DNA from: a virus
DNA: 64,000 bases
Virus record (IMG/VR): IMGVR_UViG_3300000117_000011
Coordinates: 18,119 to 82,118 of that record
Direction: 5' to 3' (one strand)
The position numbers were made by a program, and so were the translations under genes. Positions within the stretch are counted from its first letter, which is position 1. The number at the start of each line of letters is the position of its first letter. The notes beneath the pieces are model-generated. The model made no database searches and was not told where the DNA came from. It worked only from the letters and a program-made list of their open reading frames with translations. Of this stretch, positions 1 through 64,000 are shown in pieces.

Positions 1-978
1 GCAAAAAGATACAATCCTTATACAGAAGTTATTGTTATAACTAAAGACATAAATCTTAGAGTAAAATGTGATGCTGTCGGAATACTATCTAATGATTATT
101 ACGCAGATTATGAATTCATTCAAAAAGATAATCTTTACAAAGGATACGAAGAAATAATTACTTCACATGATATTATAAATTCAGTTTATACCAATAAAAA
201 ACTTTTAATAGACAAAATCCCTGAAATTGAAAAAAACAACGTTTTATTGACTGAAAATCAATTTGCTGTTCTTAGAACAGATTACAATAATCAATCATGT
301 CTTTCTGTTAAAAAAGGTGAATATATTTGCTTAGTCGAAAAAAATTCTAAGCTAGGAATAGAACCTAAAAATAAAGAGCAAACTTTTGCTTTAGATCTTT
401 TAATGGATGATAAAATATCACTTGTTTCATTGACAGGTATTCCTGGAAGCGGTAAAACTTATTTAGCTTTGATGACTGCACTTAAATTTATTGAAATGGA
501 AAAAAAGAAAAGAATTATATTTACCAGACCAATTCAGACTGTCGGTAAAGATATAGGATTTCTGCCTGGTGACATAAGCGAAAAAATGTCGCCTTGGTTA
601 GCGCCTATTGTTGATAATTTTAGGAATCAATTTGGTGATTTAACTTATTTTGAAATGATGATTGAAAAAGGTCAAATAGATGTTGCACCTTTATCACATA
701 TTAGAGGAAGAAGTTTTAACGACGCGATAATTATAGTTGACGAAGCTCAAAATGCAACTGTGCACGAGCTCAAAACAGTGATTACAAGAACTGGTAAAAA
801 CTCAAAAATAATACTTTTAGGTGATATTGAGCAAGTTGATTTGCCTTATATTAATAAATTTTCTAATGGATTAACAATAATTGTTGAAAAATTAAAAAAT
901 GAAAAAATAACAGGACACGTTAATTTTGAAAAAGGCTATAGATCAGAACTTGCTAATATCGCTGCAAAAATAATATAA
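1..978 (+). CDS. phoH: PIN-PhoH family ATPase (5' end outside window)
   Basis: The frame is open from the first base, so the gene begins upstream and 325 C-terminal residues are visible. The first ~75 residues look like the end of a PIN nuclease domain: VIVITKDINLRVKCDAVG matches the late part of PIN domains fused to PhoH, with a conserved acidic residue in the TKD motif. The PhoH ATPase core follows, with Walker A GIPGSGKT at nt 436-459 and Walker B IIIVDEAQN at nt 727-753. Known family: PIN-PhoH proteins couple an RNase-like domain to a P-loop ATPase and act on RNA; PhoH alone is very common in marine phages. Inference: the phage uses it in RNA turnover or stress metabolism. A TTG at 247 could be read as a start, but it lies inside the domain and is not needed. 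The stop overlaps the AAGGA ribosome site of the next gene. Confidence 0.88.
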   Translation, partial: AKRYNPYTEVIVITKDINLRVKCDAVGILSNDYYADYEFIQKDNLYKGYEEIITSHDIINSVYTNKKLLIDKIPEIEKNNVLLTENQFAVLRTDYNNQSCLSVKKGEYICLVEKNSKLGIEPKNKEQTFALDLLMDDKISLVSLTGIPGSGKTYLALMTALKFIEMEKKKRIIFTRPIQTVGKDIGFLPGDISEKMSPWLAPIVDNFRNQFGDLTYFEMMIEKGQIDVAPLSHIRGRSFNDAIIIVDEAQNATVHELKTVITRTGKNSKIILLGDIEQVDLPYINKFSNGLTIIVEKLKNEKITGHVNFEKGYRSELANIAAKII

Positions 979-988
979 GGATAGTAAC

Positions 989-1312
989 ATGACAGCTAGT
1001 AAATATGATTTAAATCGATTTAAAAAAGTTTATCCTCTGATAAGAACAAAGCCCTTAATTCAAGAATTTACAGTTGTCGACGGTCTCGATGCAGAAACGA
1101 CTATTTTAAATTATACAAATTCTCATGCGCAAACATATAATTTTGTAAGAAGTTATACAACAATACCCACAGTTTCAGCTACACCTGAAGATGAAAATGT
1201 TAATGTCTATATAACAAGTTTGTCTATTTCATCTGTTACTATAGAGAGTTCAGCGCCATTTACGGGTAAAGTACATTTGCAAATTCTTAAGGACACAAGT
1301 CAAAATGTCTAA
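989..1312 (+). CDS. Small beta-rich protein, probably virion-associated
   Basis: 107 residues. AAGGA (977-981) lies 7 nt before the ATG and overlaps the phoH stop. The second half alternates hydrophobic and polar residues (VNVYITSLSISSVTIES, then GKVHLQIL), as in a compact beta-sandwich. The pattern of an aromatic, a 'P.V' step and paired strands resembles the H-type-lectin-like domains found in phage adhesins, but that is only a visual resemblance. It is followed by another small gene and then by four giant fibre genes, so a structural or fibre-attachment role is likely. The product is not recognised with certainty. Confidence 0.7.
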   Translation: MTASKYDLNRFKKVYPLIRTKPLIQEFTVVDGLDAETTILNYTNSHAQTYNFVRSYTTIPTVSATPEDENVNVYITSLSISSVTIESSAPFTGKVHLQILKDTSQNV

Positions 1313-1526
1313 CTATGAGCATGGTAGATTTATAATTGAGCAAGGAATTTACGATAAAACTGTGTATTTGAGCAATAGTTATAACAATGAAATAGTTATT
1401 AAGTTATCGCCTATAAACAAAAACATTAATGTATATTTATCTGATGTTCAAAATAATTATTTTGTAGCATCTAAAAGTTCGAATGAGGTGATAGAAGTTA
1501 GCTACGTAGTAATAGAAAGCGATTAA
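1305..1526 (+). CDS. Small hypothetical protein
   Basis: 73 residues. The start overlaps the end of the preceding gene by 8 nt, with AAGGA at 1289-1293, 11 nt before the ATG. The sequence is short, beta-prone and polar, with tyrosines and asparagines (IYDKTVYLSNSYNNE) and no cysteines, signal peptide or membrane segment. It is probably translationally coupled to the gene before it and lies only 2 nt before the first giant fibre gene, so it may belong to the same virion structure. Function unknown. Confidence 0.62.
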   Translation: MSNYEHGRFIIEQGIYDKTVYLSNSYNNEIVIKLSPINKNINVYLSDVQNNYFVASKSSNEVIEVSYVVIESD

Positions 1527-1528
1527 TA

Positions 1529-4500
1529 ATGCCAAAAGATTTTTTAAGTAGTCAAATAAAGACTGGCCAAATCATAGGATCAGGCTCTCAGGACAGACCA
1601 GAAGTTGTAATTGTAAATGCTGATGCAACTGATGGCGTGGGAGGCATCAATGCTGACGTTTTAACAAGTAAAGCTGGAGATGATGTATTTCTCTTTGTGA
1701 GTGGCACAATCGGAGGTAAAAATGCTTCAACGCCGAACTCAGTCTCAGTTTTTGGAGGCGATGTTGTTATAAGTGGCTCGTTATTTGATGCTAACGGTGA
1801 TTTAATAACTGGCGGAGGTGACGGCTTTCCAACTGGTTCAATAAATATTACGGGTTCAATAACACACACTCAAGGTGTAAATATAGGTTCTGCACCTGAC
1901 GATGATTATACAGATGGGCTATTTACAGACTTAACAGAAAATACATTGCTTGGTGATGTTATTGATAGATTTAACGAAGTATTAGGTAATTTAGCCCCAA
2001 AGCCGGCGCCTAATTTAAGCACGATAGCAGCAAGAAACGGCGGCAATCCATCATATTCAAAGTCTGGTTACCTTTCTTTCGGCGCGCTTAATCCTCAAGA
2101 AAGCTCTGGTTATAGTTCTGTCTTGAAAGAAATAAGCTCAGGGGATCCGACAGAAGATCTTCATTTTAGCGCTGTTAATGTCAACCAATTATACGAGCCA
2201 GTTGCATCTAGTCAAAATTTTCACAAGCTTGGTCTTACAGACGGGCAGCAAATTTTTGTAGGAGAATTAAATATTCATGTTACAAATGATACATATACAA
2301 ATTCTATTATAAACTATTCAGACACAGCTTTTAATGACGGTGACAAAGGTGAATTAAAACTTTATCGTAACAACACGTTGCTACATACATTAGACTTATC
2401 AACTCTTCCTGCAGGCACAAGCTCAAGTTTAAATAATAACGGATCTGGTTTTTTTAGTATTACTGATAGTAGTTTTGGAAAATTTTCAAATAACGAAGTA
2501 TTTAACCTGTTTAGTCACAGAAATGCTATGTGGATTTTAGATCCAGCAGATCAAGTTAATGGATTAAATTTTGTTACAATAGTTCATGAAGTAGGTGCTG
2601 ATGAAAGAACAACAACTTCTGCACAATGGGTTAATGATAACAATAACGACCCATTAACAGTTACGTCTTCTACCTTAGTTTTTAACACAACAGATACCAC
2701 AGTTTCAGAAATAAAACATATATCAGGTGTAAAATATTTTAAAGGCGCAAGTTTAGACTACAGTGCTGATATTGAAAATTTTTATAAGTTTGTATATGAT
2801 AAAACACCTGTAACTTTTAGTGCAAGTGAAAATGCAGGCTCAGCTAGCTTAAGCTTTTCTTCTTTCGTAATACCAGATATTGATACTGCTACAGAAGATC
2901 ATACTAAAACTTTGAGCATAACCTCTTCTAGCCAGATTGGTTTACCAAATAGTAATAGAATAATTACTAGTAATTCTGAGGGCTTTGGTATTGAGTCAAA
3001 CATAACACACCCGTTAAAGAGTATTGCTTCTGTTGATACTATTAGCAGAGCTAGGGGTATTCTCATAGACAACGTTAATCCTACAAGCACAGTCACTTTA
3101 GAAAACTTTGATGATGAAGATTATAGACTTATTATTGGTGATTATTTAAATCAAGCTGATATCAATACTGGTAACGAGTGGGATGAAACACAGACATTAA
3201 TTATCGGAAATCTAGGCTATGAAGATAGCTTGTTAATTCACAATGGTAAATTAATGTCAACAACTAATTCTTCAATTGTTAATGGTGCTAATTTTTCTTC
3301 TTTAGATAACAGTCCTGCTAGCAATGTTGATTATTCTACTACCAATATAAAAGGTACAGCGAAATTTTATATTAGAAAATTTAAAAATGAAACAGAAAAT
3401 TCAGTCAGAGATTTTAGTTATAGAATTTCTGGTAATAGCGAAATGCTTGAAGGAACAACGTTGTCTGATCCTACAAACAGTATTAATGTTTCGTTTAAGA
3501 TACCTGGAAAAACTGGCTGGATGGATGCAGCGAAGGACTTTATATACAACAATACATCAGACAGCGACGGTGGTAAAAACGGAACCTTTACGTCAGTTAC
3601 TAATTCAAATCCAGAAAATTACTTTACTTTTGGAACGCAAGAGTTGTTAGATGACGAGTATATGATTGTTAGGGTAAGATCAAATAAATTGTGGTCTGGT
3701 AATTTAGAAAGCATTAGTGTAGACTTTAACGATGGTGTTGCAAATACAAATATAGTAAGTTTAACAGAAACAGACTTTTTAAACATAGATAACAGTGTTG
3801 ATGCTTCTAATGTTAAGTTAAGTTTTGGTACCTCGTTAGTTAAGAATCAAGATTATGAATACGAAACAACAGGCGACGTTACTTTTTCTACTACACCAAA
3901 TGATGGTTTAGGAGACGCTATTCAATATACAAAACATAATGACTACATAAGCACAACTCTTGACGGAACTTTTGTTCTAAGTTCGATTACAAATGAAAAC
4001 TACTTTTCTTTAACAACACCTTCAACTTTAGCTGCTTCTCCTAACCCTATTGAAATTGTAACAAGCGGAGCAACAATACTTTACGAGCTTAGTGATCCTA
4101 ATGATTTATCAACAAAATCAGAAAGCTTATTGGCAAATAGCTTTTCTTCACACGGCATGCAATTTGAAGAAGATAAAGATTATTATTTTTGGCGTGAGTC
4201 AGATAATCACTGGTATTTTAGTGAAACTAGTTTTCCACACGATCCAAACGGTACAGGACCATATGCAAATGTTACTGGAATTAGTGGTGTAGGTGTTGCT
4301 GATGCAAATAGTCAATACGTAGCTTCAACTTTAAGTAACGGTACTGTTAGAAAAGGTGTTTACGATGGCACACAGATAATTTCTGGAAGTATAAACGATA
4401 ATATTTCTGGTCAAGGTACAAATAACAATAATTTTCCTGATAATGCGTGGGGTAGAGGAGAAGCGCATAAAGGAACGTTAAGGCTTGAGATAAATGGGGT

Positions 4501-5941
4501 TACTCATCAAACTATTGATCTATCAGATATTACAACTTCTGGAAGCTTTTTGACTAACAATAGTGGCCTAATAATTTCAGCAGCCGCACAGACAAAAGAT
4601 AACAATGATCTCTCAGACTACCGATATTTTTATAGAACTGGCACTATTCAAATAGATCCAACACATCAAAGGCTTGGCTGGAATTATGCTAGAGTATTGC
4701 ATGAAATAGACGGAAGCACAACTGACACTACTAACTATGTAGAATGGGTAAACAATGACGCAGACGGACCTAATTTTGAATCAATATCAAATAGTAGCCT
4801 ATTAAGCTCTATTACAGAGTCTAGCGGGACATTTAGCGAGCCATTATCAGGTATATTTTATTTTCATACACCTGTAGGAACTTTATCGCAAGAAGTAAAT
4901 GATGTATACAAATATGTCTATAGTCCTGAAAGTAATGCTATTAACTATAGCACTTCAAACATATCAGTTAATTCAATAGCAGTTTCAGGTGATGGTGTAA
5001 ATAATAGTACAGTTAACAGTTCTTCTAGAACTTTGCCAAGCTTAGATACCAGTGTAACAGACGCATTTGATAAAAGCATTACCATTGAAGCTGATTTTAC
5101 ATACCAGAGTACAGTAAGTTTGCCAGGCAATTTAATATCTGCAGACCTAAACTACACTGTTAAACATCCTATGGGTGATGCTAGTTCTGGTCAAATTAAT
5201 CTCCCGAAGCCTTTAATATATAGAATTAATGATACAGAAACAGCTGTTATTGAAGATTTTTCAGCTGAGACTTATAGACTTCAAGACGATACGTTTGGAT
5301 ATAGTCAGCAATCTGCTATTGCTTCTGGATCATGGGACTCTTCAGAGAGTTTAGTCGGTAATAACGTTGGTCACTCTGGTGGTTTGCAAGTATTCAACAA
5401 TCAGTTGATATATCCCGCTATAAATTTTTCAAACGATTTGTCATCTTTGTTTGTAGGGCCGATTAATAATTCTGACTATTCAAATGCAAGTGCGACTAGC
5501 GAAAGAACTTTTTTAAGAAAGTTTCAAAATACTACAGCTAGCTCATTAAAAGGTTGTAAAATTCAAATAAAAGGACAAGGCTCTAAAATTTCAAACAAAG
5601 CTTTCGATAACTCATTAGGATCTTACGATCTAAATTCAGATGAAATTAAAGTTTTTGTCAAGATACCTGGACAAACAGGCTTCCTTGATATTGCAATACC
5701 ATGGACATCAGGACAATATAACGATGGAGATGGCAGTTTATCTGGAGATTTAAGCAGTGTTATTACTAATATAAATACAAGTGTAACAGAAGATAATGTA
5801 ACCAGAACAATCCAGGGAACAGAAAATAATATTACTTTTGGTGTAAAAGAAGTTTTATCTAACGAGTTCATAATAATTAATATAATTGCAAATGATTCTT
5901 GGTCTGGTAATTTAAATAGAATTGAAATAGTTTGGAGCTAA
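1529..5941 (+). CDS. Giant tail fibre/adhesin with duplicated module
   Basis: 1470 residues. The N-terminal ~120 residues are rich in Gly, Ser, Val and Asp and look like a virion-attachment region. A module of ~465-490 residues then occurs twice: about residues 271-735 and 979-1470. Diagnostic pairs are VNDNNNDP / VNNDADGP, FYKFVYDKTP / VYKYVYSPES, IPGKTGWMD / IPGQTGFLD and LWSGNLESI / SWSGNLNRI. The second copy forms the C-terminus. A ~240-residue stretch between the copies is unique. The composition (Ser, Thr, Asn, Asp; no Cys clusters, no hydrophobic segment) fits an extracellular beta-structured fibre. Neighbours on both sides are virion proteins. Inference: it binds a host surface receptor. 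I did not recognise an enzymatic motif. Confidence 0.85.
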   Translation: MPKDFLSSQIKTGQIIGSGSQDRPEVVIVNADATDGVGGINADVLTSKAGDDVFLFVSGTIGGKNASTPNSVSVFGGDVVISGSLFDANGDLITGGGDGFPTGSINITGSITHTQGVNIGSAPDDDYTDGLFTDLTENTLLGDVIDRFNEVLGNLAPKPAPNLSTIAARNGGNPSYSKSGYLSFGALNPQESSGYSSVLKEISSGDPTEDLHFSAVNVNQLYEPVASSQNFHKLGLTDGQQIFVGELNIHVTNDTYTNSIINYSDTAFNDGDKGELKLYRNNTLLHTLDLSTLPAGTSSSLNNNGSGFFSITDSSFGKFSNNEVFNLFSHRNAMWILDPADQVNGLNFVTIVHEVGADERTTTSAQWVNDNNNDPLTVTSSTLVFNTTDTTVSEIKHISGVKYFKGASLDYSADIENFYKFVYDKTPVTFSASENAGSASLSFSSFVIPDIDTATEDHTKTLSITSSSQIGLPNSNRIITSNSEGFGIESNITHPLKSIASVDTISRARGILIDNVNPTSTVTLENFDDEDYRLIIGDYLNQADINTGNEWDETQTLIIGNLGYEDSLLIHNGKLMSTTNSSIVNGANFSSLDNSPASNVDYSTTNIKGTAKFYIRKFKNETENSVRDFSYRISGNSEMLEGTTLSDPTNSINVSFKIPGKTGWMDAAKDFIYNNTSDSDGGKNGTFTSVTNSNPENYFTFGTQELLDDEYMIVRVRSNKLWSGNLESISVDFNDGVANTNIVSLTETDFLNIDNSVDASNVKLSFGTSLVKNQDYEYETTGDVTFSTTPNDGLGDAIQYTKHNDYISTTLDGTFVLSSITNENYFSLTTPSTLAASPNPIEIVTSGATILYELSDPNDLSTKSESLLANSFSSHGMQFEEDKDYYFWRESDNHWYFSETSFPHDPNGTGPYANVTGISGVGVADANSQYVASTLSNGTVRKGVYDGTQIISGSINDNISGQGTNNNNFPDNAWGRGEAHKGTLRLEINGVTHQTIDLSDITTSGSFLTNNSGLIISAAAQTKDNNDLSDYRYFYRTGTIQIDPTHQRLGWNYARVLHEIDGSTTDTTNYVEWVNNDADGPNFESISNSSLLSSITESSGTFSEPLSGIFYFHTPVGTLSQEVNDVYKYVYSPESNAINYSTSNISVNSIAVSGDGVNNSTVNSSSRTLPSLDTSVTDAFDKSITIEADFTYQSTVSLPGNLISADLNYTVKHPMGDASSGQINLPKPLIYRINDTETAVIEDFSAETYRLQDDTFGYSQQSAIASGSWDSSESLVGNNVGHSGGLQVFNNQLIYPAINFSNDLSSLFVGPINNSDYSNASATSERTFLRKFQNTTASSLKGCKIQIKGQGSKISNKAFDNSLGSYDLNSDEIKVFVKIPGQTGFLDIAIPWTSGQYNDGDGSLSGDLSSVITNINTSVTEDNVTRTIQGTENNITFGVKEVLSNEFIIINIIANDSWSGNLNRIEIVWS
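2335..5941 (+). repeat. Diverged internal duplication in the first fibre gene
   Basis: Copy 1 spans roughly 2335-3735 and copy 2 roughly 4455-5941, in the same reading frame. The copies share order and key residues over more than 450 codons but have clearly diverged at both protein and DNA level, so the duplication is old compared with the DNA-level repeats in the later fibre genes. Confidence 0.8.
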
Positions 5942-5944
5942 ATA

Positions 5945-8821
5945 ATGAGTTTTTCTAGTGCATCAAAGGAGCAAATATCTTTAAAAAAGCTTTTAGGTAA
6001 AGCTCATACAAAAAATGAATCAGAATTTTATAATGAAAGCAAAAGTTCAGGCGTTTCAGTCAATGCAAATACAGTTTTTGCTGAAGATATTCCAAGCAGT
6101 CCTTCGAGTTTAAGTCAGAATCAAACAACTAATGATATAGTTGAGCATGTTAGATTAGAACTAACCCCACTTACAGAATCGATTCAAGATGGAAAGTATC
6201 ATGCTTTTTCTGCAGCATTACCTGCTACATATGAAGACAATGCTAGCCATTCTAAAGTAGGCAACGGAAGTTTTAATAATTCTACTAGCATTCATTCAAC
6301 ACAAGGTAAAGTTCAATTTGTTTCTGACTCAGCAGGTTTAGATTACGAAGTTAAAGTTTATAACGGTGGGACAGATTCAGGAATAGATTCAGGTTCTAGA
6401 ATTCCTATCCTTGACAATAGACGTTGGTACTTTGACTATTTTAACGGTGTACTTTTTCAACAAAATCCTAAGTTTAGCTCGAGTATTCAAAGTGTAACAA
6501 CCAGTCTTACTTCAGGCAAAAGCTACCAAATTAAAACTAAAGGAAATACAACAGATGCACAGTGGCGATCATTAGGTATTCCTTTGAGCGTTACACCCGA
6601 AGCTGGCGTATCTTTTATTGCAGCTGCCTCTTTACCTGTTGACGTTTCAGGCTTTGGCAACGGTGAAGTTTATCCAGCAGAAAATCCTGAGCATATCGAA
6701 GCATTTCTCTACATTGGTAAGATGGCAAGCGAAAGATTTACTGAAGGCAGTGGAGGCGGTACTTCTGTAATTAGTGATCTATCTGATGTAAACTCATCAG
6801 GAGTATCACAAGATCAGATATTAAGATGGAATGGCAGTACTTTTATACCAAGCGACGATATTAATACACAGTTGACAAACGAACAGGTTCAAGATATTGT
6901 TGGTGAAATGGTTTCTGGAAGTGCAAATTCAGGAATCAGTGTGACATACGCTGACAACAATTCTGCAGCTGGGAAACTTAACTTTGATGTTGATTTAAGT
7001 TCTTTTTCTATAAATGCTCTTTCTGACGTAGACACATCAAGCGCAGCAGACGGAAAAATTCTTAAGTTTGTTAGCGGTTCTTTAGTCGCTTCTGATGAAA
7101 CTGATACTAATACACAACGAACAAACGAGGAAATTCAAGATATCGTTGGTGAAATGGTTTCTGGAAGTACAATGACAGGAATCAATGTAACATATGCTGA
7201 TAACAATGCTTCAGCTGGGAAACTTGACTTTGCTGTTGATTTAAGTTCTTTTTCTATAAATGCTCTTACTGATGTTGATACGGCGAGTATTTCAGAAGGT
7301 CAAGTTCTCAAGTTTAATAGCGGTTCTTTAGTTGCTTCTGACGAAACTGATACACAGTTGACAAACGAGCAAGTTCAAGATATTGTTGGTGAAATGGTTT
7401 CTGGGAGTACAAATTTAGGAATCAGTATAACGTACGCTGATAACAATGCTTCAGCTGGGAAACTTAACTTTACTGTTGATAATACGATCGCTCGATTAGC
7501 TGATCCAGCCTTTACTGGGATTCCAACAGCACCGACTGCCGACTCTGGGTCTAATGATACGCAAATTGCAACTACAGCTTTTGTTAACACTGAATTGTCA
7601 GAATATGTAATTGCTAGCGCTTTAAGTTTAAATAGCTTAAATGATGTATCTTTTGTAAGTGGATCAGATGCTCAAATATTAGTTTATAGTCACACCAACG
7701 ATAGCGACGATACTAATGACAACTGGCAAAATGTAACAATTTCCGGGGATGCAACAATTAGTAATTCCGGCTTTGTAACAATAACTACAGGTAGCATTTC
7801 AAATTCAAAAATTAACACACCTTATATTGACATCTTATCAGGTGCATCTACAGATAGACTTAATTTAGGTGAAATACTTACTGTTACAGGATCTTTAAAT
7901 GAAATCGAAGTTTCAATAACCAACGACGTTTCAGGATCGACTCCGGGTGCAACACTGTCTATTGGACTACCTGATGATGTTAAAGTTGAAGGTGATCTTA
8001 CTGTTGGAGGTGATCTATATTTAAGTGGATCAGCAACTACAATTGTTACTACTAATTTAGACGTAACTGACTCTATAATTAGTTTAAACAACGGTATAAT
8101 TGGTGATGATCCTAACAATCCTGTTGCAAATCCTGATGCTAATGATATTGGTTTGTTTTTTGATCGAGGTGCATTAAGTCCTGCGCTATTTTTTTGGGAT
8201 GAAGCAGACGACGTATTTAAACTAGGAATTAATTCCGGAAGTATTGATTCGACAGCTAATGATTTGCATGACGGAAATTTTGGATATTCAGTCCTTAAAA
8301 TTGCAACAGCAAAAAATCAAAGTAACGAAACAGACTTAACATCTAATGATAACACAGCTGCGACGACTGAATGGACGACTTCTAAGATTGCAAACACTTC
8401 AATTAATGATTTATCTAACGTTGTTGGTGCTGCTGTAGGAAAAGTTCTTAAATTTAATTCTGATCTTGAACTGGTTCCTGAAGACGCTAGTGAATTTACT
8501 GCTGATACTTCGTCGTTGTGGGCAGAAGGTGATATTCAAAACCCAAATGACCCTGAAGCAGATCAAGTAAGAGAGCTTTTTCCTCACGGAATAATCGATG
8601 GTACTTTAGACACAGGAATGTTTGCAATTAATTTAAGTGCTGGTAGTATTAACTATTCTGATCCAAACGTAACATTACATAGTGTTTTAGAAGAGTTAAG
8701 CTCTATGAATGCTTATACACCGTCCACAAGATCATCAGCGAATATAGATGATACTTTTTTTGAAATTTATACTGATCCCAATGATGATAGTGGAGCTGAA
8801 TGTATTCGACCAAAAGAGTAA
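5945..8821 (+). CDS. Tail fibre protein with tandem repeats
   Basis: 958 residues. GGAG (5934-5937) lies 7 nt before the ATG. The N-terminus contains LKKLLGKAHT and, near residue 160, RRWYFDYFNGVLFQQ, a pattern I associate with structural proteins of marine T4-like phages. Residues ~308-513 hold three copies of an 80-82-residue repeat (NEQVQDIVGEMVSGS, then ITYADNNASAGKL). Directly after them comes a classical tail-fibre repeat, with PTAPTADSG followed by TQIATTAFV, as in the phage tail fibre repeat family. The C-terminal part is Ser/Thr/Asp-rich. Inference: a trimeric fibre whose shaft is built from these repeats. The enzymatic motifs I know are absent. It lies 3 nt after the first fibre gene and 100 nt before the next one. 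Confidence 0.88.
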   Translation: MSFSSASKEQISLKKLLGKAHTKNESEFYNESKSSGVSVNANTVFAEDIPSSPSSLSQNQTTNDIVEHVRLELTPLTESIQDGKYHAFSAALPATYEDNASHSKVGNGSFNNSTSIHSTQGKVQFVSDSAGLDYEVKVYNGGTDSGIDSGSRIPILDNRRWYFDYFNGVLFQQNPKFSSSIQSVTTSLTSGKSYQIKTKGNTTDAQWRSLGIPLSVTPEAGVSFIAAASLPVDVSGFGNGEVYPAENPEHIEAFLYIGKMASERFTEGSGGGTSVISDLSDVNSSGVSQDQILRWNGSTFIPSDDINTQLTNEQVQDIVGEMVSGSANSGISVTYADNNSAAGKLNFDVDLSSFSINALSDVDTSSAADGKILKFVSGSLVASDETDTNTQRTNEEIQDIVGEMVSGSTMTGINVTYADNNASAGKLDFAVDLSSFSINALTDVDTASISEGQVLKFNSGSLVASDETDTQLTNEQVQDIVGEMVSGSTNLGISITYADNNASAGKLNFTVDNTIARLADPAFTGIPTAPTADSGSNDTQIATTAFVNTELSEYVIASALSLNSLNDVSFVSGSDAQILVYSHTNDSDDTNDNWQNVTISGDATISNSGFVTITTGSISNSKINTPYIDILSGASTDRLNLGEILTVTGSLNEIEVSITNDVSGSTPGATLSIGLPDDVKVEGDLTVGGDLYLSGSATTIVTTNLDVTDSIISLNNGIIGDDPNNPVANPDANDIGLFFDRGALSPALFFWDEADDVFKLGINSGSIDSTANDLHDGNFGYSVLKIATAKNQSNETDLTSNDNTAATTEWTTSKIANTSINDLSNVVGAAVGKVLKFNSDLELVPEDASEFTADTSSLWAEGDIQNPNDPEADQVRELFPHGIIDGTLDTGMFAINLSAGSINYSDPNVTLHSVLEELSSMNAYTPSTRSSANIDDTFFEIYTDPNDDSGAECIRPKE
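6866..7483 (+). repeat. Three tandem in-frame repeats (246, 240 and ~130 bp)
   Basis: Units begin at 6866, 7112 and 7352. The DNA is highly similar among units; for example GTTGGTGAAATGGTTTCTGG is present in all three. The third unit is truncated and leads into the ATTAFV-type fibre repeat. Tandem units of this kind allow changes in shaft length by recombination or slippage. Confidence 0.9.
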
Positions 8822-8921
8822 ACACAAATAATATATGATAATATTGAAATCAAATTTATAATTTTATCATCTAACAAATAGTTATATAAGAAAAAGAATA
8901 TTAAGTTAGGATTGTAATAAT
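8822..8921 (+). promoter_or_regulatory. 100-bp AT-rich intergenic region before the 1971-aa fibre
   Basis: This is one of the two longest non-coding gaps in the window. It contains GTTATATAAG (8881-8890), similar to GTTATATAAT before the next fibre gene (15201-15210), and a short CTAAC/GTTAG inverted repeat (8871-8875, 8905-8909) that touches the AGGA ribosome site (8908-8911). ATGATAA/TTATCAT (8835-8841, 8864-8870) could form a weak AT-only hairpin. A promoter is likely on position alone; the exact element is not certain. Confidence 0.35.
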
Positions 8922-11900
8922 ATGACTACAAGAAATTTAGTTCCAAGAGGAGACTCTGAAGGCAAGCTAGGTATTTCCAATAAAAGATGGGAAGAAATAA
9001 ATGCTGTTAATCTAAAGATTGACAATTTATATAATGCAAGCGGCAGTTCTCTATTTGTAAAAGGCCCGGGAATAGGCGATATTGCACTTGATGGAAATAA
9101 CCAGTTAAAGATTTCGTTGGACGCAACATTCCTAACTGGATCATTAGGTTTTAATGCAGATGGTACAAAGCCTTCTTTTACTAACCCAGTAAAATTTACT
9201 GCCGATGCGTCTATTATTGCAGCTATCGAAGCATTAGATGAAGCAGCAGGCCAAGTTTCTACACCAACAGGCATTCAATTTAGTCAGCTTGCTAACGCAA
9301 CTGTTATAAGTGCATCAGATAGCTCTCAGGCAGATAATGGTTCAGCACTAGAAAGTGCAAAAGCAACAGATAATGCTCTAGTAACAGGTAAAGCAGTTGT
9401 TGATTGGGTAGAATCTCAAAATTATTCTACTAGCACAGGTGATATTACTAACATCATAACAAATACAGCAGGTGGTTTATCTGGAGGGAGTGAAAGTGGT
9501 GAGATAACATTAAGCATAGCTAATACAGATATAGCCACACAAGCGCCGGGTTTATTTCTTGATGGAAACAGCGCTGAACTAGTTCAAGGCGCTTTAACAG
9601 CTTCTATAGGCTCTGCATCTGAAATTCCTGTTTTGACAATTAACAAACAAGGACAAATAACAGGTACAACTACTGAATCCATTACTACTAGCTTTAATAT
9701 AAGCGACAATCAAAGCGATACTGTAACCAGCGGTATAAATGTAACTGGATCTTTTGACAACGGAAACACAATTACATTTGCAGGTACTTCAGGAGAAATT
9801 AAAACTGTATTGGCTGATAACACATCATCATCTAGCATTACTTATAGTTTAATTGACACTACAGTTACAGCTGGAACTTATGGTAATGCAAGTACAGTCG
9901 CAACATTTACAGTCGATGCAAAAGGTAGACTTACAAATGCAGCTGCGACCTCTATCAGCATTGCAACGAGTCAAACTGATGCAACAGATCTATACTCAGC
10001 TGAAGCTCCTGCTGTGGGTCTTAATTTACTAGTCAAAAGAGATGGAAGTGGCAATTTTCAGGCAAATACAATTACAGCAGATCTTGTGGGTGATGTATCA
10101 GGATCTGTAACAGGAACAGTGTCGACCATAGCAAATCACACTACAGATGGTCTTCCGGTTGGCTCAAGTAATAAATATTTTACAGATGATTTAGCAATAG
10201 CCGCATTTTCAGCTGGTTCTTTAACCTCTGGAGCAGGAGTTACTGTTAGTACAGCCAATTCTAGAGGCGTAATATCTATTGGACAACCTGTTGCGACAGC
10301 TTCTACACCACAATTTGCTGGTTTAACACTTAATGATGAAGGTGCGTTAACATTTAAATCTAATCTAGTTGATACAACAGACGATGGTATAGATAATCCA
10401 GATACAGCATTTCATGTAACACTTCAAGCACCACAAGATTTAGCTGCTTCTTACGGTTTAGTTCTTCCTCCTAATGACGGTGATGATAAAAATGTTTTAG
10501 TTACAGATGGCTCCGGAAATCTTTCATGGGACACGGTTGAAGTTGCAGCTGGAAATGCTGTTAATTCTTTTGGAATAATCACTGTAAGCGGCTCTTCTAG
10601 TCTTACTGCTGATACAGCTCAAGATACGCTTACAATAGTAGCAGGCGATGCGATTAATATTACTACGTCAGAAACAGGAAACAACGATACATTAACATTT
10701 GCAGTTTCTGACGTCTCTGACGACCACCTCAGAGAAATTGCTACCGGCTATACAGGAATAGCTAATGATAAAATAGCAAATATAACAGCTGCAGATAAAG
10801 TTGCAGTTTCAGCACTAAACATTTCAGCACAATCTGCAGTGTCTAATGGTCTTGCTGATGGTGATCAAATTATTATAAGAGACGTATCAGCTGGGTCAGG
10901 CGGCGCTAACTCTAAAGCGACAATGACACAACTTGCTACTTATATTAGAGGAAAAGATTCAGGAATAACAACACTTGCTGGTCTTACATCTGCAGGTGCA
11001 GTTGATAGTACACTAAATCTTGAAGGCAGTGTATTAATCGATCAAGCACTAACAGTTGCTGGTAATTTAACAGTTAACGGAACTACTACAACAGTTAACT
11101 CAACAACACTCCAAGTTGATGATAAAAATATTGAACTTGGCGTAATCCCTAGTGCGCAAACAGGACAAACAGCTACACTCGAACAAGATAGCGTTAACGT
11201 TTCAGTTGCGTCTACTGCTAACTATCGTGTAGGTGCAAGCTTAACAGTTACCAGCGGTGCAGGTGCTTTTGCATCAGGCGCAATAATTGATAGTATTGTT
11301 AGCGATACACAGTTTACTACTAACTTTGGACATCAAACTGCAGGCGCTGTCACATTTACAGCAGGCGGTGAATCAAATGGAACTGCAAATGGCGGTGGTA
11401 TTACATTAAAAGCTGGGAATGATACTGATAAGACATTTAATTGGAATAGTAACTCAGAGTCATGGACTTCTTCTGAACACCTGAAATTATCAGCTGGTAA
11501 AGCACTTAAAGCTGTAGATACTGGTAATAGTAATCAAACTGTTTCTATTCTTGATTTAACAACACTTGGCTCTACTGTTACAAGTTCTAGTTTAACATCA
11601 GTTGGAACAATTACTTCCGGTGTATGGCAGAGTAATACCAAAATAGCTTCAGCTTATCTAGATGATGATACTGCACATTTAACTACTACTCAAACTTTTA
11701 CTGGTGCAAAAACATTTGATGCAGCACTTACAGTAGGTGCTGATGCTAATAGTCATGATGTTAAATTCTTTGGTGATTCAGCTGGTGCTTACTTAGAATG
11801 GGATGCAGATACAGATAAACTTGAGTTAAGAGGTAAACCATCAATACTTAATGAAAGCAGCGTTCGAACTGGTAACCCAAGCCCTGGACATTTACTACTT

Positions 11901-14837
11901 TCAACAGGTACAGCTGAAGTACAAGACGGAGACAAGCTAGGTAGAATTGATTTCCAAGCACCGATAATGGGTATTGCCAGCGATGACGGCAGACTTGTTT
12001 CAGCAGCAATTTGGGCAGAAGCTAATGCTGCTTTTTCAAATGCAGTTAATGCTACAGATCTCGTATTCGCTACAGCCGCCTCAGAAGTAGCTGCTGAAAA
12101 AATGCGACTTGATTCTACCGGTAATTTAACTATTGGTAGTTCTTTAACAATTGGAACAGCTGTAATGACTGAAGCTGATCTTTTAAAGCTAGACGGTATT
12201 GAAGATGGTACAGCTGCAGCTAACAAAGCTTTAGTTTTAGACGACAACAAAGACATTGGAACAATTAGAAATCTTACAATAAACGGTACATTTTCTAATG
12301 GCAGCTATACATTTGATGCAAGCGGCAATGTAACTGGATTAGGAACTGTAGGTTGTGGCGCAATTACAACTAATGGTGACCTAACAGTTAATGCAGATAC
12401 TTCAACATTTGCTTCTGGTAATGCTAGTGATCCTGTTGTTATAATAAAAAATACTACAGATGATGCAAACGGAGCTCGCTTAAGATTTGTTAAAGATAGA
12501 GGCGCAATTGGTGTTGATGACGACGTTGCAGGTCTTATCGAATTCTTTGCTGATAATGACAAATCTAGTGGTAATGAAGAGCAAGTTAAGTTTGCTGAAA
12601 TTAAAGCTCAAGTTGCTGATGCAACTGATGGATCTGAAGGTGGTAAATTAACATTAGGTGTTGCTTCACATGATGGCGAGTTAGTTAGTGGTATTATTTT
12701 AAATGGAAGTAGTCAGTTTACTGATAATTCATGTGCTTATAATGATGACACAACTATAACAATGACTAGTACTGCAGCACTTAAGGTTGGCATGGCAGTT
12801 TCAGGTAATGGAATTCCAGAAGATGCTTCTATTGCTAGTATCGCTGAAAACGGAACTGAATTTACACTGTCTGCTTCTACAACTGGCGGTAATTTATCAA
12901 GTCAGACATTAACATTTGGTAACGTAGAAGATGAAGTTGATGTAACAATAGGATCTGGAACTTCATCTAAAACAACAATTTCTGGTGATTTAAACGTAAC
13001 TAGCAATCTTAGCGTAGCTAGTAATCTTAGCTTAGATGGCACAATATCTGTAGATGATCAAACAGACTCAACAGCAACATCTAATGGCTCAATACAGACT
13101 GGTGGTGGTTTAGGCGTTGTGAAAGACGCTTACTTTGGTAATGACGTTATACTAGCTTCAGATAGCGCTGAACTGGTATTTGGTAGTGACAAGGAAATTA
13201 AACTAGCTCACTCAAACGACTCCGGCTTAGTTATGACTTCTGGCGATGCCTCAGCAAGTCCAGTGTTAGAGCTTAAAAATACAAATTCTGATGCGACTGG
13301 TGCTATATTGAAGTTTGTTAAAGATAAAGGAACCGCTGGCGCAGACAATGATGTTGCAGGTGTTATTGAGTTTCACGCTGATGATGCCAACCAAGACCAA
13401 GTTAAGTTTGCCGAAGTTAAAGCTCAAGTTGCTGATGCAACTGATGGATCTGAAGGCGGTAAATTAACATTAAGTGTTGCTTCACATGATGGTGATTTAG
13501 TAAGTGGTATCGTTATAAATGGAAGTAGTCAATTTACAAATAGCTCATGTGCTTATAATAACTCGACAACTATAACAATGGATAGTACTGCAGCTCTTAA
13601 AGTGGGAATGTCAGTTTCAGGTACAGGTATACCTGCTGGAGCTGAAGTTTCTAGTATCGCTGAAAACGGAACTGAATTTACACTGTCTGCTTCTACAACT
13701 GGCGACAATTTATCAGGTCAGACATTGACATTTGGTAACATAAATGACGAAGTTGACGTAACCCTTGGTAATGGATCAAGTTCTACAGTAACAATTGCAG
13801 GTAATCTAACAGTAAGTGGCACAACAACAACAGTTAATACAGTTACTATGGAAGCTGCAAATGCAATTGTTTTTGAAGGTGCTACGCCAGATGAACATGA
13901 AACAACTTTAACTATTGAAGATCCAACAGATGATCGAACAATAACATTGCCTGATGCAACAACTCAACTGGTTGGTCGTGACACAACAGATACTTTAACA
14001 AATAAAGTTTTAACAACACCAACTATTAATGGCGCTGCTCTTAGCGGCGCATTCTCTGGATCACCTACATTCAGCGAAGCTCTTGGATTTAGTGGTATTG
14101 GTACACATAATGCTTTGGATGTTTTTAACGCAGGCATTTCAGTTAAAAATGGAAATACTACAGCAGGCTTTATTGATTTCTATGAAAATAGTGGCAACGC
14201 TGAGGGTAGCCCAGCAACATCGAAATACGCAAAATTAATCGGGCCAGCATCCATTACGGGAAATATTACATTAACATTGCCAGCAACAGCAGATACATTA
14301 GTTGGTAAAGCTACGATAGATGCACTTACAAATAAAACAATCGATTGTAATGGTACTGGAAATAGTATTACAAATATTGAAGTTCATAATTTTAATCAGG
14401 CTGTTATTGTAGAAGATTCAGAAGGAATTGCAAATAACGACAATAATACAACGATACCAACATCTGCAGCAATCAAGTTATTTGTTGAGCAACAGTTAGG
14501 ACGACACGGCGGTATATTTAAAACAGACTCAGTAGATAACGGTAATACAGGGGCAGCATATGAGACAACTCGCGCACAATTAACAGATGGTATTACACAC
14601 GATTATACAAGAGACGTTATATTTGACTCTTCACCTTTAGTTCGATCACACTTCGGTCCTTTTGCATTTGACTTAGGACAACTTGTAGATGAAGGAGGTT
14701 CAGATATAAGTTTCTTTGGCTCGACAGCAGTTCAATCATCAGATAGACACTTTCTAGTGATTGGCTCTACTGTTGATGGAACAGATGATACTGCCGGTGA
14801 TTGCAAGTTTACAGGAGCACATGCAAAGACACCTTGA
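8922..14837 (+). CDS. Giant repetitive tail fibre protein A
   Basis: 1971 residues. AGGA (8908-8911) precedes the ATG. The N-terminus (LVPRGDSEGKLG, then KRWEEINAVNL) has the same plan as the start of the 1927-aa protein at 15290 (DDLHTLGTSDKKWKELHVHD), so the two are paralogues. Signature shaft repeats include NLTVNGTTTTVNSTTLQVDD followed by KNIELG, and DRTITLPDATTQLVG followed by DTLTNKVLTTP, both typical of fibres of T4-like marine phages. Two copies of a large module (from 12429 and 13257) carry FAEIKAQVADATDGSEGGK and VASHDG. The C-terminal ~110 residues (from about LGRHGG) are unrelated to the paralogue and could be the receptor-binding tip. No enzyme motif was recognised. The frame is intact despite extensive repeats. 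Confidence 0.88.
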   Translation: MTTRNLVPRGDSEGKLGISNKRWEEINAVNLKIDNLYNASGSSLFVKGPGIGDIALDGNNQLKISLDATFLTGSLGFNADGTKPSFTNPVKFTADASIIAAIEALDEAAGQVSTPTGIQFSQLANATVISASDSSQADNGSALESAKATDNALVTGKAVVDWVESQNYSTSTGDITNIITNTAGGLSGGSESGEITLSIANTDIATQAPGLFLDGNSAELVQGALTASIGSASEIPVLTINKQGQITGTTTESITTSFNISDNQSDTVTSGINVTGSFDNGNTITFAGTSGEIKTVLADNTSSSSITYSLIDTTVTAGTYGNASTVATFTVDAKGRLTNAAATSISIATSQTDATDLYSAEAPAVGLNLLVKRDGSGNFQANTITADLVGDVSGSVTGTVSTIANHTTDGLPVGSSNKYFTDDLAIAAFSAGSLTSGAGVTVSTANSRGVISIGQPVATASTPQFAGLTLNDEGALTFKSNLVDTTDDGIDNPDTAFHVTLQAPQDLAASYGLVLPPNDGDDKNVLVTDGSGNLSWDTVEVAAGNAVNSFGIITVSGSSSLTADTAQDTLTIVAGDAINITTSETGNNDTLTFAVSDVSDDHLREIATGYTGIANDKIANITAADKVAVSALNISAQSAVSNGLADGDQIIIRDVSAGSGGANSKATMTQLATYIRGKDSGITTLAGLTSAGAVDSTLNLEGSVLIDQALTVAGNLTVNGTTTTVNSTTLQVDDKNIELGVIPSAQTGQTATLEQDSVNVSVASTANYRVGASLTVTSGAGAFASGAIIDSIVSDTQFTTNFGHQTAGAVTFTAGGESNGTANGGGITLKAGNDTDKTFNWNSNSESWTSSEHLKLSAGKALKAVDTGNSNQTVSILDLTTLGSTVTSSSLTSVGTITSGVWQSNTKIASAYLDDDTAHLTTTQTFTGAKTFDAALTVGADANSHDVKFFGDSAGAYLEWDADTDKLELRGKPSILNESSVRTGNPSPGHLLLSTGTAEVQDGDKLGRIDFQAPIMGIASDDGRLVSAAIWAEANAAFSNAVNATDLVFATAASEVAAEKMRLDSTGNLTIGSSLTIGTAVMTEADLLKLDGIEDGTAAANKALVLDDNKDIGTIRNLTINGTFSNGSYTFDASGNVTGLGTVGCGAITTNGDLTVNADTSTFASGNASDPVVIIKNTTDDANGARLRFVKDRGAIGVDDDVAGLIEFFADNDKSSGNEEQVKFAEIKAQVADATDGSEGGKLTLGVASHDGELVSGIILNGSSQFTDNSCAYNDDTTITMTSTAALKVGMAVSGNGIPEDASIASIAENGTEFTLSASTTGGNLSSQTLTFGNVEDEVDVTIGSGTSSKTTISGDLNVTSNLSVASNLSLDGTISVDDQTDSTATSNGSIQTGGGLGVVKDAYFGNDVILASDSAELVFGSDKEIKLAHSNDSGLVMTSGDASASPVLELKNTNSDATGAILKFVKDKGTAGADNDVAGVIEFHADDANQDQVKFAEVKAQVADATDGSEGGKLTLSVASHDGDLVSGIVINGSSQFTNSSCAYNNSTTITMDSTAALKVGMSVSGTGIPAGAEVSSIAENGTEFTLSASTTGDNLSGQTLTFGNINDEVDVTLGNGSSSTVTIAGNLTVSGTTTTVNTVTMEAANAIVFEGATPDEHETTLTIEDPTDDRTITLPDATTQLVGRDTTDTLTNKVLTTPTINGAALSGAFSGSPTFSEALGFSGIGTHNALDVFNAGISVKNGNTTAGFIDFYENSGNAEGSPATSKYAKLIGPASITGNITLTLPATADTLVGKATIDALTNKTIDCNGTGNSITNIEVHNFNQAVIVEDSEGIANNDNNTTIPTSAAIKLFVEQQLGRHGGIFKTDSVDNGNTGAAYETTRAQLTDGITHDYTRDVIFDSSPLVRSHFGPFAFDLGQLVDEGGSDISFFGSTAVQSSDRHFLVIGSTVDGTDDTAGDCKFTGAHAKTP
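12429..13810 (+). repeat. Two copies of the 'IKAQVAD...ASHDG' fibre module
   Basis: Copy A runs from 12429 to about 12990 and copy B from 13257 to about 13800. They share long near-identical stretches, for example around 12590-12680 and 13405-13500. Related copies occur in the next fibre gene from 16151 and 19418. Copies A and B both contain the ~65-residue 'GxGIP...FTLSA' segment. Confidence 0.9.
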
Positions 14838-14907
14838 TTTAGCTGTTTGTTTTACGCCCTGTTTTACTTTTGTAAAATACATGATTGTTAATATAAAGAG
14901 TGTTATA

Positions 14908-15186
14908 ATGAAAAACAGAGCAATATCTGAGTCAATGAAAAAGTTTTGGAGAGAAAAAGGTAAATCTTGTCTTAAAGAAGCGAACAAAAAAAGAAGTGAT
15001 ACATTAAAAAGTCAGTGTATATGGTTGAAAAAAGAAGGTGAAAAGCCTTTTCCTTGTAATATTGAGCTTATTCTAAACAAACTTTCTGAGGGGTACTTGA
15101 TTGTTAACACTGAAAAGAATAAAGAGAAAGTGTATTCTTTTTTTGGTGAAGTTCCAGAATTTTTTTGGGCAAAGAAAAATAAATAA
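14908..15186 (+). CDS. Small basic protein between two paralogous fibres
   Basis: 92 residues if started at the ATG at 14908, which has AAAGAG 7 nt upstream. Earlier in-frame starts (ATG 14881, TTG 14761) lack a ribosome site, and 14761 lies inside the fibre gene. The protein is lysine-rich at the N-terminus (ISESMKKFWREKGKS) and contains two cysteines. The N-terminus is reminiscent of the short nuclease-associated DNA-binding motifs (NUMOD3-like) of homing endonucleases, but no catalytic domain is present and the likeness is weak. Alternatives are a fibre chaperone or a regulatory protein. Its position between two paralogous fibre genes is notable. Function unknown. Confidence 0.6.
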   Translation: MKNRAISESMKKFWREKGKSCLKEANKKRSDTLKSQCIWLKKEGEKPFPCNIELILNKLSEGYLIVNTEKNKEKVYSFFGEVPEFFWAKKNK

Positions 15187-15289
15187 TATTTTATTATTAT
15201 GTTATATAATTAATAATAAGAAAAATTAACTTTACTTTTTGTGGTTAGTTTATCGATAAAAACTTAATAAAAACCGAAAGGAATAATAA
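15187..15289 (+). promoter_or_regulatory. 103-bp intergenic region before the 1927-aa fibre
   Basis: AT-rich. It contains GTTATATAAT (15201-15210), shared with the other fibre-gene leader, the perfect 12-bp palindrome TTTATCGATAAA (15249-15260), and a clear ribosome site AAAGGA (15277-15282) 7 nt before the ATG. Promoter activity is inferred from position and shared motif only. Confidence 0.35.
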
Positions 15290-18200
15290 ATGTCAGCATT
15301 GAAACCTGATACAGACGACCTACATACGCTTGGTACGTCGGATAAAAAATGGAAAGAACTCCATGTTCACGATATTGAATTGAAATCGAGCTTAAAATTA
15401 GAAGGCTCAAGCTCGGGCGTATCGACACTAGCTACCTTGGCCGCAGCTGCTGATACAACAATTAATTTGCCTGCAATGGCTACAGGTACATATCATCTAC
15501 CAGTTTTAGCTTCAGCTACAACAACAGCAATTGCTGCTACGCCTGAAGAACTTAATCTTCTTGACGCAGGTACAGCAAGAACAGCATTTGCCGGGGGAGA
15601 TGGCTTACAGCTTGCAGACGAACTTATAATTGATGATAATTCTGCAAGTGCGTCTAAAAAAATACAAGTTCAAGATCTGGTTGATTTTCTTGAAACAACA
15701 AACGGTGTGAGCGGCTTTGCTTCTGCAGTTTCGATTACAGATTCTACTGCGTCTTCTAGCGTAGGTACTGGTGCTTTAAAAGTCGATGGTGGCGTAGGTA
15801 TTGATAAAGAGTTATTTGTAGGTTTAACAGCTAATATTGCAGGTATTGCAACATTTCAGGATTCACTCGCTATTCAGAGTCAACCTGCAAATGCTCTTGG
15901 TATTCGCTTTAACTCTGATCGGGGTGAGAATGACATCAATAGTACAGACTACGACGTTAAGGTCATTGATGTCTTTGCGGGAACAGGAGATGCAACTCAA
16001 GGTACAATCCTTTGGGATGATGATCAATCCTCTTTCTCGGTAACAAGCGGAAAACTTCACTCTGAAACGCAGTTTACAGTAGGACCGATTGCCACTCCTA
16101 ACTTTACAGTTGCGCCAACAACCGGTGTAATTGATGTTGAAGGTTCAGCTCCAGTTCTTACTATAAAAAATACAGCTAGTGATGCAGTTGGTGGTGTGTT
16201 AAAACTTGTTAATGATAAAGGCGCTGCAGGCGCTGATAATGATGTTGCAGGTGCAATTGAATTTCATGCTGATGATGATGCTCAAGATCAAGTTAAGTTT
16301 GCTGAAATTAAGGCACAAGTTGCTGATGCATCTCAAAGTTATGAAGGTGGTAAATTAACTCTAAGCGTTGCTTCACACGACGGAGGTTTAGCAAGTGGTA
16401 TTGTTATAAATGGTGGCACTCAAATTACAGATGCTACATGTGATACGACTGAAAATAGTACAACTGTAACGATGGATAGCACTGCAAATCTACATGTAGG
16501 AATGGGTGTTATAGGAACAGGTATTCCAGCATTAGCTACTGTTGCAAGTATTCATGCGAACGGAACTGAATTTACACTGTCTGCACAAGCGACTGCATCA
16601 AACAATGACGAAACGTTAACATTTATAAATGCAGATGACGAAGTTGATGTAACAATTGGTAACGGTTCAAATTCTACAGTAACAATCCCGGGTAATCTAA
16701 CTGTTCAAGGAACAACAGTTACAGTAGACACTACAAATTTAAGTGTGAGTGATCAAAATATTCTTATTAATGATGGTGGTTCATTAGCAAACTCAGCAGG
16801 AGCAGGATTAGATATCGAAGCAGCCGGCTCGGTCGCTGGCTTTATGAGAGTAGCATCAAGCCATGCTAATCTAGAGTTTAAAGCACCTTCTGGAAGTACT
16901 TTAACTCTAGATGTTGATGCTAACAAAACACTTACAGTAAATGGTGATCTAAATATTTCAGGTGATTCTGTAATTAATCAAGATTTATCATCAAACTCTA
17001 CTAATGCAGAACTTGGAAGATTAACACTCAGTAATGCTTCAGGTTTATTACCAAAGACTACTGCAGGCGGGGGCTTTATTGATATCGGCTCAGCTACTGC
17101 AGAATTTGGTGACATTTTTGTTGGTGATGGAAAAGGACTTAAGCTTGGCGCGGATCAAGATGTAACAATTTTACATGATTCTGCTGTAGGTCTTGCAATT
17201 GAATCGACAGGTGATATCGGTATTAGTTCAAATGCCGGTAGCATTAACATTGGCGCTGATCTGGCAGATGATCAAACTTTAAAGCTTGGTAAAGCAAGTA
17301 CTGTTCAAACAATTATTGCACCGAGCAATACAGCTGGTAGTGAGCTTTACTCTGTAATTAACACTGCAGGTGATACAACAGGTGCTGATGGTGCAGGTGC
17401 TATTTTACTCAGTTCAGTAGCTGGTGGTATGGGTCTTGCTTGGAATGCTGCTAAAGCATTACATGCACAAGGTGGTACAGCTGTTATCGCTGCTGAAGAA
17501 AATATTGCTAATGCTATTAAGCTTCACGCAACTGCAGGCTCTAGTCAGTCTATCAGATTAGAAAACACTGCAGGTTCAGCTGATGCATCGACAATTACAG
17601 ATGCTACATGTGATACGACTGAAAATAGTACAACTGTGACAATGGATGATACATCAGCTATTGCAGCTAACATGTCAGTTTCAGGAACAGGTATACCAGC
17701 TGGTGCTTTTGTTGTAAGTGTTACAAATGGAACCTCTTTTGTACTGTCTGCACAAGCGACTGTGTCAAACACTAATGAGACTTTGACATTTACTAAATCC
17801 GCTGCAATTGATTTAACAGCATCAGCTGGTGGTGTTAATATTGATGCTGCAGCAGCTAAAGATGTTAAGATTTCTGGTGGTCAATTAGCTTTAACTTCAA
17901 AAGATGATGCCGCTTCTGCAATTTCATTAACTGCTAATGTAGGTACAAGTGAAACAATTGTCGTAACAAATACACAAGGTACAGCTGACGGTACAAATTC
18001 AAATGCAGCTGCAGTTCAATTAACTTCAACTGCAGGTGGTATGGGTCTAGCTTGGAATGATGCTATGGATCTTTGGGCTGAAGGTGGTAGAGCAATTATT
18101 ACTGCTAATGAAAACCCAGGATCAGCTGGTCCAGTTATTAAATTACATGCTGATGCAGGAGCTAATCAAACTATACAGTTGTTAAACGATGCCGGTACAG

Positions 18201-21073
18201 ATGAAGCTGCAATTGATTTAACAGCATCAGCTGGTGGTGTTAATATTGATGCTGCAGCTGCTAAAGACGTTAACATCGGTGGTGGTCAAGTAGCTTTAAC
18301 TTCAAAAGATGATGCCGCTTCTGCAATTTCATTAACTGCTAATGTAGGTACAAGTGAAACAATTGTAATTACTAATACAAAAGGAATTACTGATGGTTCT
18401 GACGATGCAGGTGCAATCGAGCTTTCTGCAGCTGCAGGTGGTATTGGACTTGCTTGGGCAGATAATAAAGATCTTTGGGCTGAAGGCGGTAGAGCAGTTA
18501 TTACAGCTAATGAAAATGCTATTGAAGCTATTAAACTTGATGCGTCTTCAGGCGCTAATCAGACTATTAAGCTACTAAACACATCGAGCACAAAAGCTTA
18601 CAGTCTTGTTACAGATACCTCTTGCGATTTAAATGAAACTACAACTGTGTCAATGGATGATACGTCAGCTATTGCAGCTAACATGTCAGTTTCAGGTGAA
18701 GGTATACCAGCTGGTGCTTTTGTTGTAAGCGTTACAAATAGTACCTCTTTTGTACTGTCTGCTGCAGCAACTGCAACATCTACTGATGAGACTTTGACAT
18801 TTACAACGCCAGCTGCTATTGACTTACATGCAGCTTCTGGTGGATTCTCTATTGACGGTGTGCAACCATCAAATATTACAGTTGATTCAGCAGGTAATGC
18901 CGATGATCTAACAATTTCAGTAACAGGCGCAACTGACTCTAGTCTTTTCTTGACTTCAGCCGGTACAGGTGTTGATGCTATAGACATTGATGCATCAGCA
19001 GGTTCAATGCTTATTGGTAAATCACTTGCTGATGGTAAAACGCTTAAGATTGGTAAAAATGCTGCTGTTGAAATGACCTTTACACCTCATGGCACTCCTG
19101 CTAGTGAAAAATGGTCTTTAGTCAATACAGCAGGTACAGCTACTGACGCTATTTCACTACAATCAGTCGCGGGTGGTATCACAGCAAAAGTTGCTGATGG
19201 TAGCGAGCTTATTTTAGGAAACTCAAACAGTGATACTTTTGTTAAGGTCTTACCACATGGTACTCCAGCTTCAGAGAAAATTAGTATTACAAATGCTTCA
19301 GGTACAGCTGCAGATGCAATTGGCTTGACAACAACAGCTGGTGGCATATCACTCACTTCAGCAAGTACAGTTACAGTTGATTCTGATGCTTTTGATATTA
19401 CGTCTGATCAAGCAAATGATCCGCTTGTAAGAATTATTAATACAGTAAATGATGCAGATGGAGCAAGACTTAGATTTGTAAAAGCTAGGAACAGTGCTGC
19501 AGGTGAGGACAATGACGTTGCAGGTTTAATTGAATTCTATGCAGGCGATGACAACCAAGATCAAGTTAAATTTGGTGAAATTAAATCACAAGTGGCAGAT
19601 GCGTCAAATGGTGCTGAAGGTGGTAAGCTTACACTTAGCATTGCTTCACATGATGGTGGATTAGCTCCTGGATTGATTCTTGCAGACGGTTCAGCTGATG
19701 ATGAAGTTGATGTAACAATTGGTAATGGTGCTGCTTCTGTGACAACAGTTGCTGGTGAGCTTGCAGTTACTGGTGCACTTGCAGTTACAGGAAATCTTAC
19801 AGTTAATGGTACAACAACAACTGTTAATTCAACAACACTTACAGTTGATGATAAAAACATCGAGCTAGGTGTAAGTGGAGATGATATTACAGGTCAAACT
19901 GCAACACTAGACAATACTGTTGCTACTGTAACTGTAGCAAGTACAGCAGGATATCGTGTAGGTGCTACTCTTACAAAGACAGACGGTGGTGGTGCATTTA
20001 AGGCAGGCGGTGTAAGAATTAAGTCCGTTGATTCTTCAACGCAAATTACTGTTGAGAATGATGTTGGTGATGCAGTACATGCAACAACCGGTGCTATTAC
20101 ATTTACAGTTGACAATAGCGATGCTACTGACTTTACAGCAGATGGTGGTGGTATTACTCTTAAGGCTACTCAAGATAAGACTTTCAACTACGTTAAGAGC
20201 ACTGAATCATGGACTTCATCTGAGAATCTAAACTTAGCTAACGGGAAAGAAATTAAACACAATGGAACATCTTTACTAAGTTCTAGCACTCTTGCAAATT
20301 CAATAACATCATTGGCTGGAATTACAGTTGCCCAATCCGGTGGGATTGCAACTCTAGGCTCAGGAGGTGCTATTGGCGCAGACTTTGGTGCAATTGATAA
20401 TGGAATAAGCAATATTACAACTGGTGGTATACTAAAGATTGATGTTGACGGAACTGCAATTAATGCTGCAGGCTCATTAACACTTGGTGAAGGAAATGAT
20501 GCAGGTTTATACTTTAAAAACTCAGGTAACGAGCTCTTTATCGAAAATACTGTGGCCACAGGTGAGATTAGACTTAAAATTGGGAGTGAGGAATTATTAA
20601 GAATTGACGGTGTTAATGATAGAGTTATTCTACCTCAGGGTAAGTTACACATTGCTAAAGACAATAGTAATAATCTTCTTGAAGTAGATCCAAGTGATGA
20701 CCTTGCCATTCAATTTAAAGGACCTACTAGATTTGAATCAGCTGTTGTACTTAATTCAGTAACTAAGACAATATCATCTGACTCAATAGAAGTTACTTCT
20801 GGTTATCATAAGCTAGAATGCCCGGGCTCTGATACTACTGATGACTTGACTTCATTAACTTCAGGAACAGGAATTGACTTTCAAGCAGGACAAATTTTAG
20901 TACTACAAATTGCAAGTGCAGGTGATACAATTACTGTTAAAGATAATACAGATAGCGGTAATATTAGATTAAGTACTGCTACTTTTGCTATGAACAGTGT
21001 TAATGATACATTAACTTTGATATATAACGGAACAAATTGGTGTGAGACTTCTAAATCTGATGCTGCTACTTAA
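15290..21073 (+). CDS. Giant repetitive tail fibre protein B
   Basis: 1927 residues, paralogue of the protein at 8922. The N-terminus begins with an attachment-like segment (DDLHTLGTSDKKWKELHVHD). The shaft contains two copies of the large 'FAEIKAQVADAS' module (from 16151 and 19418), a tandem 135-codon repeat (SAGGVNIDAAAAKDV, then LTSKDDAASAISLTANVGTS) and several GxGIP modules. NLTVNGTTTTVNSTTLTVDD near 19797 mirrors the copy near 11061 in the paralogue. The end (GQILVLQIASAGDTITVKDN, then LTLIYNGTNWCE) is a compact beta domain common at the C-terminus of phage fibres. Composition is rich in Ala, Gly, Thr and Asp. Inference: a second long fibre, possibly with a different receptor. It is followed by a strong inverted repeat. 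Confidence 0.88.
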   Translation: MSALKPDTDDLHTLGTSDKKWKELHVHDIELKSSLKLEGSSSGVSTLATLAAAADTTINLPAMATGTYHLPVLASATTTAIAATPEELNLLDAGTARTAFAGGDGLQLADELIIDDNSASASKKIQVQDLVDFLETTNGVSGFASAVSITDSTASSSVGTGALKVDGGVGIDKELFVGLTANIAGIATFQDSLAIQSQPANALGIRFNSDRGENDINSTDYDVKVIDVFAGTGDATQGTILWDDDQSSFSVTSGKLHSETQFTVGPIATPNFTVAPTTGVIDVEGSAPVLTIKNTASDAVGGVLKLVNDKGAAGADNDVAGAIEFHADDDAQDQVKFAEIKAQVADASQSYEGGKLTLSVASHDGGLASGIVINGGTQITDATCDTTENSTTVTMDSTANLHVGMGVIGTGIPALATVASIHANGTEFTLSAQATASNNDETLTFINADDEVDVTIGNGSNSTVTIPGNLTVQGTTVTVDTTNLSVSDQNILINDGGSLANSAGAGLDIEAAGSVAGFMRVASSHANLEFKAPSGSTLTLDVDANKTLTVNGDLNISGDSVINQDLSSNSTNAELGRLTLSNASGLLPKTTAGGGFIDIGSATAEFGDIFVGDGKGLKLGADQDVTILHDSAVGLAIESTGDIGISSNAGSINIGADLADDQTLKLGKASTVQTIIAPSNTAGSELYSVINTAGDTTGADGAGAILLSSVAGGMGLAWNAAKALHAQGGTAVIAAEENIANAIKLHATAGSSQSIRLENTAGSADASTITDATCDTTENSTTVTMDDTSAIAANMSVSGTGIPAGAFVVSVTNGTSFVLSAQATVSNTNETLTFTKSAAIDLTASAGGVNIDAAAAKDVKISGGQLALTSKDDAASAISLTANVGTSETIVVTNTQGTADGTNSNAAAVQLTSTAGGMGLAWNDAMDLWAEGGRAIITANENPGSAGPVIKLHADAGANQTIQLLNDAGTDEAAIDLTASAGGVNIDAAAAKDVNIGGGQVALTSKDDAASAISLTANVGTSETIVITNTKGITDGSDDAGAIELSAAAGGIGLAWADNKDLWAEGGRAVITANENAIEAIKLDASSGANQTIKLLNTSSTKAYSLVTDTSCDLNETTTVSMDDTSAIAANMSVSGEGIPAGAFVVSVTNSTSFVLSAAATATSTDETLTFTTPAAIDLHAASGGFSIDGVQPSNITVDSAGNADDLTISVTGATDSSLFLTSAGTGVDAIDIDASAGSMLIGKSLADGKTLKIGKNAAVEMTFTPHGTPASEKWSLVNTAGTATDAISLQSVAGGITAKVADGSELILGNSNSDTFVKVLPHGTPASEKISITNASGTAADAIGLTTTAGGISLTSASTVTVDSDAFDITSDQANDPLVRIINTVNDADGARLRFVKARNSAAGEDNDVAGLIEFYAGDDNQDQVKFGEIKSQVADASNGAEGGKLTLSIASHDGGLAPGLILADGSADDEVDVTIGNGAASVTTVAGELAVTGALAVTGNLTVNGTTTTVNSTTLTVDDKNIELGVSGDDITGQTATLDNTVATVTVASTAGYRVGATLTKTDGGGAFKAGGVRIKSVDSSTQITVENDVGDAVHATTGAITFTVDNSDATDFTADGGGITLKATQDKTFNYVKSTESWTSSENLNLANGKEIKHNGTSLLSSSTLANSITSLAGITVAQSGGIATLGSGGAIGADFGAIDNGISNITTGGILKIDVDGTAINAAGSLTLGEGNDAGLYFKNSGNELFIENTVATGEIRLKIGSEELLRIDGVNDRVILPQGKLHIAKDNSNNLLEVDPSDDLAIQFKGPTRFESAVVLNSVTKTISSDSIEVTSGYHKLECPGSDTTDDLTSLTSGTGIDFQAGQILVLQIASAGDTITVKDNTDSGNIRLSTATFAMNSVNDTLTLIYNGTNWCETSKSDAAT
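16151..16700 (+). repeat. Fibre module copy C (with GxGIP insert)
   Basis: In frame with, and closely similar to, copies A and B of the preceding fibre gene: FHADDDAQDQVKFAEIKAQV, EGGKLTLSVASHDG, then a GTGIP...FTLSA segment and EVDVTIGNG. It shows that the two fibre genes share DNA-level blocks. Confidence 0.88.
17811..18375 (+). repeat. Direct repeat with a 76-bp exact match, 405-bp period
   Basis: 17886-17961 and 18291-18366 are identical over 76 bp, and similarity extends upstream to about 17811 and 18208. The offset of 405 bp equals 135 codons, so deletion or duplication by recombination would keep the frame. Confidence 0.92.
19418..19760 (+). repeat. Fibre module copy D (lacking the GxGIP insert)
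   Basis: Equivalent to copies A-C up to GGLAPGLILADG and then directly EVDVTIGNG. The ~65 residues present at this place in A, B and C are absent. This is the clearest evidence that the segment is an independent module. Confidence 0.85.
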
Positions 21074-21081
21074 AATAATTT

Positions 21082-21127
21082 TATAAATTGACCTCACTTT
21101 TATTATAATATTAATGAAAGTGAGGTC
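21082..21127 (+). promoter_or_regulatory. Late-promoter-like element plus RBS-masking hairpin before the nuclease gene
   Basis: TATAAATT (21082-21089) matches the T4 late element TATAAATA at 7 of 8 positions. It is followed at once by a perfect 11-bp inverted repeat: GACCTCACTTT (21090-21100), a 16-nt loop, and AAAGTGAGGTC (21117-21127). The right arm contains GAGG (21122-21125), the ribosome site for the ATG at 21132, so RNA read through from upstream would have a masked start. A late transcript starting about 6 nt after the TATAAATT would lack the outer half of the left arm. There is no T-run after the stem, which argues against a simple terminator. Confidence 0.6.
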
Positions 21128-21131
21128 TGTT

Positions 21132-21965
21132 ATGACTATTTTAAAGGAGCATGTCTCCTATTCTGAAGTTCGTCAATGGAAAGAGTGTCCTTGGCGACAT
21201 AAGTTATTATACATAGATAAATTATCAACATTTGAAGAAAGTCCTCATTTGCATTACGGAACAATCATTCACGATGCATGTGAGCACTTTTTAAAAACAA
21301 AAGAACTTAAAATCGAAGAAGCACAAAGCAAGATTAAAGCTGCATGGGACGAACATGGCTTTGACTCAGAAGATTTTATTCAGTTGCAAACACAACGCGC
21401 AGAGATTCAAGGTTGGAAGTACAAGCATAGCAAGCTAAAAGACTGGCTACAATGGGCAGAAGCAAGTATAAGCTCAGTGCCACAATTTTTAGATGAAACG
21501 TTTCCTGGTTGGGAATTCCAATCAGCGGAAGAAGCTTTATATGAAAACATGCAAAACATTAATACAAAATTTAAAGGCTATATCGATTGTATCATAAAAG
21601 TCCCGCACAAAGAAAAATATAAATATTGGGTGTTAGATTGGAAAACATCTAATGGAAGAGGTTGGTCTTTAGATAAACAAAGAGACTTTAAGACGCAAGC
21701 ACAAGTTATACTTTATAAGCACTTTTGGGGAACTAAGCATAACGTAGATATGAAAGACATACAGTGTGGTTTTATTTTACTTAAAAAGGTTAAGACAGTA
21801 GGTAAATCATGTCAGCTCATAAAAGTTTCAGCAGGTCCAAAAAACTTAGAAAAATCACAAAAAATGGTGAGAAGCATGATTAAAACTGTAGAAAAACAAT
21901 TTTTTCTAAAAAATAGAAATTCTTGTATGTTTTGTGAATTTAAAAATACTGACTATTGTAGATAG
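21132..21965 (+). CDS. PD-(D/E)XK nuclease, Cas4/RecB-like, with four conserved-type cysteines
   Basis: 277 residues from the ATG at 21132 (GAGG 6 nt upstream). An ATG at 21114 would add six residues but has no ribosome site. The N-terminus SYSEVRQWKECPWRHKLLY is the typical opening of RecB/Cas4-type nucleases. Next come GTIIHDACEHFL (active-site histidine region), FKGYIDCI (first Asp) and WVLDWKTS (the D-x-K signature). The C-terminus has CMFCEFKNTDYC. With the cysteine of CPWR this gives four cysteines arranged as in the iron-sulphur nucleases Cas4 and AddB. Family role: DNA end processing or exonuclease. Inference: the phage uses it in recombination, replication-end trimming or host DNA degradation. 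Expression is probably controlled by the hairpin upstream. Confidence 0.85.
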   Translation: MTILKEHVSYSEVRQWKECPWRHKLLYIDKLSTFEESPHLHYGTIIHDACEHFLKTKELKIEEAQSKIKAAWDEHGFDSEDFIQLQTQRAEIQGWKYKHSKLKDWLQWAEASISSVPQFLDETFPGWEFQSAEEALYENMQNINTKFKGYIDCIIKVPHKEKYKYWVLDWKTSNGRGWSLDKQRDFKTQAQVILYKHFWGTKHNVDMKDIQCGFILLKKVKTVGKSCQLIKVSAGPKNLEKSQKMVRSMIKTVEKQFFLKNRNSCMFCEFKNTDYCR

Positions 21966-21971
21966 GAAAAT

Positions 21972-23222
21972 ATGAGTAAAAAGAAAATATTAATAATTTC
22001 AGATCACGCTTTGTCTCCAAGTGGTGTAGGTGTACAAACAAAGTTTTTAGTTGAAGGTCTACTTAAAACAAACGATTATGAATTTATTCAATTAGGCGCA
22101 GCTGTAAAACACCAGAATTATAGTACAGTTAAAGTAAATGATAATTTCTATATAAAACCTATAGATGGATTTGGGAGTCCAGCGCTGTTAAGATCTGTTA
22201 TTCTAAACGAACAGCCTGATGCGTTGTTAATATTCACTGACCCTAGATTTTTTACATGGTTATTTCAAATTGAAGATGAAATAAGACAAGTGTGTCCTAT
22301 TTTATGGTGGCATGTTTGGGATAACAAACCTACTCCTAAATTTAACTATTGGATGTACGACTCAACAGATGCTATTAATTGTCACTCTTATTTGACTTAC
22401 TTAATGTGCAAAGAAAACTATGATAAGAAGACAACTTTTATTCCTCACGCTTTCCCGAAATCTGTTTTTTACAAGATTGATGATAATTTAAGAAAAAGTG
22501 AAAAGAAGAGAATATTAGGTGAGAAAAGAAAAGATAATTTTGTATGCCTTTGGATGAATAGAAATTGTAAAAGAAAAAGACCCGGGGACGTATTATATTC
22601 TTGGAAGTTATTTCTTGAAAGTCTAAACAAAGAAGATAGAAAAAATGTTACACTTTTGCTTCACACTAACCCGAAAGATAATGCTGGATGTAATTTGTTT
22701 GAAATAGGCTACAACTTAGACATATTAGACACAGTTGCTTTTTCTACAGAAAAAGTTGAAACAGAACACATTAATGTTTTACACAACATTTCAGATGTTT
22801 GCTTAAATATGAGCTTCAATGAAGGTTTTGGTTTAACAACACTTGAATCAATGATGACTGGAACGCCTATCATTGCTGCTAAAACTGGAGGTTTATATAG
22901 ACAAGTTATAGACTTTAGAGATAATACAGAAAATGGTATAGCGATAGATATAAAAAACAAGTCACTTGTTGGTAGCCAAAATGTACCTTATATCTTTGAA
23001 GACTATGTTGATAATCAAGATGTTGCAAACGCCATTATGAAAATATACAAAATGAATTTTGAAGAAAAATTAAAGCTTAGCGAAAAGGTAATAAACTACG
23101 CAAATTTTGCGTTTAATTATGAAAATACAATTAACTTATGGGACAAATCAATAAGAAAGACAATTGAGGAATTTAAGTGTCAAAAACAAAAAACAAACGT
23201 AACAGCGATCACTTTAAAGTAA
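21972..23222 (+). CDS. GT-B fold glycosyltransferase (GT4-like) 1
   Basis: 416 residues. AGGAA (21964-21968) lies close to the ATG. The first domain begins KKILIISDHALSPSGVGVQT, the glycine-containing nucleotide-fold start of GT-B enzymes. The second domain contains the E-x7-E nucleotide-sugar motif NEGFGLTTLE (E284 and E292), followed by GTPIIAAKTGG. WWHVWDNKPTPKFNYW is a distinctive aromatic stretch in the acceptor-side domain. Family role: transfer of a sugar from a nucleotide sugar. Acceptor unknown: virion protein, modified DNA base or host glycan are all possible. The last 46 nt overlap the next glycosyltransferase, so the two are probably co-translated. Confidence 0.88.
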   Translation: MSKKKILIISDHALSPSGVGVQTKFLVEGLLKTNDYEFIQLGAAVKHQNYSTVKVNDNFYIKPIDGFGSPALLRSVILNEQPDALLIFTDPRFFTWLFQIEDEIRQVCPILWWHVWDNKPTPKFNYWMYDSTDAINCHSYLTYLMCKENYDKKTTFIPHAFPKSVFYKIDDNLRKSEKKRILGEKRKDNFVCLWMNRNCKRKRPGDVLYSWKLFLESLNKEDRKNVTLLLHTNPKDNAGCNLFEIGYNLDILDTVAFSTEKVETEHINVLHNISDVCLNMSFNEGFGLTTLESMMTGTPIIAAKTGGLYRQVIDFRDNTENGIAIDIKNKSLVGSQNVPYIFEDYVDNQDVANAIMKIYKMNFEEKLKLSEKVINYANFAFNYENTINLWDKSIRKTIEEFKCQKQKTNVTAITLK

Positions 23223-24379
23223 AAAAAGTTTTATTAAAAGGACCTTTATTCACAAGCTCGGGTTACGGAGTACATTCAAGACAAGTTTTTACAGCACTAT
23301 CGAAAAGAAGTGACATCGACTTATTTTTAAAACCTACAGACTGGGGTAACAACTCATGGATTTTAGATCAAGATTTTAATAATGGTATTATAAAAAAAAT
23401 GTTAGACTATGCAAGAAAAAATATTGCAAATATTAGTTTTGATGTTTCATATCAAGTATCACTGCCTAACGAGTGGACAAACATAGCAAGTAAAAATGTA
23501 GGTATAACTGCTGGATTCGAAGCTGATATTGTTAAAGAAAGCTGGATTGACTCATGTAATTCGATGAATGCAATAATAACGCCCTCAGAGTTTACCAGAA
23601 TGGCGTTTGTTAAAACTTCTAACACTTGCAAAACAAAACTAAAAAGAAAAATAAAAGTAATAAACGAGTGGTATTATGATGAATTTGATCGTATAGAAGA
23701 AGATTCAAGATACTTTGACTTTTTGGAATACGATAAAAACATATTAATAATGGGCCAAATTACAGCTTCACACCCAGTTGCAGATAGAAAAAACATTATA
23801 AAAACGATTAAATGTGCTGTCGAATTTTGTAAAAACAAAGATATTGGTATTGTTCTTAAAATAAATGCAGGTAAAAATACAAAACAATTAAAAGATGTAG
23901 TTATAGATAGTATTAAGAAAAATATTGATCAAGAGAATTTATCAAAAATTACTTTTTTGTTTGGAAACTTTTCTATTCAAGAAATTAAAAATTTATATAT
24001 ATCAAGTAAAATAGCGTGTATGCTTACTGGAACAAGAGCTGAAGGCTGGGGTCTTCCTTTGATTGAAGCTGCTTCATGTGGACTACCAATAATTGCAACA
24101 AACTATTCTGCTTATAAAGAATTTCTTAAAGAAGACTTTTTGAAAATTAACTTTAATTTGATAGAATTTAAAAGTGATTTAAATTTCGTAGATATAGACA
24201 AAAGTCCTAAGTGGGCTGATTTTTGTGAAAACGACATGTTAGATAAGCTAAAAACATTCTTTAAAAACACAGAAGTTTACAAAGACATTGCTACTAGAAG
24301 GCAAAAAATAATTAAACAAAATTTTAATATGAGTAAAATATTAAATAATTATAATAAATTTTTTAAGAGCAATTTTTAA
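23177..24379 (+). CDS. GT-B fold glycosyltransferase (GT4-like) 2
   Basis: 400 residues. The start is GTG at 23177, supported by TTGAGGA (23164-23170) 6 nt upstream; this gives a 46-nt overlap in a different frame with the preceding gene. The N-domain has VKKVLLKGPLFTSSGYGVHS with the GxGVH-type loop. The C-domain has TRAEGWGLPLIEAASCG, the E-x7-E motif (E289, E297). The two glycosyltransferases differ clearly in sequence, so they are not a recent duplication and probably add different sugars or act in succession. A following membrane-anchored small protein begins at the base after the stop. Confidence 0.87.
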   Translation: MSKTKNKRNSDHFKVKKVLLKGPLFTSSGYGVHSRQVFTALSKRSDIDLFLKPTDWGNNSWILDQDFNNGIIKKMLDYARKNIANISFDVSYQVSLPNEWTNIASKNVGITAGFEADIVKESWIDSCNSMNAIITPSEFTRMAFVKTSNTCKTKLKRKIKVINEWYYDEFDRIEEDSRYFDFLEYDKNILIMGQITASHPVADRKNIIKTIKCAVEFCKNKDIGIVLKINAGKNTKQLKDVVIDSIKKNIDQENLSKITFLFGNFSIQEIKNLYISSKIACMLTGTRAEGWGLPLIEAASCGLPIIATNYSAYKEFLKEDFLKINFNLIEFKSDLNFVDIDKSPKWADFCENDMLDKLKTFFKNTEVYKDIATRRQKIIKQNFNMSKILNNYNKFFKSNF

Positions 24380-24673
24380 ATGATCTACATACTAATACTA
24401 TCAATTTTAGCTAATTTTTTCTTTGGCTACTTTTGTATAAAGTTTGCTTTAATAGTTTTAAACGTTCAGGATGCCATTGAAAAGTCGTTAGATAAAATAG
24501 ACGTTAAATACAATAGACTAAATCAGATAGCAAAAATACCTGTTTTTTATGACAGCCCAGAAATTAAAAACATTATAAGTGAAGTAATAGAAGTTCAAGA
24601 CGTTGTCTTAGAAGTTGCAGCAATTCTTTCAAACTCACCAAACAAAAAAGAAGAGGAAATGAAAGAAGAATAA
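24380..24673 (+). CDS. Small membrane-anchored protein
   Basis: 97 residues. Residues ~2-28 form one hydrophobic segment (IYILILSILANFFFGYFC, then IKFALIVL), followed by a helical polar tail with IPVFYDSPEI and a charged end (KKEEEMKEE). The ATG directly follows the stop of the glycosyltransferase gene; AAGAG lies ~11 nt upstream. Similar small proteins with one N-terminal helix and a '(F/Y)xDSPE' phrase occur in T4-like marine phages next to late-regulation genes (from memory, not checked). It is not clearly a holin because it has a single helix and a long cytoplasmic tail. Function unknown. Confidence 0.72.
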   Translation: MIYILILSILANFFFGYFCIKFALIVLNVQDAIEKSLDKIDVKYNRLNQIAKIPVFYDSPEIKNIISEVIEVQDVVLEVAAILSNSPNKKEEEMKEE

Positions 24674-24682
24674 ATCTAGTAA

Positions 24683-25444
24683 ATGAGGAATGTCTTGACT
24701 AAAGAAACAAAAGAAGAAGATAAAAAAGTTTTAAAGAAAAAAAAGAAGAAAAAAAACTATTATTTTTCAATGGAAACACAAGAAAAAATAGTAGAATACC
24801 AGCAAGTAAAAGCTAAAAGAAGAAGAGACACCATATATGTTAGTCATATACATCCAGCTTTTAAAGAATTAGTTCATAATTTAGTATCTGTTTATAAATT
24901 TAAATCATCTTCAGAAGACATTAATCATTTAAAACATGATTGCGTTACTTTTCTATTTGAAACAATACACAAGTGGAAACCTGAAAATGGTACTAAAGCT
25001 TTCTCCTATTTTAACGTTGTTGCTAAAAACTGGCTTACAATTCATTCAAGAAGACTTATGAAAAACGCAAAAAGAAACATATCAACTGATTGCAATGAAG
25101 GATTTACTTCTTACGAAAAGGAACAGCTCAACAGAATAGCTCCTGATGTAGGCCAGTTATATATCGATGCAATTGACAAAGCTGAATTTTTGCCAAAATT
25201 TATGGAAATGACTGATCGTATTCAAGAAAAACTCAAAGACGAAAAAGATATTCGCTGTATAAATGCTGTAAAGCAAATTTTTCAAAATGCTAATAATCTA
25301 GACTATTTAAATAAACGAGCAGTTTTTGTATATCTTAGAGAAATATCAGGACTTAATAGCTCAGAACTTAGTTCAAGTTTATCAACAATAAGAAAACATT
25401 ACAGAAAAATGTGTGGTCATGGTAAAGAATTTGACTTATTTTAG
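24683..25444 (+). CDS. 55: gp55-like late RNA polymerase sigma factor
   Basis: 253 residues from ATG 24683. A TTG at 24695 has a better ribosome site (GAGGA 24685-24689, 5 nt spacing) and may be the true start. After a lysine-rich N-terminus comes the core region AFKELVHNLVSVYKFKSSSE, then CVTFLFETIHKWKPENG and KAFSYFNVVAKNWLTIHSRR. This matches the region-2-like pattern of T4 gp55 (helix, a 'Y..F' step, 'F....Y.T...FN.F'). Role in T4: gp55 binds the host core polymerase and, with gp33 and the gp45 clamp, recognises TATAAATA late promoters. At 253 aa it is longer than T4 gp55 (about 185 aa); the extra length is the basic N-terminus and a C-terminal helical part (SGLNSSELSSSLSTIRKHY) that looks like an HTH. 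Candidate target elements exist in this window. Confidence 0.78.
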   Translation: MRNVLTKETKEEDKKVLKKKKKKKNYYFSMETQEKIVEYQQVKAKRRRDTIYVSHIHPAFKELVHNLVSVYKFKSSSEDINHLKHDCVTFLFETIHKWKPENGTKAFSYFNVVAKNWLTIHSRRLMKNAKRNISTDCNEGFTSYEKEQLNRIAPDVGQLYIDAIDKAEFLPKFMEMTDRIQEKLKDEKDIRCINAVKQIFQNANNLDYLNKRAVFVYLREISGLNSSELSSSLSTIRKHYRKMCGHGKEFDLF

Positions 25445-25452
25445 GAAAAACA

Positions 25453-25824
25453 ATGGAAAATATAGATAAAATATCAAAAAAAATTGATAAAAACAACGAA
25501 AAAGAAGACCAAATAAAAAACTTTTCAGACATTCTTGACTCCATTGACTCATTGGAGAATAAAAAAAAGATGCTTTGGAAAGAAGTCTATTCTAATGCTA
25601 TAGAAGATAGAGAAAAAGCAAAAATGTTATTTAACGACGCTTATATTTCAATGACAGGCGGAACAAATGAGCATATGAACGTTGGAAGTATCATGGCAAA
25701 GTATGTTGAAAGAATGAGCAAGTCAAATGATCAAATACTTAAGTTAGCTGAATTAATAGCAAAAGAAGAAGAAAAGTCAGAAGTAATATCTGATGATGAT
25801 ATATTTAATAAAATTAACGTTTAG
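25453..25824 (+). CDS. Candidate terminase small subunit (gp16-like)
   Basis: 123 residues, all helical and highly charged. AGGA at 25443-25446 overlaps the sigma-factor stop. The central part (KAKMLFNDAYISMTG, then VGSIMAKYVERMSKSNDQIL and KLAELIAKEEE) lines up by eye with the central helices of T4 gp16, where a helical hairpin ends in 'TTTNREILKLHKDM'. Gp16 forms rings that recognise DNA and regulate the gp17 motor. If correct, it lies 36 kb from the large subunit, unlike in T4. Alternative: an unrelated coiled-coil co-regulator of the adjacent sigma factor. I rate the assignment as moderate. Confidence 0.5.
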   Translation: MENIDKISKKIDKNNEKEDQIKNFSDILDSIDSLENKKKMLWKEVYSNAIEDREKAKMLFNDAYISMTGGTNEHMNVGSIMAKYVERMSKSNDQILKLAELIAKEEEKSEVISDDDIFNKINV

Positions 25825-25833
25825 AGTAAATTT

Positions 25834-27807
25834 ATGTTTTTCAAATCAAGAGTACTATATACAATAGAGTCACAAAGAGCAAATTCAATAAAAATTTATA
25901 ATGATCTTGAAAATCGAGGTCTTATTTCAACTTTTTTTTCTTCACAACTGCCTATAAGAGATAGCAAACTACTTTTATTTCTAGAAAGTCTACCATCAGG
26001 TACTATTTTTTCAAAAAAGATTGCTATTGATGAAAAAGATAGCACACAAAATCTTATTTCACTTCCTTTTTTTTCGTCACATATTAAAATACCTGCGAAA
26101 CCGGGAGAGTACATTTGGGTTTTTAGTCAAACGTATGATAAAGTAAAAAACCCGTTTGAAATTTCATCTTACTGGCTTAGCAGAGTGCATGCACTAAACT
26201 ATACTGAAGATGTTAATTATACACATAACGATAGAGACTTTGCAGTTGACTTAAAAAAAATACTAGATAGTAAAAACACAAAACCCGATAGCTTTTCAAC
26301 TAGAGGCAAAATAGATGTTAAAAATTTAAAAAAACTTGCTAAAAATAGTATTATTAAACCTGAAAATCAAGTTGGAAATACTACTTTTGAACTTAGCGAT
26401 GACGAAATTGATTTAATTAATTCTTTTAAATCAGAATATCCAAATTATTGCACACCTGCAGTTATGTCAAATGCAGACGATTTAGTTTTCCAAGGATCAA
26501 ATAACACTTTACTAAAGTTGACAACAAGTGATTATTCTAATGGCAATTACAGAAAAAACAAAACCGGAAAAGGAGAAGTTAGTATTGCTGCTGGTATTGG
26601 ATCGTTTGCAAACAATACTTTTTCAAGAATAGAGGGTATTTTTTTTGATAATCAAGGAAAAACATCTTCTAATCAAAGTTTTGAGGCTTTCTTTCCTAGC
26701 CACCCAAGTAAGTCTGCAAAATTAAAATGTGAAGGATTAGAAGAAAACTTTAAAAATCCAAATATTTTTTCTGTATTTAATGATGAAATTATACCTGAAG
26801 GTGTTAATGAAGGAGCATTTAATATTTTAGAAGATGCTTCTAAAATAGTTATTTCTGAGCTTGGCGGAAACGAGTCTTTGTTTTTACAAAATTACTCTAC
26901 TCTTTTAAATATAAGTGTAGCTGAAGATCTTTCTACAGAAACTCAAATAACAAACTCAAGCTTGTATGATAGTGAAAAAAAATATAAAACATTTTATTAT
27001 AAAAAAGATAGAAGTATTATTAGCGCTAAGACAAAAAATCCTACAATCGATATTTCTTCAAATAATATTAACCTATATTCAAGAAAAGAAGGTGATGGGA
27101 TTAAAATTATTAAAGAGTATCACAACAAAATTTTTAATAAAAAATTAAATGCAATAATGAGGATAAATGATAAAGGTGATATATTTTTAGACGCAAACAG
27201 GATATTTGTTGGTAATGGAGAATATCATCAATTAAAAAAAGAGTTAGCAGAAAAAACAATGCCAGAAAAACTTGGAAAAGATAATAAAGAGTATGAAGGT
27301 GCTCTTGTTGTCTTAGGAGAAAGTAAAAACAGCCAACAGTTAGTTTTAGGAAATCAATTAAAAGAATTTTTAAGAGAAATGTTAGACGTAAATAGAGAAG
27401 ACATGCATCAAACAAAGTTGCTTTTTGAAAATACTCGTGATACAATATTTTCCAACAATAACAATCTTATTAAAGAGCTTGAGGCGAGTTTTGTTAAACT
27501 AAAGAAAGAACTAGAAACTGGTAACAATAAATCGCAATCCTTTGTATCTTCTTTTGCACCACAAACACTTCCTGGCGCGCAAGTAGCCTTGTCAGTAAAT
27601 CAATTATATAGTGATATTACAAACGTTGTAAATGAACTAAAAAAGTCTATAAAAGCATTTGAAAGTAAGTTTAAAAGCACTCAAGATACATTTGCAAAAA
27701 ATATAAAAAATAGAAATATGAAAAGAGATGAAGAATTATCTCTAAGACTAGCGTCAATAGAAGATAATATTGATAAAATATTAAGTAAAATTAGCAAAAC
27801 ATCTTAA
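25834..27807 (+). CDS. Baseplate spike/hub-like protein (gp5-like OB-fold candidate)
   Basis: 657 residues. Residues ~75-130 (ISLPFFSSHIKIPAKPGEYI, then SSYWLSRVHALNYTEDVNYTH) follow a pattern I associate with spike or hub proteins of T4-like marine phages: an 'FFxSH..xPxKPGExVWV' strand pair and 'yWxxRvh...vNYTHxDR'. The middle region is beta-rich (NPTIDISSNNINLYSRK, then IFLDANRIFVGNG), as in a beta-helical spike. The last ~170 residues form coiled coils. No lysozyme motif is visible, so it would be a spike without the gp5 enzyme. It directly precedes the gp25 and gp6 homologues, which supports a baseplate role. Confidence 0.68.
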   Translation: MFFKSRVLYTIESQRANSIKIYNDLENRGLISTFFSSQLPIRDSKLLLFLESLPSGTIFSKKIAIDEKDSTQNLISLPFFSSHIKIPAKPGEYIWVFSQTYDKVKNPFEISSYWLSRVHALNYTEDVNYTHNDRDFAVDLKKILDSKNTKPDSFSTRGKIDVKNLKKLAKNSIIKPENQVGNTTFELSDDEIDLINSFKSEYPNYCTPAVMSNADDLVFQGSNNTLLKLTTSDYSNGNYRKNKTGKGEVSIAAGIGSFANNTFSRIEGIFFDNQGKTSSNQSFEAFFPSHPSKSAKLKCEGLEENFKNPNIFSVFNDEIIPEGVNEGAFNILEDASKIVISELGGNESLFLQNYSTLLNISVAEDLSTETQITNSSLYDSEKKYKTFYYKKDRSIISAKTKNPTIDISSNNINLYSRKEGDGIKIIKEYHNKIFNKKLNAIMRINDKGDIFLDANRIFVGNGEYHQLKKELAEKTMPEKLGKDNKEYEGALVVLGESKNSQQLVLGNQLKEFLREMLDVNREDMHQTKLLFENTRDTIFSNNNNLIKELEASFVKLKKELETGNNKSQSFVSSFAPQTLPGAQVALSVNQLYSDITNVVNELKKSIKAFESKFKSTQDTFAKNIKNRNMKRDEELSLRLASIEDNIDKILSKISKTS

Positions 27808-27841
27808 GTATAACTTTTCTTATAAATATTTATACTTGAGG
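27803..27841 (+). promoter_or_regulatory. T4-type late promoter inside an RBS-masking hairpin
   Basis: TATAAATA (27821-27828) is an exact match to the T4 late promoter core. It sits in the loop of an 11-bp stem (27803-27813 with 27830-27840, one G-U pair, 16-nt loop). The right arm contains the GAG of the ribosome site GAGG (27838-27841), 7 nt before the gp25-like start at 27849. Upstream read-through RNA would fold and hide this site; a transcript initiated about 6 nt after TATAAATA would start within the right arm and leave the site open. TATAAATATTTATA (27821-27834) is also a perfect palindrome. Confidence 0.7.
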
Positions 27842-27848
27842 TAGATTC

Positions 27849-28361
27849 ATGACAAAAGAAAATTTTTTAAACTCTGGAAAAAAAGAAGCTGATGTGATAT
27901 TAGAAAATGCTCAGCAAAATAGTCAACTTAATTCTTTCGATATACCAATAGGAATAAGACTTCCTTTGTCTAAAGGGAAAAAATCAAAAGAGTCATTGTT
28001 TGAAATGAATTTTGAAATAGAAAAACAAATTTCCAATAATTTTAAAGTTTTTTTATCAACTAAAAAAGGCGAATTATTGTGTAATCCTGAATTTGGACTA
28101 CCAATATTCACCTTATACAACAAGACTAATTTATCTTTAGAAGATATAGAAAATATAGTTATGAAAGAAATAAAAGAAGGAACAAGTAAATACTTTCCTA
28201 GTATAGAACTCGAAGATTTTGAAAGCGTCCTAGATCCTTTAAAAAATAATGATGTGCCTGATTTACTTAAGATACGTATAGGTTATAGACTAAAGCTTGG
28301 AAGTCTTGAGTCCTCAAGGACAAAGCATATAGTTGAACTAGATATTAAAAGGTCAATATAA
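27849..28361 (+). CDS. 25: Baseplate wedge protein, gp25/GPW family
   Basis: 170 residues. After ~35 N-terminal residues the gp25-type domain begins: IRLPLSKG, then LFEMNFEIEKQISNNFKVFL, STKKGELLCNPEFGLPIFTL and a C-terminal strand (LKIRIGYRLKLGS). The GE..(N/x)PxFG phrase is the family hallmark. T4 gp25 lies at the inner baseplate and connects wedge components to the sheath initiator; it starts sheath assembly. The stop and the next start share one base (TAATG), as expected for coupled gp25-gp6 translation. A late promoter and hairpin precede it. Confidence 0.88.
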   Translation: MTKENFLNSGKKEADVILENAQQNSQLNSFDIPIGIRLPLSKGKKSKESLFEMNFEIEKQISNNFKVFLSTKKGELLCNPEFGLPIFTLYNKTNLSLEDIENIVMKEIKEGTSKYFPSIELEDFESVLDPLKNNDVPDLLKIRIGYRLKLGSLESSRTKHIVELDIKRSI

Positions 28362-30226
28362 TGAGTGTAAAAGTTTCAGATAACTTAGTTAATCAAAGGA
28401 AAAACCAGTACATAAATAAAACTTTTCAAGACTTTAGGAATGAACTGTTAATTTATGCAAGATCTAACTTTAGTAGTCAGATTAATGACTTTTCTGAGGC
28501 TTCTTTAGGCGGAATGCTTTTAGATTTTGCTGCTATTGTCGGTGATTCACTGGCTTTCTATACTGAACAGCAAATTAATGAACTTAATTATGAAACTGCA
28601 ACGAATACAGAAAATATTATTAGCCACTTAAGACGTGCTGGAATAACAGGTGGTAATGCTTCACCTTCAAGCGCTTTTGTAACGTTTTATATTGAGGTAG
28701 ATTTAGATCCTAATGAAGAAAATATAAACTTACTTAAGCCAAATCCAAGGCTGTTACCAATAATAAAAAAAAATACTAGATTGTCATCTAGCAATAATAT
28801 ACCTTTTATTCTTTCAGAAGATGTAGATTTTAGATCAGGATTTAAAAAAACAGTTTCTGAAACTGATGATAGTGGCTTGCCTTTGACTCTAATTTTAGAG
28901 AAAAAAGGACTATGCACTTCAGGGGAAATATCTACAGAAACAGTATCTTTTAATTCATCAAACCAGAATTTATTTTTATCATATCAGTTAAACAATACAA
29001 ATGTACAAAAAATATTAAAAGTAGTTGACAATGACTTAAATGAATATTATCAAGTTGATTTTTTGAGTCAAAACACTATATATAAAAAGTTAGAATTATC
29101 TAACGAAAACCAGTTATATCCTACAGCTGCACCTTTTAGATTTATTTTAGAAAATAACTTTAATAACAATACAACACTAATAAGATTTGGAAATGGCGAA
29201 GGAAAAAAAATTGAAGATAATATTTTAACAAATCCAGAAGACTTACTTCTTCCTTTAAAGCATAGAGAATATGATCTAGGTAAATCTTTAGATCCAAATA
29301 CCTTGATTAGTTCTAATACTTTAGGTGTTTCACCTGCAGGCAAAACACTTACTATTACTTATATGCATGGAGGAGGAACTTTGACAAACGTTGCCGCAGA
29401 AAGCATTGATGTAATAGAAGACGCCATAATAGTTTTACCAAACATTTCTGATTCTGACGCTAGTCTTGATGATGCATTAGAAGAAATAGAAAGCTCACTT
29501 GATGTAATAAACGAAAAAGAAGCAGTTGGTGGGACTAATCGTTTGTCTTTAGAAGAACTAAAGCTCCAAATACCAAATAGTATTGTTTCTCAAAATAGAG
29601 TTGTAAATGAAAAAGATTTAATATCTAGAATATATACAATGCCTAGCGATTATGGAAAAGTTCATAAAATAGCTGTTTTACAAAACCCGTTTACTAATTT
29701 GGCAAAAGATCTTTATGTTATATGTAAAAGTCAAACTGGTTTTTACGTGAGTGCAAATGATGCACTTAAGAAAAATTTAAAAACTTACATAAATGAATTC
29801 AGAGTCCTAGGGGATAGTTTTAATATCATAGATTCTCCAATATACAATTTTTCAATTGATTTAACTGTAACTGTTGAGCCTAATACAAACATAGAGTCTG
29901 TTTTGGATGATGTAATTACAAGAATAGACGATAATATGAAATTTGAAAAATTACAAATCAATGAAGGAATAAACGTGAATGATATTATTAATATTGTTTT
30001 AAATACAAGAGGTGTTATAGGCTTAATTACATTACCTGAAAATATTATTAAGTCAAAATCGTTTCAAGATGACTTTTTTGATGGCTTTAGAGAAATTAAT
30101 ATTACTTACTCAAACAATATGTTTTCTCCTAAACAAGAATTTATAAATGGCTTTGTTTTTCCGAAAAGGGGTGGCATCTTTGAACTCAAGCATTTAGACT
30201 ATGATATTGTAGTTAGAAACGGGTAA
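28361..30226 (+). CDS. 6: Baseplate wedge protein, gp6/baseplate J-like
   Basis: 621 residues. The N-terminal region FRNELLIYARSNFSSQINDF, then GGMLLDFAAIVGDSLAFYTE and QQINELNYETA, with NIISHLRRAGITGG, is the signature of gp6/J-type baseplate wedge proteins. Later come the J-like domain (ETVSFNSSNQN to RFGNGEGKKIEDN) and KEAVGGTNRLSLEELK, then RVVNEKDLISRIYTMPSDYG. T4 gp6 forms the wedge dimer ring with gp7 and gp53 and is the universal core of contractile baseplates. Length is close to that of T4 gp6 (about 660 aa). Coupled to gp25 by a one-base overlap. Confidence 0.92.
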   Translation: MSVKVSDNLVNQRKNQYINKTFQDFRNELLIYARSNFSSQINDFSEASLGGMLLDFAAIVGDSLAFYTEQQINELNYETATNTENIISHLRRAGITGGNASPSSAFVTFYIEVDLDPNEENINLLKPNPRLLPIIKKNTRLSSSNNIPFILSEDVDFRSGFKKTVSETDDSGLPLTLILEKKGLCTSGEISTETVSFNSSNQNLFLSYQLNNTNVQKILKVVDNDLNEYYQVDFLSQNTIYKKLELSNENQLYPTAAPFRFILENNFNNNTTLIRFGNGEGKKIEDNILTNPEDLLLPLKHREYDLGKSLDPNTLISSNTLGVSPAGKTLTITYMHGGGTLTNVAAESIDVIEDAIIVLPNISDSDASLDDALEEIESSLDVINEKEAVGGTNRLSLEELKLQIPNSIVSQNRVVNEKDLISRIYTMPSDYGKVHKIAVLQNPFTNLAKDLYVICKSQTGFYVSANDALKKNLKTYINEFRVLGDSFNIIDSPIYNFSIDLTVTVEPNTNIESVLDDVITRIDDNMKFEKLQINEGINVNDIINIVLNTRGVIGLITLPENIIKSKSFQDDFFDGFREINITYSNNMFSPKQEFINGFVFPKRGGIFELKHLDYDIVVRNG

Positions 30227-30229
30227 ATT

Positions 30230-32449
30230 ATGATCATAATACAAACAGCAAAAAAAGATACTTTTGTAACTGATATGTCGACACAATTTAACAAGGGCAT
30301 TGAATCTAATTTTGGTCAAGCTTCAACACTAGATCTTTTTAAAATCGTAGATGAAAATAAAAAAGTCAAGTCTAGAGCATTATTAACAATAAACACACCA
30401 GTTGAAGGTGATACTTTCACATTAATAGATTATAAAGGTATTTCTAAAACTTTTGAGTTTGACGTCAACAATGATGGTGTTAACGCTAACAATATAGGAA
30501 TATTTGAAATTAATGGAAATTATTTAGATGAAATTGTTGCAAGAATAAACGATCAGCAAGACTTAGACATTAGTGCATATAAACTAGATGCAAACAAAAT
30601 TATGTTACAACAGAATCAAACAGGAACTTCTGGTGACACAGTTTCAAATGTTTCTAACATAAGAAGTGTCACAATTTCACCGTTTAGAAGGTTTGAACAT
30701 TCTGCTGTTTTATTGACATATGACTTTCAAAAAATATATGATGAGCATATTAAAGATTTAGACAACTCAGTTTTTTCAACTTCTGCCCCAGCTGCAGATT
30801 TCAAGGCATATATTAGATTAACAGACGTAGGCGTCGACTCTTCAAACCCAAAAAACTTCAAGCTAAGAATTAGACCTCTTTCTAGTGATTTCAATGAGGG
30901 TTTAGGTAGAGACACAGTGCAGTTTTCTGATATTGGTGATGCGAACTTTAAAACAATTAACTCGCTGAACAGTACGCCTTCTGAATGGTCTGTAGAAGGT
31001 ATTGTTACTATTAATGATATAGATTTATCAACTTCTTTTGAACAAGAAGTTTCTTTTGTCAAAGGGAATGAAAACGTATTATTTGACGTAACTAGTCATG
31101 TATATCAATTTTTAACATCAGCTAGAGATAACAATCATACAGGCACTAAGTCACAAACTTTTGTTATTGACTTTAGTTTAGAAAATTTATTTGATAACTA
31201 CACTTATTTTGTTAAAAGATTAGGAAGCCGAAATTTATCAAATAAATATAATCGACCAAAGCTAGAAATAAAAATAAAAGATAAAAAGCTGAAAAGTGTT
31301 AACTATGATACTAAAAAAAGATATTTAGACAACGAAGAAGAATTTTATTTAACAAACTTAATTAATAAAAAATTAGTTGATTTCGCTTCAGACTCGCAAA
31401 TAGTAAGACTTGAATATTTAGGAAACATTAGAGAATCAGAAAATATTGTTTTTTTAAGAAAACCTTTGGCAGATACATCTTTTAAAATCACAGACTCTTT
31501 GAGTAATTCAATTAATATTAGAATATCTTATGCAGATGATAACAACATTACAAATGTTGACGCTGACAATTATTACATCGGTTTGTTCAGTCTAAGTCAA
31601 GAAAATGGCATCTCTTTAGCAGATGCAATTAGCAAAATAGCACAACAAATTCAAACCAAAGTCAACGATGGAACTTTAAATAATTTAACAATAACAGCAA
31701 CAGATACAACTTTGAATATTCTCAACAATTCAAGTTCAGAAGGTGATATTTTTAAATCTATTGTAGATACTCAAGAAACAATGATAATAACTAGAAATAA
31801 TGTTAAAAAAAATATTTTTAGCTCAATAATATCTTCAAGTTTAGTTTATGATTACAAAGGCAATATTTTGACTGGAATAAAAAAGTTTATTATTCCGGAA
31901 ACTACAATGAGTAGGTTTGAGTCTAATTCAACTTTTAAAAAAGAATTAGAAGATAATAAATTTGCAAGCGTAAAATTTAAATTTATTGATATTAAGTCAA
32001 ACGTTGAATTTATAACAAAAATAGAAGATATTAAACTTTATCTACCAGAATCAAGCGAAGAAGATCTTTTTAAAAAACTTAGAGTTGTTTTAGACACTCA
32101 ACAAAAAAACATTACAGCTGATGATTCTATAAAAACATTAAAATTTAGCTTTTTAGATATATCTAGGCAGCACGCAGCAGTTAATGTTCCACATCAAATT
32201 ATCTCAGAAGATTTAGGTGATATAAATTTTTCAATGTATAATTTTGATTCTAAAGAAAACATAATTATAAATGATAAAGAATTTGATGACACACTTCTTT
32301 ATTTTAATGGCAAACATTACGTTGCAAATCTTTATGCTTCAAGCATTTATAAGAACTTAAGAGTTGGATTTGTATTTGAATACACAGATCCTTTAACTGG
32401 CTTAAGCAAAAAAATCAAAGACGATAAGCTCGTAGTAAGGTTTCAGTGA
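30230..32449 (+). CDS. Baseplate/tail structural protein with DNRLRE-like N-terminal domain
   Basis: 739 residues. The start IIIQTAKKDTFVTDMSTQFN, then ESNFGQASTLDLFKI and RALLTIN, has the layout of DNRLRE-type beta-sandwich domains ('kDtyv....nfGxasxL.v....raLL.F'). A second related strand set follows at ~150-340 (SAVLLTYDFQKIY, FKAYIRLTDVG, FDVTSHVYQFLTS and RPKLEIK). The remainder is beta-rich and Asn/Lys-rich. Its position after gp6 suggests a peripheral wedge or surface-binding component. It is not recognised as any T4 baseplate protein. The stop overlaps the next ATG (TGATG). Confidence 0.72.
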   Translation: MIIIQTAKKDTFVTDMSTQFNKGIESNFGQASTLDLFKIVDENKKVKSRALLTINTPVEGDTFTLIDYKGISKTFEFDVNNDGVNANNIGIFEINGNYLDEIVARINDQQDLDISAYKLDANKIMLQQNQTGTSGDTVSNVSNIRSVTISPFRRFEHSAVLLTYDFQKIYDEHIKDLDNSVFSTSAPAADFKAYIRLTDVGVDSSNPKNFKLRIRPLSSDFNEGLGRDTVQFSDIGDANFKTINSLNSTPSEWSVEGIVTINDIDLSTSFEQEVSFVKGNENVLFDVTSHVYQFLTSARDNNHTGTKSQTFVIDFSLENLFDNYTYFVKRLGSRNLSNKYNRPKLEIKIKDKKLKSVNYDTKKRYLDNEEEFYLTNLINKKLVDFASDSQIVRLEYLGNIRESENIVFLRKPLADTSFKITDSLSNSINIRISYADDNNITNVDADNYYIGLFSLSQENGISLADAISKIAQQIQTKVNDGTLNNLTITATDTTLNILNNSSSEGDIFKSIVDTQETMIITRNNVKKNIFSSIISSSLVYDYKGNILTGIKKFIIPETTMSRFESNSTFKKELEDNKFASVKFKFIDIKSNVEFITKIEDIKLYLPESSEEDLFKKLRVVLDTQQKNITADDSIKTLKFSFLDISRQHAAVNVPHQIISEDLGDINFSMYNFDSKENIIINDKEFDDTLLYFNGKHYVANLYASSIYKNLRVGFVFEYTDPLTGLSKKIKDDKLVVRFQ

Positions 32450-35400
32450 TGTTTAGACAACCAGGAACTGCAAAATTAAATAAATTAAAAAGTCAAAGCA
32501 GTGCTATTAAAAAGGAAAATAATTTTAATACAAATACTACAGAGACAATTGAAAGAATACGAAATCAAAGCTATGTTACAAATCAAAGTAAAGACGATAG
32601 AAGTAAACAAGATTCTGAGTTTTTAGGAAGAATAGATGACTACGAAGGCCTTTTTACAAATCAGCAACTTGAAAGCATAGACTTTTCAAATTTTCGAAAT
32701 CATGTTTTTTTTGATTCAGCTGTTAGCAAAGTCCACTATTCATACGATAGAATTTTAAATGATTTTCCTTACGATAAAAGTCAGTATTATTTTAATCAAT
32801 ACTTTAATAGCTTAGATGGCTTTACAAAATATGTTTATGATAATTTTATACCTAAAAACAAAGGTTACTTAAATTTTGACGGAACTAATACAGTCATAGT
32901 AAATGATGTAACAGACAATATACTAAATCAAAACAAAGAAGAGAAAAAAGTCGGATTAATCAATTTAAACAAGAGAAAATTTTCATTTGATTTCTGGCTG
33001 TATGTGGATAATGTTGACAATAATGAACAGCTAGGAAAACAAATTGTTTTTCAAAAGTTATATTCAAATAGTTCAATTAATAACGGAATTACGATTTATC
33101 TAGACAACTTTCGTCGAGATGAAAGTTTAGAAAAAAACTTTTGTAAAATTAATGCTTTGATTACACATTCACAAAGTTATCATCTATGTTCAGCAGAAAT
33201 TTGTCTAGGAGAATTTAATCATATTAATTTTTCTTTTTTCAACGCTAAAGGCAAAAAACATAGCAAGTTTTATTATAACGGAATTAGAGAAAAGTCTTCA
33301 AGTTCAGGAAGTCTAAGTAAAAACAAAGAGTTTTCAAATTTATTTCTTAATACTAATTTCTTTATTGGTAATGGATTTGATCATATTTGTGAAAGAGACA
33401 GCAGCTTAAATGTTATTAAAACTACTGGATTAATAGGATATATAGATGAATTTAGATTTTTTACTGGTTCCAGGAGCGATCAAGATATTTCTAAAGAAAA
33501 AAATATAAATTTACATGCAAAAAGTGGCCTTGAAATTTATTATAAGTTTAATGAACCATCAAGCAGTTATTTAAATAATCATGTGGTTTTAGACTATAGC
33601 GGTCATAAAACTTGCGGAATTATAAAAAAAATTGATTTAAGCACTTATACACAAATCGAAATTAAAAATTTTAGAGAAAAGCAAACAAATATTGATTTTC
33701 CTTTAGTATACGAAAAAAAAGAAGATAATCCTGTTCTTTTTGCAAGGTTTGAAAATATATTGAGTGATCAAGAAATACTTCTTAAAAAAGCAAGAAAATA
33801 TGACGATGTTAATCCTAACATATTTTATAAATTTTTTCCTAAAAGCTTGTTCTTAGAAAGTGCTAATGCTGGCGGAATTAGTGGTGTATTTGTTTCTGGC
33901 GAATTTATTGATGTGGTAGAAGGCAATAAAATAAATAGAACTGATTTGTTAAAAGTTGAAAAGCCTGATAATAGCTTATTAGTGAAGTTAATAACAATTT
34001 GGGCAAGGTTTTTTGATCAGTTTAAGTGTTATATTGATCATATTACAAATATTATAGACATCAACTATGAAGATTTAAATAAAGGCAAAAAACACTCTAG
34101 TATCATATTACCTTATGCAGTATCAAAATTAGGTTTTAGTTTTGAAGAAATATTTCCTAGTCCTATATTAGAAAAACTTGACAATAAAAATCTTGAATAT
34201 AATGAATTAATAAGCGAGACTTCAATAAGACAGATTCAAAATAATCTTTGGAAAAGGTTTTTGATTAATTCTCAAGATTATATAACAAGTAAAGGTACAA
34301 TAAATTCTGTAAAGTCTGTGTTTAATAGCTTTGGTCTTGATGTCGATACATTTATTAACATAAGAGAATTTAATTCACAAAACAAACTTAACATTTATCC
34401 AGGATTTAAAGAAAAATTAACAGCACTTAAATATATTGACTTTTTTGAAAATGATATAATGCTAAATAGTACTCAATTCAATAATAACGGTTTACCTATT
34501 AATAGAGTATATTTTGAAACTACAAAGCAATCTAGTGACTTTATCAATTTGTCAGCAGATTGGTCCATTGAAACTTTTATCAAGTTTGATCATTTAAAAT
34601 TAAACAATTATAACAATAAACAATCTATATTTAGACTAGATATCTCACCTGGAAACTCAACGATTCCTTATATTAATGTTATTTTTGAAAGAGAAAAAAA
34701 TACGTCTCAAAAAGGTACATTGAAATTATTTGTTAATGAAGTTAATTTAAACAATGAAATTAAGGTAGCAGAAATTAACGACGTTAGCATTTTATCTGGA
34801 AAAATATATTATGTATGTCTAACTAAAAAAAATAAATCTAGTGATTGTTCTGAATATGTATTGAGTGTTATAAACTCAGATAAAATGTCAAGAATTCAGA
34901 AAACAAATAACGCTACATGTAAAGTTAAAATTATCAATAAGTCAGTTAATCTTAGTAATCCTAGTCTTAGAATAGGATCTCTAAATGTATATGAAGCAAA
35001 TGATTTAAGTACTTTGACGAATTTAGACTTTCATAGTACTTTTGAAGGTAAATTGATAGGGCTTAAGGTTTGGTCAAAGACTTTAAATCCTATGGAAAAA
35101 AATATACATAAAACTGATATTTTTTGTCACGGATCTAATGACTTTAATATTGTTAGTTCATTAAACAATTTAAAGGTAAACATAAATTTTAGAGAAAATA
35201 TCAAAAACAATATTGACAATAGACAGAATACATTTCTATCTCTATACAATGATGTAAAAAATTCTGATGTTAGTAATTTGCTTTTTATTCCAGATACCTA
35301 CATAGGTAAAAATTTTATTAATATAATAGACTACGTGGCTTTAGAGCAATCTAGTGCTATTGATTATCCAGAAAATTATAATCGTGTAAATATTAATTCG

Positions 35401-35982
35401 CTCGAAGACGTCTCTTTGTCGAAAGATTTTAATAATTATTTAGTAAATCCTAGCTACGAAACCGATTCTGACTTTAGCAGCTTTGATGATATAAGACTTT
35501 CTATAGACTTTTCTTCAAGTAAATTTATAAATAAAGAAATATCAAAAATGATATTAGTCAACAACTATTTTACTCAAAATTTAAGTAATAGATCAAATTT
35601 GTATGCAAGTGAATATCAAAGCTTATATGAATTAAGAAATGTTTTTTACGAAAAACTTGAAAAAGAAATTAATATTAAACAACTGTATCAAGTTTACAAA
35701 TATTTTGATAACATATTAGAGAAATTATTATATGACGCAGTACCTTCAAAAGTCCATTATCAAGGCTTTAATTTTGTTTATGAGTCAAGTATTGCTGAAC
35801 GTCATAAATATCAGTACAAAATGTCAGACAGTAGATTTCCTGTAATAGATTCGTCAATAGACTATTCAAGATATAATACACGATATGCTTCTGATGAATT
35901 TTGGAATAGTTCAGATATCAGATTAAGTACATTTAGTAGAACAGATAATAATCAAATTATATCTACGACACCATTTAAATAA
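32449..35982 (+). CDS. Baseplate protein: LamG-like + 'KGT' tail domain + LamG-like
   Basis: 1177 residues from ATG 32449, coupled to the previous stop; a GTG at 32446 is possible but less likely. Residues ~142-361 form a concanavalin/LamG-like domain (YLNFDGTNTVIV, FSFDFWLYVDNVD, GLIGYIDEFRFFTGS). Residues ~500-650 contain VKLITIWARFFDQFKCYIDH and LWKRFLINSQDYITSKGTIN, then VKSVFNSFGLDVDTFINIRE. This 'YxxSKGTxxSVxxxFxxFG..xxIRE' pattern is seen in large contractile-phage tail proteins and may correspond to the gpI/gp7 wedge level. Residues ~702-880 form a second LamG-like domain (SADWSIETFIKFDH, GKLIGLKVWSKTL). Inference: a wedge protein with lectin domains facing outward. Confidence 0.72.
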   Translation: MFRQPGTAKLNKLKSQSSAIKKENNFNTNTTETIERIRNQSYVTNQSKDDRSKQDSEFLGRIDDYEGLFTNQQLESIDFSNFRNHVFFDSAVSKVHYSYDRILNDFPYDKSQYYFNQYFNSLDGFTKYVYDNFIPKNKGYLNFDGTNTVIVNDVTDNILNQNKEEKKVGLINLNKRKFSFDFWLYVDNVDNNEQLGKQIVFQKLYSNSSINNGITIYLDNFRRDESLEKNFCKINALITHSQSYHLCSAEICLGEFNHINFSFFNAKGKKHSKFYYNGIREKSSSSGSLSKNKEFSNLFLNTNFFIGNGFDHICERDSSLNVIKTTGLIGYIDEFRFFTGSRSDQDISKEKNINLHAKSGLEIYYKFNEPSSSYLNNHVVLDYSGHKTCGIIKKIDLSTYTQIEIKNFREKQTNIDFPLVYEKKEDNPVLFARFENILSDQEILLKKARKYDDVNPNIFYKFFPKSLFLESANAGGISGVFVSGEFIDVVEGNKINRTDLLKVEKPDNSLLVKLITIWARFFDQFKCYIDHITNIIDINYEDLNKGKKHSSIILPYAVSKLGFSFEEIFPSPILEKLDNKNLEYNELISETSIRQIQNNLWKRFLINSQDYITSKGTINSVKSVFNSFGLDVDTFINIREFNSQNKLNIYPGFKEKLTALKYIDFFENDIMLNSTQFNNNGLPINRVYFETTKQSSDFINLSADWSIETFIKFDHLKLNNYNNKQSIFRLDISPGNSTIPYINVIFEREKNTSQKGTLKLFVNEVNLNNEIKVAEINDVSILSGKIYYVCLTKKNKSSDCSEYVLSVINSDKMSRIQKTNNATCKVKIINKSVNLSNPSLRIGSLNVYEANDLSTLTNLDFHSTFEGKLIGLKVWSKTLNPMEKNIHKTDIFCHGSNDFNIVSSLNNLKVNINFRENIKNNIDNRQNTFLSLYNDVKNSDVSNLLFIPDTYIGKNFINIIDYVALEQSSAIDYPENYNRVNINSLEDVSLSKDFNNYLVNPSYETDSDFSSFDDIRLSIDFSSSKFINKEISKMILVNNYFTQNLSNRSNLYASEYQSLYELRNVFYEKLEKEINIKQLYQVYKYFDNILEKLLYDAVPSKVHYQGFNFVYESSIAERHKYQYKMSDSRFPVIDSSIDYSRYNTRYASDEFWNSSDIRLSTFSRTDNNQIISTTPFK

Positions 35983-35993
35983 AAGGCGAAAGA

Positions 35994-37061
35994 ATGAAAA
36001 TTGTAAAAATAAATGGTTTTCCTAACCACGTTTTTAAAGAAGGACGAGGATATCCAATTGACTTTGCCCTAATATCAAACAACATTGTTAGAGATAATGT
36101 TAACATATTAGACTTTAACAGGTCTATATACAAACATGCTAATAATAGACATTACATTAAAATAAAGTACAACTTTTTTAGCCCAGTTAAAAAAACAATA
36201 ATAGATCAAAAACATATACAGGCTTACAGAGAAAAAAGCAATTACAAAATAGAACCTTTTCATGAAAAAAATGTTGATTACAAAGAAGTTAAGACAAATA
36301 CAGAAATATTTGATCAAACGTTAGGCTATTTAGACGGAAATGAGATTTTTTTAGAGCTTGATGAAAAGGAGTATCAAGATAACAATAATCTTAATCTTGA
36401 AGAATTTGTCTTTCTTAATGAAGATGATGTTTTAAACTACGTTTATCCAATTAAATTTAATAAAACTAGCTTTCATAGAAGAGGTGGGAGAATAAATGTT
36501 TTTGATATAATGAACAAGTTGACCTTGAGTTCTCTTGGCATTGATAAGTTTAGAGGCTTTAAGGGTTACATGCTAAATAGTGGTAAAAATGCAACTAATG
36601 AAAACAACGTTATTCGAGACTTTTATGTTAAAAATAATATTGATCATGTTGCTTTTGAAGACGGTGTATTAGAAGGTTACTTATTTAATGAAAACCTTAC
36701 TAAAAAAATCGATAAAGTCAATATAAACTATGATCCTATAACAAAATTATCAACTACAACTTTTACTTTTAAAGATGTTATAAAAATATCAGGAGAACCA
36801 AGATATACAGAGTTAAATCAACAAAAAATTACACCATACAAAGATTTTGATAATAACAAAAACAATCCTAATTTAACAAATGATAGTCAAATATATTTAA
36901 ACAAACTAAAAGATGACAACTTAAACAATATTTTGTTAAATAATTCTACTATTTTTAATAGAATTAATGAAGATAAAATTTTTACTAATAACGGTAAGAC
37001 TGTTGATTTATCTTTATCTTCTGGAAAAGAATCGATAATTTTTCATGAAAGCTTAGACTGA
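35994..37061 (+). CDS. Uncharacterised baseplate-cluster structural protein
   Basis: 355 residues. AAGG lies upstream of the ATG. Polar, Asn- and Lys-rich, no cysteine, no membrane segment. Notable phrases are GFPNHVFKEGRGYPIDFA near the N-terminus and FHRRGGRINVFDIMNKLTL in the centre. I do not recognise the family. It lies between two other large structural genes and its stop overlaps the next start (TGATG), so it is probably part of the same assembly. Confidence 0.65.
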   Translation: MKIVKINGFPNHVFKEGRGYPIDFALISNNIVRDNVNILDFNRSIYKHANNRHYIKIKYNFFSPVKKTIIDQKHIQAYREKSNYKIEPFHEKNVDYKEVKTNTEIFDQTLGYLDGNEIFLELDEKEYQDNNNLNLEEFVFLNEDDVLNYVYPIKFNKTSFHRRGGRINVFDIMNKLTLSSLGIDKFRGFKGYMLNSGKNATNENNVIRDFYVKNNIDHVAFEDGVLEGYLFNENLTKKIDKVNINYDPITKLSTTTFTFKDVIKISGEPRYTELNQQKITPYKDFDNNKNNPNLTNDSQIYLNKLKDDNLNNILLNNSTIFNRINEDKIFTNNGKTVDLSLSSGKESIIFHESLD

Positions 37062-39688
37062 TGCCAAAAATAAGACAAAAAGAACATTTAAAAATTGACG
37101 GTGAATACAGAAAAAAGTCAGGTATTTTAACAAGATCATTAAAAAATGCAATTACAAAAAACATAAATAGCAAATCTTTCTTTAAAGAAAACAATTTACA
37201 TAATAGTCGTCAAATAGAATATAACGCTATACCTTTTAATGATAACAACACACCTCTTTTCATAGAAAAACTAGTCAATCCTGTTATTCCGATAGAAGAT
37301 GAACTTAAGTCTAGAAGCAGTATATTACATACTCCAAATGAGTTTGATACAACATTTAAAATTCAAAAGCTAACAAAGTCTAGATTTTATGACAAAAATT
37401 TAGAAACACAATTTTTAAATGAAAGCATAGATTTTCACCCTTATGATGATGCGACTATTGAAAGTAAACTAGACTTAACAGGTAATAAAGAAAAAATCAA
37501 TATTAATCTTGAATTTGATGATCCTTGCAGACTTTCTCTTAATAAAACTAACAATAACTCTGTAACATTAAATAGTCAAACTTTTATTGCTGATAATTGT
37601 CCTGTTGTTTATTATAATTTTGAAGACAAGAAGTGGGATTATCTAGGTAAACCTATGCAGGAATACTTTCAGAGTGAAGAAAATTTAAAAAAAATACCTT
37701 TGGCTTTTAATTCAATATCACCTGAATTTGAAAAAACAAAAATTGAAAATCAAACTTTAGGCATACCTATCAATACTTTTGGTTTTCCTTTTGACAGTAG
37801 ATATAGAGCTATGAATAGACATTTGCTAAAAATGAAAAGTTATATATCAAAGCCTTTTGTAGTCGAAAAAATAAAAATTAAATTTATAGGAACAAATCTT
37901 GCAGAAGTCGAAGACAACTTAAATCATTCAATTTTGAATTCTTTAAACTTTTTTGTATTGAATCAAAGAAAAAACTTAAATGAAAATTCATTTACAAACC
38001 TAAACTTAGAAAGTGGTACATATAAAAAAGCAGTAGCCTCTAATGTTAATTCTGGATTTAATATTGTAGAATCTAATGTCGATTATAAAATTAACGAAAT
38101 GCCTTTTTTCCACAATAAAGTTAATATTAATAGTTCTAATGAAAGTAACGATATCTATCTAGGCAGCAAGTCTACTATTACTTACGAAGAAAGTCAGGCC
38201 AGTCAAAGAGAACTAGTTGGTTATTTGTCCTTGGTTAATTTTTCATCCGGATCGAACAATACTGATAATATTGATTATGAAGGCATAAAAAATAATGCAG
38301 ACTACTTTTACGAAGAACTTACATCGCCTCCAGCAGGATATACAGCAAAGTGCATTTTTAATAAAAAGACTTTAACATTATCAGGAAAAGTTAGAACTCC
38401 TGTGTATTATAACACTTTAGAATCAATAACAGCAGAAAATATTTATCCATACAGTAAGTTTACGAGTAGGACTGGGACTGAATATAGTACAGAAAGATCA
38501 ATAAAGTCTGATTTTAAAAAAGGCATCAATATTGAGACTACACAAGATGACAATGACAAAATAATATCTTTAGGTACGAATATTTTTAAAGAAAATCCGT
38601 ATATTTTAAATCCGACTGATGATATTATTTTTGGTTTTAGTTTTAATCCTAGCATGAAGTTTTTTAATAACTCAAGTTACTCTAATGACATCTTTATGCT
38701 TTTTGAAAATGTTAAGATTACATTAATAGGAAGTTATTACGCAAATAACGAAAGTAAAAAATCGGACGATACTAACTTCAATCTAAGTAATTCAAAAAAA
38801 GTAAACTTCTATGAAAGCAAAAACACGACTGACAGAGTTGGGTTTAATAATATTTACTTGAATAAAGGTGCCTACTATGACTCAACAGTAACAGAAATAC
38901 TGTCAGCAGGATCTTTTGGACAAAACAAAGTGGTTTATGAAGACTTTTACTCAAGTGCAGGAAATGACAATATAAACCCAAAAAGACTGTTTTTCGCATC
39001 AGACTCAGGAACTTTTACAAGCTATAATATTGTAGAAAAAAGTAACGAAGTAATTACTTTGGAAGACAGCAATAATTTAGAAACAGTTAACGTAATTTTA
39101 GAAGAGTTATTTAGTAATGTTTATTTTAATAAAAAAAATTGCCGTAGCGCAAGGCTAACAGAAGATAAAAAATATGTATTCGACATTAGTGACAATTCTC
39201 TTGTAGGTTATGATATTAAATTAGGCATATCAAGCGTAAAGACTGATGCGTCTATTTACAACGATCAAGGCGTTAACTACATAGGCATAGCAGGTACGTC
39301 AGATGCAAAAATAGAAATAGAGCCAAGAGCAATAAGTTCAAGTGAAAACTTAACACTGTTTTTTGTTAATATTAATGCTAGCAATCAAATTGATTTTCAT
39401 CTTGAAGCAAGTAGTATAATAATTATTAAGGATTCAATGCCTAGAAATAAGTCAGTCTATAGATATAGAAGTTTTGGGCAACCTTTTGATAAGTTATACG
39501 AGTATAGATTTTTGCCTTATAATGACATAGATGATAACAACAAGGCGTTTTATACAATTTACAAAAGATTTAAAAATTTGTTTTTAGAAGAAATTGAAAT
39601 GCCTACATTGTCATTTAATGTAGATCAATATAGCAGAATTTCTGTTCCTAGTCCATTTTCAGATGATTTTATTGACTTAGCAACATAA
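37061..39688 (+). CDS. Uncharacterised large structural protein
   Basis: 875 residues, coupled to the preceding gene by TGATG. The N-terminal ~45 residues are basic (RQKEHLKIDGEYRKKSG), the rest beta-prone and Asn/Ser-rich. The middle holds repeated strand-turn patterns (IIFGFSFNPSMKFF, MLFENVKITLIGSYY), and the C-terminal part has YRYRSFGQPFDKLYEYRFLP and IPTLSFN-like strands. No enzymatic motif. Function unknown; probably a baseplate or tail-tip component by context. It is followed by a 53-nt gap with a promoter-like element. Confidence 0.66.
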   Translation: MPKIRQKEHLKIDGEYRKKSGILTRSLKNAITKNINSKSFFKENNLHNSRQIEYNAIPFNDNNTPLFIEKLVNPVIPIEDELKSRSSILHTPNEFDTTFKIQKLTKSRFYDKNLETQFLNESIDFHPYDDATIESKLDLTGNKEKININLEFDDPCRLSLNKTNNNSVTLNSQTFIADNCPVVYYNFEDKKWDYLGKPMQEYFQSEENLKKIPLAFNSISPEFEKTKIENQTLGIPINTFGFPFDSRYRAMNRHLLKMKSYISKPFVVEKIKIKFIGTNLAEVEDNLNHSILNSLNFFVLNQRKNLNENSFTNLNLESGTYKKAVASNVNSGFNIVESNVDYKINEMPFFHNKVNINSSNESNDIYLGSKSTITYEESQASQRELVGYLSLVNFSSGSNNTDNIDYEGIKNNADYFYEELTSPPAGYTAKCIFNKKTLTLSGKVRTPVYYNTLESITAENIYPYSKFTSRTGTEYSTERSIKSDFKKGINIETTQDDNDKIISLGTNIFKENPYILNPTDDIIFGFSFNPSMKFFNNSSYSNDIFMLFENVKITLIGSYYANNESKKSDDTNFNLSNSKKVNFYESKNTTDRVGFNNIYLNKGAYYDSTVTEILSAGSFGQNKVVYEDFYSSAGNDNINPKRLFFASDSGTFTSYNIVEKSNEVITLEDSNNLETVNVILEELFSNVYFNKKNCRSARLTEDKKYVFDISDNSLVGYDIKLGISSVKTDASIYNDQGVNYIGIAGTSDAKIEIEPRAISSSENLTLFFVNINASNQIDFHLEASSIIIIKDSMPRNKSVYRYRSFGQPFDKLYEYRFLPYNDIDDNNKAFYTIYKRFKNLFLEEIEMPTLSFNVDQYSRISVPSPFSDDFIDLAT

Positions 39689-39702
39689 AAGTAAGTTTTA
39701 AA

Positions 39703-39722
39703 TAATGATATTTATAAAAGTA
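39703..39722 (+). promoter_or_regulatory. Promoter-like ATATTTATAAAAG element
   Basis: The gap 39689-39741 contains TATTTATA (39709-39716), overlapping TATAAAAG (39713-39720; six of eight matches to TATAAATA). ATAAAAGTA occurs twice (39685-39693 and 39714-39722). The element lies about 25 nt before the start at 39742. The ATATTTA core also occurs before genes 25 (27849), 51160 and 61476. Confidence 0.35.
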
Positions 39723-39741
39723 TTGTAGTTAGGCAAAGTAA

Positions 39742-40752
39742 ATGGCAGGTTTTTTAAACAAAAAAGACAGACTTATCGATTATAAACTTACAGAAAATGG
39801 TCGAAAGCAATTAGCGTCTGGCGATATAAGATTTAAATATTATACTTTTTCTGATCGTTCTATACATTATGAATCGTCAGTCCAAGATAACAAGATAATA
39901 TCAGACTCAGAATTTTATTATTTGCCTTTTGAAGTTTCAACTAATCCAGGTTTAACTAATAACCCAGAATACTACTTGTCAAATACTCTTTCTTTTGAAA
40001 ATACAGAAGATAACATATTCAGACTCAAACAAACTCAAAAAGTATTAGGCAATTCACTTTCTTCACAAAATTATATAAGCAGAAAAAAAATAACAAATAA
40101 TTTAGTTTCTGGTAATGGAGAAATTTATTTTGACAATTTAGATTTAAAATCAGAATTTGATTTTGCAAATAATTCTAGTATAAGACGATATCCAACTATT
40201 AAATTTTTTGAAGAAAATATAAGTAATATTGAAAATGTTGAAAACGATAAAAGATTTAGCACACATTTAAAGAATTTAAAGCTTATTCCAGAAAGTTCTT
40301 TAGGACAAAAAATAATTAATGACAATAATGTTGAAATTGTTGAAAGCGGCTTGAACTTTATATATAAAACTTTAGATTTAAAAAACAACATTGAATTAAA
40401 TTCCCCTAGAGAAAGTTCAATTACAAAAGCTATTAATGTTCTTAAGAAAAACAAAAATAGATTTTTTTACCTTGAGTATGAATTGAATAGTTCTTATTTG
40501 TCAAATGATGATATTTTTAATTTTGAAATTCATTCTATAAATGAAGATCAAAGTCTTTCAAAACTTCCAATTGTTAGTCTTGGTAAATTTTTTGACAAAG
40601 ACAACAATAAATTTATTAACGTATATTTGATAGGAAAGTTTATCAAAAAAAACGAAATAGAAGAATTTAAAAATTTTGAAAACAAGACTTATTATTTTGA
40701 AGAAATAAGCAACTATTATTTTATAAACTTATTTACATTGGTAGCAGAGTAA
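39742..40752 (+). CDS. Structural protein with 'GFLN...LTxxGR' N-terminal domain (paralogue 1)
   Basis: 336 residues. The first ~45 residues (MAGFLNKKDRLIDYKLTENG, then RKQLASGDIRFKYYTFSD) match the start of the 248-aa protein at 51160 (GFLN, Asp, LT..GR, L, G.F, then an aromatic/Asp end). Such an N-terminus is recurrent in structural proteins of T4-like marine phages (from memory). The C-terminal two thirds differ from the paralogue and are Asn/Lys-rich. Probably a baseplate or tail protein; the shared N-domain could be the part that docks to a common partner. Confidence 0.7.
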   Translation: MAGFLNKKDRLIDYKLTENGRKQLASGDIRFKYYTFSDRSIHYESSVQDNKIISDSEFYYLPFEVSTNPGLTNNPEYYLSNTLSFENTEDNIFRLKQTQKVLGNSLSSQNYISRKKITNNLVSGNGEIYFDNLDLKSEFDFANNSSIRRYPTIKFFEENISNIENVENDKRFSTHLKNLKLIPESSLGQKIINDNNVEIVESGLNFIYKTLDLKNNIELNSPRESSITKAINVLKKNKNRFFYLEYELNSSYLSNDDIFNFEIHSINEDQSLSKLPIVSLGKFFDKDNNKFINVYLIGKFIKKNEIEEFKNFENKTYYFEEISNYYFINLFTLVAE

Positions 40753-40753
40753 A

Positions 40754-43700
40754 ATGTTAAAAAAAGCAAACAAACAACAAATTATTAAAAACATTGATAT
40801 AGAAAATGCATTTATTGATGAGAGTAGTTTTTATATTCCTGTAACTTTAAATGTTGCTGAAAGCTTGTTTTTTGATATTGAAAAAATATGCGTTTCAATA
40901 ATTCCTAAAAACTTTGTGTACAATCATAGCTCGGGTAACAGCCTCGGTGAATTGCAATCACTCAACAAAGGGTTTTCTTTGCTAGAAAAACCGTTATTCG
41001 TTAAAAAGTTTTCTAATAACAATAAGTCTTTAGGAGAAATAGATATTGAACAAGAAAGTTCAAACAACAATATTTTTAAATATTTATACTCTAAAAATAT
41101 TGTCTCTTCAAAAGGGCAAGAAGAGTTTTTAGAGTATCAAACTGCTGTTTTTTTTGATGAACAAGGCGTTTCACAAACTAAAACTTTTGTTAATGTTATA
41201 CCTTTAAGTTTAATAGAAGAAAAAACAGTATCAGTAAATCGTTTCATAGAAGGTGACGATAGACCGCTATTTATATACAGCGATATTATTATTAATGTTT
41301 ATGCAATAAACTCAAAAAAAGAGATTATTGACAACTTTAGTATTGAATCAAAAAAAATAAATGAATATGAAGTAAATACAAACGCTGAAGCAGTTAGATT
41401 AATAGAAATAGAAAATGCACTTAGTTCTTTTACAAATTCTTTTGATATTTTATTTACACCTTATAACTTTCCAATATCTGAGAATTATCGGTTAGGTAGC
41501 TTAAACGGCATTGACGTTAGTTTTAATAAAGATATTTTAAACGCAATATTTATTGATAGAGGTTTTTCAAATGAAACTGTACAAAGGCTTAACATTAATT
41601 TGTTTCAAAATGATGTAAATACTTCATATAACTTAACTTCAATAAGAAGTTTTGACTTTTTTAGATTTGGCGAAATAAATTCTAGACAAGGTAATAATTT
41701 TTCAAATTCTCTTATAAATGATTCTAATTTTCAAGTTTTTACTAATAATATATGTGATTATTTAGATATAAACAATTTAAATGAAATTGAAATAGATGTA
41801 AGTTTTAATCTTGTTTATACAAGTAGCAATATAAACATAACAAAAAGAATTATCGTTAATAAAAATAGTATAAAACACCTCAAAGAAGACTTTTTAAAAT
41901 ATAAATTTGAAAAAGACTTAGTACAAAAAAAAGTAATTTTTGCAAATCTGAGTAAATTTAGAAACAACACAGTCACTGATGTATATAAACTAACTTTGGG
42001 CCTCAATTTAGAAAACTATTCTAAATCAGACATTATAGAAAGCGGTATTTCTTTAACATTTGTTAAAAAAGACTACTCAGTAATAAACTCTATAGAAACT
42101 TTTTTCTTTGATGATGCTCTTACTGAAGGTAATTCTATTGCAATTGATTCATCTAATATTATAAAAAACTACTTCTTAGAAGAAAATAGATTAGTACTTT
42201 ATTTTCCCTATACTAGACATTTAGAATATGACGATATTATAGGTTGCTATATTAATTTTTTCAATGAGGGCAGCAGAGAGTCTCTTAGTATTGGTTTGTT
42301 TTCTACCATTACTGTAAATGAAAGTTTAAGAAGTTTAAATACTGAATTGTTAAATATATACGATTTATGTTCTAATTTATTAATACGACAGACATCTTTT
42401 GTCACAGATTCTTCTGACACTGAATTTTTAAGGGCTGTTTTAAATATTGAAGAAGAATATTATTATAAAATTAACATGACAAACTTAATTTCAAATTCTG
42501 ATCTTAAAAAGATAGGCTATTTTAGTAATGCAGATGATTCAATACAAGAAAAAATAAATCAAATTATCGGTAATGTAATATTAAAAAGTGAAAAAATATT
42601 AAAAATAGACGGCGTTGAAATCAAAGAAAAAGTCTCATATGATTTAATGAGTGATATATATCAAAACTATGAGAATGTAAATGGCAAAATCAGTGTTACT
42701 CTACAGCAAACAAGCGCAAAAAAGTTATTTGAAAACTTTGACGTAGAAAGAATATTGCTTGGAACAGACTTTTTAGACTTTATAAAATCTATTAGGACAG
42801 GTCAAAAACCTGTCTATTCAACAGATGATTATGTAACATATACTAATAAAGTAAGTTACATAATAATGAAAGAAGGAACGATTGCTAATTTTGGTGAAAC
42901 AAATAATGTAGCGTCATACAAACAAAATATTATGGACTTTATTATTTCAAGTAATCCTAATTTTAAAGCAACAATAGCAAATAGTTTAAAAAATAAACTA
43001 TACAGTAATTTATATTTTTCTAATAAAGCAAAAGACATAGAAAAAATATTTAATATTTCTGGATTTGAACAAAATAATTTCTTCAATAAAGAAATGCTAG
43101 TAAAAAAGAGCTTGTTCAATACTAATCAAAGTGTAGATGTAATTGAAAATAACAATGTAACGCCAGTTATAAACTTGAATGATATTACAAATATGTTATT
43201 TGAAAATGCTCAAAAGTGTACTTCTAATATCAAAGCAAACTTATTTAACTCAAAAATTATTTTGCAAAAAATTAAAAAAGGTAGAGACTTTGTTTTACAA
43301 GGGAGTGAAGTTAGTAGATTAATCAACGAATATCAAAATAGCGATAATAGCTTTATACAAAGTGCTTTTTTCTATCCAGAAATTGTTTTAGATCCAGAAT
43401 TTAATTTTAGTAATAACTTAGATTCTGAAGAACTTGTTTTTTTAAAGGACGACGAAAAAGCTTTTATAACTTTTAAAAATAGAAATGTTTTAAGTGATTA
43501 TATGAATCAGCTTGCAGTTAGTATTGAAAATGATCAAATTATTGCGAACATAGTTAAAAAAGATATTGATTTTAAAAGATTCAATAAAGACTATTATTCT
43601 TTGATATTGAACTATCTCGAACAAGAAAGAAGACGCGCTTTGCCAAGAAGATCTGAAAGCTTTTTTGGTAGATCTAGATCTAGAGAAAGAGTTTTATTAG

Positions 43701-43918
43701 TAAGCAATATTGTGATAAGAGTCTGTATTGTATACAATATAAATAACTTAAGTTATTTATTAACAAAAAACGTAATAATTGATCCAGTTGACAACTTAAA
43801 AGCGTATGTTAATTATAATTCTTATAGAAAATCAAAAAGAAAATTAAATATAAACTTTCTTGATTTAGAAAATAATATCTACATGCCTAGTATTTCTTAT
43901 AAAGGAATGAAAAAATAA
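40754..43918 (+). CDS. Uncharacterised large structural protein (1054 aa)
   Basis: Starts 2 nt after the preceding stop and ends in TAATG overlapping the next start. Beta-rich in the first half, with recurrent 'FDIL/IDVSF' strands; more helical near residues 530-830. A basic patch near the C-terminus (RRRALPRRSESFFGRSRSRE) is unusual in this otherwise acidic/Asn-rich protein. No recognised domain. Probably a core component of the enlarged baseplate because it is translationally coupled to its neighbours. Confidence 0.66.
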   Translation: MLKKANKQQIIKNIDIENAFIDESSFYIPVTLNVAESLFFDIEKICVSIIPKNFVYNHSSGNSLGELQSLNKGFSLLEKPLFVKKFSNNNKSLGEIDIEQESSNNNIFKYLYSKNIVSSKGQEEFLEYQTAVFFDEQGVSQTKTFVNVIPLSLIEEKTVSVNRFIEGDDRPLFIYSDIIINVYAINSKKEIIDNFSIESKKINEYEVNTNAEAVRLIEIENALSSFTNSFDILFTPYNFPISENYRLGSLNGIDVSFNKDILNAIFIDRGFSNETVQRLNINLFQNDVNTSYNLTSIRSFDFFRFGEINSRQGNNFSNSLINDSNFQVFTNNICDYLDINNLNEIEIDVSFNLVYTSSNINITKRIIVNKNSIKHLKEDFLKYKFEKDLVQKKVIFANLSKFRNNTVTDVYKLTLGLNLENYSKSDIIESGISLTFVKKDYSVINSIETFFFDDALTEGNSIAIDSSNIIKNYFLEENRLVLYFPYTRHLEYDDIIGCYINFFNEGSRESLSIGLFSTITVNESLRSLNTELLNIYDLCSNLLIRQTSFVTDSSDTEFLRAVLNIEEEYYYKINMTNLISNSDLKKIGYFSNADDSIQEKINQIIGNVILKSEKILKIDGVEIKEKVSYDLMSDIYQNYENVNGKISVTLQQTSAKKLFENFDVERILLGTDFLDFIKSIRTGQKPVYSTDDYVTYTNKVSYIIMKEGTIANFGETNNVASYKQNIMDFIISSNPNFKATIANSLKNKLYSNLYFSNKAKDIEKIFNISGFEQNNFFNKEMLVKKSLFNTNQSVDVIENNNVTPVINLNDITNMLFENAQKCTSNIKANLFNSKIILQKIKKGRDFVLQGSEVSRLINEYQNSDNSFIQSAFFYPEIVLDPEFNFSNNLDSEELVFLKDDEKAFITFKNRNVLSDYMNQLAVSIENDQIIANIVKKDIDFKRFNKDYYSLILNYLEQERRRALPRRSESFFGRSRSRERVLLVSNIVIRVCIVYNINNLSYLLTKNVIIDPVDNLKAYVNYNSYRKSKRKLNINFLDLENNIYMPSISYKGMKK

Positions 43919-46900
43919 TGTTAAGATTACAGCAAAAAACCAGTAGTACTTCAAAACAATCTAAGTCAAATCCTGCAGTTAACTTTAAAAAAAAATCTCA
44001 AAATGAAGAAAGCGAAGATTCAACAACTAGAGAATCTTTACCAAAAGACATATTTAGTGAAACAGAAGATGCAACTTTCAATAGTCAGACATCAGCTAAT
44101 GTGACAAATTCTAACTTTGCTGTTGAAGCAGATTTTCAAAATTCTCCTAATTTTTCGGAAGCTGAAAGTGTTGTTGTTGTTGTGCCTGGCACAAAAAGCG
44201 TAGTACAAGTTCAAACAGGAATACCTGGATTAGATGAGTATACACAAGAAAGTGAAAGCGAAGAAGAATATAGTCTGTACGATGCTGCCGCTGCGGCTGG
44301 CGTTGCTACTTTGGACGGTATATTACCAGTTTCAGATAGCACTCCTTATAACGTAACAAACTTTAATATTCCCCCAAATTATTATAATTATCTTAAATTT
44401 GGAGAGGTTTTTAGTCCAACAAGTATTAGTAACATTTTGACGAAATCTTTAAGTTTGAAGCCTGATTTAGAAATAAAAATACTTTCACATGAAATTTTAA
44501 AAATAAACAATTCTTCTGGTCTAGATTCTAATTTATTGTTTATGTCAAAAAATGACTTGTCACAAAATAAATTTGAAAGTATTAGAAATAGTGAAATTAA
44601 CAAATGTGAATCAATTAATGATAGATTAATTCAATATATTGACGTTTCAAAACATAGCGAATTAGTTAACATAAGTATTGAAAAGTCAAAAGATATCATA
44701 AGTAGTTTAGATAAAATTACGTCTTTTTCAAATAAGCTTGAAAAACAAATTAACTACGGTAATATCGTAGAAGACTTTATTATAAACAATAGTAGCGATT
44801 ATAATGGTAAAATTTTAAATACTATAACAGAAAATAGCAATATTAGCTTGCAAAGCTTTTATATTGGAGAAACGGGTGGATCTGATGAAAGGTTACTCGA
44901 TAAGCAAAGCAAGACAGAAATATCTGAATTAACTGTGTCTGATTTGGAAATTTTTTATAAAAACATATCAGGATTTGATTTTAGAGAAAGAAAAGAAGAT
45001 ACACCATTCAGCATTTTAAATAACATTATTATTAATTCTGATAGCTTGATTGGACAAATGTTTATAAATCAAAGTATTGGAATGTATAGTTTATATCCAA
45101 ATACAGATAACATTCACTTGAGTGATGTTTTAGAAAAAAGAAACAGAATAAATACTAATGCACTCAATAGATTTCCAATAGTACAAGTAGCAAACTTAAG
45201 TTTAAATTCGAGAATATTTAGTACTAGTAATTTTGAAATTCTTAATATAAAAGGTTCTTCTTTTAACAAAAGTAATATTCCTTATCAATCATTTGATCCT
45301 TATAATGTCTACTTAAGAAACTTTAACTCATATGATTTTATGATTAAAAATGTTAGTGTCGACAAAGATGATGACAATTATTATCGAAGAATCAGTGTTG
45401 CCGGTAAAAATCCTGCTAGTGATAGGTTTACTATAGCTGGTCGATCGTTGCCTTTTGATAATAATGTATTCAAGATAAATCTAAAAAGTGCAGACAATAC
45501 GAAATATACATATGAAACGTTGTATGCAGACGTTAATACTAATTTTAATATCAAGAGTCCGAGTTTCTATATATATCCAGAGAGGTTTTTTATGTCAGAT
45601 TTAATTAAGTTTGACAATCAAAACTCTTCAGAAAACGAATTTATGTCTAGTCAGTTACCTAATCAAATTATAGCTTCAAGTAATTCTGACAGTGATGTGA
45701 TAGGTATAATTAAAGACCGGATTCGAAGTTTATTTTTTAACAACTTTACTGGCTCTAATCTTGACTCAAACGAATACGCTCAAAGGGTTAACCAAGAGTA
45801 CGTTTTAAAATTAGGTAGTTTTTATACAAACTATATAGAAAATCGTTTAATTACAAACTATTTATACCTATTTAAAAATTCTTATAAAGCCCTAGGCATT
45901 GAATCTTCTGAAGCTGAATATAATTTAAACATAGTAAACAATTCAATAGAAGATTTTACTACTTTAGAAAGAATAACTGATATTGAAATAGGTAGTCATG
46001 ACAACGATAGTTTTGAAGCAGAAGGAAGTATTTTCACTAATACAGTCCAGCGCGTGAGCGAATCATTTACAGCTGAAAGTGGTGAAAGATTTGAAGCCAA
46101 TCAATTGACAAGTAGACTTATTGATTTTTTGAATAACGCAACTGGCCAAGTTGAACAAGAATATAACAGATTAGATATTCAAGATTTAAAAAGCGATTTT
46201 TTTGTTTTTGAATGTTCAAATAGCTTTTTAAACAAAAGAGAACTAGAGGCTTTTTCTTTTGAAGGGGATAGCGTTTCGAATATTATACCGTTTGATGCAA
46301 GATCAAAAGGATCGCTTTCATATATTAAAACTAACGTAGAAAAGCTTTTAAATTATAATGATAAAGATTCTAATAGTAAAGCAAGCGACTTTATTTATAA
46401 AAACATAGGTACAATTTCTAGCATAAAGTATTCTAAATTTTCATTATTAATTGCAAACAGCGTGAACATAGTTAAAAGAAAACTAGGAAAATCACATTCT
46501 AAAGTATTTGATGACTTTTTAAAAAAATGTAAATCAAAATTAAAACAGAGCAATGAATTTACCTTATTATACGATAAATTTGAAGAAACTAGTTTTGATA
46601 CTTTTGAAAATAGCAAGTTTATAGATAATAATTCTTATAAGAATAATTTTGTTAAAGAATTTTCTAATATAAGAAATACTTCAAAATCTTATTTTAGCAA
46701 TGAAATAATAAGTAATAATCATTTATTTACTTCAGAAAAATATAGAGAATTTCTTTCGAAAATATACACAAAATCATTCTTGAGAGATAATGTTACGCTA
46801 TTTAAAAGAATTATAAAAGACAGCATTGATATTTTTACAAGTAGTAATACTTACGAAAGCAACGAGTATTTTGGATTTGATGTCTTATTAGCTACAGCGC

Positions 46901-49500
46901 TTTCAAATATTAACAATAACGATACAAACAACATAAAAAAAATCATCAAATTAGTTTTATCTAATGCCATTATAAAATCTGCAGGGTTAGAAAATCAAAT
47001 AAAAGGACTCGAAGTAAAGCAGTCAAATTTAAATATGACGTTTCAAAGCCCGTTAAATTATTCAAATTTTATTTTTTATGAAAAATTAGAAAAAATATAC
47101 GGTAAAGATTTCATAGAAGAAGTTGTAAAATCGATATATGATCAAAAAAACATACATAAGCAAAAAAATTATGTTCTAAGAGAACTAAATACATTCAATA
47201 ATAATATTGAATTTTTAGATAGCATGACTGCATCTAATGGCACAGGTGGTGTTAGATTTAATTCTATTAATGGCAATATACACACTTTGTTGTTCCCACT
47301 AAAATATACTAATCACGGTAAACCTGAAAACGTTGAATGGAAAAAAAGCATGCTTGAACTTTCTAATTCAAAAGAAGGACTTCCGAGCGTTCTAGAAGTC
47401 GGTATGGGTGTTAAAAAGTTAGCATCAAATTTAGCTTATAATTACGATGTTTTTATTGATAAAGAAAAAACTGGGATTTGCTTTTATGAAAACAACGAGG
47501 ATGATCAAATCCTAGGCGCAGGATATAATTTTTCAAAAGAAAACAAAATTAAAAGCTCTGATCTTAAAATAAGCTATTTTAATTATAAAAAGCCTCAACA
47601 AGGAATTGACAAGTTGACTTCACCGCCGAGTATAGTTGGTGAACCTACCCCTGTACCGAAATGGACAATTAATTACGGGAACGTGCGTTCAGATGACAAC
47701 AAACCTATTATGCCTTACGACAATAAAGAAGTTATCATACCTTTTTGTTACAACTATTTGTCTGGGCGCGACAATACATATTCAAACAAAATAACAAAAA
47801 TATGTCAAGACATTTTAGAGATATTTGAAGTTAATTATACTAATATTAATAATATCGATGATGTACTAAATTTTATAGATCAAAATGAATTTTATTTAAA
47901 ACTATTGCAAGATATATTTGAAGCTTTCTCTAGCCTGTTTATAGATTCATATGAAAACTTTTTAACAATATTAATAGATAAAATAAGAAGTGGAGTATAC
48001 ACAGAAGACAGCATAACATTTGTTTCAGGCAACTCTAGTGTGTTGAAAGAAAAAGCTGTTAGTGATTTATATAAAATTTCAACAAAAATTAATAGTAATA
48101 AAAAAAGATTTCTAGAAGGCAACCTTATTTATACTGTGGATAATTTTATTGAGCAAAGAGGCGAAAATGAAATCTACTCTAAACGATCTCAAGAAATTCA
48201 AAATGTATTTAAAATTTTAAATAATAGTGACTTAGCAACTGCACTGTGTCATGATATAATACATGGCTATTTTTTAAATTATGAAGACAATGTTCAATTA
48301 AGAAATAATGATCTTACACAGTTTGAAGAAAATATAAATTTTATTTTAAGTAATATCAATGATATAAATAATTTTAATATTGATAAAAAAGATTTAATTA
48401 GTTTGTTGCAAAACGAGTTTTACCAGAATATTTTATCTAGAGATCTTCAAGAAATTATGTATTATAAAAACATGTTCAATGAAACATTTATTAAAAACAA
48501 TATGTTTAATACAATTAAAGAAAAATACGAATCGATAAATTTGTTTAATACTAAAAAACTTTTCTATAGAAACAATATTAATCAAGCACTTCAAGGATTA
48601 AACAAGCTTTCAGAACTATCTAGTAAATCAGACGTTGAAAAAATAGACGTTATTAGAATTCCTATAAGCTACGATATTGTAAAAAAAATTGGCGAAAGAG
48701 GTATACTGCAAATTGATATTTTACCTGTTAATTTGAAATATCCCGAAATAGAATACTCAAAATTAACATTTTATTTTTGTCCAGCTTTAACAAGTGTAAC
48801 AAGTAACTATGGTTTATCTATTAGCAATTTATTTAATGAATTTGTTGGTTTTTATGACGATACACAAAAAATATCAAAAAGATATAGTATTGTAAGTAAA
48901 GAGACAGCAAATTTTGAAATATCAAAAATCGTGGAAGAAGTTTTGATTAGACGTGCTGAACAAAGCATTGAAACACAAACTCTTTCTTTAGAATTTAGCA
49001 ACAGAATTGTGAGTGATGCAATTATGTCAAATGCTATTAAAAGCATAAACTTTATATCACAAAAAAACTTAGACGAAAATATAAAAAATATTGATTTTGA
49101 TATTACAAACTTGATTCATTATGATACTACTAACTTGATTTCTTATTTAGACGTTAATAGTTTAAAAAAAATATTTAGCAGTTACAAAAAAAATACAAAT
49201 GAATTTACAAATCTAGACAGTAGTTTGTATTCTAACTTAGACAGCAATAACAATATAATAAGTAATAATGATTTTTACAAAAAGTTTATTTTGAACGTGG
49301 ATGAAAATACGTCATGTTCAAGTATATTAAAAAGTTTAGTTCCTAATGTATATTACGATGTATTTAATATTGCAATTAACAGAAATATAATCCCGAAAGA
49401 AGATGAAGAAAATGTTGTTGATATTAGAAATAGTCGAATTAACAATGATTTACAAGCAAATAAAAGCTTTAATTATTATATTAGCACAAAGGTAATATGA
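43918..49500 (+). CDS. Uncharacterised giant structural protein (1860 aa)
   Basis: The largest protein of the baseplate cluster, coupled at both ends (TAATG at 43916-43920; ATGA at 49497-49500). The N-terminal ~150 residues are low-complexity (Ser, Glu, Thr; VVVVPGTKSVVQVQTGIPGL; YDAAAAAGVATLDGIL). Most of the remainder is very rich in Asn, Ser, Lys, Ile and Phe, with long helical stretches (~800-1060 and 1330-1600). No transglycosylase, peptidase or lysozyme motif is visible. A tape-measure role is conceivable from the length, but the weak heptad pattern and position among coupled baseplate genes make a wedge-scale structural protein equally possible. Function unknown. Confidence 0.68.
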   Translation: MLRLQQKTSSTSKQSKSNPAVNFKKKSQNEESEDSTTRESLPKDIFSETEDATFNSQTSANVTNSNFAVEADFQNSPNFSEAESVVVVVPGTKSVVQVQTGIPGLDEYTQESESEEEYSLYDAAAAAGVATLDGILPVSDSTPYNVTNFNIPPNYYNYLKFGEVFSPTSISNILTKSLSLKPDLEIKILSHEILKINNSSGLDSNLLFMSKNDLSQNKFESIRNSEINKCESINDRLIQYIDVSKHSELVNISIEKSKDIISSLDKITSFSNKLEKQINYGNIVEDFIINNSSDYNGKILNTITENSNISLQSFYIGETGGSDERLLDKQSKTEISELTVSDLEIFYKNISGFDFRERKEDTPFSILNNIIINSDSLIGQMFINQSIGMYSLYPNTDNIHLSDVLEKRNRINTNALNRFPIVQVANLSLNSRIFSTSNFEILNIKGSSFNKSNIPYQSFDPYNVYLRNFNSYDFMIKNVSVDKDDDNYYRRISVAGKNPASDRFTIAGRSLPFDNNVFKINLKSADNTKYTYETLYADVNTNFNIKSPSFYIYPERFFMSDLIKFDNQNSSENEFMSSQLPNQIIASSNSDSDVIGIIKDRIRSLFFNNFTGSNLDSNEYAQRVNQEYVLKLGSFYTNYIENRLITNYLYLFKNSYKALGIESSEAEYNLNIVNNSIEDFTTLERITDIEIGSHDNDSFEAEGSIFTNTVQRVSESFTAESGERFEANQLTSRLIDFLNNATGQVEQEYNRLDIQDLKSDFFVFECSNSFLNKRELEAFSFEGDSVSNIIPFDARSKGSLSYIKTNVEKLLNYNDKDSNSKASDFIYKNIGTISSIKYSKFSLLIANSVNIVKRKLGKSHSKVFDDFLKKCKSKLKQSNEFTLLYDKFEETSFDTFENSKFIDNNSYKNNFVKEFSNIRNTSKSYFSNEIISNNHLFTSEKYREFLSKIYTKSFLRDNVTLFKRIIKDSIDIFTSSNTYESNEYFGFDVLLATALSNINNNDTNNIKKIIKLVLSNAIIKSAGLENQIKGLEVKQSNLNMTFQSPLNYSNFIFYEKLEKIYGKDFIEEVVKSIYDQKNIHKQKNYVLRELNTFNNNIEFLDSMTASNGTGGVRFNSINGNIHTLLFPLKYTNHGKPENVEWKKSMLELSNSKEGLPSVLEVGMGVKKLASNLAYNYDVFIDKEKTGICFYENNEDDQILGAGYNFSKENKIKSSDLKISYFNYKKPQQGIDKLTSPPSIVGEPTPVPKWTINYGNVRSDDNKPIMPYDNKEVIIPFCYNYLSGRDNTYSNKITKICQDILEIFEVNYTNINNIDDVLNFIDQNEFYLKLLQDIFEAFSSLFIDSYENFLTILIDKIRSGVYTEDSITFVSGNSSVLKEKAVSDLYKISTKINSNKKRFLEGNLIYTVDNFIEQRGENEIYSKRSQEIQNVFKILNNSDLATALCHDIIHGYFLNYEDNVQLRNNDLTQFEENINFILSNINDINNFNIDKKDLISLLQNEFYQNILSRDLQEIMYYKNMFNETFIKNNMFNTIKEKYESINLFNTKKLFYRNNINQALQGLNKLSELSSKSDVEKIDVIRIPISYDIVKKIGERGILQIDILPVNLKYPEIEYSKLTFYFCPALTSVTSNYGLSISNLFNEFVGFYDDTQKISKRYSIVSKETANFEISKIVEEVLIRRAEQSIETQTLSLEFSNRIVSDAIMSNAIKSINFISQKNLDENIKNIDFDITNLIHYDTTNLISYLDVNSLKKIFSSYKKNTNEFTNLDSSLYSNLDSNNNIISNNDFYKKFILNVDENTSCSSILKSLVPNVYYDVFNIAINRNIIPKEDEENVVDIRNSRINNDLQANKSFNYYISTKVI

Positions 49501-51125
49501 TGGATATAAAAGATATTGATGATGTAGTATTTTCTGCTGTAGATAATTCATATAGAAATCAAGAAATTAATTTTAATTTTATTTATAATAACTACATTGA
49601 AAATGAAACTATGGTTGATGACAATATTATTCTTAATAGAGATGTTGAGTCAAAAAACAGATTTGTTCGAATAGCGTTTGAAAATAACGTAGAAGCTGCA
49701 TTAGCAGGTTCTTTTAGTGAATATGATAATATTAAGAAAAACATTCTATACGTTTTTAACGATAAAGACCTTTATGAAAGTGATAGGGAATTTTTTAATA
49801 AACAAGATGATTTATTTCCTGGAAGGAAAACTTTAGTTTTTGATAACAAAATAGAAGATTTTAGCAATTACAATAAATTTTACAATGCTGTTGATGGAAA
49901 TACTACAGAGATTGACTTTTTATTTAATGATAGATCAAATCTTTTATCTATAACACATAATAGAAATTATGAAGATAACTTGTTAAAAAAAGATTACCCA
50001 GAAAACTTTAATTTTAATAATACACAAAATTATTTAGACTTAGTTAGTAGCGAGAGAATAGAAAACAAAAGAAAAAAAAATAATTTAATTGAAAGCTTTA
50101 AAACAGGCGCGCTTCTTCCAGAGTTAAATTACATTTCAGAAAGTATTAATTTAGGTGACGTTAATGAGTACGCTAATTTAAACGCAATATTTTGCGGTGC
50201 TTATATAGAAAAGTTTTTATTAGTCAATGATAAGTATGAGTTTTTATGCAGCAGATTTTATATGCGACCAGAAATCAAATCAAACAGAATAGTTTCAAAA
50301 ATAGAAGATGAAGCAGTTAAATATGGGTCAACTTATAGGTATATCAGTTACAACGTATATTTTTACACTACAGTTAATCCTGTAAATCGATTTGTATTAC
50401 GTCACTATTTATTATGTACACATCCGTATATGAGCAACGATATTATTTGCAAAGAAAAAAACCCGCCACCTCCGCCAGTTAGTCTTACAATGACTTATAA
50501 TTTACAAAACAAAGTTATGCTTTTAAGATGGGAAGAACCTACAAATTACGAGGGTGATGTTAAAGGATATCAAATTTTAAAAAGAAATAGCATTGAAGAG
50601 CCGTATAAAATTGTTAAACAGATCGAAGGACATTTAATTACTGACTTGTATGAGCCTGACGAAGTTGTTCCGGCAATAGACATAATCAAAAAGCCTGGAA
50701 AAATTGATAAAAAATATTTTGACGAAGATTTTGATGAGAATAAAATGTGTATTTATACAATTAGATCGATTGATGCGCATGGTATGAAGTCTGATTATGG
50801 TGAACAAATTGGTGTATATTATGACTTTCTAAGGAACAAGTTAATAACTAGCTTGATTGCAAAACCAGGGGCTAATGTTTCTTACCCAAATAGAACGCTT
50901 TTAAACAAATCTATTTTTCACGAAAACATACCTGACTTTGTTGATAATCTACCTATAATTAACAAGCCACGTAAAATAAGCCTTTATTTGACACCAGACT
51001 TTGCATATATTAGATCAAATGAAATACTTAGAAAAACTCTGGATGATGATTATCAATTTACTTTAACTAATTTAAATGATTTTGTGCATAAAACTGATAA
51101 ATTTTCAATTGTTAATTTCAGGTAA
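49497..51125 (+). CDS. Structural protein with FN3-like domain
   Basis: 542 residues, start overlapping the previous stop by 4 nt. Residues ~321-442 look like a fibronectin type III domain: PPPPPVSLTMTYNLQ, then VMLLRWEEPTNYEGDVKGYQ and ILKRNS, ending CIYTIRSIDAHGMKSDYGEQ. The proline-rich linker, the tryptophan of the B strand and the 'Y.IRxIDxxGxxS' G-strand turn are typical. FN3 domains are frequent decorations on phage tails and bind carbohydrate surfaces weakly. The N-terminal part is unrecognised. Possibly a peripheral baseplate protein that contacts the host. Confidence 0.75.
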   Translation: MMDIKDIDDVVFSAVDNSYRNQEINFNFIYNNYIENETMVDDNIILNRDVESKNRFVRIAFENNVEAALAGSFSEYDNIKKNILYVFNDKDLYESDREFFNKQDDLFPGRKTLVFDNKIEDFSNYNKFYNAVDGNTTEIDFLFNDRSNLLSITHNRNYEDNLLKKDYPENFNFNNTQNYLDLVSSERIENKRKKNNLIESFKTGALLPELNYISESINLGDVNEYANLNAIFCGAYIEKFLLVNDKYEFLCSRFYMRPEIKSNRIVSKIEDEAVKYGSTYRYISYNVYFYTTVNPVNRFVLRHYLLCTHPYMSNDIICKEKNPPPPPVSLTMTYNLQNKVMLLRWEEPTNYEGDVKGYQILKRNSIEEPYKIVKQIEGHLITDLYEPDEVVPAIDIIKKPGKIDKKYFDEDFDENKMCIYTIRSIDAHGMKSDYGEQIGVYYDFLRNKLITSLIAKPGANVSYPNRTLLNKSIFHENIPDFVDNLPIINKPRKISLYLTPDFAYIRSNEILRKTLDDDYQFTLTNLNDFVHKTDKFSIVNFR

Positions 51126-51152
51126 GTATATATTTATAATAAATTTAAGGAG
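51125..51152 (+). promoter_or_regulatory. Promoter-like AGTATATATTTA element and strong RBS
   Basis: AGTATATATTTA (51125-51136) is identical to 61445-61456 before another structural/packaging gene. It lies 23 nt before the ATG at 51160. AAGGAG (51147-51152) is the strongest ribosome site in this block, which suggests a highly made protein. Confidence 0.4.
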
Positions 51153-51159
51153 AAGATAA

Positions 51160-51906
51160 ATGGGATTTTTAAACCATGCAACAAACAATATAATCATTGA
51201 TGCAGTTTTAACTGATAAGGGACGTGAGCTTTTATCAAAAAACGATGGATCTTTTAAGATATCAAAGTTTAAATTAGCTGATGACGAAGTTGATTATTCT
51301 ATTGTTGAACAATATGGTATAGCATTAGGCAAAGAAAAAATAGAAAAAAATACACCTATTTTTGAAGCAATTACAAATGAAAACCTAGCTATTAAATACC
51401 CGCTTATTACGCTTTCAAATGATACGACAAAAGTTTTTGCTTATCCTGAAATTGTACTTGACCAGACAAATACGTCAGTAGATGTATCAACTCAGACAAC
51501 TTCATCACAAAGATTTTTAAACCCAAGAGTTAACATTAAGACTACAATAAATCAAGATGAAGATTTTGACTTAAATAGCGCTAAATTAGTTGATGATTAT
51601 TTTAAAGTTAGAGTTTTTGACAAACTGTTAAAGATTACAAACGCAGAAGGTATTATTGAAACTAAAGGTGATATTACTACATACGCAGTTAGAGCTTCTC
51701 AGCTACAGACTTCAGGTGAGTTTAATGGTCAAACATCATGTGAAATAGCAATGTCTGCTTCAGGTATAGCTACTGATAGTAGTTTTAAACAATTTTCTTT
51801 AGATCAAGATAAAACTACTATTAAGACTCAAATTGAAATTATTGGAAACAGAACCAATAGCGTGAAAGTTGTTCCTGTTAAAATAACAAGTAATAAATTA
51901 AGTTAA
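51160..51906 (+). CDS. Structural protein with 'GFLN...LTxxGR' N-terminal domain (paralogue 2)
   Basis: 248 residues with a strong AAGGAG ribosome site. The N-terminus GFLNHATNNIIIDAVLTDKG, then RELLSKNDGSFKISKFKLAD and DEVDYSIVEQYG, is related to that of the 336-aa protein at 39742. The rest is regular beta-strand (KTTIKTQIEIIGNRTNSVKV) without cysteine. The strong ribosome site and small size suggest a protein needed in many copies, such as a ring or tube component, but I see no direct match to T4 gp19 or gp54. Followed closely by the 440-aa protein (AAGGA overlapping the stop). Confidence 0.72.
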   Translation: MGFLNHATNNIIIDAVLTDKGRELLSKNDGSFKISKFKLADDEVDYSIVEQYGIALGKEKIEKNTPIFEAITNENLAIKYPLITLSNDTTKVFAYPEIVLDQTNTSVDVSTQTTSSQRFLNPRVNIKTTINQDEDFDLNSAKLVDDYFKVRVFDKLLKITNAEGIIETKGDITTYAVRASQLQTSGEFNGQTSCEIAMSASGIATDSSFKQFSLDQDKTTIKTQIEIIGNRTNSVKVVPVKITSNKLS

Positions 51907-51915
51907 GGATAAAAA

Positions 51916-53238
51916 ATGATTGAATTAAGTAATGCGTCGTTTGGTTTTACTGACAATGATGTAATTAGAAAAACTTCAAAAGTAAGACAGCTTGTAGATA
52001 TTTTAAGAGTTGATGTTGCTAGTACAAGCGATGCTACTGAAGCTAGAGATACAAGTAATGATTTAAAAACTAGAAAAAAATACGAAGTTTTTGTAACAGG
52101 TGGCGTTGGTCAAGGTATTTTCCCTGTTACAAGCTCTTTATTTCAGACTGTTTTTGATCAAAATCACGAAACACAGACAGCTAATGAGCTTTTTGATATA
52201 ACAATTGGATGTTATCATGATAGTGATCTAGTCTCAGGAAGTTTAGATAGGACAAGAGGCCTTGAAGTTGATGGATCATTTACAGGAGTTGACGCAAGTG
52301 GAAAAATGCTTTTTGCAAATGATGTTTTAATGTTAAGAGAAAAAATAAATATCTACAAACAATACGCACAGTATTTACTTGGCGATGCAAATGCTTATTT
52401 TTCTGCACCTTTTTCAATTGAAGATACAGTTTTTGTTCATACCGGGTCAAATGGAGAATTATCTTACAGAGAAAGAATTGATGAAGCCGTCTTTATTAAT
52501 TTTAAAAGACTTTTCGTAAGAGACGGTATTGTTAAAGAACAATTTGTTTTAAGGCTATTAGAAAACGCAAGCTCTAGTTTGCCTAATATCGGAATAAAAG
52601 GTGACGATTCAACAGGCAGCGAAACGTCAATAACAGACACGGGTGCTTTAAGCTCATTAACTGTTACTGGACAAGCAGGAAGTATTGCAACTCTTAAAAA
52701 AAATTCCGTAGCATCAGGTGAAGATGAAAACGTAGGTCTTGTTTTCTATGAAAAAGGAATACTCGTATTGGATGCGTCAAGAGTATTTAATGCAAGTCAA
52801 AATATTTCAGGATCAATTAGTGCTGTTTCTGGAACTACTGGCTTTAATGCAGGGACTTTAGAATTTAATCAACCTTTAATACCAGACTTTTGGGCAACAG
52901 GGTCTATAGATAACATATTAGACCATTTATGTGAAACAAGATTTGGAAGATCAAACGCTTCTGCAGTAGGTTTTGTTAATCAAACATTTATAAATTCTTC
53001 TATATACGTTTGTAGAGTAGCACCAAGTCAAGCAAACTATTCTAGAAATCCTACATACAAAAATGGTGATGGAACAATAAGAGTTATTGAAGAAAGAGGT
53101 GACGATCCTTTTTCTTATATAACAACAGTAGGTCTTTATGATGTTGATAATAATCTATTAGCAGTGGCTAAAACATCAAGACCTATTGAGAAGAATCCTG
53201 AAATTGATTTATCTATTAGTGTGAGAATAGATTACTAA
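51916..53238 (+). CDS. Structural protein sharing its C-terminal module with the next gene
   Basis: 440 residues. AAGGA (51905-51909) precedes the ATG. The C-terminal ~40 residues (DDPFSYITTVGLYDVDNN, then LLAVAKTSRPIEKNPEIDLS) have the same plan as the C-terminus of the 1082-aa protein that follows (EDFVYITDIDLHDENLN, then VVASVKLAQPFAKKD), each ending in 'R(I/M)(K)xDY/F'. Before it stands YVCRVAPSQANYSRNPTYKN, a motif typical of large T4-like phage structural proteins. The middle has a Ser/Gly/Thr-rich stretch resembling fibre sequence. A tail-sheath role was considered but not supported. Probably a baseplate or tail terminator-level protein. Confidence 0.7.
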   Translation: MIELSNASFGFTDNDVIRKTSKVRQLVDILRVDVASTSDATEARDTSNDLKTRKKYEVFVTGGVGQGIFPVTSSLFQTVFDQNHETQTANELFDITIGCYHDSDLVSGSLDRTRGLEVDGSFTGVDASGKMLFANDVLMLREKINIYKQYAQYLLGDANAYFSAPFSIEDTVFVHTGSNGELSYRERIDEAVFINFKRLFVRDGIVKEQFVLRLLENASSSLPNIGIKGDDSTGSETSITDTGALSSLTVTGQAGSIATLKKNSVASGEDENVGLVFYEKGILVLDASRVFNASQNISGSISAVSGTTGFNAGTLEFNQPLIPDFWATGSIDNILDHLCETRFGRSNASAVGFVNQTFINSSIYVCRVAPSQANYSRNPTYKNGDGTIRVIEERGDDPFSYITTVGLYDVDNNLLAVAKTSRPIEKNPEIDLSISVRIDY

Positions 53239-53239
53239 A

Positions 53240-56200
53240 ATGATTTTAAATCCTATTAATAAAGATATGATAGTGCATAGTAGCATAGAGCTGCAGCCTA
53301 CAATTAATTATGTATCTGCTTCTAATGACTGTCATTTTTTAAATAGGTTAGATATATCTTCAGCTGGTGTATACGGAGACTTAAAAGCAGAATCGTTAAA
53401 TATTCGTCAAGCTTCTAGCGAAAGAACAGACCGATTATATAATGTTAATGACACTTTTTTGTCTGATGGTGATTATAATCTTGTTGAAAAACTAAAAATT
53501 GCAAAAGACTTAGAAACAGAGCTAGATACGACTTTGCAAGATTTTATTGACAATCTTGATACTTCTTCATTGACGACGCAAGAAGCTATTGAAATGTTTG
53601 TTATTTATACTGGAGCAGTCGCTAAAGTTAAAAAAGATAATTTTGCTAATCAAGGTTTAAAAAAAATTAATTATGACTCATCATTCAAAGTTGAGAGAAT
53701 TGAAAAAAAGTTTATAATTGATAATCCTTCTTACCTTAAAAAATCTGCTGTTTTAAACATGTTCAATTATTACAGAGAAAATATGTCTCATAATAATTTT
53801 TTTGATTTATACTGGGGGTTTAAGAATTATAACAGTTTAAACTTTTTTAACTTATATGATGATATTAATTCAAATTTTAAAAACAATATAACACATAAAA
53901 ACTGTGTAATATATCCTAATTTGTATGTAAACGGTAAGTCAACATACAAATTTAATGCTGATGAGTATTCTTTTTCTTTCTATGTAAACCCTAAGCGGAG
54001 TGTTTCAAGTTCTTTTCACTATAACCCGGGATGTGTTTTAAACATACCTGGTGTTATATCAATTTACTTAGTTAAAGGGACTAGCTTAAATGAAAACAAC
54101 GAGACAAATAAATTTAGAATATTTTGTGAGTTAGGCGATAATTCTTACAACTCAATAAATACTAATTTTGCTAATTTTGACATAGATGATACGGGAAAGC
54201 AAACAAATAACTTTTCTTTTCTAAGTAGCGATAACTTATTAAAATTAAATAATTGGCACAACGTATGTATTTCATATAAAATTAATAATGTAAATAGTAG
54301 TAATAAGTCAAATATAAGTTTGTATGTTGACGGCGTCTTAATAGAAGAATTTGTTTTTAATAGTAATATTCACAATGTTACACAAAATAGTGCTATTTTT
54401 ATTGGTAATAAAACTACATTATTAGAAAATGAAATAAGTGATTTTGTTTTACATGCATTTTCTAAAGACAACCAAAATCTTGACGACAATGAAGGCCCAT
54501 ACATTAAAAAACATATACTTTTTGGATCTGAGGTTGATTCTGTTTTAAACACTGGTTCTGACTCTAATAAAACGTATTTATTTAAAAACAAGTTAAACGA
54601 AATAGAAAACAGTTATGTATTAGAATCAACTAGCCAGTCTTTTAATGGTGAACTTTGTGACATTAGAATTTATAATGAATACTTTGACTCAGAAAAAGCT
54701 AGCAATATTTACGCTAGTGGTATACCAGACCTGCAAAAAGAAATAGATGAATTTAACTTATCATTTTATCTTCCTGTTTACTATAGATCACAAAAAGTTA
54801 AAAAAGAAGGCTTAGTAAACCTATCTGCACCATATCAAGTTTATGATGACAGCATTGAAGGCGTTGGTCTTGTTAATGTTGATGATAATTTACAGGGAAA
54901 TTATATATTTACCTATACTAATGGTAATGAAAATCAAGTTGAAACTTTAGAATTTAAAGTTAAGACTGAGAATATATCGTATAACTTTCCAGTAAATCCT
55001 TTCTTTTTAAACTTTACTGGCGGCACAGATGTTTCTGTTGAACACTTCCTAAGAGAGTTTGTCAAGCAAACACAACCAAACGTAGTAATTGGTGGCTCAA
55101 TTAAAAGTGATGCATATCAAGACTGTTTTCTTGGAAAACCAAATGCAATACTAAATGATATTGTTTTTAATGACTTAACCAAGAAAGGACACACACCATT
55201 CAGTTTATACGAAAAAATAGTAAAAACTTTAACTTTAGATGACTTGAACAATATAAATATTGACTATCAAGAAAATAATATATCATATAGGAATTATATG
55301 ATACTACCAAATGATAACGGTATTCAAAGACAGTATTATAATCAAAAAGTTTTTAACTATAATGACGGCGACTTCCTGGATTCACACAAAAATGAGTTAG
55401 ACGAAATAAGCTTTGACTTTGTTTCTTTGAAAAATATTGATAAAAGTCATAGTCTTAATAATTCAATACCAAAGACAAGCATGTTAATTAGTGATAATTT
55501 TAGTATTGATGGAGAAACAATCGAAGAAAATGAAAGGAAGCCTTATAGATTTAATAATAAAATATTGAGCTTGCTTTCATCGAACGGAACTAATAGAAGT
55601 CTTGATCCTTCTTTTAAAGAAAGATGTGATAAAATAAAAAACATATCTTTAGGTAATTTTCACAATTTAGAAAATTCAAGCTATTTTCATGATTATGACT
55701 TAGCTGGTATATCTAACTCTAGTATTTTTAGAAACACTGGAATAATACCTGATACTAGAATAGAATTTATATCAAATAACACTGGTTTTTACAAGACTTT
55801 ATCAAATCCATCACAAAGAAGTTATTATTCTTCACACGATAATACAATTTCTGAAACTGAGGTGTATGATTTTAAGCAAATTGAAGAAAATAGTCAAATA
55901 GTTTACAAAAAAATTCTTATGCCTTTGGAACAGTTAGAGAAAGACTTTAATGAGAATTGTTCAACAATTTTTAGTATTTCAACACAGCTATTTAATAAAA
56001 AAATCAAAAGAGAAACTTTTGAAATAAAAGATGTAGACTTGAGTATGAGCTCAGGTTTGTCAATGACATTTAAAGATTCGAATCTTGGAAGTTTATACAG
56101 ATCTGACTCTTTAACACCACATGCAGAATGGAACACTTCTGGTAATATATTATATAACGAAGGTATTGTTACTTTAATACACCCTAGCATGTTTAACTTT

Positions 56201-56488
56201 GGCAAAACAAATTTTAAAATAAATTGTTCTACACACACAGACTTGAATGTTTTTGAATTAAATCTTCCTGCACATAGAGGTGAGACAAACAAATCTAATA
56301 ATTTGTCTTATATTGATAATTTAAGACTTGACAAATCAGCATTTAACGCTGATGAAGATTTTGTCTATATTACAGATATAGATTTACATGATGAAAATTT
56401 AAACGTTGTAGCTTCTGTAAAGTTGGCGCAACCTTTTGCTAAAAAAGATAGTGATAACGTTTTATTTAGAGTTAAAATGGATTTTTAA
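53240..56488 (+). CDS. Large LamG-like structural protein
   Basis: 1082 residues, starting 1 nt after the previous stop. The first ~200 residues are mostly helical (IAKDLETELDTTLQDFIDNL). Residues ~230-494 form a LamG/concanavalin-like jelly-roll: YSFSFYVNPKRS, NNWHNVCISYKI, ISLYVDGVLIEEFVF, GELCDIRIYNEYFDSEKAS. The C-terminal region contains LIHPSMFNFGKTNFKIN and ends in the module shared with the preceding protein. Inference: a wedge or peripheral baseplate protein with a carbohydrate-binding domain. Its stop overlaps the RuvC-like start (TAATG), linking structural and recombination genes in one transcript. Confidence 0.75.
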   Translation: MILNPINKDMIVHSSIELQPTINYVSASNDCHFLNRLDISSAGVYGDLKAESLNIRQASSERTDRLYNVNDTFLSDGDYNLVEKLKIAKDLETELDTTLQDFIDNLDTSSLTTQEAIEMFVIYTGAVAKVKKDNFANQGLKKINYDSSFKVERIEKKFIIDNPSYLKKSAVLNMFNYYRENMSHNNFFDLYWGFKNYNSLNFFNLYDDINSNFKNNITHKNCVIYPNLYVNGKSTYKFNADEYSFSFYVNPKRSVSSSFHYNPGCVLNIPGVISIYLVKGTSLNENNETNKFRIFCELGDNSYNSINTNFANFDIDDTGKQTNNFSFLSSDNLLKLNNWHNVCISYKINNVNSSNKSNISLYVDGVLIEEFVFNSNIHNVTQNSAIFIGNKTTLLENEISDFVLHAFSKDNQNLDDNEGPYIKKHILFGSEVDSVLNTGSDSNKTYLFKNKLNEIENSYVLESTSQSFNGELCDIRIYNEYFDSEKASNIYASGIPDLQKEIDEFNLSFYLPVYYRSQKVKKEGLVNLSAPYQVYDDSIEGVGLVNVDDNLQGNYIFTYTNGNENQVETLEFKVKTENISYNFPVNPFFLNFTGGTDVSVEHFLREFVKQTQPNVVIGGSIKSDAYQDCFLGKPNAILNDIVFNDLTKKGHTPFSLYEKIVKTLTLDDLNNINIDYQENNISYRNYMILPNDNGIQRQYYNQKVFNYNDGDFLDSHKNELDEISFDFVSLKNIDKSHSLNNSIPKTSMLISDNFSIDGETIEENERKPYRFNNKILSLLSSNGTNRSLDPSFKERCDKIKNISLGNFHNLENSSYFHDYDLAGISNSSIFRNTGIIPDTRIEFISNNTGFYKTLSNPSQRSYYSSHDNTISETEVYDFKQIEENSQIVYKKILMPLEQLEKDFNENCSTIFSISTQLFNKKIKRETFEIKDVDLSMSSGLSMTFKDSNLGSLYRSDSLTPHAEWNTSGNILYNEGIVTLIHPSMFNFGKTNFKINCSTHTDLNVFELNLPAHRGETNKSNNLSYIDNLRLDKSAFNADEDFVYITDIDLHDENLNVVASVKLAQPFAKKDSDNVLFRVKMDF

Positions 56489-57072
56489 TGGAAGATGAAA
56501 ATAAAGTTTGTTATTTAGGATTAGATATTTCGACTTCAATTATAGGCTTTTGTTTAATAAATTACAAAAAAGAATTAGTTTTATTAGATTATATAGATTT
56601 AAGAAAGATTAAGTGTATCTTTAAAAAGTCTGAGCTTGTTAAGGAAAAGTTATATAGTATTAAGAAAGATTATATATTTTCTGATGGTTTTAGTATTTCA
56701 ATAGAAGAAGCATTTCAAAGTTTCAGTAAAGGATTCTCTTCAGCTAGAACATTGTCTCAGCTTAATAGATTTAATGGTATAGTATCTTACCAATGTTATG
56801 AAATATTTAGTAGTGTACCTTTCTATATAAATGTAAACAGCGCAAGAAAGAATTTACAAATAAAAATTAATAAAAAATTAAGTATAAATACAAAAGAACA
56901 AGTATTTCAGTGGGTTCAGAATAGCATTGAAGACTTTGACTGGCCTATGAAAACTTTAAAGTCTGGACCAAATAAAGGTGTTGTAAAATTTCACGAATGT
57001 TGTTATGATATGTCTGACGCATATGTAATTTGTAAGGCACTAATTTATAATGATGAAAATAACAATCAGTGA
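56488..57072 (+). CDS. RuvC-like Holliday junction resolvase
   Basis: 194 residues. The RNase-H-like fold opens with CYLGLDISTSIIGFCLIN (catalytic D13), followed by the second acidic site SISIEEAFQSFSKG (E73/E74) and the terminal acidic pair YDMSDAYVIC (D174, D177). These are the positions of the four carboxylates in RuvC. The length equals that of cellular RuvC. Role: metal-dependent symmetric cleavage of four-way junctions. In T4 this job is done by the unrelated gp49 (endonuclease VII) to clear branches before packaging. Its location just upstream of primase, Mre11/Rad50 and terminase fits the same task. Confidence 0.85.
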   Translation: MEDENKVCYLGLDISTSIIGFCLINYKKELVLLDYIDLRKIKCIFKKSELVKEKLYSIKKDYIFSDGFSISIEEAFQSFSKGFSSARTLSQLNRFNGIVSYQCYEIFSSVPFYINVNSARKNLQIKINKKLSINTKEQVFQWVQNSIEDFDWPMKTLKSGPNKGVVKFHECCYDMSDAYVICKALIYNDENNNQ

Positions 57073-58054
57073 AAAAATAAGTTTTCTAGAAAGCTTTTTA
57101 AATACAACACTATCAAAAGACGGGCATAATATTAACATATGGTGTCCTTTTTGCAAACATAGTAATAAAAATAAGTTAAAGCTAGCGATTCACTTAGAAA
57201 AAAATATTTATCATTGTTGGCTTTGTGACAAAAAAGGTTCAAATATTTCTTATCTTGTTTCTAGACTTAGTCCAGGGAAACAAGATAAGGCAGCAAAGTT
57301 ATTTAAATCATCTAATAAAAAGACTGGTGATTTTGATTTTATACTGAATAGTCTTAATGATTGTTGGTCTCTTTCTAAAGATGATACAGAAAACATAGAA
57401 CCTATTGACTTTCCTGAAGACTTTAGGCTTTTAGCAACTGATTTTAACAGTAATGATCCTGACATAAGAGACATATTTAAATATGCACTTAATAGAGGAT
57501 TATCTAAACATAAACTATGGCTGTTAAAAGTTGGTTATTCTCATAAAAAAGAATTTAGAAGATCACTAATAATTCCTTCTTTAGATGAAAATGGCGAGAT
57601 TAATTTTTATACGTCTCGAAAAATAGATGTTAGCTCTAAAGACTCGTATAAATACAAAAATGCCAGTGTCCAAAAAAAGTCAATAGTCTTTAACGATATA
57701 AATATTGATTGGAGTTTACCACTTACAATAGTTGAAGGACCATTAGATTTACTTAAAACAAATGATAATGCAACTTGTTTATTAGGGTCTTCTTTGACAG
57801 AAGACATGTTACTATTTAAAAAAATAGTAAAAAATTCTACGGAAATTAATCTGGCTTTAGATAGCGATGTATACTATAAAACTATTGAAATATCTGATTT
57901 ATTATCTTCATATAATATTAAAGTAAATATTTTAGATACAAGATGCGCAGAAGACGTAGGTGACATGACTCTGTCACAATTTAAAAGCTGTCTAGAAACA
58001 GCAAAAACATATAACAAAGAATCAAAGCTATTATCAAAAATAGCTTCAATTTAA
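57050..58054 (+). CDS. DNA primase (zinc finger + TOPRIM)
   Basis: 334 residues; overlaps the RuvC-like gene by 23 nt. Two adjacent ATGs (57050 and 57053) are possible starts. The N-terminal zinc-binding domain has CPFC (C32, C35) and HCWLC (C56, C59), the CHC2-type layout IWCPFC...IYHCWLC. The centre is the primase fold, with RRSLIIPSLDENGEINFYTS. The TOPRIM motifs are IVEGPLDLL (E229) and LALDSDV (D271, D273). It corresponds in size and architecture to T4 gp61, which makes RNA primers with the gp41 helicase. No helicase domain is fused. Helicase and polymerase genes must lie outside the window. Confidence 0.9.
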   Translation: MMKITISEKISFLESFLNTTLSKDGHNINIWCPFCKHSNKNKLKLAIHLEKNIYHCWLCDKKGSNISYLVSRLSPGKQDKAAKLFKSSNKKTGDFDFILNSLNDCWSLSKDDTENIEPIDFPEDFRLLATDFNSNDPDIRDIFKYALNRGLSKHKLWLLKVGYSHKKEFRRSLIIPSLDENGEINFYTSRKIDVSSKDSYKYKNASVQKKSIVFNDINIDWSLPLTIVEGPLDLLKTNDNATCLLGSSLTEDMLLFKKIVKNSTEINLALDSDVYYKTIEISDLLSSYNIKVNILDTRCAEDVGDMTLSQFKSCLETAKTYNKESKLLSKIASI

Positions 58055-58062
58055 GGTACAAA

Positions 58063-61000
58063 ATGTCAGTAAAATTTGCGCATATATCAGATGTCCACTG
58101 GAGAAGCTTGAAAAGGCACGATGAGTACAGGACAGTTTTTAATTCTTTATTTGACAGTTTAAAAAAAGAAAAGCCTGACATTATTTTTATTGGTGGCGAC
58201 ATAGTACATTCTAAAACTCAAGGTATTACTCCAGAGCTTATAGAAAATCTCACGTGGTGGTTTACAAACTTAGCCGAAATTGCTCCAACGCATATAATCC
58301 TGGGTAATCATGATGGTTTAATTTTAAATGAAAATCGTCAAGATGCTATAACTCCTATAATAGAAGCATTAAATAATAGCAACATATATCTTTACAAAAA
58401 GAGTGGAATATATGAAATTCCTAATACAGATATAAACTGGGCAGTCTTTTCTTGCTTTGATCATAAAAACTGGGGTAATGTTAAGCCTGTTAAAAACAAG
58501 ATTAATATAGCTTGTTTTCATGGCGCAGTTTGGGGTTCTAAAACTGATGTTGACTGGGAGCTTGATGGTGAAGTAAGTTTAGACTTTTTTAGCGAGTATG
58601 ATTTTTCTTTTTTAGGCGATATTCATAAAATGCAATATCTAGATAAAGAAAAAAGAGTCGCCTATCCAGGATCAACAATCCAGCAAAATTATGGAGAAGA
58701 TATTCTTAAAGGGTATTTAATTTGGGAAATTGAAAATAAGTACGACTTTAGTAGTAGATTTATTAATCTAGATAATCCTTATCCTTTTGTAACGATTGAC
58801 TGGAAAGATTCTGTCGAAAAAACAGTAAAATTCTGCGAAAGAATTAAAAAGCAAGCAAGGTTTAGGATTAGATCAGAAAATTCGATATCTCAAGCAGAAA
58901 TAAAATTACTACATTACTATCTCAAAAACGATAAAGAAGCAAAAGAAATTGTATATCAAGTTTTAAGTAACATACCTAAACATGTTAGCTTAAATAATAA
59001 TCTTGCAAAAGAAAATAATTTCGACATAAGAAAAAGTAATGAAAGAAATTTATTATTAAAAAGTTTATATCAAGATATTAACGACGAAACACTTAGTAAA
59101 CTTAATAGTGTGTTTAAGATCAAACTAGATGAAATTCCAGAGACTTTATCTGTTTTTAAAGATAGTTGGTCGATTAATTCAATAAATTTTAGTAATACTT
59201 TTTCTTATGGAAAAGATAACTATATTAATTTTTCAAATCTTTCCGGAGTAATAGGTTTATTTGGCAACAACCGATCAGGCAAGTCTTCAATTCCAGGTAC
59301 TTTAATGTACACGCTTTTCAACACTTCAGATAGAGGTTCAATAAAAAATCAAGATATCGTTAACATTAGAAAAGGCGAATGCACTTCTAACGTTAATATT
59401 TCTGTAGGATCTAAAAACTATGACGTAACTAGAAAGACTACTAAAAAGACCAATAAAAAAGGCACGACTTCAGCTAGCACAAGTTTAGAACTTAAAAGAA
59501 ACGATATTAGTCTTAATGAAACTGAAGAACAGAGAAGAGAAACAGATAAAATACTAAAAAATTTAATTGGTTCTGCTGAAGACTTTCTTTATACAAGTTT
59601 TGCTTCGCAAGGCGAGATGAATACTTTTATTAAGGAAAAATCAAGTGCAAGAAAATCTGTTTTGTCAAAATTTCTCAATCTAGACGTTTTTGAAAGTTTA
59701 CATAAAAACTCTAGAGAAGACTACATTGTGTTGAAAAATAAATTAAAATCAATAAATGAAGAAAACTGGGATTTGTTGATTGAAAATGTTAATAAAGATA
59801 TATTAAATGTATGCAAAGAAATAGAATTAAACGAAGAAGAAATATCAAAATTAAGAGCAGAAGAGCTAAAAATAAATATAAATATATCAAACTTAGATAA
59901 TGATATAGATAGACACACATCAGGTTATACCTTAGATTCTTGTAACAAAGAAATTCAATTTATTGAAAATAAAACAAACAAAAATATACAAAACATCGAA
60001 GATGTAAAGAACAGACTACATGAAATAAAAGAAAAATTAGAAAAAATTAATTTTTTTAAAATTAATCATCCTATTGATGATCTTGAAAATGACAAACAGA
60101 AACTTGACAATCTTTTAGATAAGATAAAAAAGTTTAGTTTTGAGAAAAAAAACCTTACAAATCAAAAAAAATCAGATGAAAATGAAATTAAAATTCTCGA
60201 TCAGGTACCTTGTGGAGATCAATTCTTAACTTGTAAATTTATAAAAAAAGCACATGAAGCTAAGAGTAATAAAAATGAGCTTTCAAGTAATATAAGTGAA
60301 ATAGAAGGATCAATTTTTGAAATTAGAGGTGTTATTAATAAATTAAAAGATCAGGAAATTGATGAAAAAATAAAAAAGTATAACTTAATATTGAATTCAG
60401 AATATCGTCTTAAAATTGACTCAGAAAGACTTGTAGAAAAAAAATTAATGTACAAAGAAAAGAGTTTATCTTTAAAAAAAGAATTTGACAAACTCCAGAT
60501 TATATTCGGTGAGCTTAAAAGCACAAATAATGATAATCTAATTAAAGAAGTAAATAAAAGCAAAACAGCGCTTAATAGAGTTCAAGATGACATATTTTCT
60601 TTAGAAAGAAAAAACAAGGAAAAACAGTTTGATTTATTTAGATTAAAAAAGAGTATAGAAGAAATAAAAAATCGACAAGCAACATACACCAAAATAGTTT
60701 CAGAGTGGAAAATTTATGACATGTTTACTTATGCCGTGTCAAAAAAAGGTATTCCAACATTTATTATTAACTCTTGCTTACCAAAAATCAATGAAGAAAT
60801 TAATAATATTCTCAATGGCGTAACATCTTTTAAGATTGAAATACAGGAAGAAGCTTCTAATAACAATTTAAACGTTTATATAGACTATGGTGACTCAAAA
60901 AGAATTATTGAGTGTGCAAGTGGAATGGAAAAAATGATTACTTCTATTGCTATTAGAGTTGCATTAATTAACATATCTTCATTACCAAAATCAGATATAT

Positions 61001-61191
61001 TTATTATTGATGAAGGTTTTGGTGCACTTGATGATACAAACATAGAAGCTTGTGCAAGACTTTTAAATAGTTTAAAAAAATATTTTAAGACTATACTGAT
61101 AATATCACATGTTGATGCAATCAAAGATATTGTAGATAAAAATATAGAAATTTCAATGAAAGGTCAAGATTCTTATGTTAATTGTAGATGA
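58063..61191 (+). CDS. Mre11-Rad50 (SbcD-SbcC; gp47-gp46) single-chain fusion
   Basis: 1042 residues. Residues 1-~240 form the Mre11/SbcD phosphoesterase: HISDVHW (D10, H12), GGDIVH (D46), LGNHDG (81-85), CFHGAVWG (H153), LGDIHKM (D186, H188), all metal ligands present. Residues ~380-1042 form the Rad50/SbcC ATPase: Walker A GNNRSGKS (401-408), Q-loop SFASQGE (Q516), long coiled coils with a hook CGDQFLTC (C717, C724), signature ASGMEK (from 952), Walker B FIIDEGFGALDD (D983, E984). In T4 these are two genes, 47 and 46; here one frame encodes both without an internal stop. Role: end resection and recombination-dependent replication, and nucleolytic processing of host DNA. Confidence 0.95.
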   Translation: MSVKFAHISDVHWRSLKRHDEYRTVFNSLFDSLKKEKPDIIFIGGDIVHSKTQGITPELIENLTWWFTNLAEIAPTHIILGNHDGLILNENRQDAITPIIEALNNSNIYLYKKSGIYEIPNTDINWAVFSCFDHKNWGNVKPVKNKINIACFHGAVWGSKTDVDWELDGEVSLDFFSEYDFSFLGDIHKMQYLDKEKRVAYPGSTIQQNYGEDILKGYLIWEIENKYDFSSRFINLDNPYPFVTIDWKDSVEKTVKFCERIKKQARFRIRSENSISQAEIKLLHYYLKNDKEAKEIVYQVLSNIPKHVSLNNNLAKENNFDIRKSNERNLLLKSLYQDINDETLSKLNSVFKIKLDEIPETLSVFKDSWSINSINFSNTFSYGKDNYINFSNLSGVIGLFGNNRSGKSSIPGTLMYTLFNTSDRGSIKNQDIVNIRKGECTSNVNISVGSKNYDVTRKTTKKTNKKGTTSASTSLELKRNDISLNETEEQRRETDKILKNLIGSAEDFLYTSFASQGEMNTFIKEKSSARKSVLSKFLNLDVFESLHKNSREDYIVLKNKLKSINEENWDLLIENVNKDILNVCKEIELNEEEISKLRAEELKININISNLDNDIDRHTSGYTLDSCNKEIQFIENKTNKNIQNIEDVKNRLHEIKEKLEKINFFKINHPIDDLENDKQKLDNLLDKIKKFSFEKKNLTNQKKSDENEIKILDQVPCGDQFLTCKFIKKAHEAKSNKNELSSNISEIEGSIFEIRGVINKLKDQEIDEKIKKYNLILNSEYRLKIDSERLVEKKLMYKEKSLSLKKEFDKLQIIFGELKSTNNDNLIKEVNKSKTALNRVQDDIFSLERKNKEKQFDLFRLKKSIEEIKNRQATYTKIVSEWKIYDMFTYAVSKKGIPTFIINSCLPKINEEINNILNGVTSFKIEIQEEASNNNLNVYIDYGDSKRIIECASGMEKMITSIAIRVALINISSLPKSDIFIIDEGFGALDDTNIEACARLLNSLKKYFKTILIISHVDAIKDIVDKNIEISMKGQDSYVNCR

Positions 61192-61435
61192 TGATAAATG
61201 GCATAAAGTTGATAAAGATTTAGAAGAAAAAAAGTATAACAACATACGATTTGTTAGACCAAAAGACTACAAGCCTGTTTCGCTATCATGTAGCTTTTGT
61301 GATACTTTAATTGCCACAGTAGAAGATGTTGAGTCTATGAAAGAAGCTAATGTTTGTGAAAATTGCTACATAACATATTATTATCATAATAAAGATAAGT
61401 GGAAAAAAGGCTGGAGGCCAAATATTAAAAGGTAA
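61175..61435 (+). CDS. Small zinc-ribbon protein
   Basis: 86 residues; the ATG at 61175 lies 17 nt inside the end of the Mre11-Rad50 gene, in another frame. Four cysteines in two pairs, CSFC (39, 42) and CENC (61, 64), form a probable zinc ribbon. The N- and C-termini are basic and aromatic (KKYNNIRFVRPKDYKP; HNKDKWKKGWRPN). Small ribbons of this kind may bind nucleic acid or polymerase, but function is unknown. Its position after the recombination genes and before the terminase suggests replication, transcription or packaging. Confidence 0.75.
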   Translation: MLIVDDDKWHKVDKDLEEKKYNNIRFVRPKDYKPVSLSCSFCDTLIATVEDVESMKEANVCENCYITYYYHNKDKWKKGWRPNIKR

Positions 61436-61444
61436 TATATAATT

Positions 61445-61469
61445 AGTATATATTTAAGTTTTCAAGAGG
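61445..61469 (+). promoter_or_regulatory. Promoter-like AGTATATATTTA element
   Basis: The 40-nt gap before 61476 contains AGTATATATTTA (61445-61456), the same 12-mer as at 51125-51136. It lies 19 nt before the ATG. AGAGG (61465-61469) is the ribosome site. This would be the promoter for the packaging genes. Confidence 0.4.
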
Positions 61470-61475
61470 TTTAAA

Positions 61476-61847
61476 ATGGAATACGATTTAATTAATGGAC
61501 TAGGATGTGCTATAGACAATGTATATAACTATAGCTCTGAAGATGGTTCTAGAAAAACTAAAGCTCGACTTGTTGATGAAGAAATGCATATTACATACGT
61601 AACTATATTGAATTCATCAAGAGAATCAGATTTACATTATCAAATGAAAAATCTAAAAAAAGAGTCAAATGAAATGATTAATTCAAGGCTCAGAACAATT
61701 AAAAAAGAATTTAAAGACGCTTCAGGCAGACCACTTACAACAAAAAAAGTAGGTTCGAGTGATGATGTAGAAACACTTACTGTAAGTCCTTATAGTCCGT
61801 TTAGAAAACTTAAGTATTCCTGTACATATAAATACGAAGTAAAGTAA
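61476..61847 (+). CDS. Hypothetical protein upstream of terminase
   Basis: 123 residues with a clear ribosome site (AGAGG, 6 nt spacing). Two beta-strand regions (RKTKARLVDEEMHITYVTIL; RKLKYSCTYKYEVK) flank a central basic helix (KNLKKESNEMINSRLRTIKK). One cysteine near each end. No recognised family. Because it directly precedes the large terminase gene it may serve packaging, and it is an alternative candidate for a packaging accessory protein, though it does not resemble gp16. Confidence 0.68.
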   Translation: MEYDLINGLGCAIDNVYNYSSEDGSRKTKARLVDEEMHITYVTILNSSRESDLHYQMKNLKKESNEMINSRLRTIKKEFKDASGRPLTTKKVGSSDDVETLTVSPYSPFRKLKYSCTYKYEVK

Positions 61848-61854
61848 TTTAAAC

Positions 61855-63477
61855 ATGAAAACTAGAAACGGGCAAATTAATGAAATAATAAAGTGTGGCA
61901 AAGATCCTGTCTACTTTATGAACAAGTATCTAAAGATACAACACCCGTTACGTGGATTAATTAAATTTAATACATTTCCCTTTCAAGATGATTGTGTTGA
62001 AGATTTTAATGAACATAGGTTTAATATTATATTAAAATCAAGACAGCTAGGTTTGTCAACTTTAGTTGCTGCGTATGCTGTTTGGCAGTCTGTTTTTTAT
62101 AAAGAAAAAAATATATTAATCATTGCTACAAAGTTAGCAGTTGCACAAAATTTTATAAGAAAAGTTAAGACTTATATAAAATCAATGCCTAAATGGCTGT
62201 TAGTACCTACTATAGTTGCTAATAATAAACAACAAGTTGAGTTTTCTAACGGCTCACAAATAAAAGCAGTACCAACATCAGAAGATGCAGGTCGCTCAGA
62301 AGCTTTATCACTTTTAATTGTAGACGAGGCAGCTTTTGTTAGAAATTTCGATGAGCTTTGGATGGGATTATACCCTACTCTATCAACTGGTGGACGTGCT
62401 ATTCTTCTTTCAACGCCAAATGGTGTTGGTGGGCAATACCATGAAATATATACAAAAGCTGTAAGAAAAGAAAATGAATTTAATTCTATAAAGCTTATGT
62501 GGGATGTCCATCCAGAAAGAAATGATGATTGGTTTGAAAAAGAAACCAAAAACATGTCTAAAAAACAAGTTGCACAAGAGCTCTTGTGCGATTTTGCATC
62601 TTCTGGTGACACTTTTTTAACAAATGACGTTCTAGACAAGATTAGAGTTTTAAGCAAAGAGCCTATTGAAAAAAGCGGACCTAATAATAATATATGGTAT
62701 TGGGAATACCCGATTGAAGAAGTAAACTACATACTTTCAGCAGATATTGCTAGAGGAGATAGTGGAGACTATTCAACATTTCATGTAATAAACACAAAAA
62801 ACATGTCAATATCATCTGAATTTAAAGGCAAAATACCTCCAGATCAATTTGCTTCACTAGTTTACGATGTTGCTAAAAGATTTAACACAGCAATGGTCTG
62901 CCCAGAAAACAATGCTTATGGTTATACAATGCTTGTTAAACTTTCTGATTTAGGTTATAAAAATATTTATTTTGCAAAAGAAAAAGACAAATATGAGTAT
63001 CTTTACGGCGGGTCAAATAATATAGGTAAAGCAGGGTTTACTACAAGCAAGGAAAGCAGAGATAAGATTCTTGCTAATCTTGAAGAAAGCCTTAGAAATG
63101 GTATAATTAAAACATATTCTCATAGACTGTTCTCAGAATTAAAAACGTTTATTTGGAATGGTAAAAAAATAACTGCTATGAAAGGTTATAACGATGACCT
63201 TATCATGTCAATTGCTATTGGCTGCTGGTTATCTGGAAGTAATTCAAGTAGTTATAACGTTTCACAAATTCAGCAAGCTGATGCTATTTTAAAAGGCATG
63301 GAAGTTAACAATACAAAAGTTGATAATACAATAATATCACCTTTTTATAGAAATAATCAAAGTACTGTAAATCCAATGATACCAGTCTTTATGCCTGGCG
63401 GCAAATTTACAGATAAAAACAGCGAAATAACAAGAAATAACCCGTTAGGCAATTTAGATTGGTTAATTAGGAAGTAG
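61855..63477 (+). CDS. 17: Terminase large subunit (gp17-like)
   Basis: 540 residues. ATPase domain: adenine/Walker A region IILKSRQLGLSTL (61-69, a classical terminase variant), Walker B LLIVDEAAF (153-161, with catalytic E158) and coupling motif LLSTPNG. Nuclease domain (RNase-H-like): ILSADIARGDSGDYS (D297; D302/D305 nearby), CPENNAYG (E351) and GYNDDLIMS (D447/D448). These match the two-domain plan of T4 gp17 (610 aa). Role: ATP-driven DNA translocation into the prohead and headful cutting. No strong ribosome site is seen before the ATG at 61855. The portal gene follows at once. Confidence 0.96.
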   Translation: MKTRNGQINEIIKCGKDPVYFMNKYLKIQHPLRGLIKFNTFPFQDDCVEDFNEHRFNIILKSRQLGLSTLVAAYAVWQSVFYKEKNILIIATKLAVAQNFIRKVKTYIKSMPKWLLVPTIVANNKQQVEFSNGSQIKAVPTSEDAGRSEALSLLIVDEAAFVRNFDELWMGLYPTLSTGGRAILLSTPNGVGGQYHEIYTKAVRKENEFNSIKLMWDVHPERNDDWFEKETKNMSKKQVAQELLCDFASSGDTFLTNDVLDKIRVLSKEPIEKSGPNNNIWYWEYPIEEVNYILSADIARGDSGDYSTFHVINTKNMSISSEFKGKIPPDQFASLVYDVAKRFNTAMVCPENNAYGYTMLVKLSDLGYKNIYFAKEKDKYEYLYGGSNNIGKAGFTTSKESRDKILANLEESLRNGIIKTYSHRLFSELKTFIWNGKKITAMKGYNDDLIMSIAIGCWLSGSNSSSYNVSQIQQADAILKGMEVNNTKVDNTIISPFYRNNQSTVNPMIPVFMPGGKFTDKNSEITRNNPLGNLDWLIRK

Positions 63478-63479
63478 TA

Positions 63480-64000
63480 ATGGCAAAAGAAAATCCTAGT
63501 TTATTTAGAAAACTGACAGACCTTTTTAGATCAGGTCCAGTTGTTCGAAGAAAAATTAAAAATTTAAATACGAAGTCCAATACAAGATCTTCATTAGAAG
63601 TTTTTAAAAAAGCACATAGTGATGTTTACAATTCAACTTTAAGTGCTTATGGATCTTACGATAGAATGGCAAGATATTCAGACTTTTCAGAAATGGAAGC
63701 AACACCTGAAATTTCTTCTGCATTAGACATTTACTCAGAAGAATGCGTTTCTCCAGACGCTGAAGGGAATGTCTTGCATATTTATTCAGAAAATAGAATG
63801 ATAAAAAAAATTCTTCACGAACTTTTTTATGATACGTTAAATATTGATTTTAACTTAGCAATGTGGGTGAGAAATCTTTGTAAATACGGCGATTTTTTCT
63901 TGTTTAATGACATTCATCCAGAATATGGAGTTGTCAATGTATTTCCAATACCTATTTCTGAAATGGAACGTGAAGAAGGCTTTGATCCAGAAGATCCAGG
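63480..64000 (+). CDS. 20: Portal protein (gp20-like), 3' end outside window
   Basis: The ATG lies at 63480 after back-to-back stops (TAG, TAA) of the terminase region; 173 codons are visible and the frame is open to the edge. Diagnostic sequence: YGSYDRMARYSDFSEMEATP, then EISSALDIYSEECVSPDAEG, and later FNLAMWVRNLCKYGDFFLFN. This corresponds to the N-terminal region of T4 gp20-type portal proteins ('R..Y.dM...PEI..AldIyadE...'). Role: dodecameric vertex ring through which the terminase packages DNA and to which the neck attaches. Sheath (gp18) and tube (gp19) genes, which lie between 17 and 20 in T4, are absent here. Confidence 0.93.
   Translation, partial: MAKENPSLFRKLTDLFRSGPVVRRKIKNLNTKSNTRSSLEVFKKAHSDVYNSTLSAYGSYDRMARYSDFSEMEATPEISSALDIYSEECVSPDAEGNVLHIYSENRMIKKILHELFYDTLNIDFNLAMWVRNLCKYGDFFLFNDIHPEYGVVNVFPIPISEMEREEGFDPEDP

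Follow-up and report, generated by a model that had tools for sequence, protein, structure and literature searches.

A virus-borne Mre11-Rad50 fusion gene with a Cx6C loop at the predicted coiled-coil tip

Known fusions and the gene in the window

Single-chain fusions of Mre11 and Rad50 were described by Yoshida et al. (2011; PMC3175470), whose main text lists them for Mimivirus (R555), plasmids, bacteria, eukaryotes and a Bacillus phage. Many abundant R555 homologues from aquatic metagenomes were inferred there to sit in phages, and homologues of SPO1-type phage primases were found on the same metagenome scaffolds. Reported carriers include C. kluyveri and Deferribacter plasmids and Bacillus phage 0305phi8-36. 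At the level of literature search listings, no follow-up on phage fusions after PMC3175470 was found. Because the fusion as such has been known since 2011 and is not a new idea, its interest is limited; what goes beyond the main text of PMC3175470 is a Cx6C hook, a conserved gene block and renewed cutting of the gene inside Mre11. The same two activities, as judged from sequence, are present in a phage replication setting in T4 (gp47/gp46) and SPO1 (gp21.3/gp21.9), where, however, they are encoded by separate genes with others between, motif V has His and the hook is CxxC; in SPO1, the SbcC gene likewise adjoins a primase gene. Fold and catalytic motifs are also those of E. coli SbcCD and cellular Mre11-Rad50, but the E. 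coli genes are separate (with a 4-base overlap) and their motif V has His. Also among the closest known proteins, and from isolated phages, are those of Mel-JY01 (WWT39521.1) and PTm1 (BBI90467.1), both fused and with Asp in motif V, as in the gene studied here, whereas their hooks are CxxC (CKHC and CPTC, respectively) and not Cx6C.

The stretch of DNA analysed (the window; 64,000 nucleotides of IMG/VR record IMGVR_UViG_3300000117_000011) contains an open reading frame (Table 1) that starts with ATG and runs through 1042 codons (1042 aa) with zero internal stops; by chance, at the gene's own base composition, such a run of sense codons would occur with a probability of ~10^-45. An Mre11-type nuclease (residues 1-365) is followed in the same chain by a complete Rad50-type ATPase (residues 366-1042), which sets the gene apart from the two separate subunits gp46 and gp47 of T4. 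The order of the domains in a single open frame, the GDxxH motif and the Asp in motif V are those given for R555 in the main text of PMC3175470; R555 is larger (1351 aa), with a coiled coil of cellular length. When the pfam, phrogs and ncbifam libraries were scanned, Metallophos matched residues 4-189 (E 4e-13), AAA_23 matched residues 374-605 (E 2e-5; 25.7 bits, slightly below the Pfam cut-off of 27) and PHROG 77 (SbcC-like) spanned residues 263-1039 (E 4e-44). In an AlphaFold2 model of the 1042-aa protein (mean pLDDT 85.1, pTM 0.50), residues 3-301 aligned with S. aureus SbcD (7dog_B; Z 25.9) and residues 369-1042 with E. coli SbcC (7yzo_D; Z 32.8). On these grounds, the product is probably an SbcD-SbcC (Mre11-Rad50, gp47-gp46) enzyme in a single chain, made by a tailed phage and belonging to the R555 type.

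Table 1. Features of the fused gene and its neighbours (window coordinates; residues refer to the 1042-aa protein).
Feature	Position	Strand	Evidence or details
RuvC-like Holliday junction resolvase	56488..57072	+	phrog_159 E 9e-6
Primase-like protein, CHC2 zinc finger	57050..58054	+	Zn_ribbon_DnaG E 1e-6; phrog_47 DNA primase E 1e-33
Fused Mre11-Rad50 gene	58063..61191	+	ORF, Pfam, PHROG, AlphaFold2 model, structure matches
Mre11 phosphodiesterase domain, residues 1-245	58063..58797	+	Pfam, alignment columns
Metal/catalytic residues of Mre11 domain			D10, H12, D46, N82, H83, H153, D186 (replaces His), H188
Mre11 capping part, then helical segment, residues 246-365	58798..59157	+	model; borders by judgement
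Rad50 N lobe, residues 366-560	59158..59742	+	Walker A GNNRSGKS 401-408, Q516; alignment, structure match
Coiled coil, first arm, residues 561-714	59743..60204	+	model helices
Hook loop, residues 715-727, VPCGDQFLTCKFI	60205..60243	+	loop between helices 671-714 and 728-763 (model)
Coiled coil, second arm, residues 728-890	60244..60732	+	model helices
Rad50 C lobe, residues 891-1042	60733..61188	+	alignment columns
C-lobe motifs			signature SGMEK 953-957, Walker B D983 E984, D-loop D990, H1016
Terminase large subunit	61855..63477	+	Terminase_6N E 1e-17

The uninterrupted gp47-gp46 frame that a first-pass annotation had proposed was borne out in its relatives. The fused frame was complete in six of seven IMG/VR loci from a protein search; of the 80 best loci from a profile search, 72 had it whole (L003 and L005 belong to both sets); the remaining one and eight, respectively, were cut by a contig edge and still carried Mre11 sequence. 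The layout was also unbroken in Microcystis phage Mel-JY01. Thus, the Mre11-Rad50 fusion is confirmed as genuine and not an assembly artefact. That the two proteins are separate in T4 and in cells, as had also been stated, holds for the canonical complexes, but not generally, fused forms having been published in 2011 (PMC3175470).

Active site and junction of the two halves

For residue conservation, the window protein was aligned with 67 of the 85 loci from both IMG/VR searches (68 rows; near-duplicates and truncated loci excluded). D10, H12, D46, H83 and H153 were kept in 67/67 rows reaching the column, N82 in 66/67, and D186 and H188 in 68/68. The Mre11 half thus has the metallophosphoesterase fold and its five motifs, with one ligand substituted. 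The Rad50 half has ABC lobes at both ends, Walker A, Q loop, signature, Walker B and D-loop; the C-lobe motif columns were invariant across the 68 rows, M955 nearly so. All phosphoesterase and ATPase motifs had been called present, which is correct for the domains and the ATPase motifs, but motif V is GDIH, with Asp186 for His. The protein also has GDIVH, with His for the last Asp of GDxxD. Both deviations, GDxxH and Asp for His206 (P. furiosus numbering), are reported for R555 in the main text of PMC3175470. The motif V position is His in T4, SPO1, A511, MTATph1 and E. coli, and Asp was found in 5/5 fused references versus 0/5 separate ones. Among 121 distinct fused sequences searched by regular expression, 113 had GDxxH (eight without a match) and 115 the motif V Asp (five without a match, one with His).

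The exchange could alter or reduce nuclease activity. Its fixation in every aligned row and in at least 115 of the distinct fused sequences would suit a repurposed enzyme, an ATPase scaffold with weak or lost nuclease that tethers phage DNA. We consider such repurposing improbable: the protein retains its remaining metal ligands together with the catalytic His, Asp can itself serve as a metal ligand, and constraint on the nuclease domain is strong. Compared with a relative of 85% identity (L002), dN/dS was 0.085 overall and 0.231 at the junction, with 0.059 and 0.056 in the two lobes of the ATPase and 0.041 in the nuclease; for the nuclease and the hook such ratios are rough, because dS of the former is high (1.55) and that of the latter not computable. 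By this comparison, the fused gene is under purifying selection.

In the model, helices 325-335, 341-355 and 360-363 occupy the place of the Rad50-binding helix-loop-helix. The cis geometry depends on residues of low confidence (301-320, pLDDT 51-56; 361-370, pLDDT 67). The helical segment would clamp the coiled-coil root of its own chain, so that nuclease and ATPase would always travel together. Two chains would pair via their Mre11 halves and ATP-bound heads, and ATP-driven opening and closing would gate access of the nuclease to DNA ends. A fixed 1:1 fusion had been thought to constrain the M2R2 complex; the pairing of Mre11 with Rad50 is indeed fixed, but the ratio is unchanged. In the canonical M2R2 complex, the two proteins already stand at 1:1, so fusion sets the choice of partner and not the ratio. 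A fusion fits the known complex, as ∼28 Å separate the C-terminus of Mre11 from the N-terminus of Rad50 in that of T. maritima, according to the main text of PMC3175470.

A chain that is made whole and then split by a protease, or that is accompanied by internal initiation, would yield an ordinary two-subunit enzyme. The possible starts in codons 281-425 of the window gene were GTG 350, without a Shine-Dalgarno sequence, and ATG 415, past Walker A; no Met codon was found within 191-414. An internal start at the junction was therefore rejected, none being usable, and the ribosomal separation that the first-pass annotation had named as a possible refutation looks unlikely. In the alignment, Met was present somewhere in residues 325-405 in 49/68 relatives and absent in 19/68; the lack of a start is therefore not a rule of the family, and to this extent separation gains some plausibility. 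Against it, eight relatives with a cut gene are broken inside the nuclease rather than at the domain junction. Taken together, we regard separation of the halves as very unlikely.

That two adjacent genes were merged by faulty assembly or sequencing has a negligible probability, even though such an artefact seems real in Listeria phage LMTA-57, where a 1009-aa frame crosses the stretch that in A511 lies between one gene of 350 aa and another of 627 aa (by eye, a hairpin then a T run, together with promoter-like sequence, a ribosome-binding site and a start codon): the layout is repeated in many contigs at 32-85% identity, the stretch before the Rad50 start (341-369) is 28-33 residues long in 68/68 rows, neither a Met codon nor an SD-preceded start lies at the window-gene junction, and the many relatives, intact in both IMG/VR locus sets, exclude the joining error named earlier.

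The Cx6C loop

The loop at the coiled-coil tip contains Cys717 and Cys724, spaced as Cx6C, and no CxxC. The first-pass description did not include a hook. Because the CxxC zinc hook of Rad50/SbcC is not found at the tip, we refer to the protein as a fused relative whose hook is a variant, not as a canonical Rad50. In the alignment, C717 was kept in 66/68 rows and C724 in 68/68. The 68 rows were found regardless of hook, the query peptides of both locus searches (from the window protein and A1) having excluded it; 65 had exactly Cx6C, two CxxC and one (L017) a longer loop. Among the 121 distinct fused sequences, 94 had Cx6C and 26 CxxC, a ratio that is not a frequency because the sampling patterns themselves contained one or the other: a Cx6C DNA-pattern scan gave at least 120 stretches (119 classed), which enriched the sample for Cx6C, and another search used a CxxC-containing peptide. 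Cx6C is dispensable for fusion, since Mel-JY01, PTm1 and LR756501 are fused yet have CxxC. No Cx6C hook was found in the literature at the level of search listings, and the terms "zinc", "hook" and "cysteine" are absent from the main text of PMC3175470, which does not discuss the hook.

We infer that the Cx6C loop works like a hook. It would join the tips of two chains, probably via a shared zinc held by two cysteines per chain. One cysteine of CxxC would have been retained, and a cysteine seven residues upstream would have taken the place of the other. The sister relationship of L072 (CxxC) and L088 (Cx6C; UFBoot 100) suggests that the two hook types were swapped as modules among phages. A rebuilt intermolecular metal hook, exchange of hook types between phages and at least two breakages of the gene by homing endonucleases (see below) make up a tentative joint reading, which falls just short of an even chance. 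It is also possible that the loop, unlike the characterised zinc hook, forms a disulphide or has a non-metal role. What a hook needs (CxxC geometry, zinc, or merely two cysteines) is testable in this natural single-chain enzyme.

Neighbourhood, relatives and genes cut within Mre11

The primase-like gene lies directly upstream of the fusion and was a neighbour in 88 of the 101 distinct relatives whose flanks were long enough; the corresponding numbers are 62 of 86 for the RuvC-like gene, the product of which had no Pfam match, and 78 of 95 for the downstream terminase gene. The RuvC-like/primase/fusion/terminase block is conserved. Given these neighbours and the analogy to T4, the role of the enzyme is most likely DNA-end processing for recombination-dependent phage replication; broken or terminal ends would be processed before packaging. 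At least 587 relatives were present among the 600 IMG/VR candidate stretches listed. Their abundance and phage neighbours support the proposal of many phage-borne fusions made in the main text of PMC3175470.

In a 59-sequence tree, which included the profile-chosen L221-L224 and L228 and excluded LMTA-57 and phage G (the Mre11 gene of which was not located), all fused phage sequences formed one clade (UFBoot 100). The best Foldseek matches in BFVD by E-value (down to 5e-57) were long single chains with >1000 aligned columns, both from giant viruses (Tupanvirus, 1379 aa; Yasminevirus, 1389; Harvfovirus, 1343; Terrestrivirus, 969; Catovirus, 1215) and from Tenacibaculum phages PTm1 (1318 aa; annotated as one CDS) and pT24 (1310 aa); their TM-scores were only 0.3-0.5, as expected if long coiled coils differ. 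The 95,164-base record, which may be a fragment of a genome, contains one match to the fused protein. No plasmid record covered 80% of the query (seven matched parts), and a plasmid origin of the fused gene was therefore rejected. A scan of cellular genome contigs gave 12 loci (11 MAGs and one isolate, L099), which may be phage contigs inside bins. Six were full fused genes (L088, L089, L090, L092, L093 and L096), three ran off a contig edge (L091, of which only the N part is present, L094 and L095), L098 and L099 were Mre11-like only, and L097 is ambiguous, being split by the classing rule although it forms a 1108-aa frame that is matched weakly from position 177 onwards.

In eight relatives, the fused gene is cut within Mre11 at about residue 193, in one of them with a homing-endonuclease-like gene in between; in 8/8, the site lies inside the nuclease. 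Part of Mre11 would stay joined to Rad50, the gene in pieces would remain functional, and homing endonucleases would have struck the active-site domain of Mre11 at a single site at least twice. The split nrdA of Aeromonas phage Aeh1, as described in PMC2988022, has a homing endonuclease within the gene, and its pieces reassemble. Similarly, in LR756508, a homing-endonuclease-like gene separates two Mre11 pieces; the cut affects relatives of the fused gene, and the window gene is intact. The relatives cut inside Mre11 would represent natural split nucleases.

The fused gene, its junction and its active sites

The Mre11-Rad50 (gp47-gp46) gene is a single open frame of 1042 codons. A Pfam Metallophos match at residues 4-189 assigns the N-terminal part to the Mre11/SbcD nuclease, and a match to PHROG 77 at residues 263-1039 assigns the remainder to Rad50/SbcC. 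In structure alignments, model residues 3-301 matched S. aureus SbcD (7dog_B; Z 25.9, rmsd 3.0, 277 residues) and residues 369-1042 matched E. coli SbcC (7yzo_D; Z 32.8, rmsd 3.0, 351 residues). The values of the model (mean pLDDT 85.1, pTM 0.50) make its domains credible, but not their placement relative to each other. The gene is a real one of known kind, a fused Mre11-Rad50, and its predicted mechanism has good support from homology.

The viral contig that carries the gene is 95,164 bases long and contains a single match to the protein. Seven loci were retrieved from IMG/VR by protein scan: six contained the whole fused frame, and in the seventh a contig edge truncates it. In a scan with an alignment of seven rows, at least 600 stretches matched (587 of 600 being relatives); of the best 80 kept, 72 contained the full fused frame, and the other eight were edge-cut, still carrying Mre11 sequence. 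Microcystis phage Mel-JY01 encodes a fused homologue of 1066 aa (31% identity over 99% of the query). All scans pooled, at least 121 distinct full-length fused sequences were obtained, including those of the window, PTm1, LR756501 and LMTA-57. The fused gene L088 comes from a contig of 306 kb assigned to the bin Methylococcaceae TMED69; this contig may be a jumbo phage caught in that bin.

From codon 191 to codon 414 the gene in the window lacks any Met; one GTG, at 350, is not preceded by a Shine-Dalgarno sequence. Listeria phage LMTA-57 differs: its 1009-aa frame corresponds to two genes (350 and 627 aa) in the related phage A511, and the A511 intergenic stretch is kept at the junction, including what, on visual reading, are a hairpin resembling a terminator, a segment resembling a promoter, a ribosome-binding site and a start codon. 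A sequencing error or recent read-through is the likely source of the apparent fusion in LMTA-57.

Coordinates of the features in the window and in two relatives
Feature	Sequence	Position	Strand	Remark
Fused Mre11-Rad50	window	58063-61191	+	
86-aa protein, two CxxC pairs	window	61175-61435		overlaps fused-gene end by 17 bases
Exonuclease	window	21114-21965		PHROG 69; weak Cas4-type match
Glycosyltransferase	window	21972-23222		adjoins exonuclease
Apparent fusion	LMTA-57 (L238)	3417-6446		
305-aa ORF	LR756508 (L216)	5665-6579		between two Mre11 pieces

In an alignment of the window protein with 67 relatives, the Mre11 ligands D10, H12, D46, H83 and H153 were found in all 67 rows reaching them (N82 in 66 of 67), and D186, H188, K407, S408, C724, S953, G954, E956, D983, E984, D990 and H1016 in each of the 68. 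The first-pass annotation, according to which all phosphoesterase and ATPase motifs are present, was nearly right: the motifs were found, but motif II reads GDIVH and motif V reads GDIH, with Asp in place of the His of T4 gp47, SPO1, A511, MTATph1 and E. coli SbcD. Asp occupies this position in all five fused proteins compared (window, L004, Mel-JY01, PTm1 and LR756501), and both deviations are shared with Mimivirus R555, for which they have been reported (Yoshida et al, 2011; PMC3175470).

All parts of the fused gene are under purifying selection. Compared with the 85% relative L002, the gene as a whole had a dN/dS of 0.085. By part, the values were 0.041 (nuclease, where dS was high), 0.125 (capping and helical part), 0.059 and 0.056 (ATPase lobes), 0.110 (coiled coil) and 0.231 (Mre11/Rad50 junction); in the hook, dS was not computable.

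Origin of the fusion and relatives cut inside Mre11

Among the matches listed in a scan for the hook pattern, 119 loci were classed. Mre11 and Rad50 were joined in 82 (51 complete, 23 missing their 5′ part and 8 their 3′ part at an edge), 31 started inside Rad50 at an edge and are uninformative on fusion, none contained a separate Rad50, and six (L109, L110, L124, L155, L160 and L183) were cut inside Mre11. With L236 from another scan and huge phage LR756508, eight such relatives were found, all cut around residue 193, just past motif V. In five of the six (L109, L124, L155, L160 and L183), the second frame overlaps the stop codon of the first or begins at it; L110 has a 72-codon frame between its pieces, and the stop-to-stop frames of L236 overlap at this site. 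The first pieces of the six share a tail of roughly EIDExDLxxYPGAEV.

Only in LR756508 is the cut site occupied by an endonuclease-like gene. The encoded protein matches an HNH endonuclease family (E 3e-15), a PHROG named head closure (E 2e-10) and a TnsA-like endonuclease domain (E 6e-6), and looks like a homing endonuclease. At the level of sequence, the cut relatives resemble phage Aeh1 nrdA, a gene described as broken by a homing endonuclease into pieces that still work (PMC2988022).

In a tree of 59 sequences (582 columns, LG+F+R4), fused phage sequences and cut relatives grouped at UFBoot 100, apart from T4, SPO1, A511, MTATph1 and E. coli, which suggests a single origin of the phage fusions within this sample and its five separate references. 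The tree comprised no giant-virus, plasmid or eukaryotic fusions, for which several origins have been argued (Yoshida et al, 2011). Six cut sequences, L110 not among them, formed one group (UFBoot 92); LR756508 stood apart, next to L092 and L093 (UFBoot 95).

A Cx6C loop at the hook position

The loop joining the two long helices, VPCGDQFLTCKFI (residues 715-727), contains no CxxC; its cysteines, Cys717 and Cys724, are six residues apart. Of the aligned rows, whose retrieval did not depend on the hook, all 68 had Cys724; Cys717 was found in 66, and His731, after the hook, in 52. The exact Cx6C spacing was kept in 65 rows, two (L072 and L073) having CxxC and one (L017) a longer loop. Among the 121 distinct fused sequences, 94 had Cx6C, 26 CxxC and one neither, a ratio that is not a frequency, as one scan selected Cx6C and another partly CxxC. 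A third cysteine lies just upstream in five of the 94 (PCxC...PxC, for example PCDCFEHLPTC; L022, L045, L048, L082 and L086).

CxxC is present in T4 gp46, SPO1 gp21.9, A511, phage G gp375, PTm1 and Mel-JY01, and neither type in MTATph1. Since Mel-JY01, PTm1 and LR756501 are fused yet have CxxC, Cx6C is not bound to fusion. The second cysteine of Cx6C aligns with the first of CxxC. L072 (CxxC) and L088 (Cx6C) are sisters (UFBoot 100); hook types have thus switched, in a way that looks like a swap of the hook. We infer that Cx6C would hold zinc between two chains. Literature search listings showed no earlier description of this variant.

Gene neighborhood

The fused gene is preceded by genes for a RuvC-like resolvase and a primase-like protein and followed by those for a terminase and the 86-aa protein, which had no match in Pfam or PHROG. 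Counted over the distinct fused relatives whose flanks reach far enough, a primase-like neighbor accompanies the fused gene in 88 of 101, a RuvC-like one in 62 of 86, a terminase in 78 of 95 and the 86-aa type of protein, with its two CxxC pairs, in 59 of 112. SPO1 gp21.95-like primases are among the phage genes reported on marine scaffolds with R555 homologues, many of which may be of phage origin (Yoshida et al, 2011); the window and its relatives fit this proposal. Elsewhere in the window, two of eight other genes scanned had PHROG matches, the exonuclease and the glycosyltransferase.
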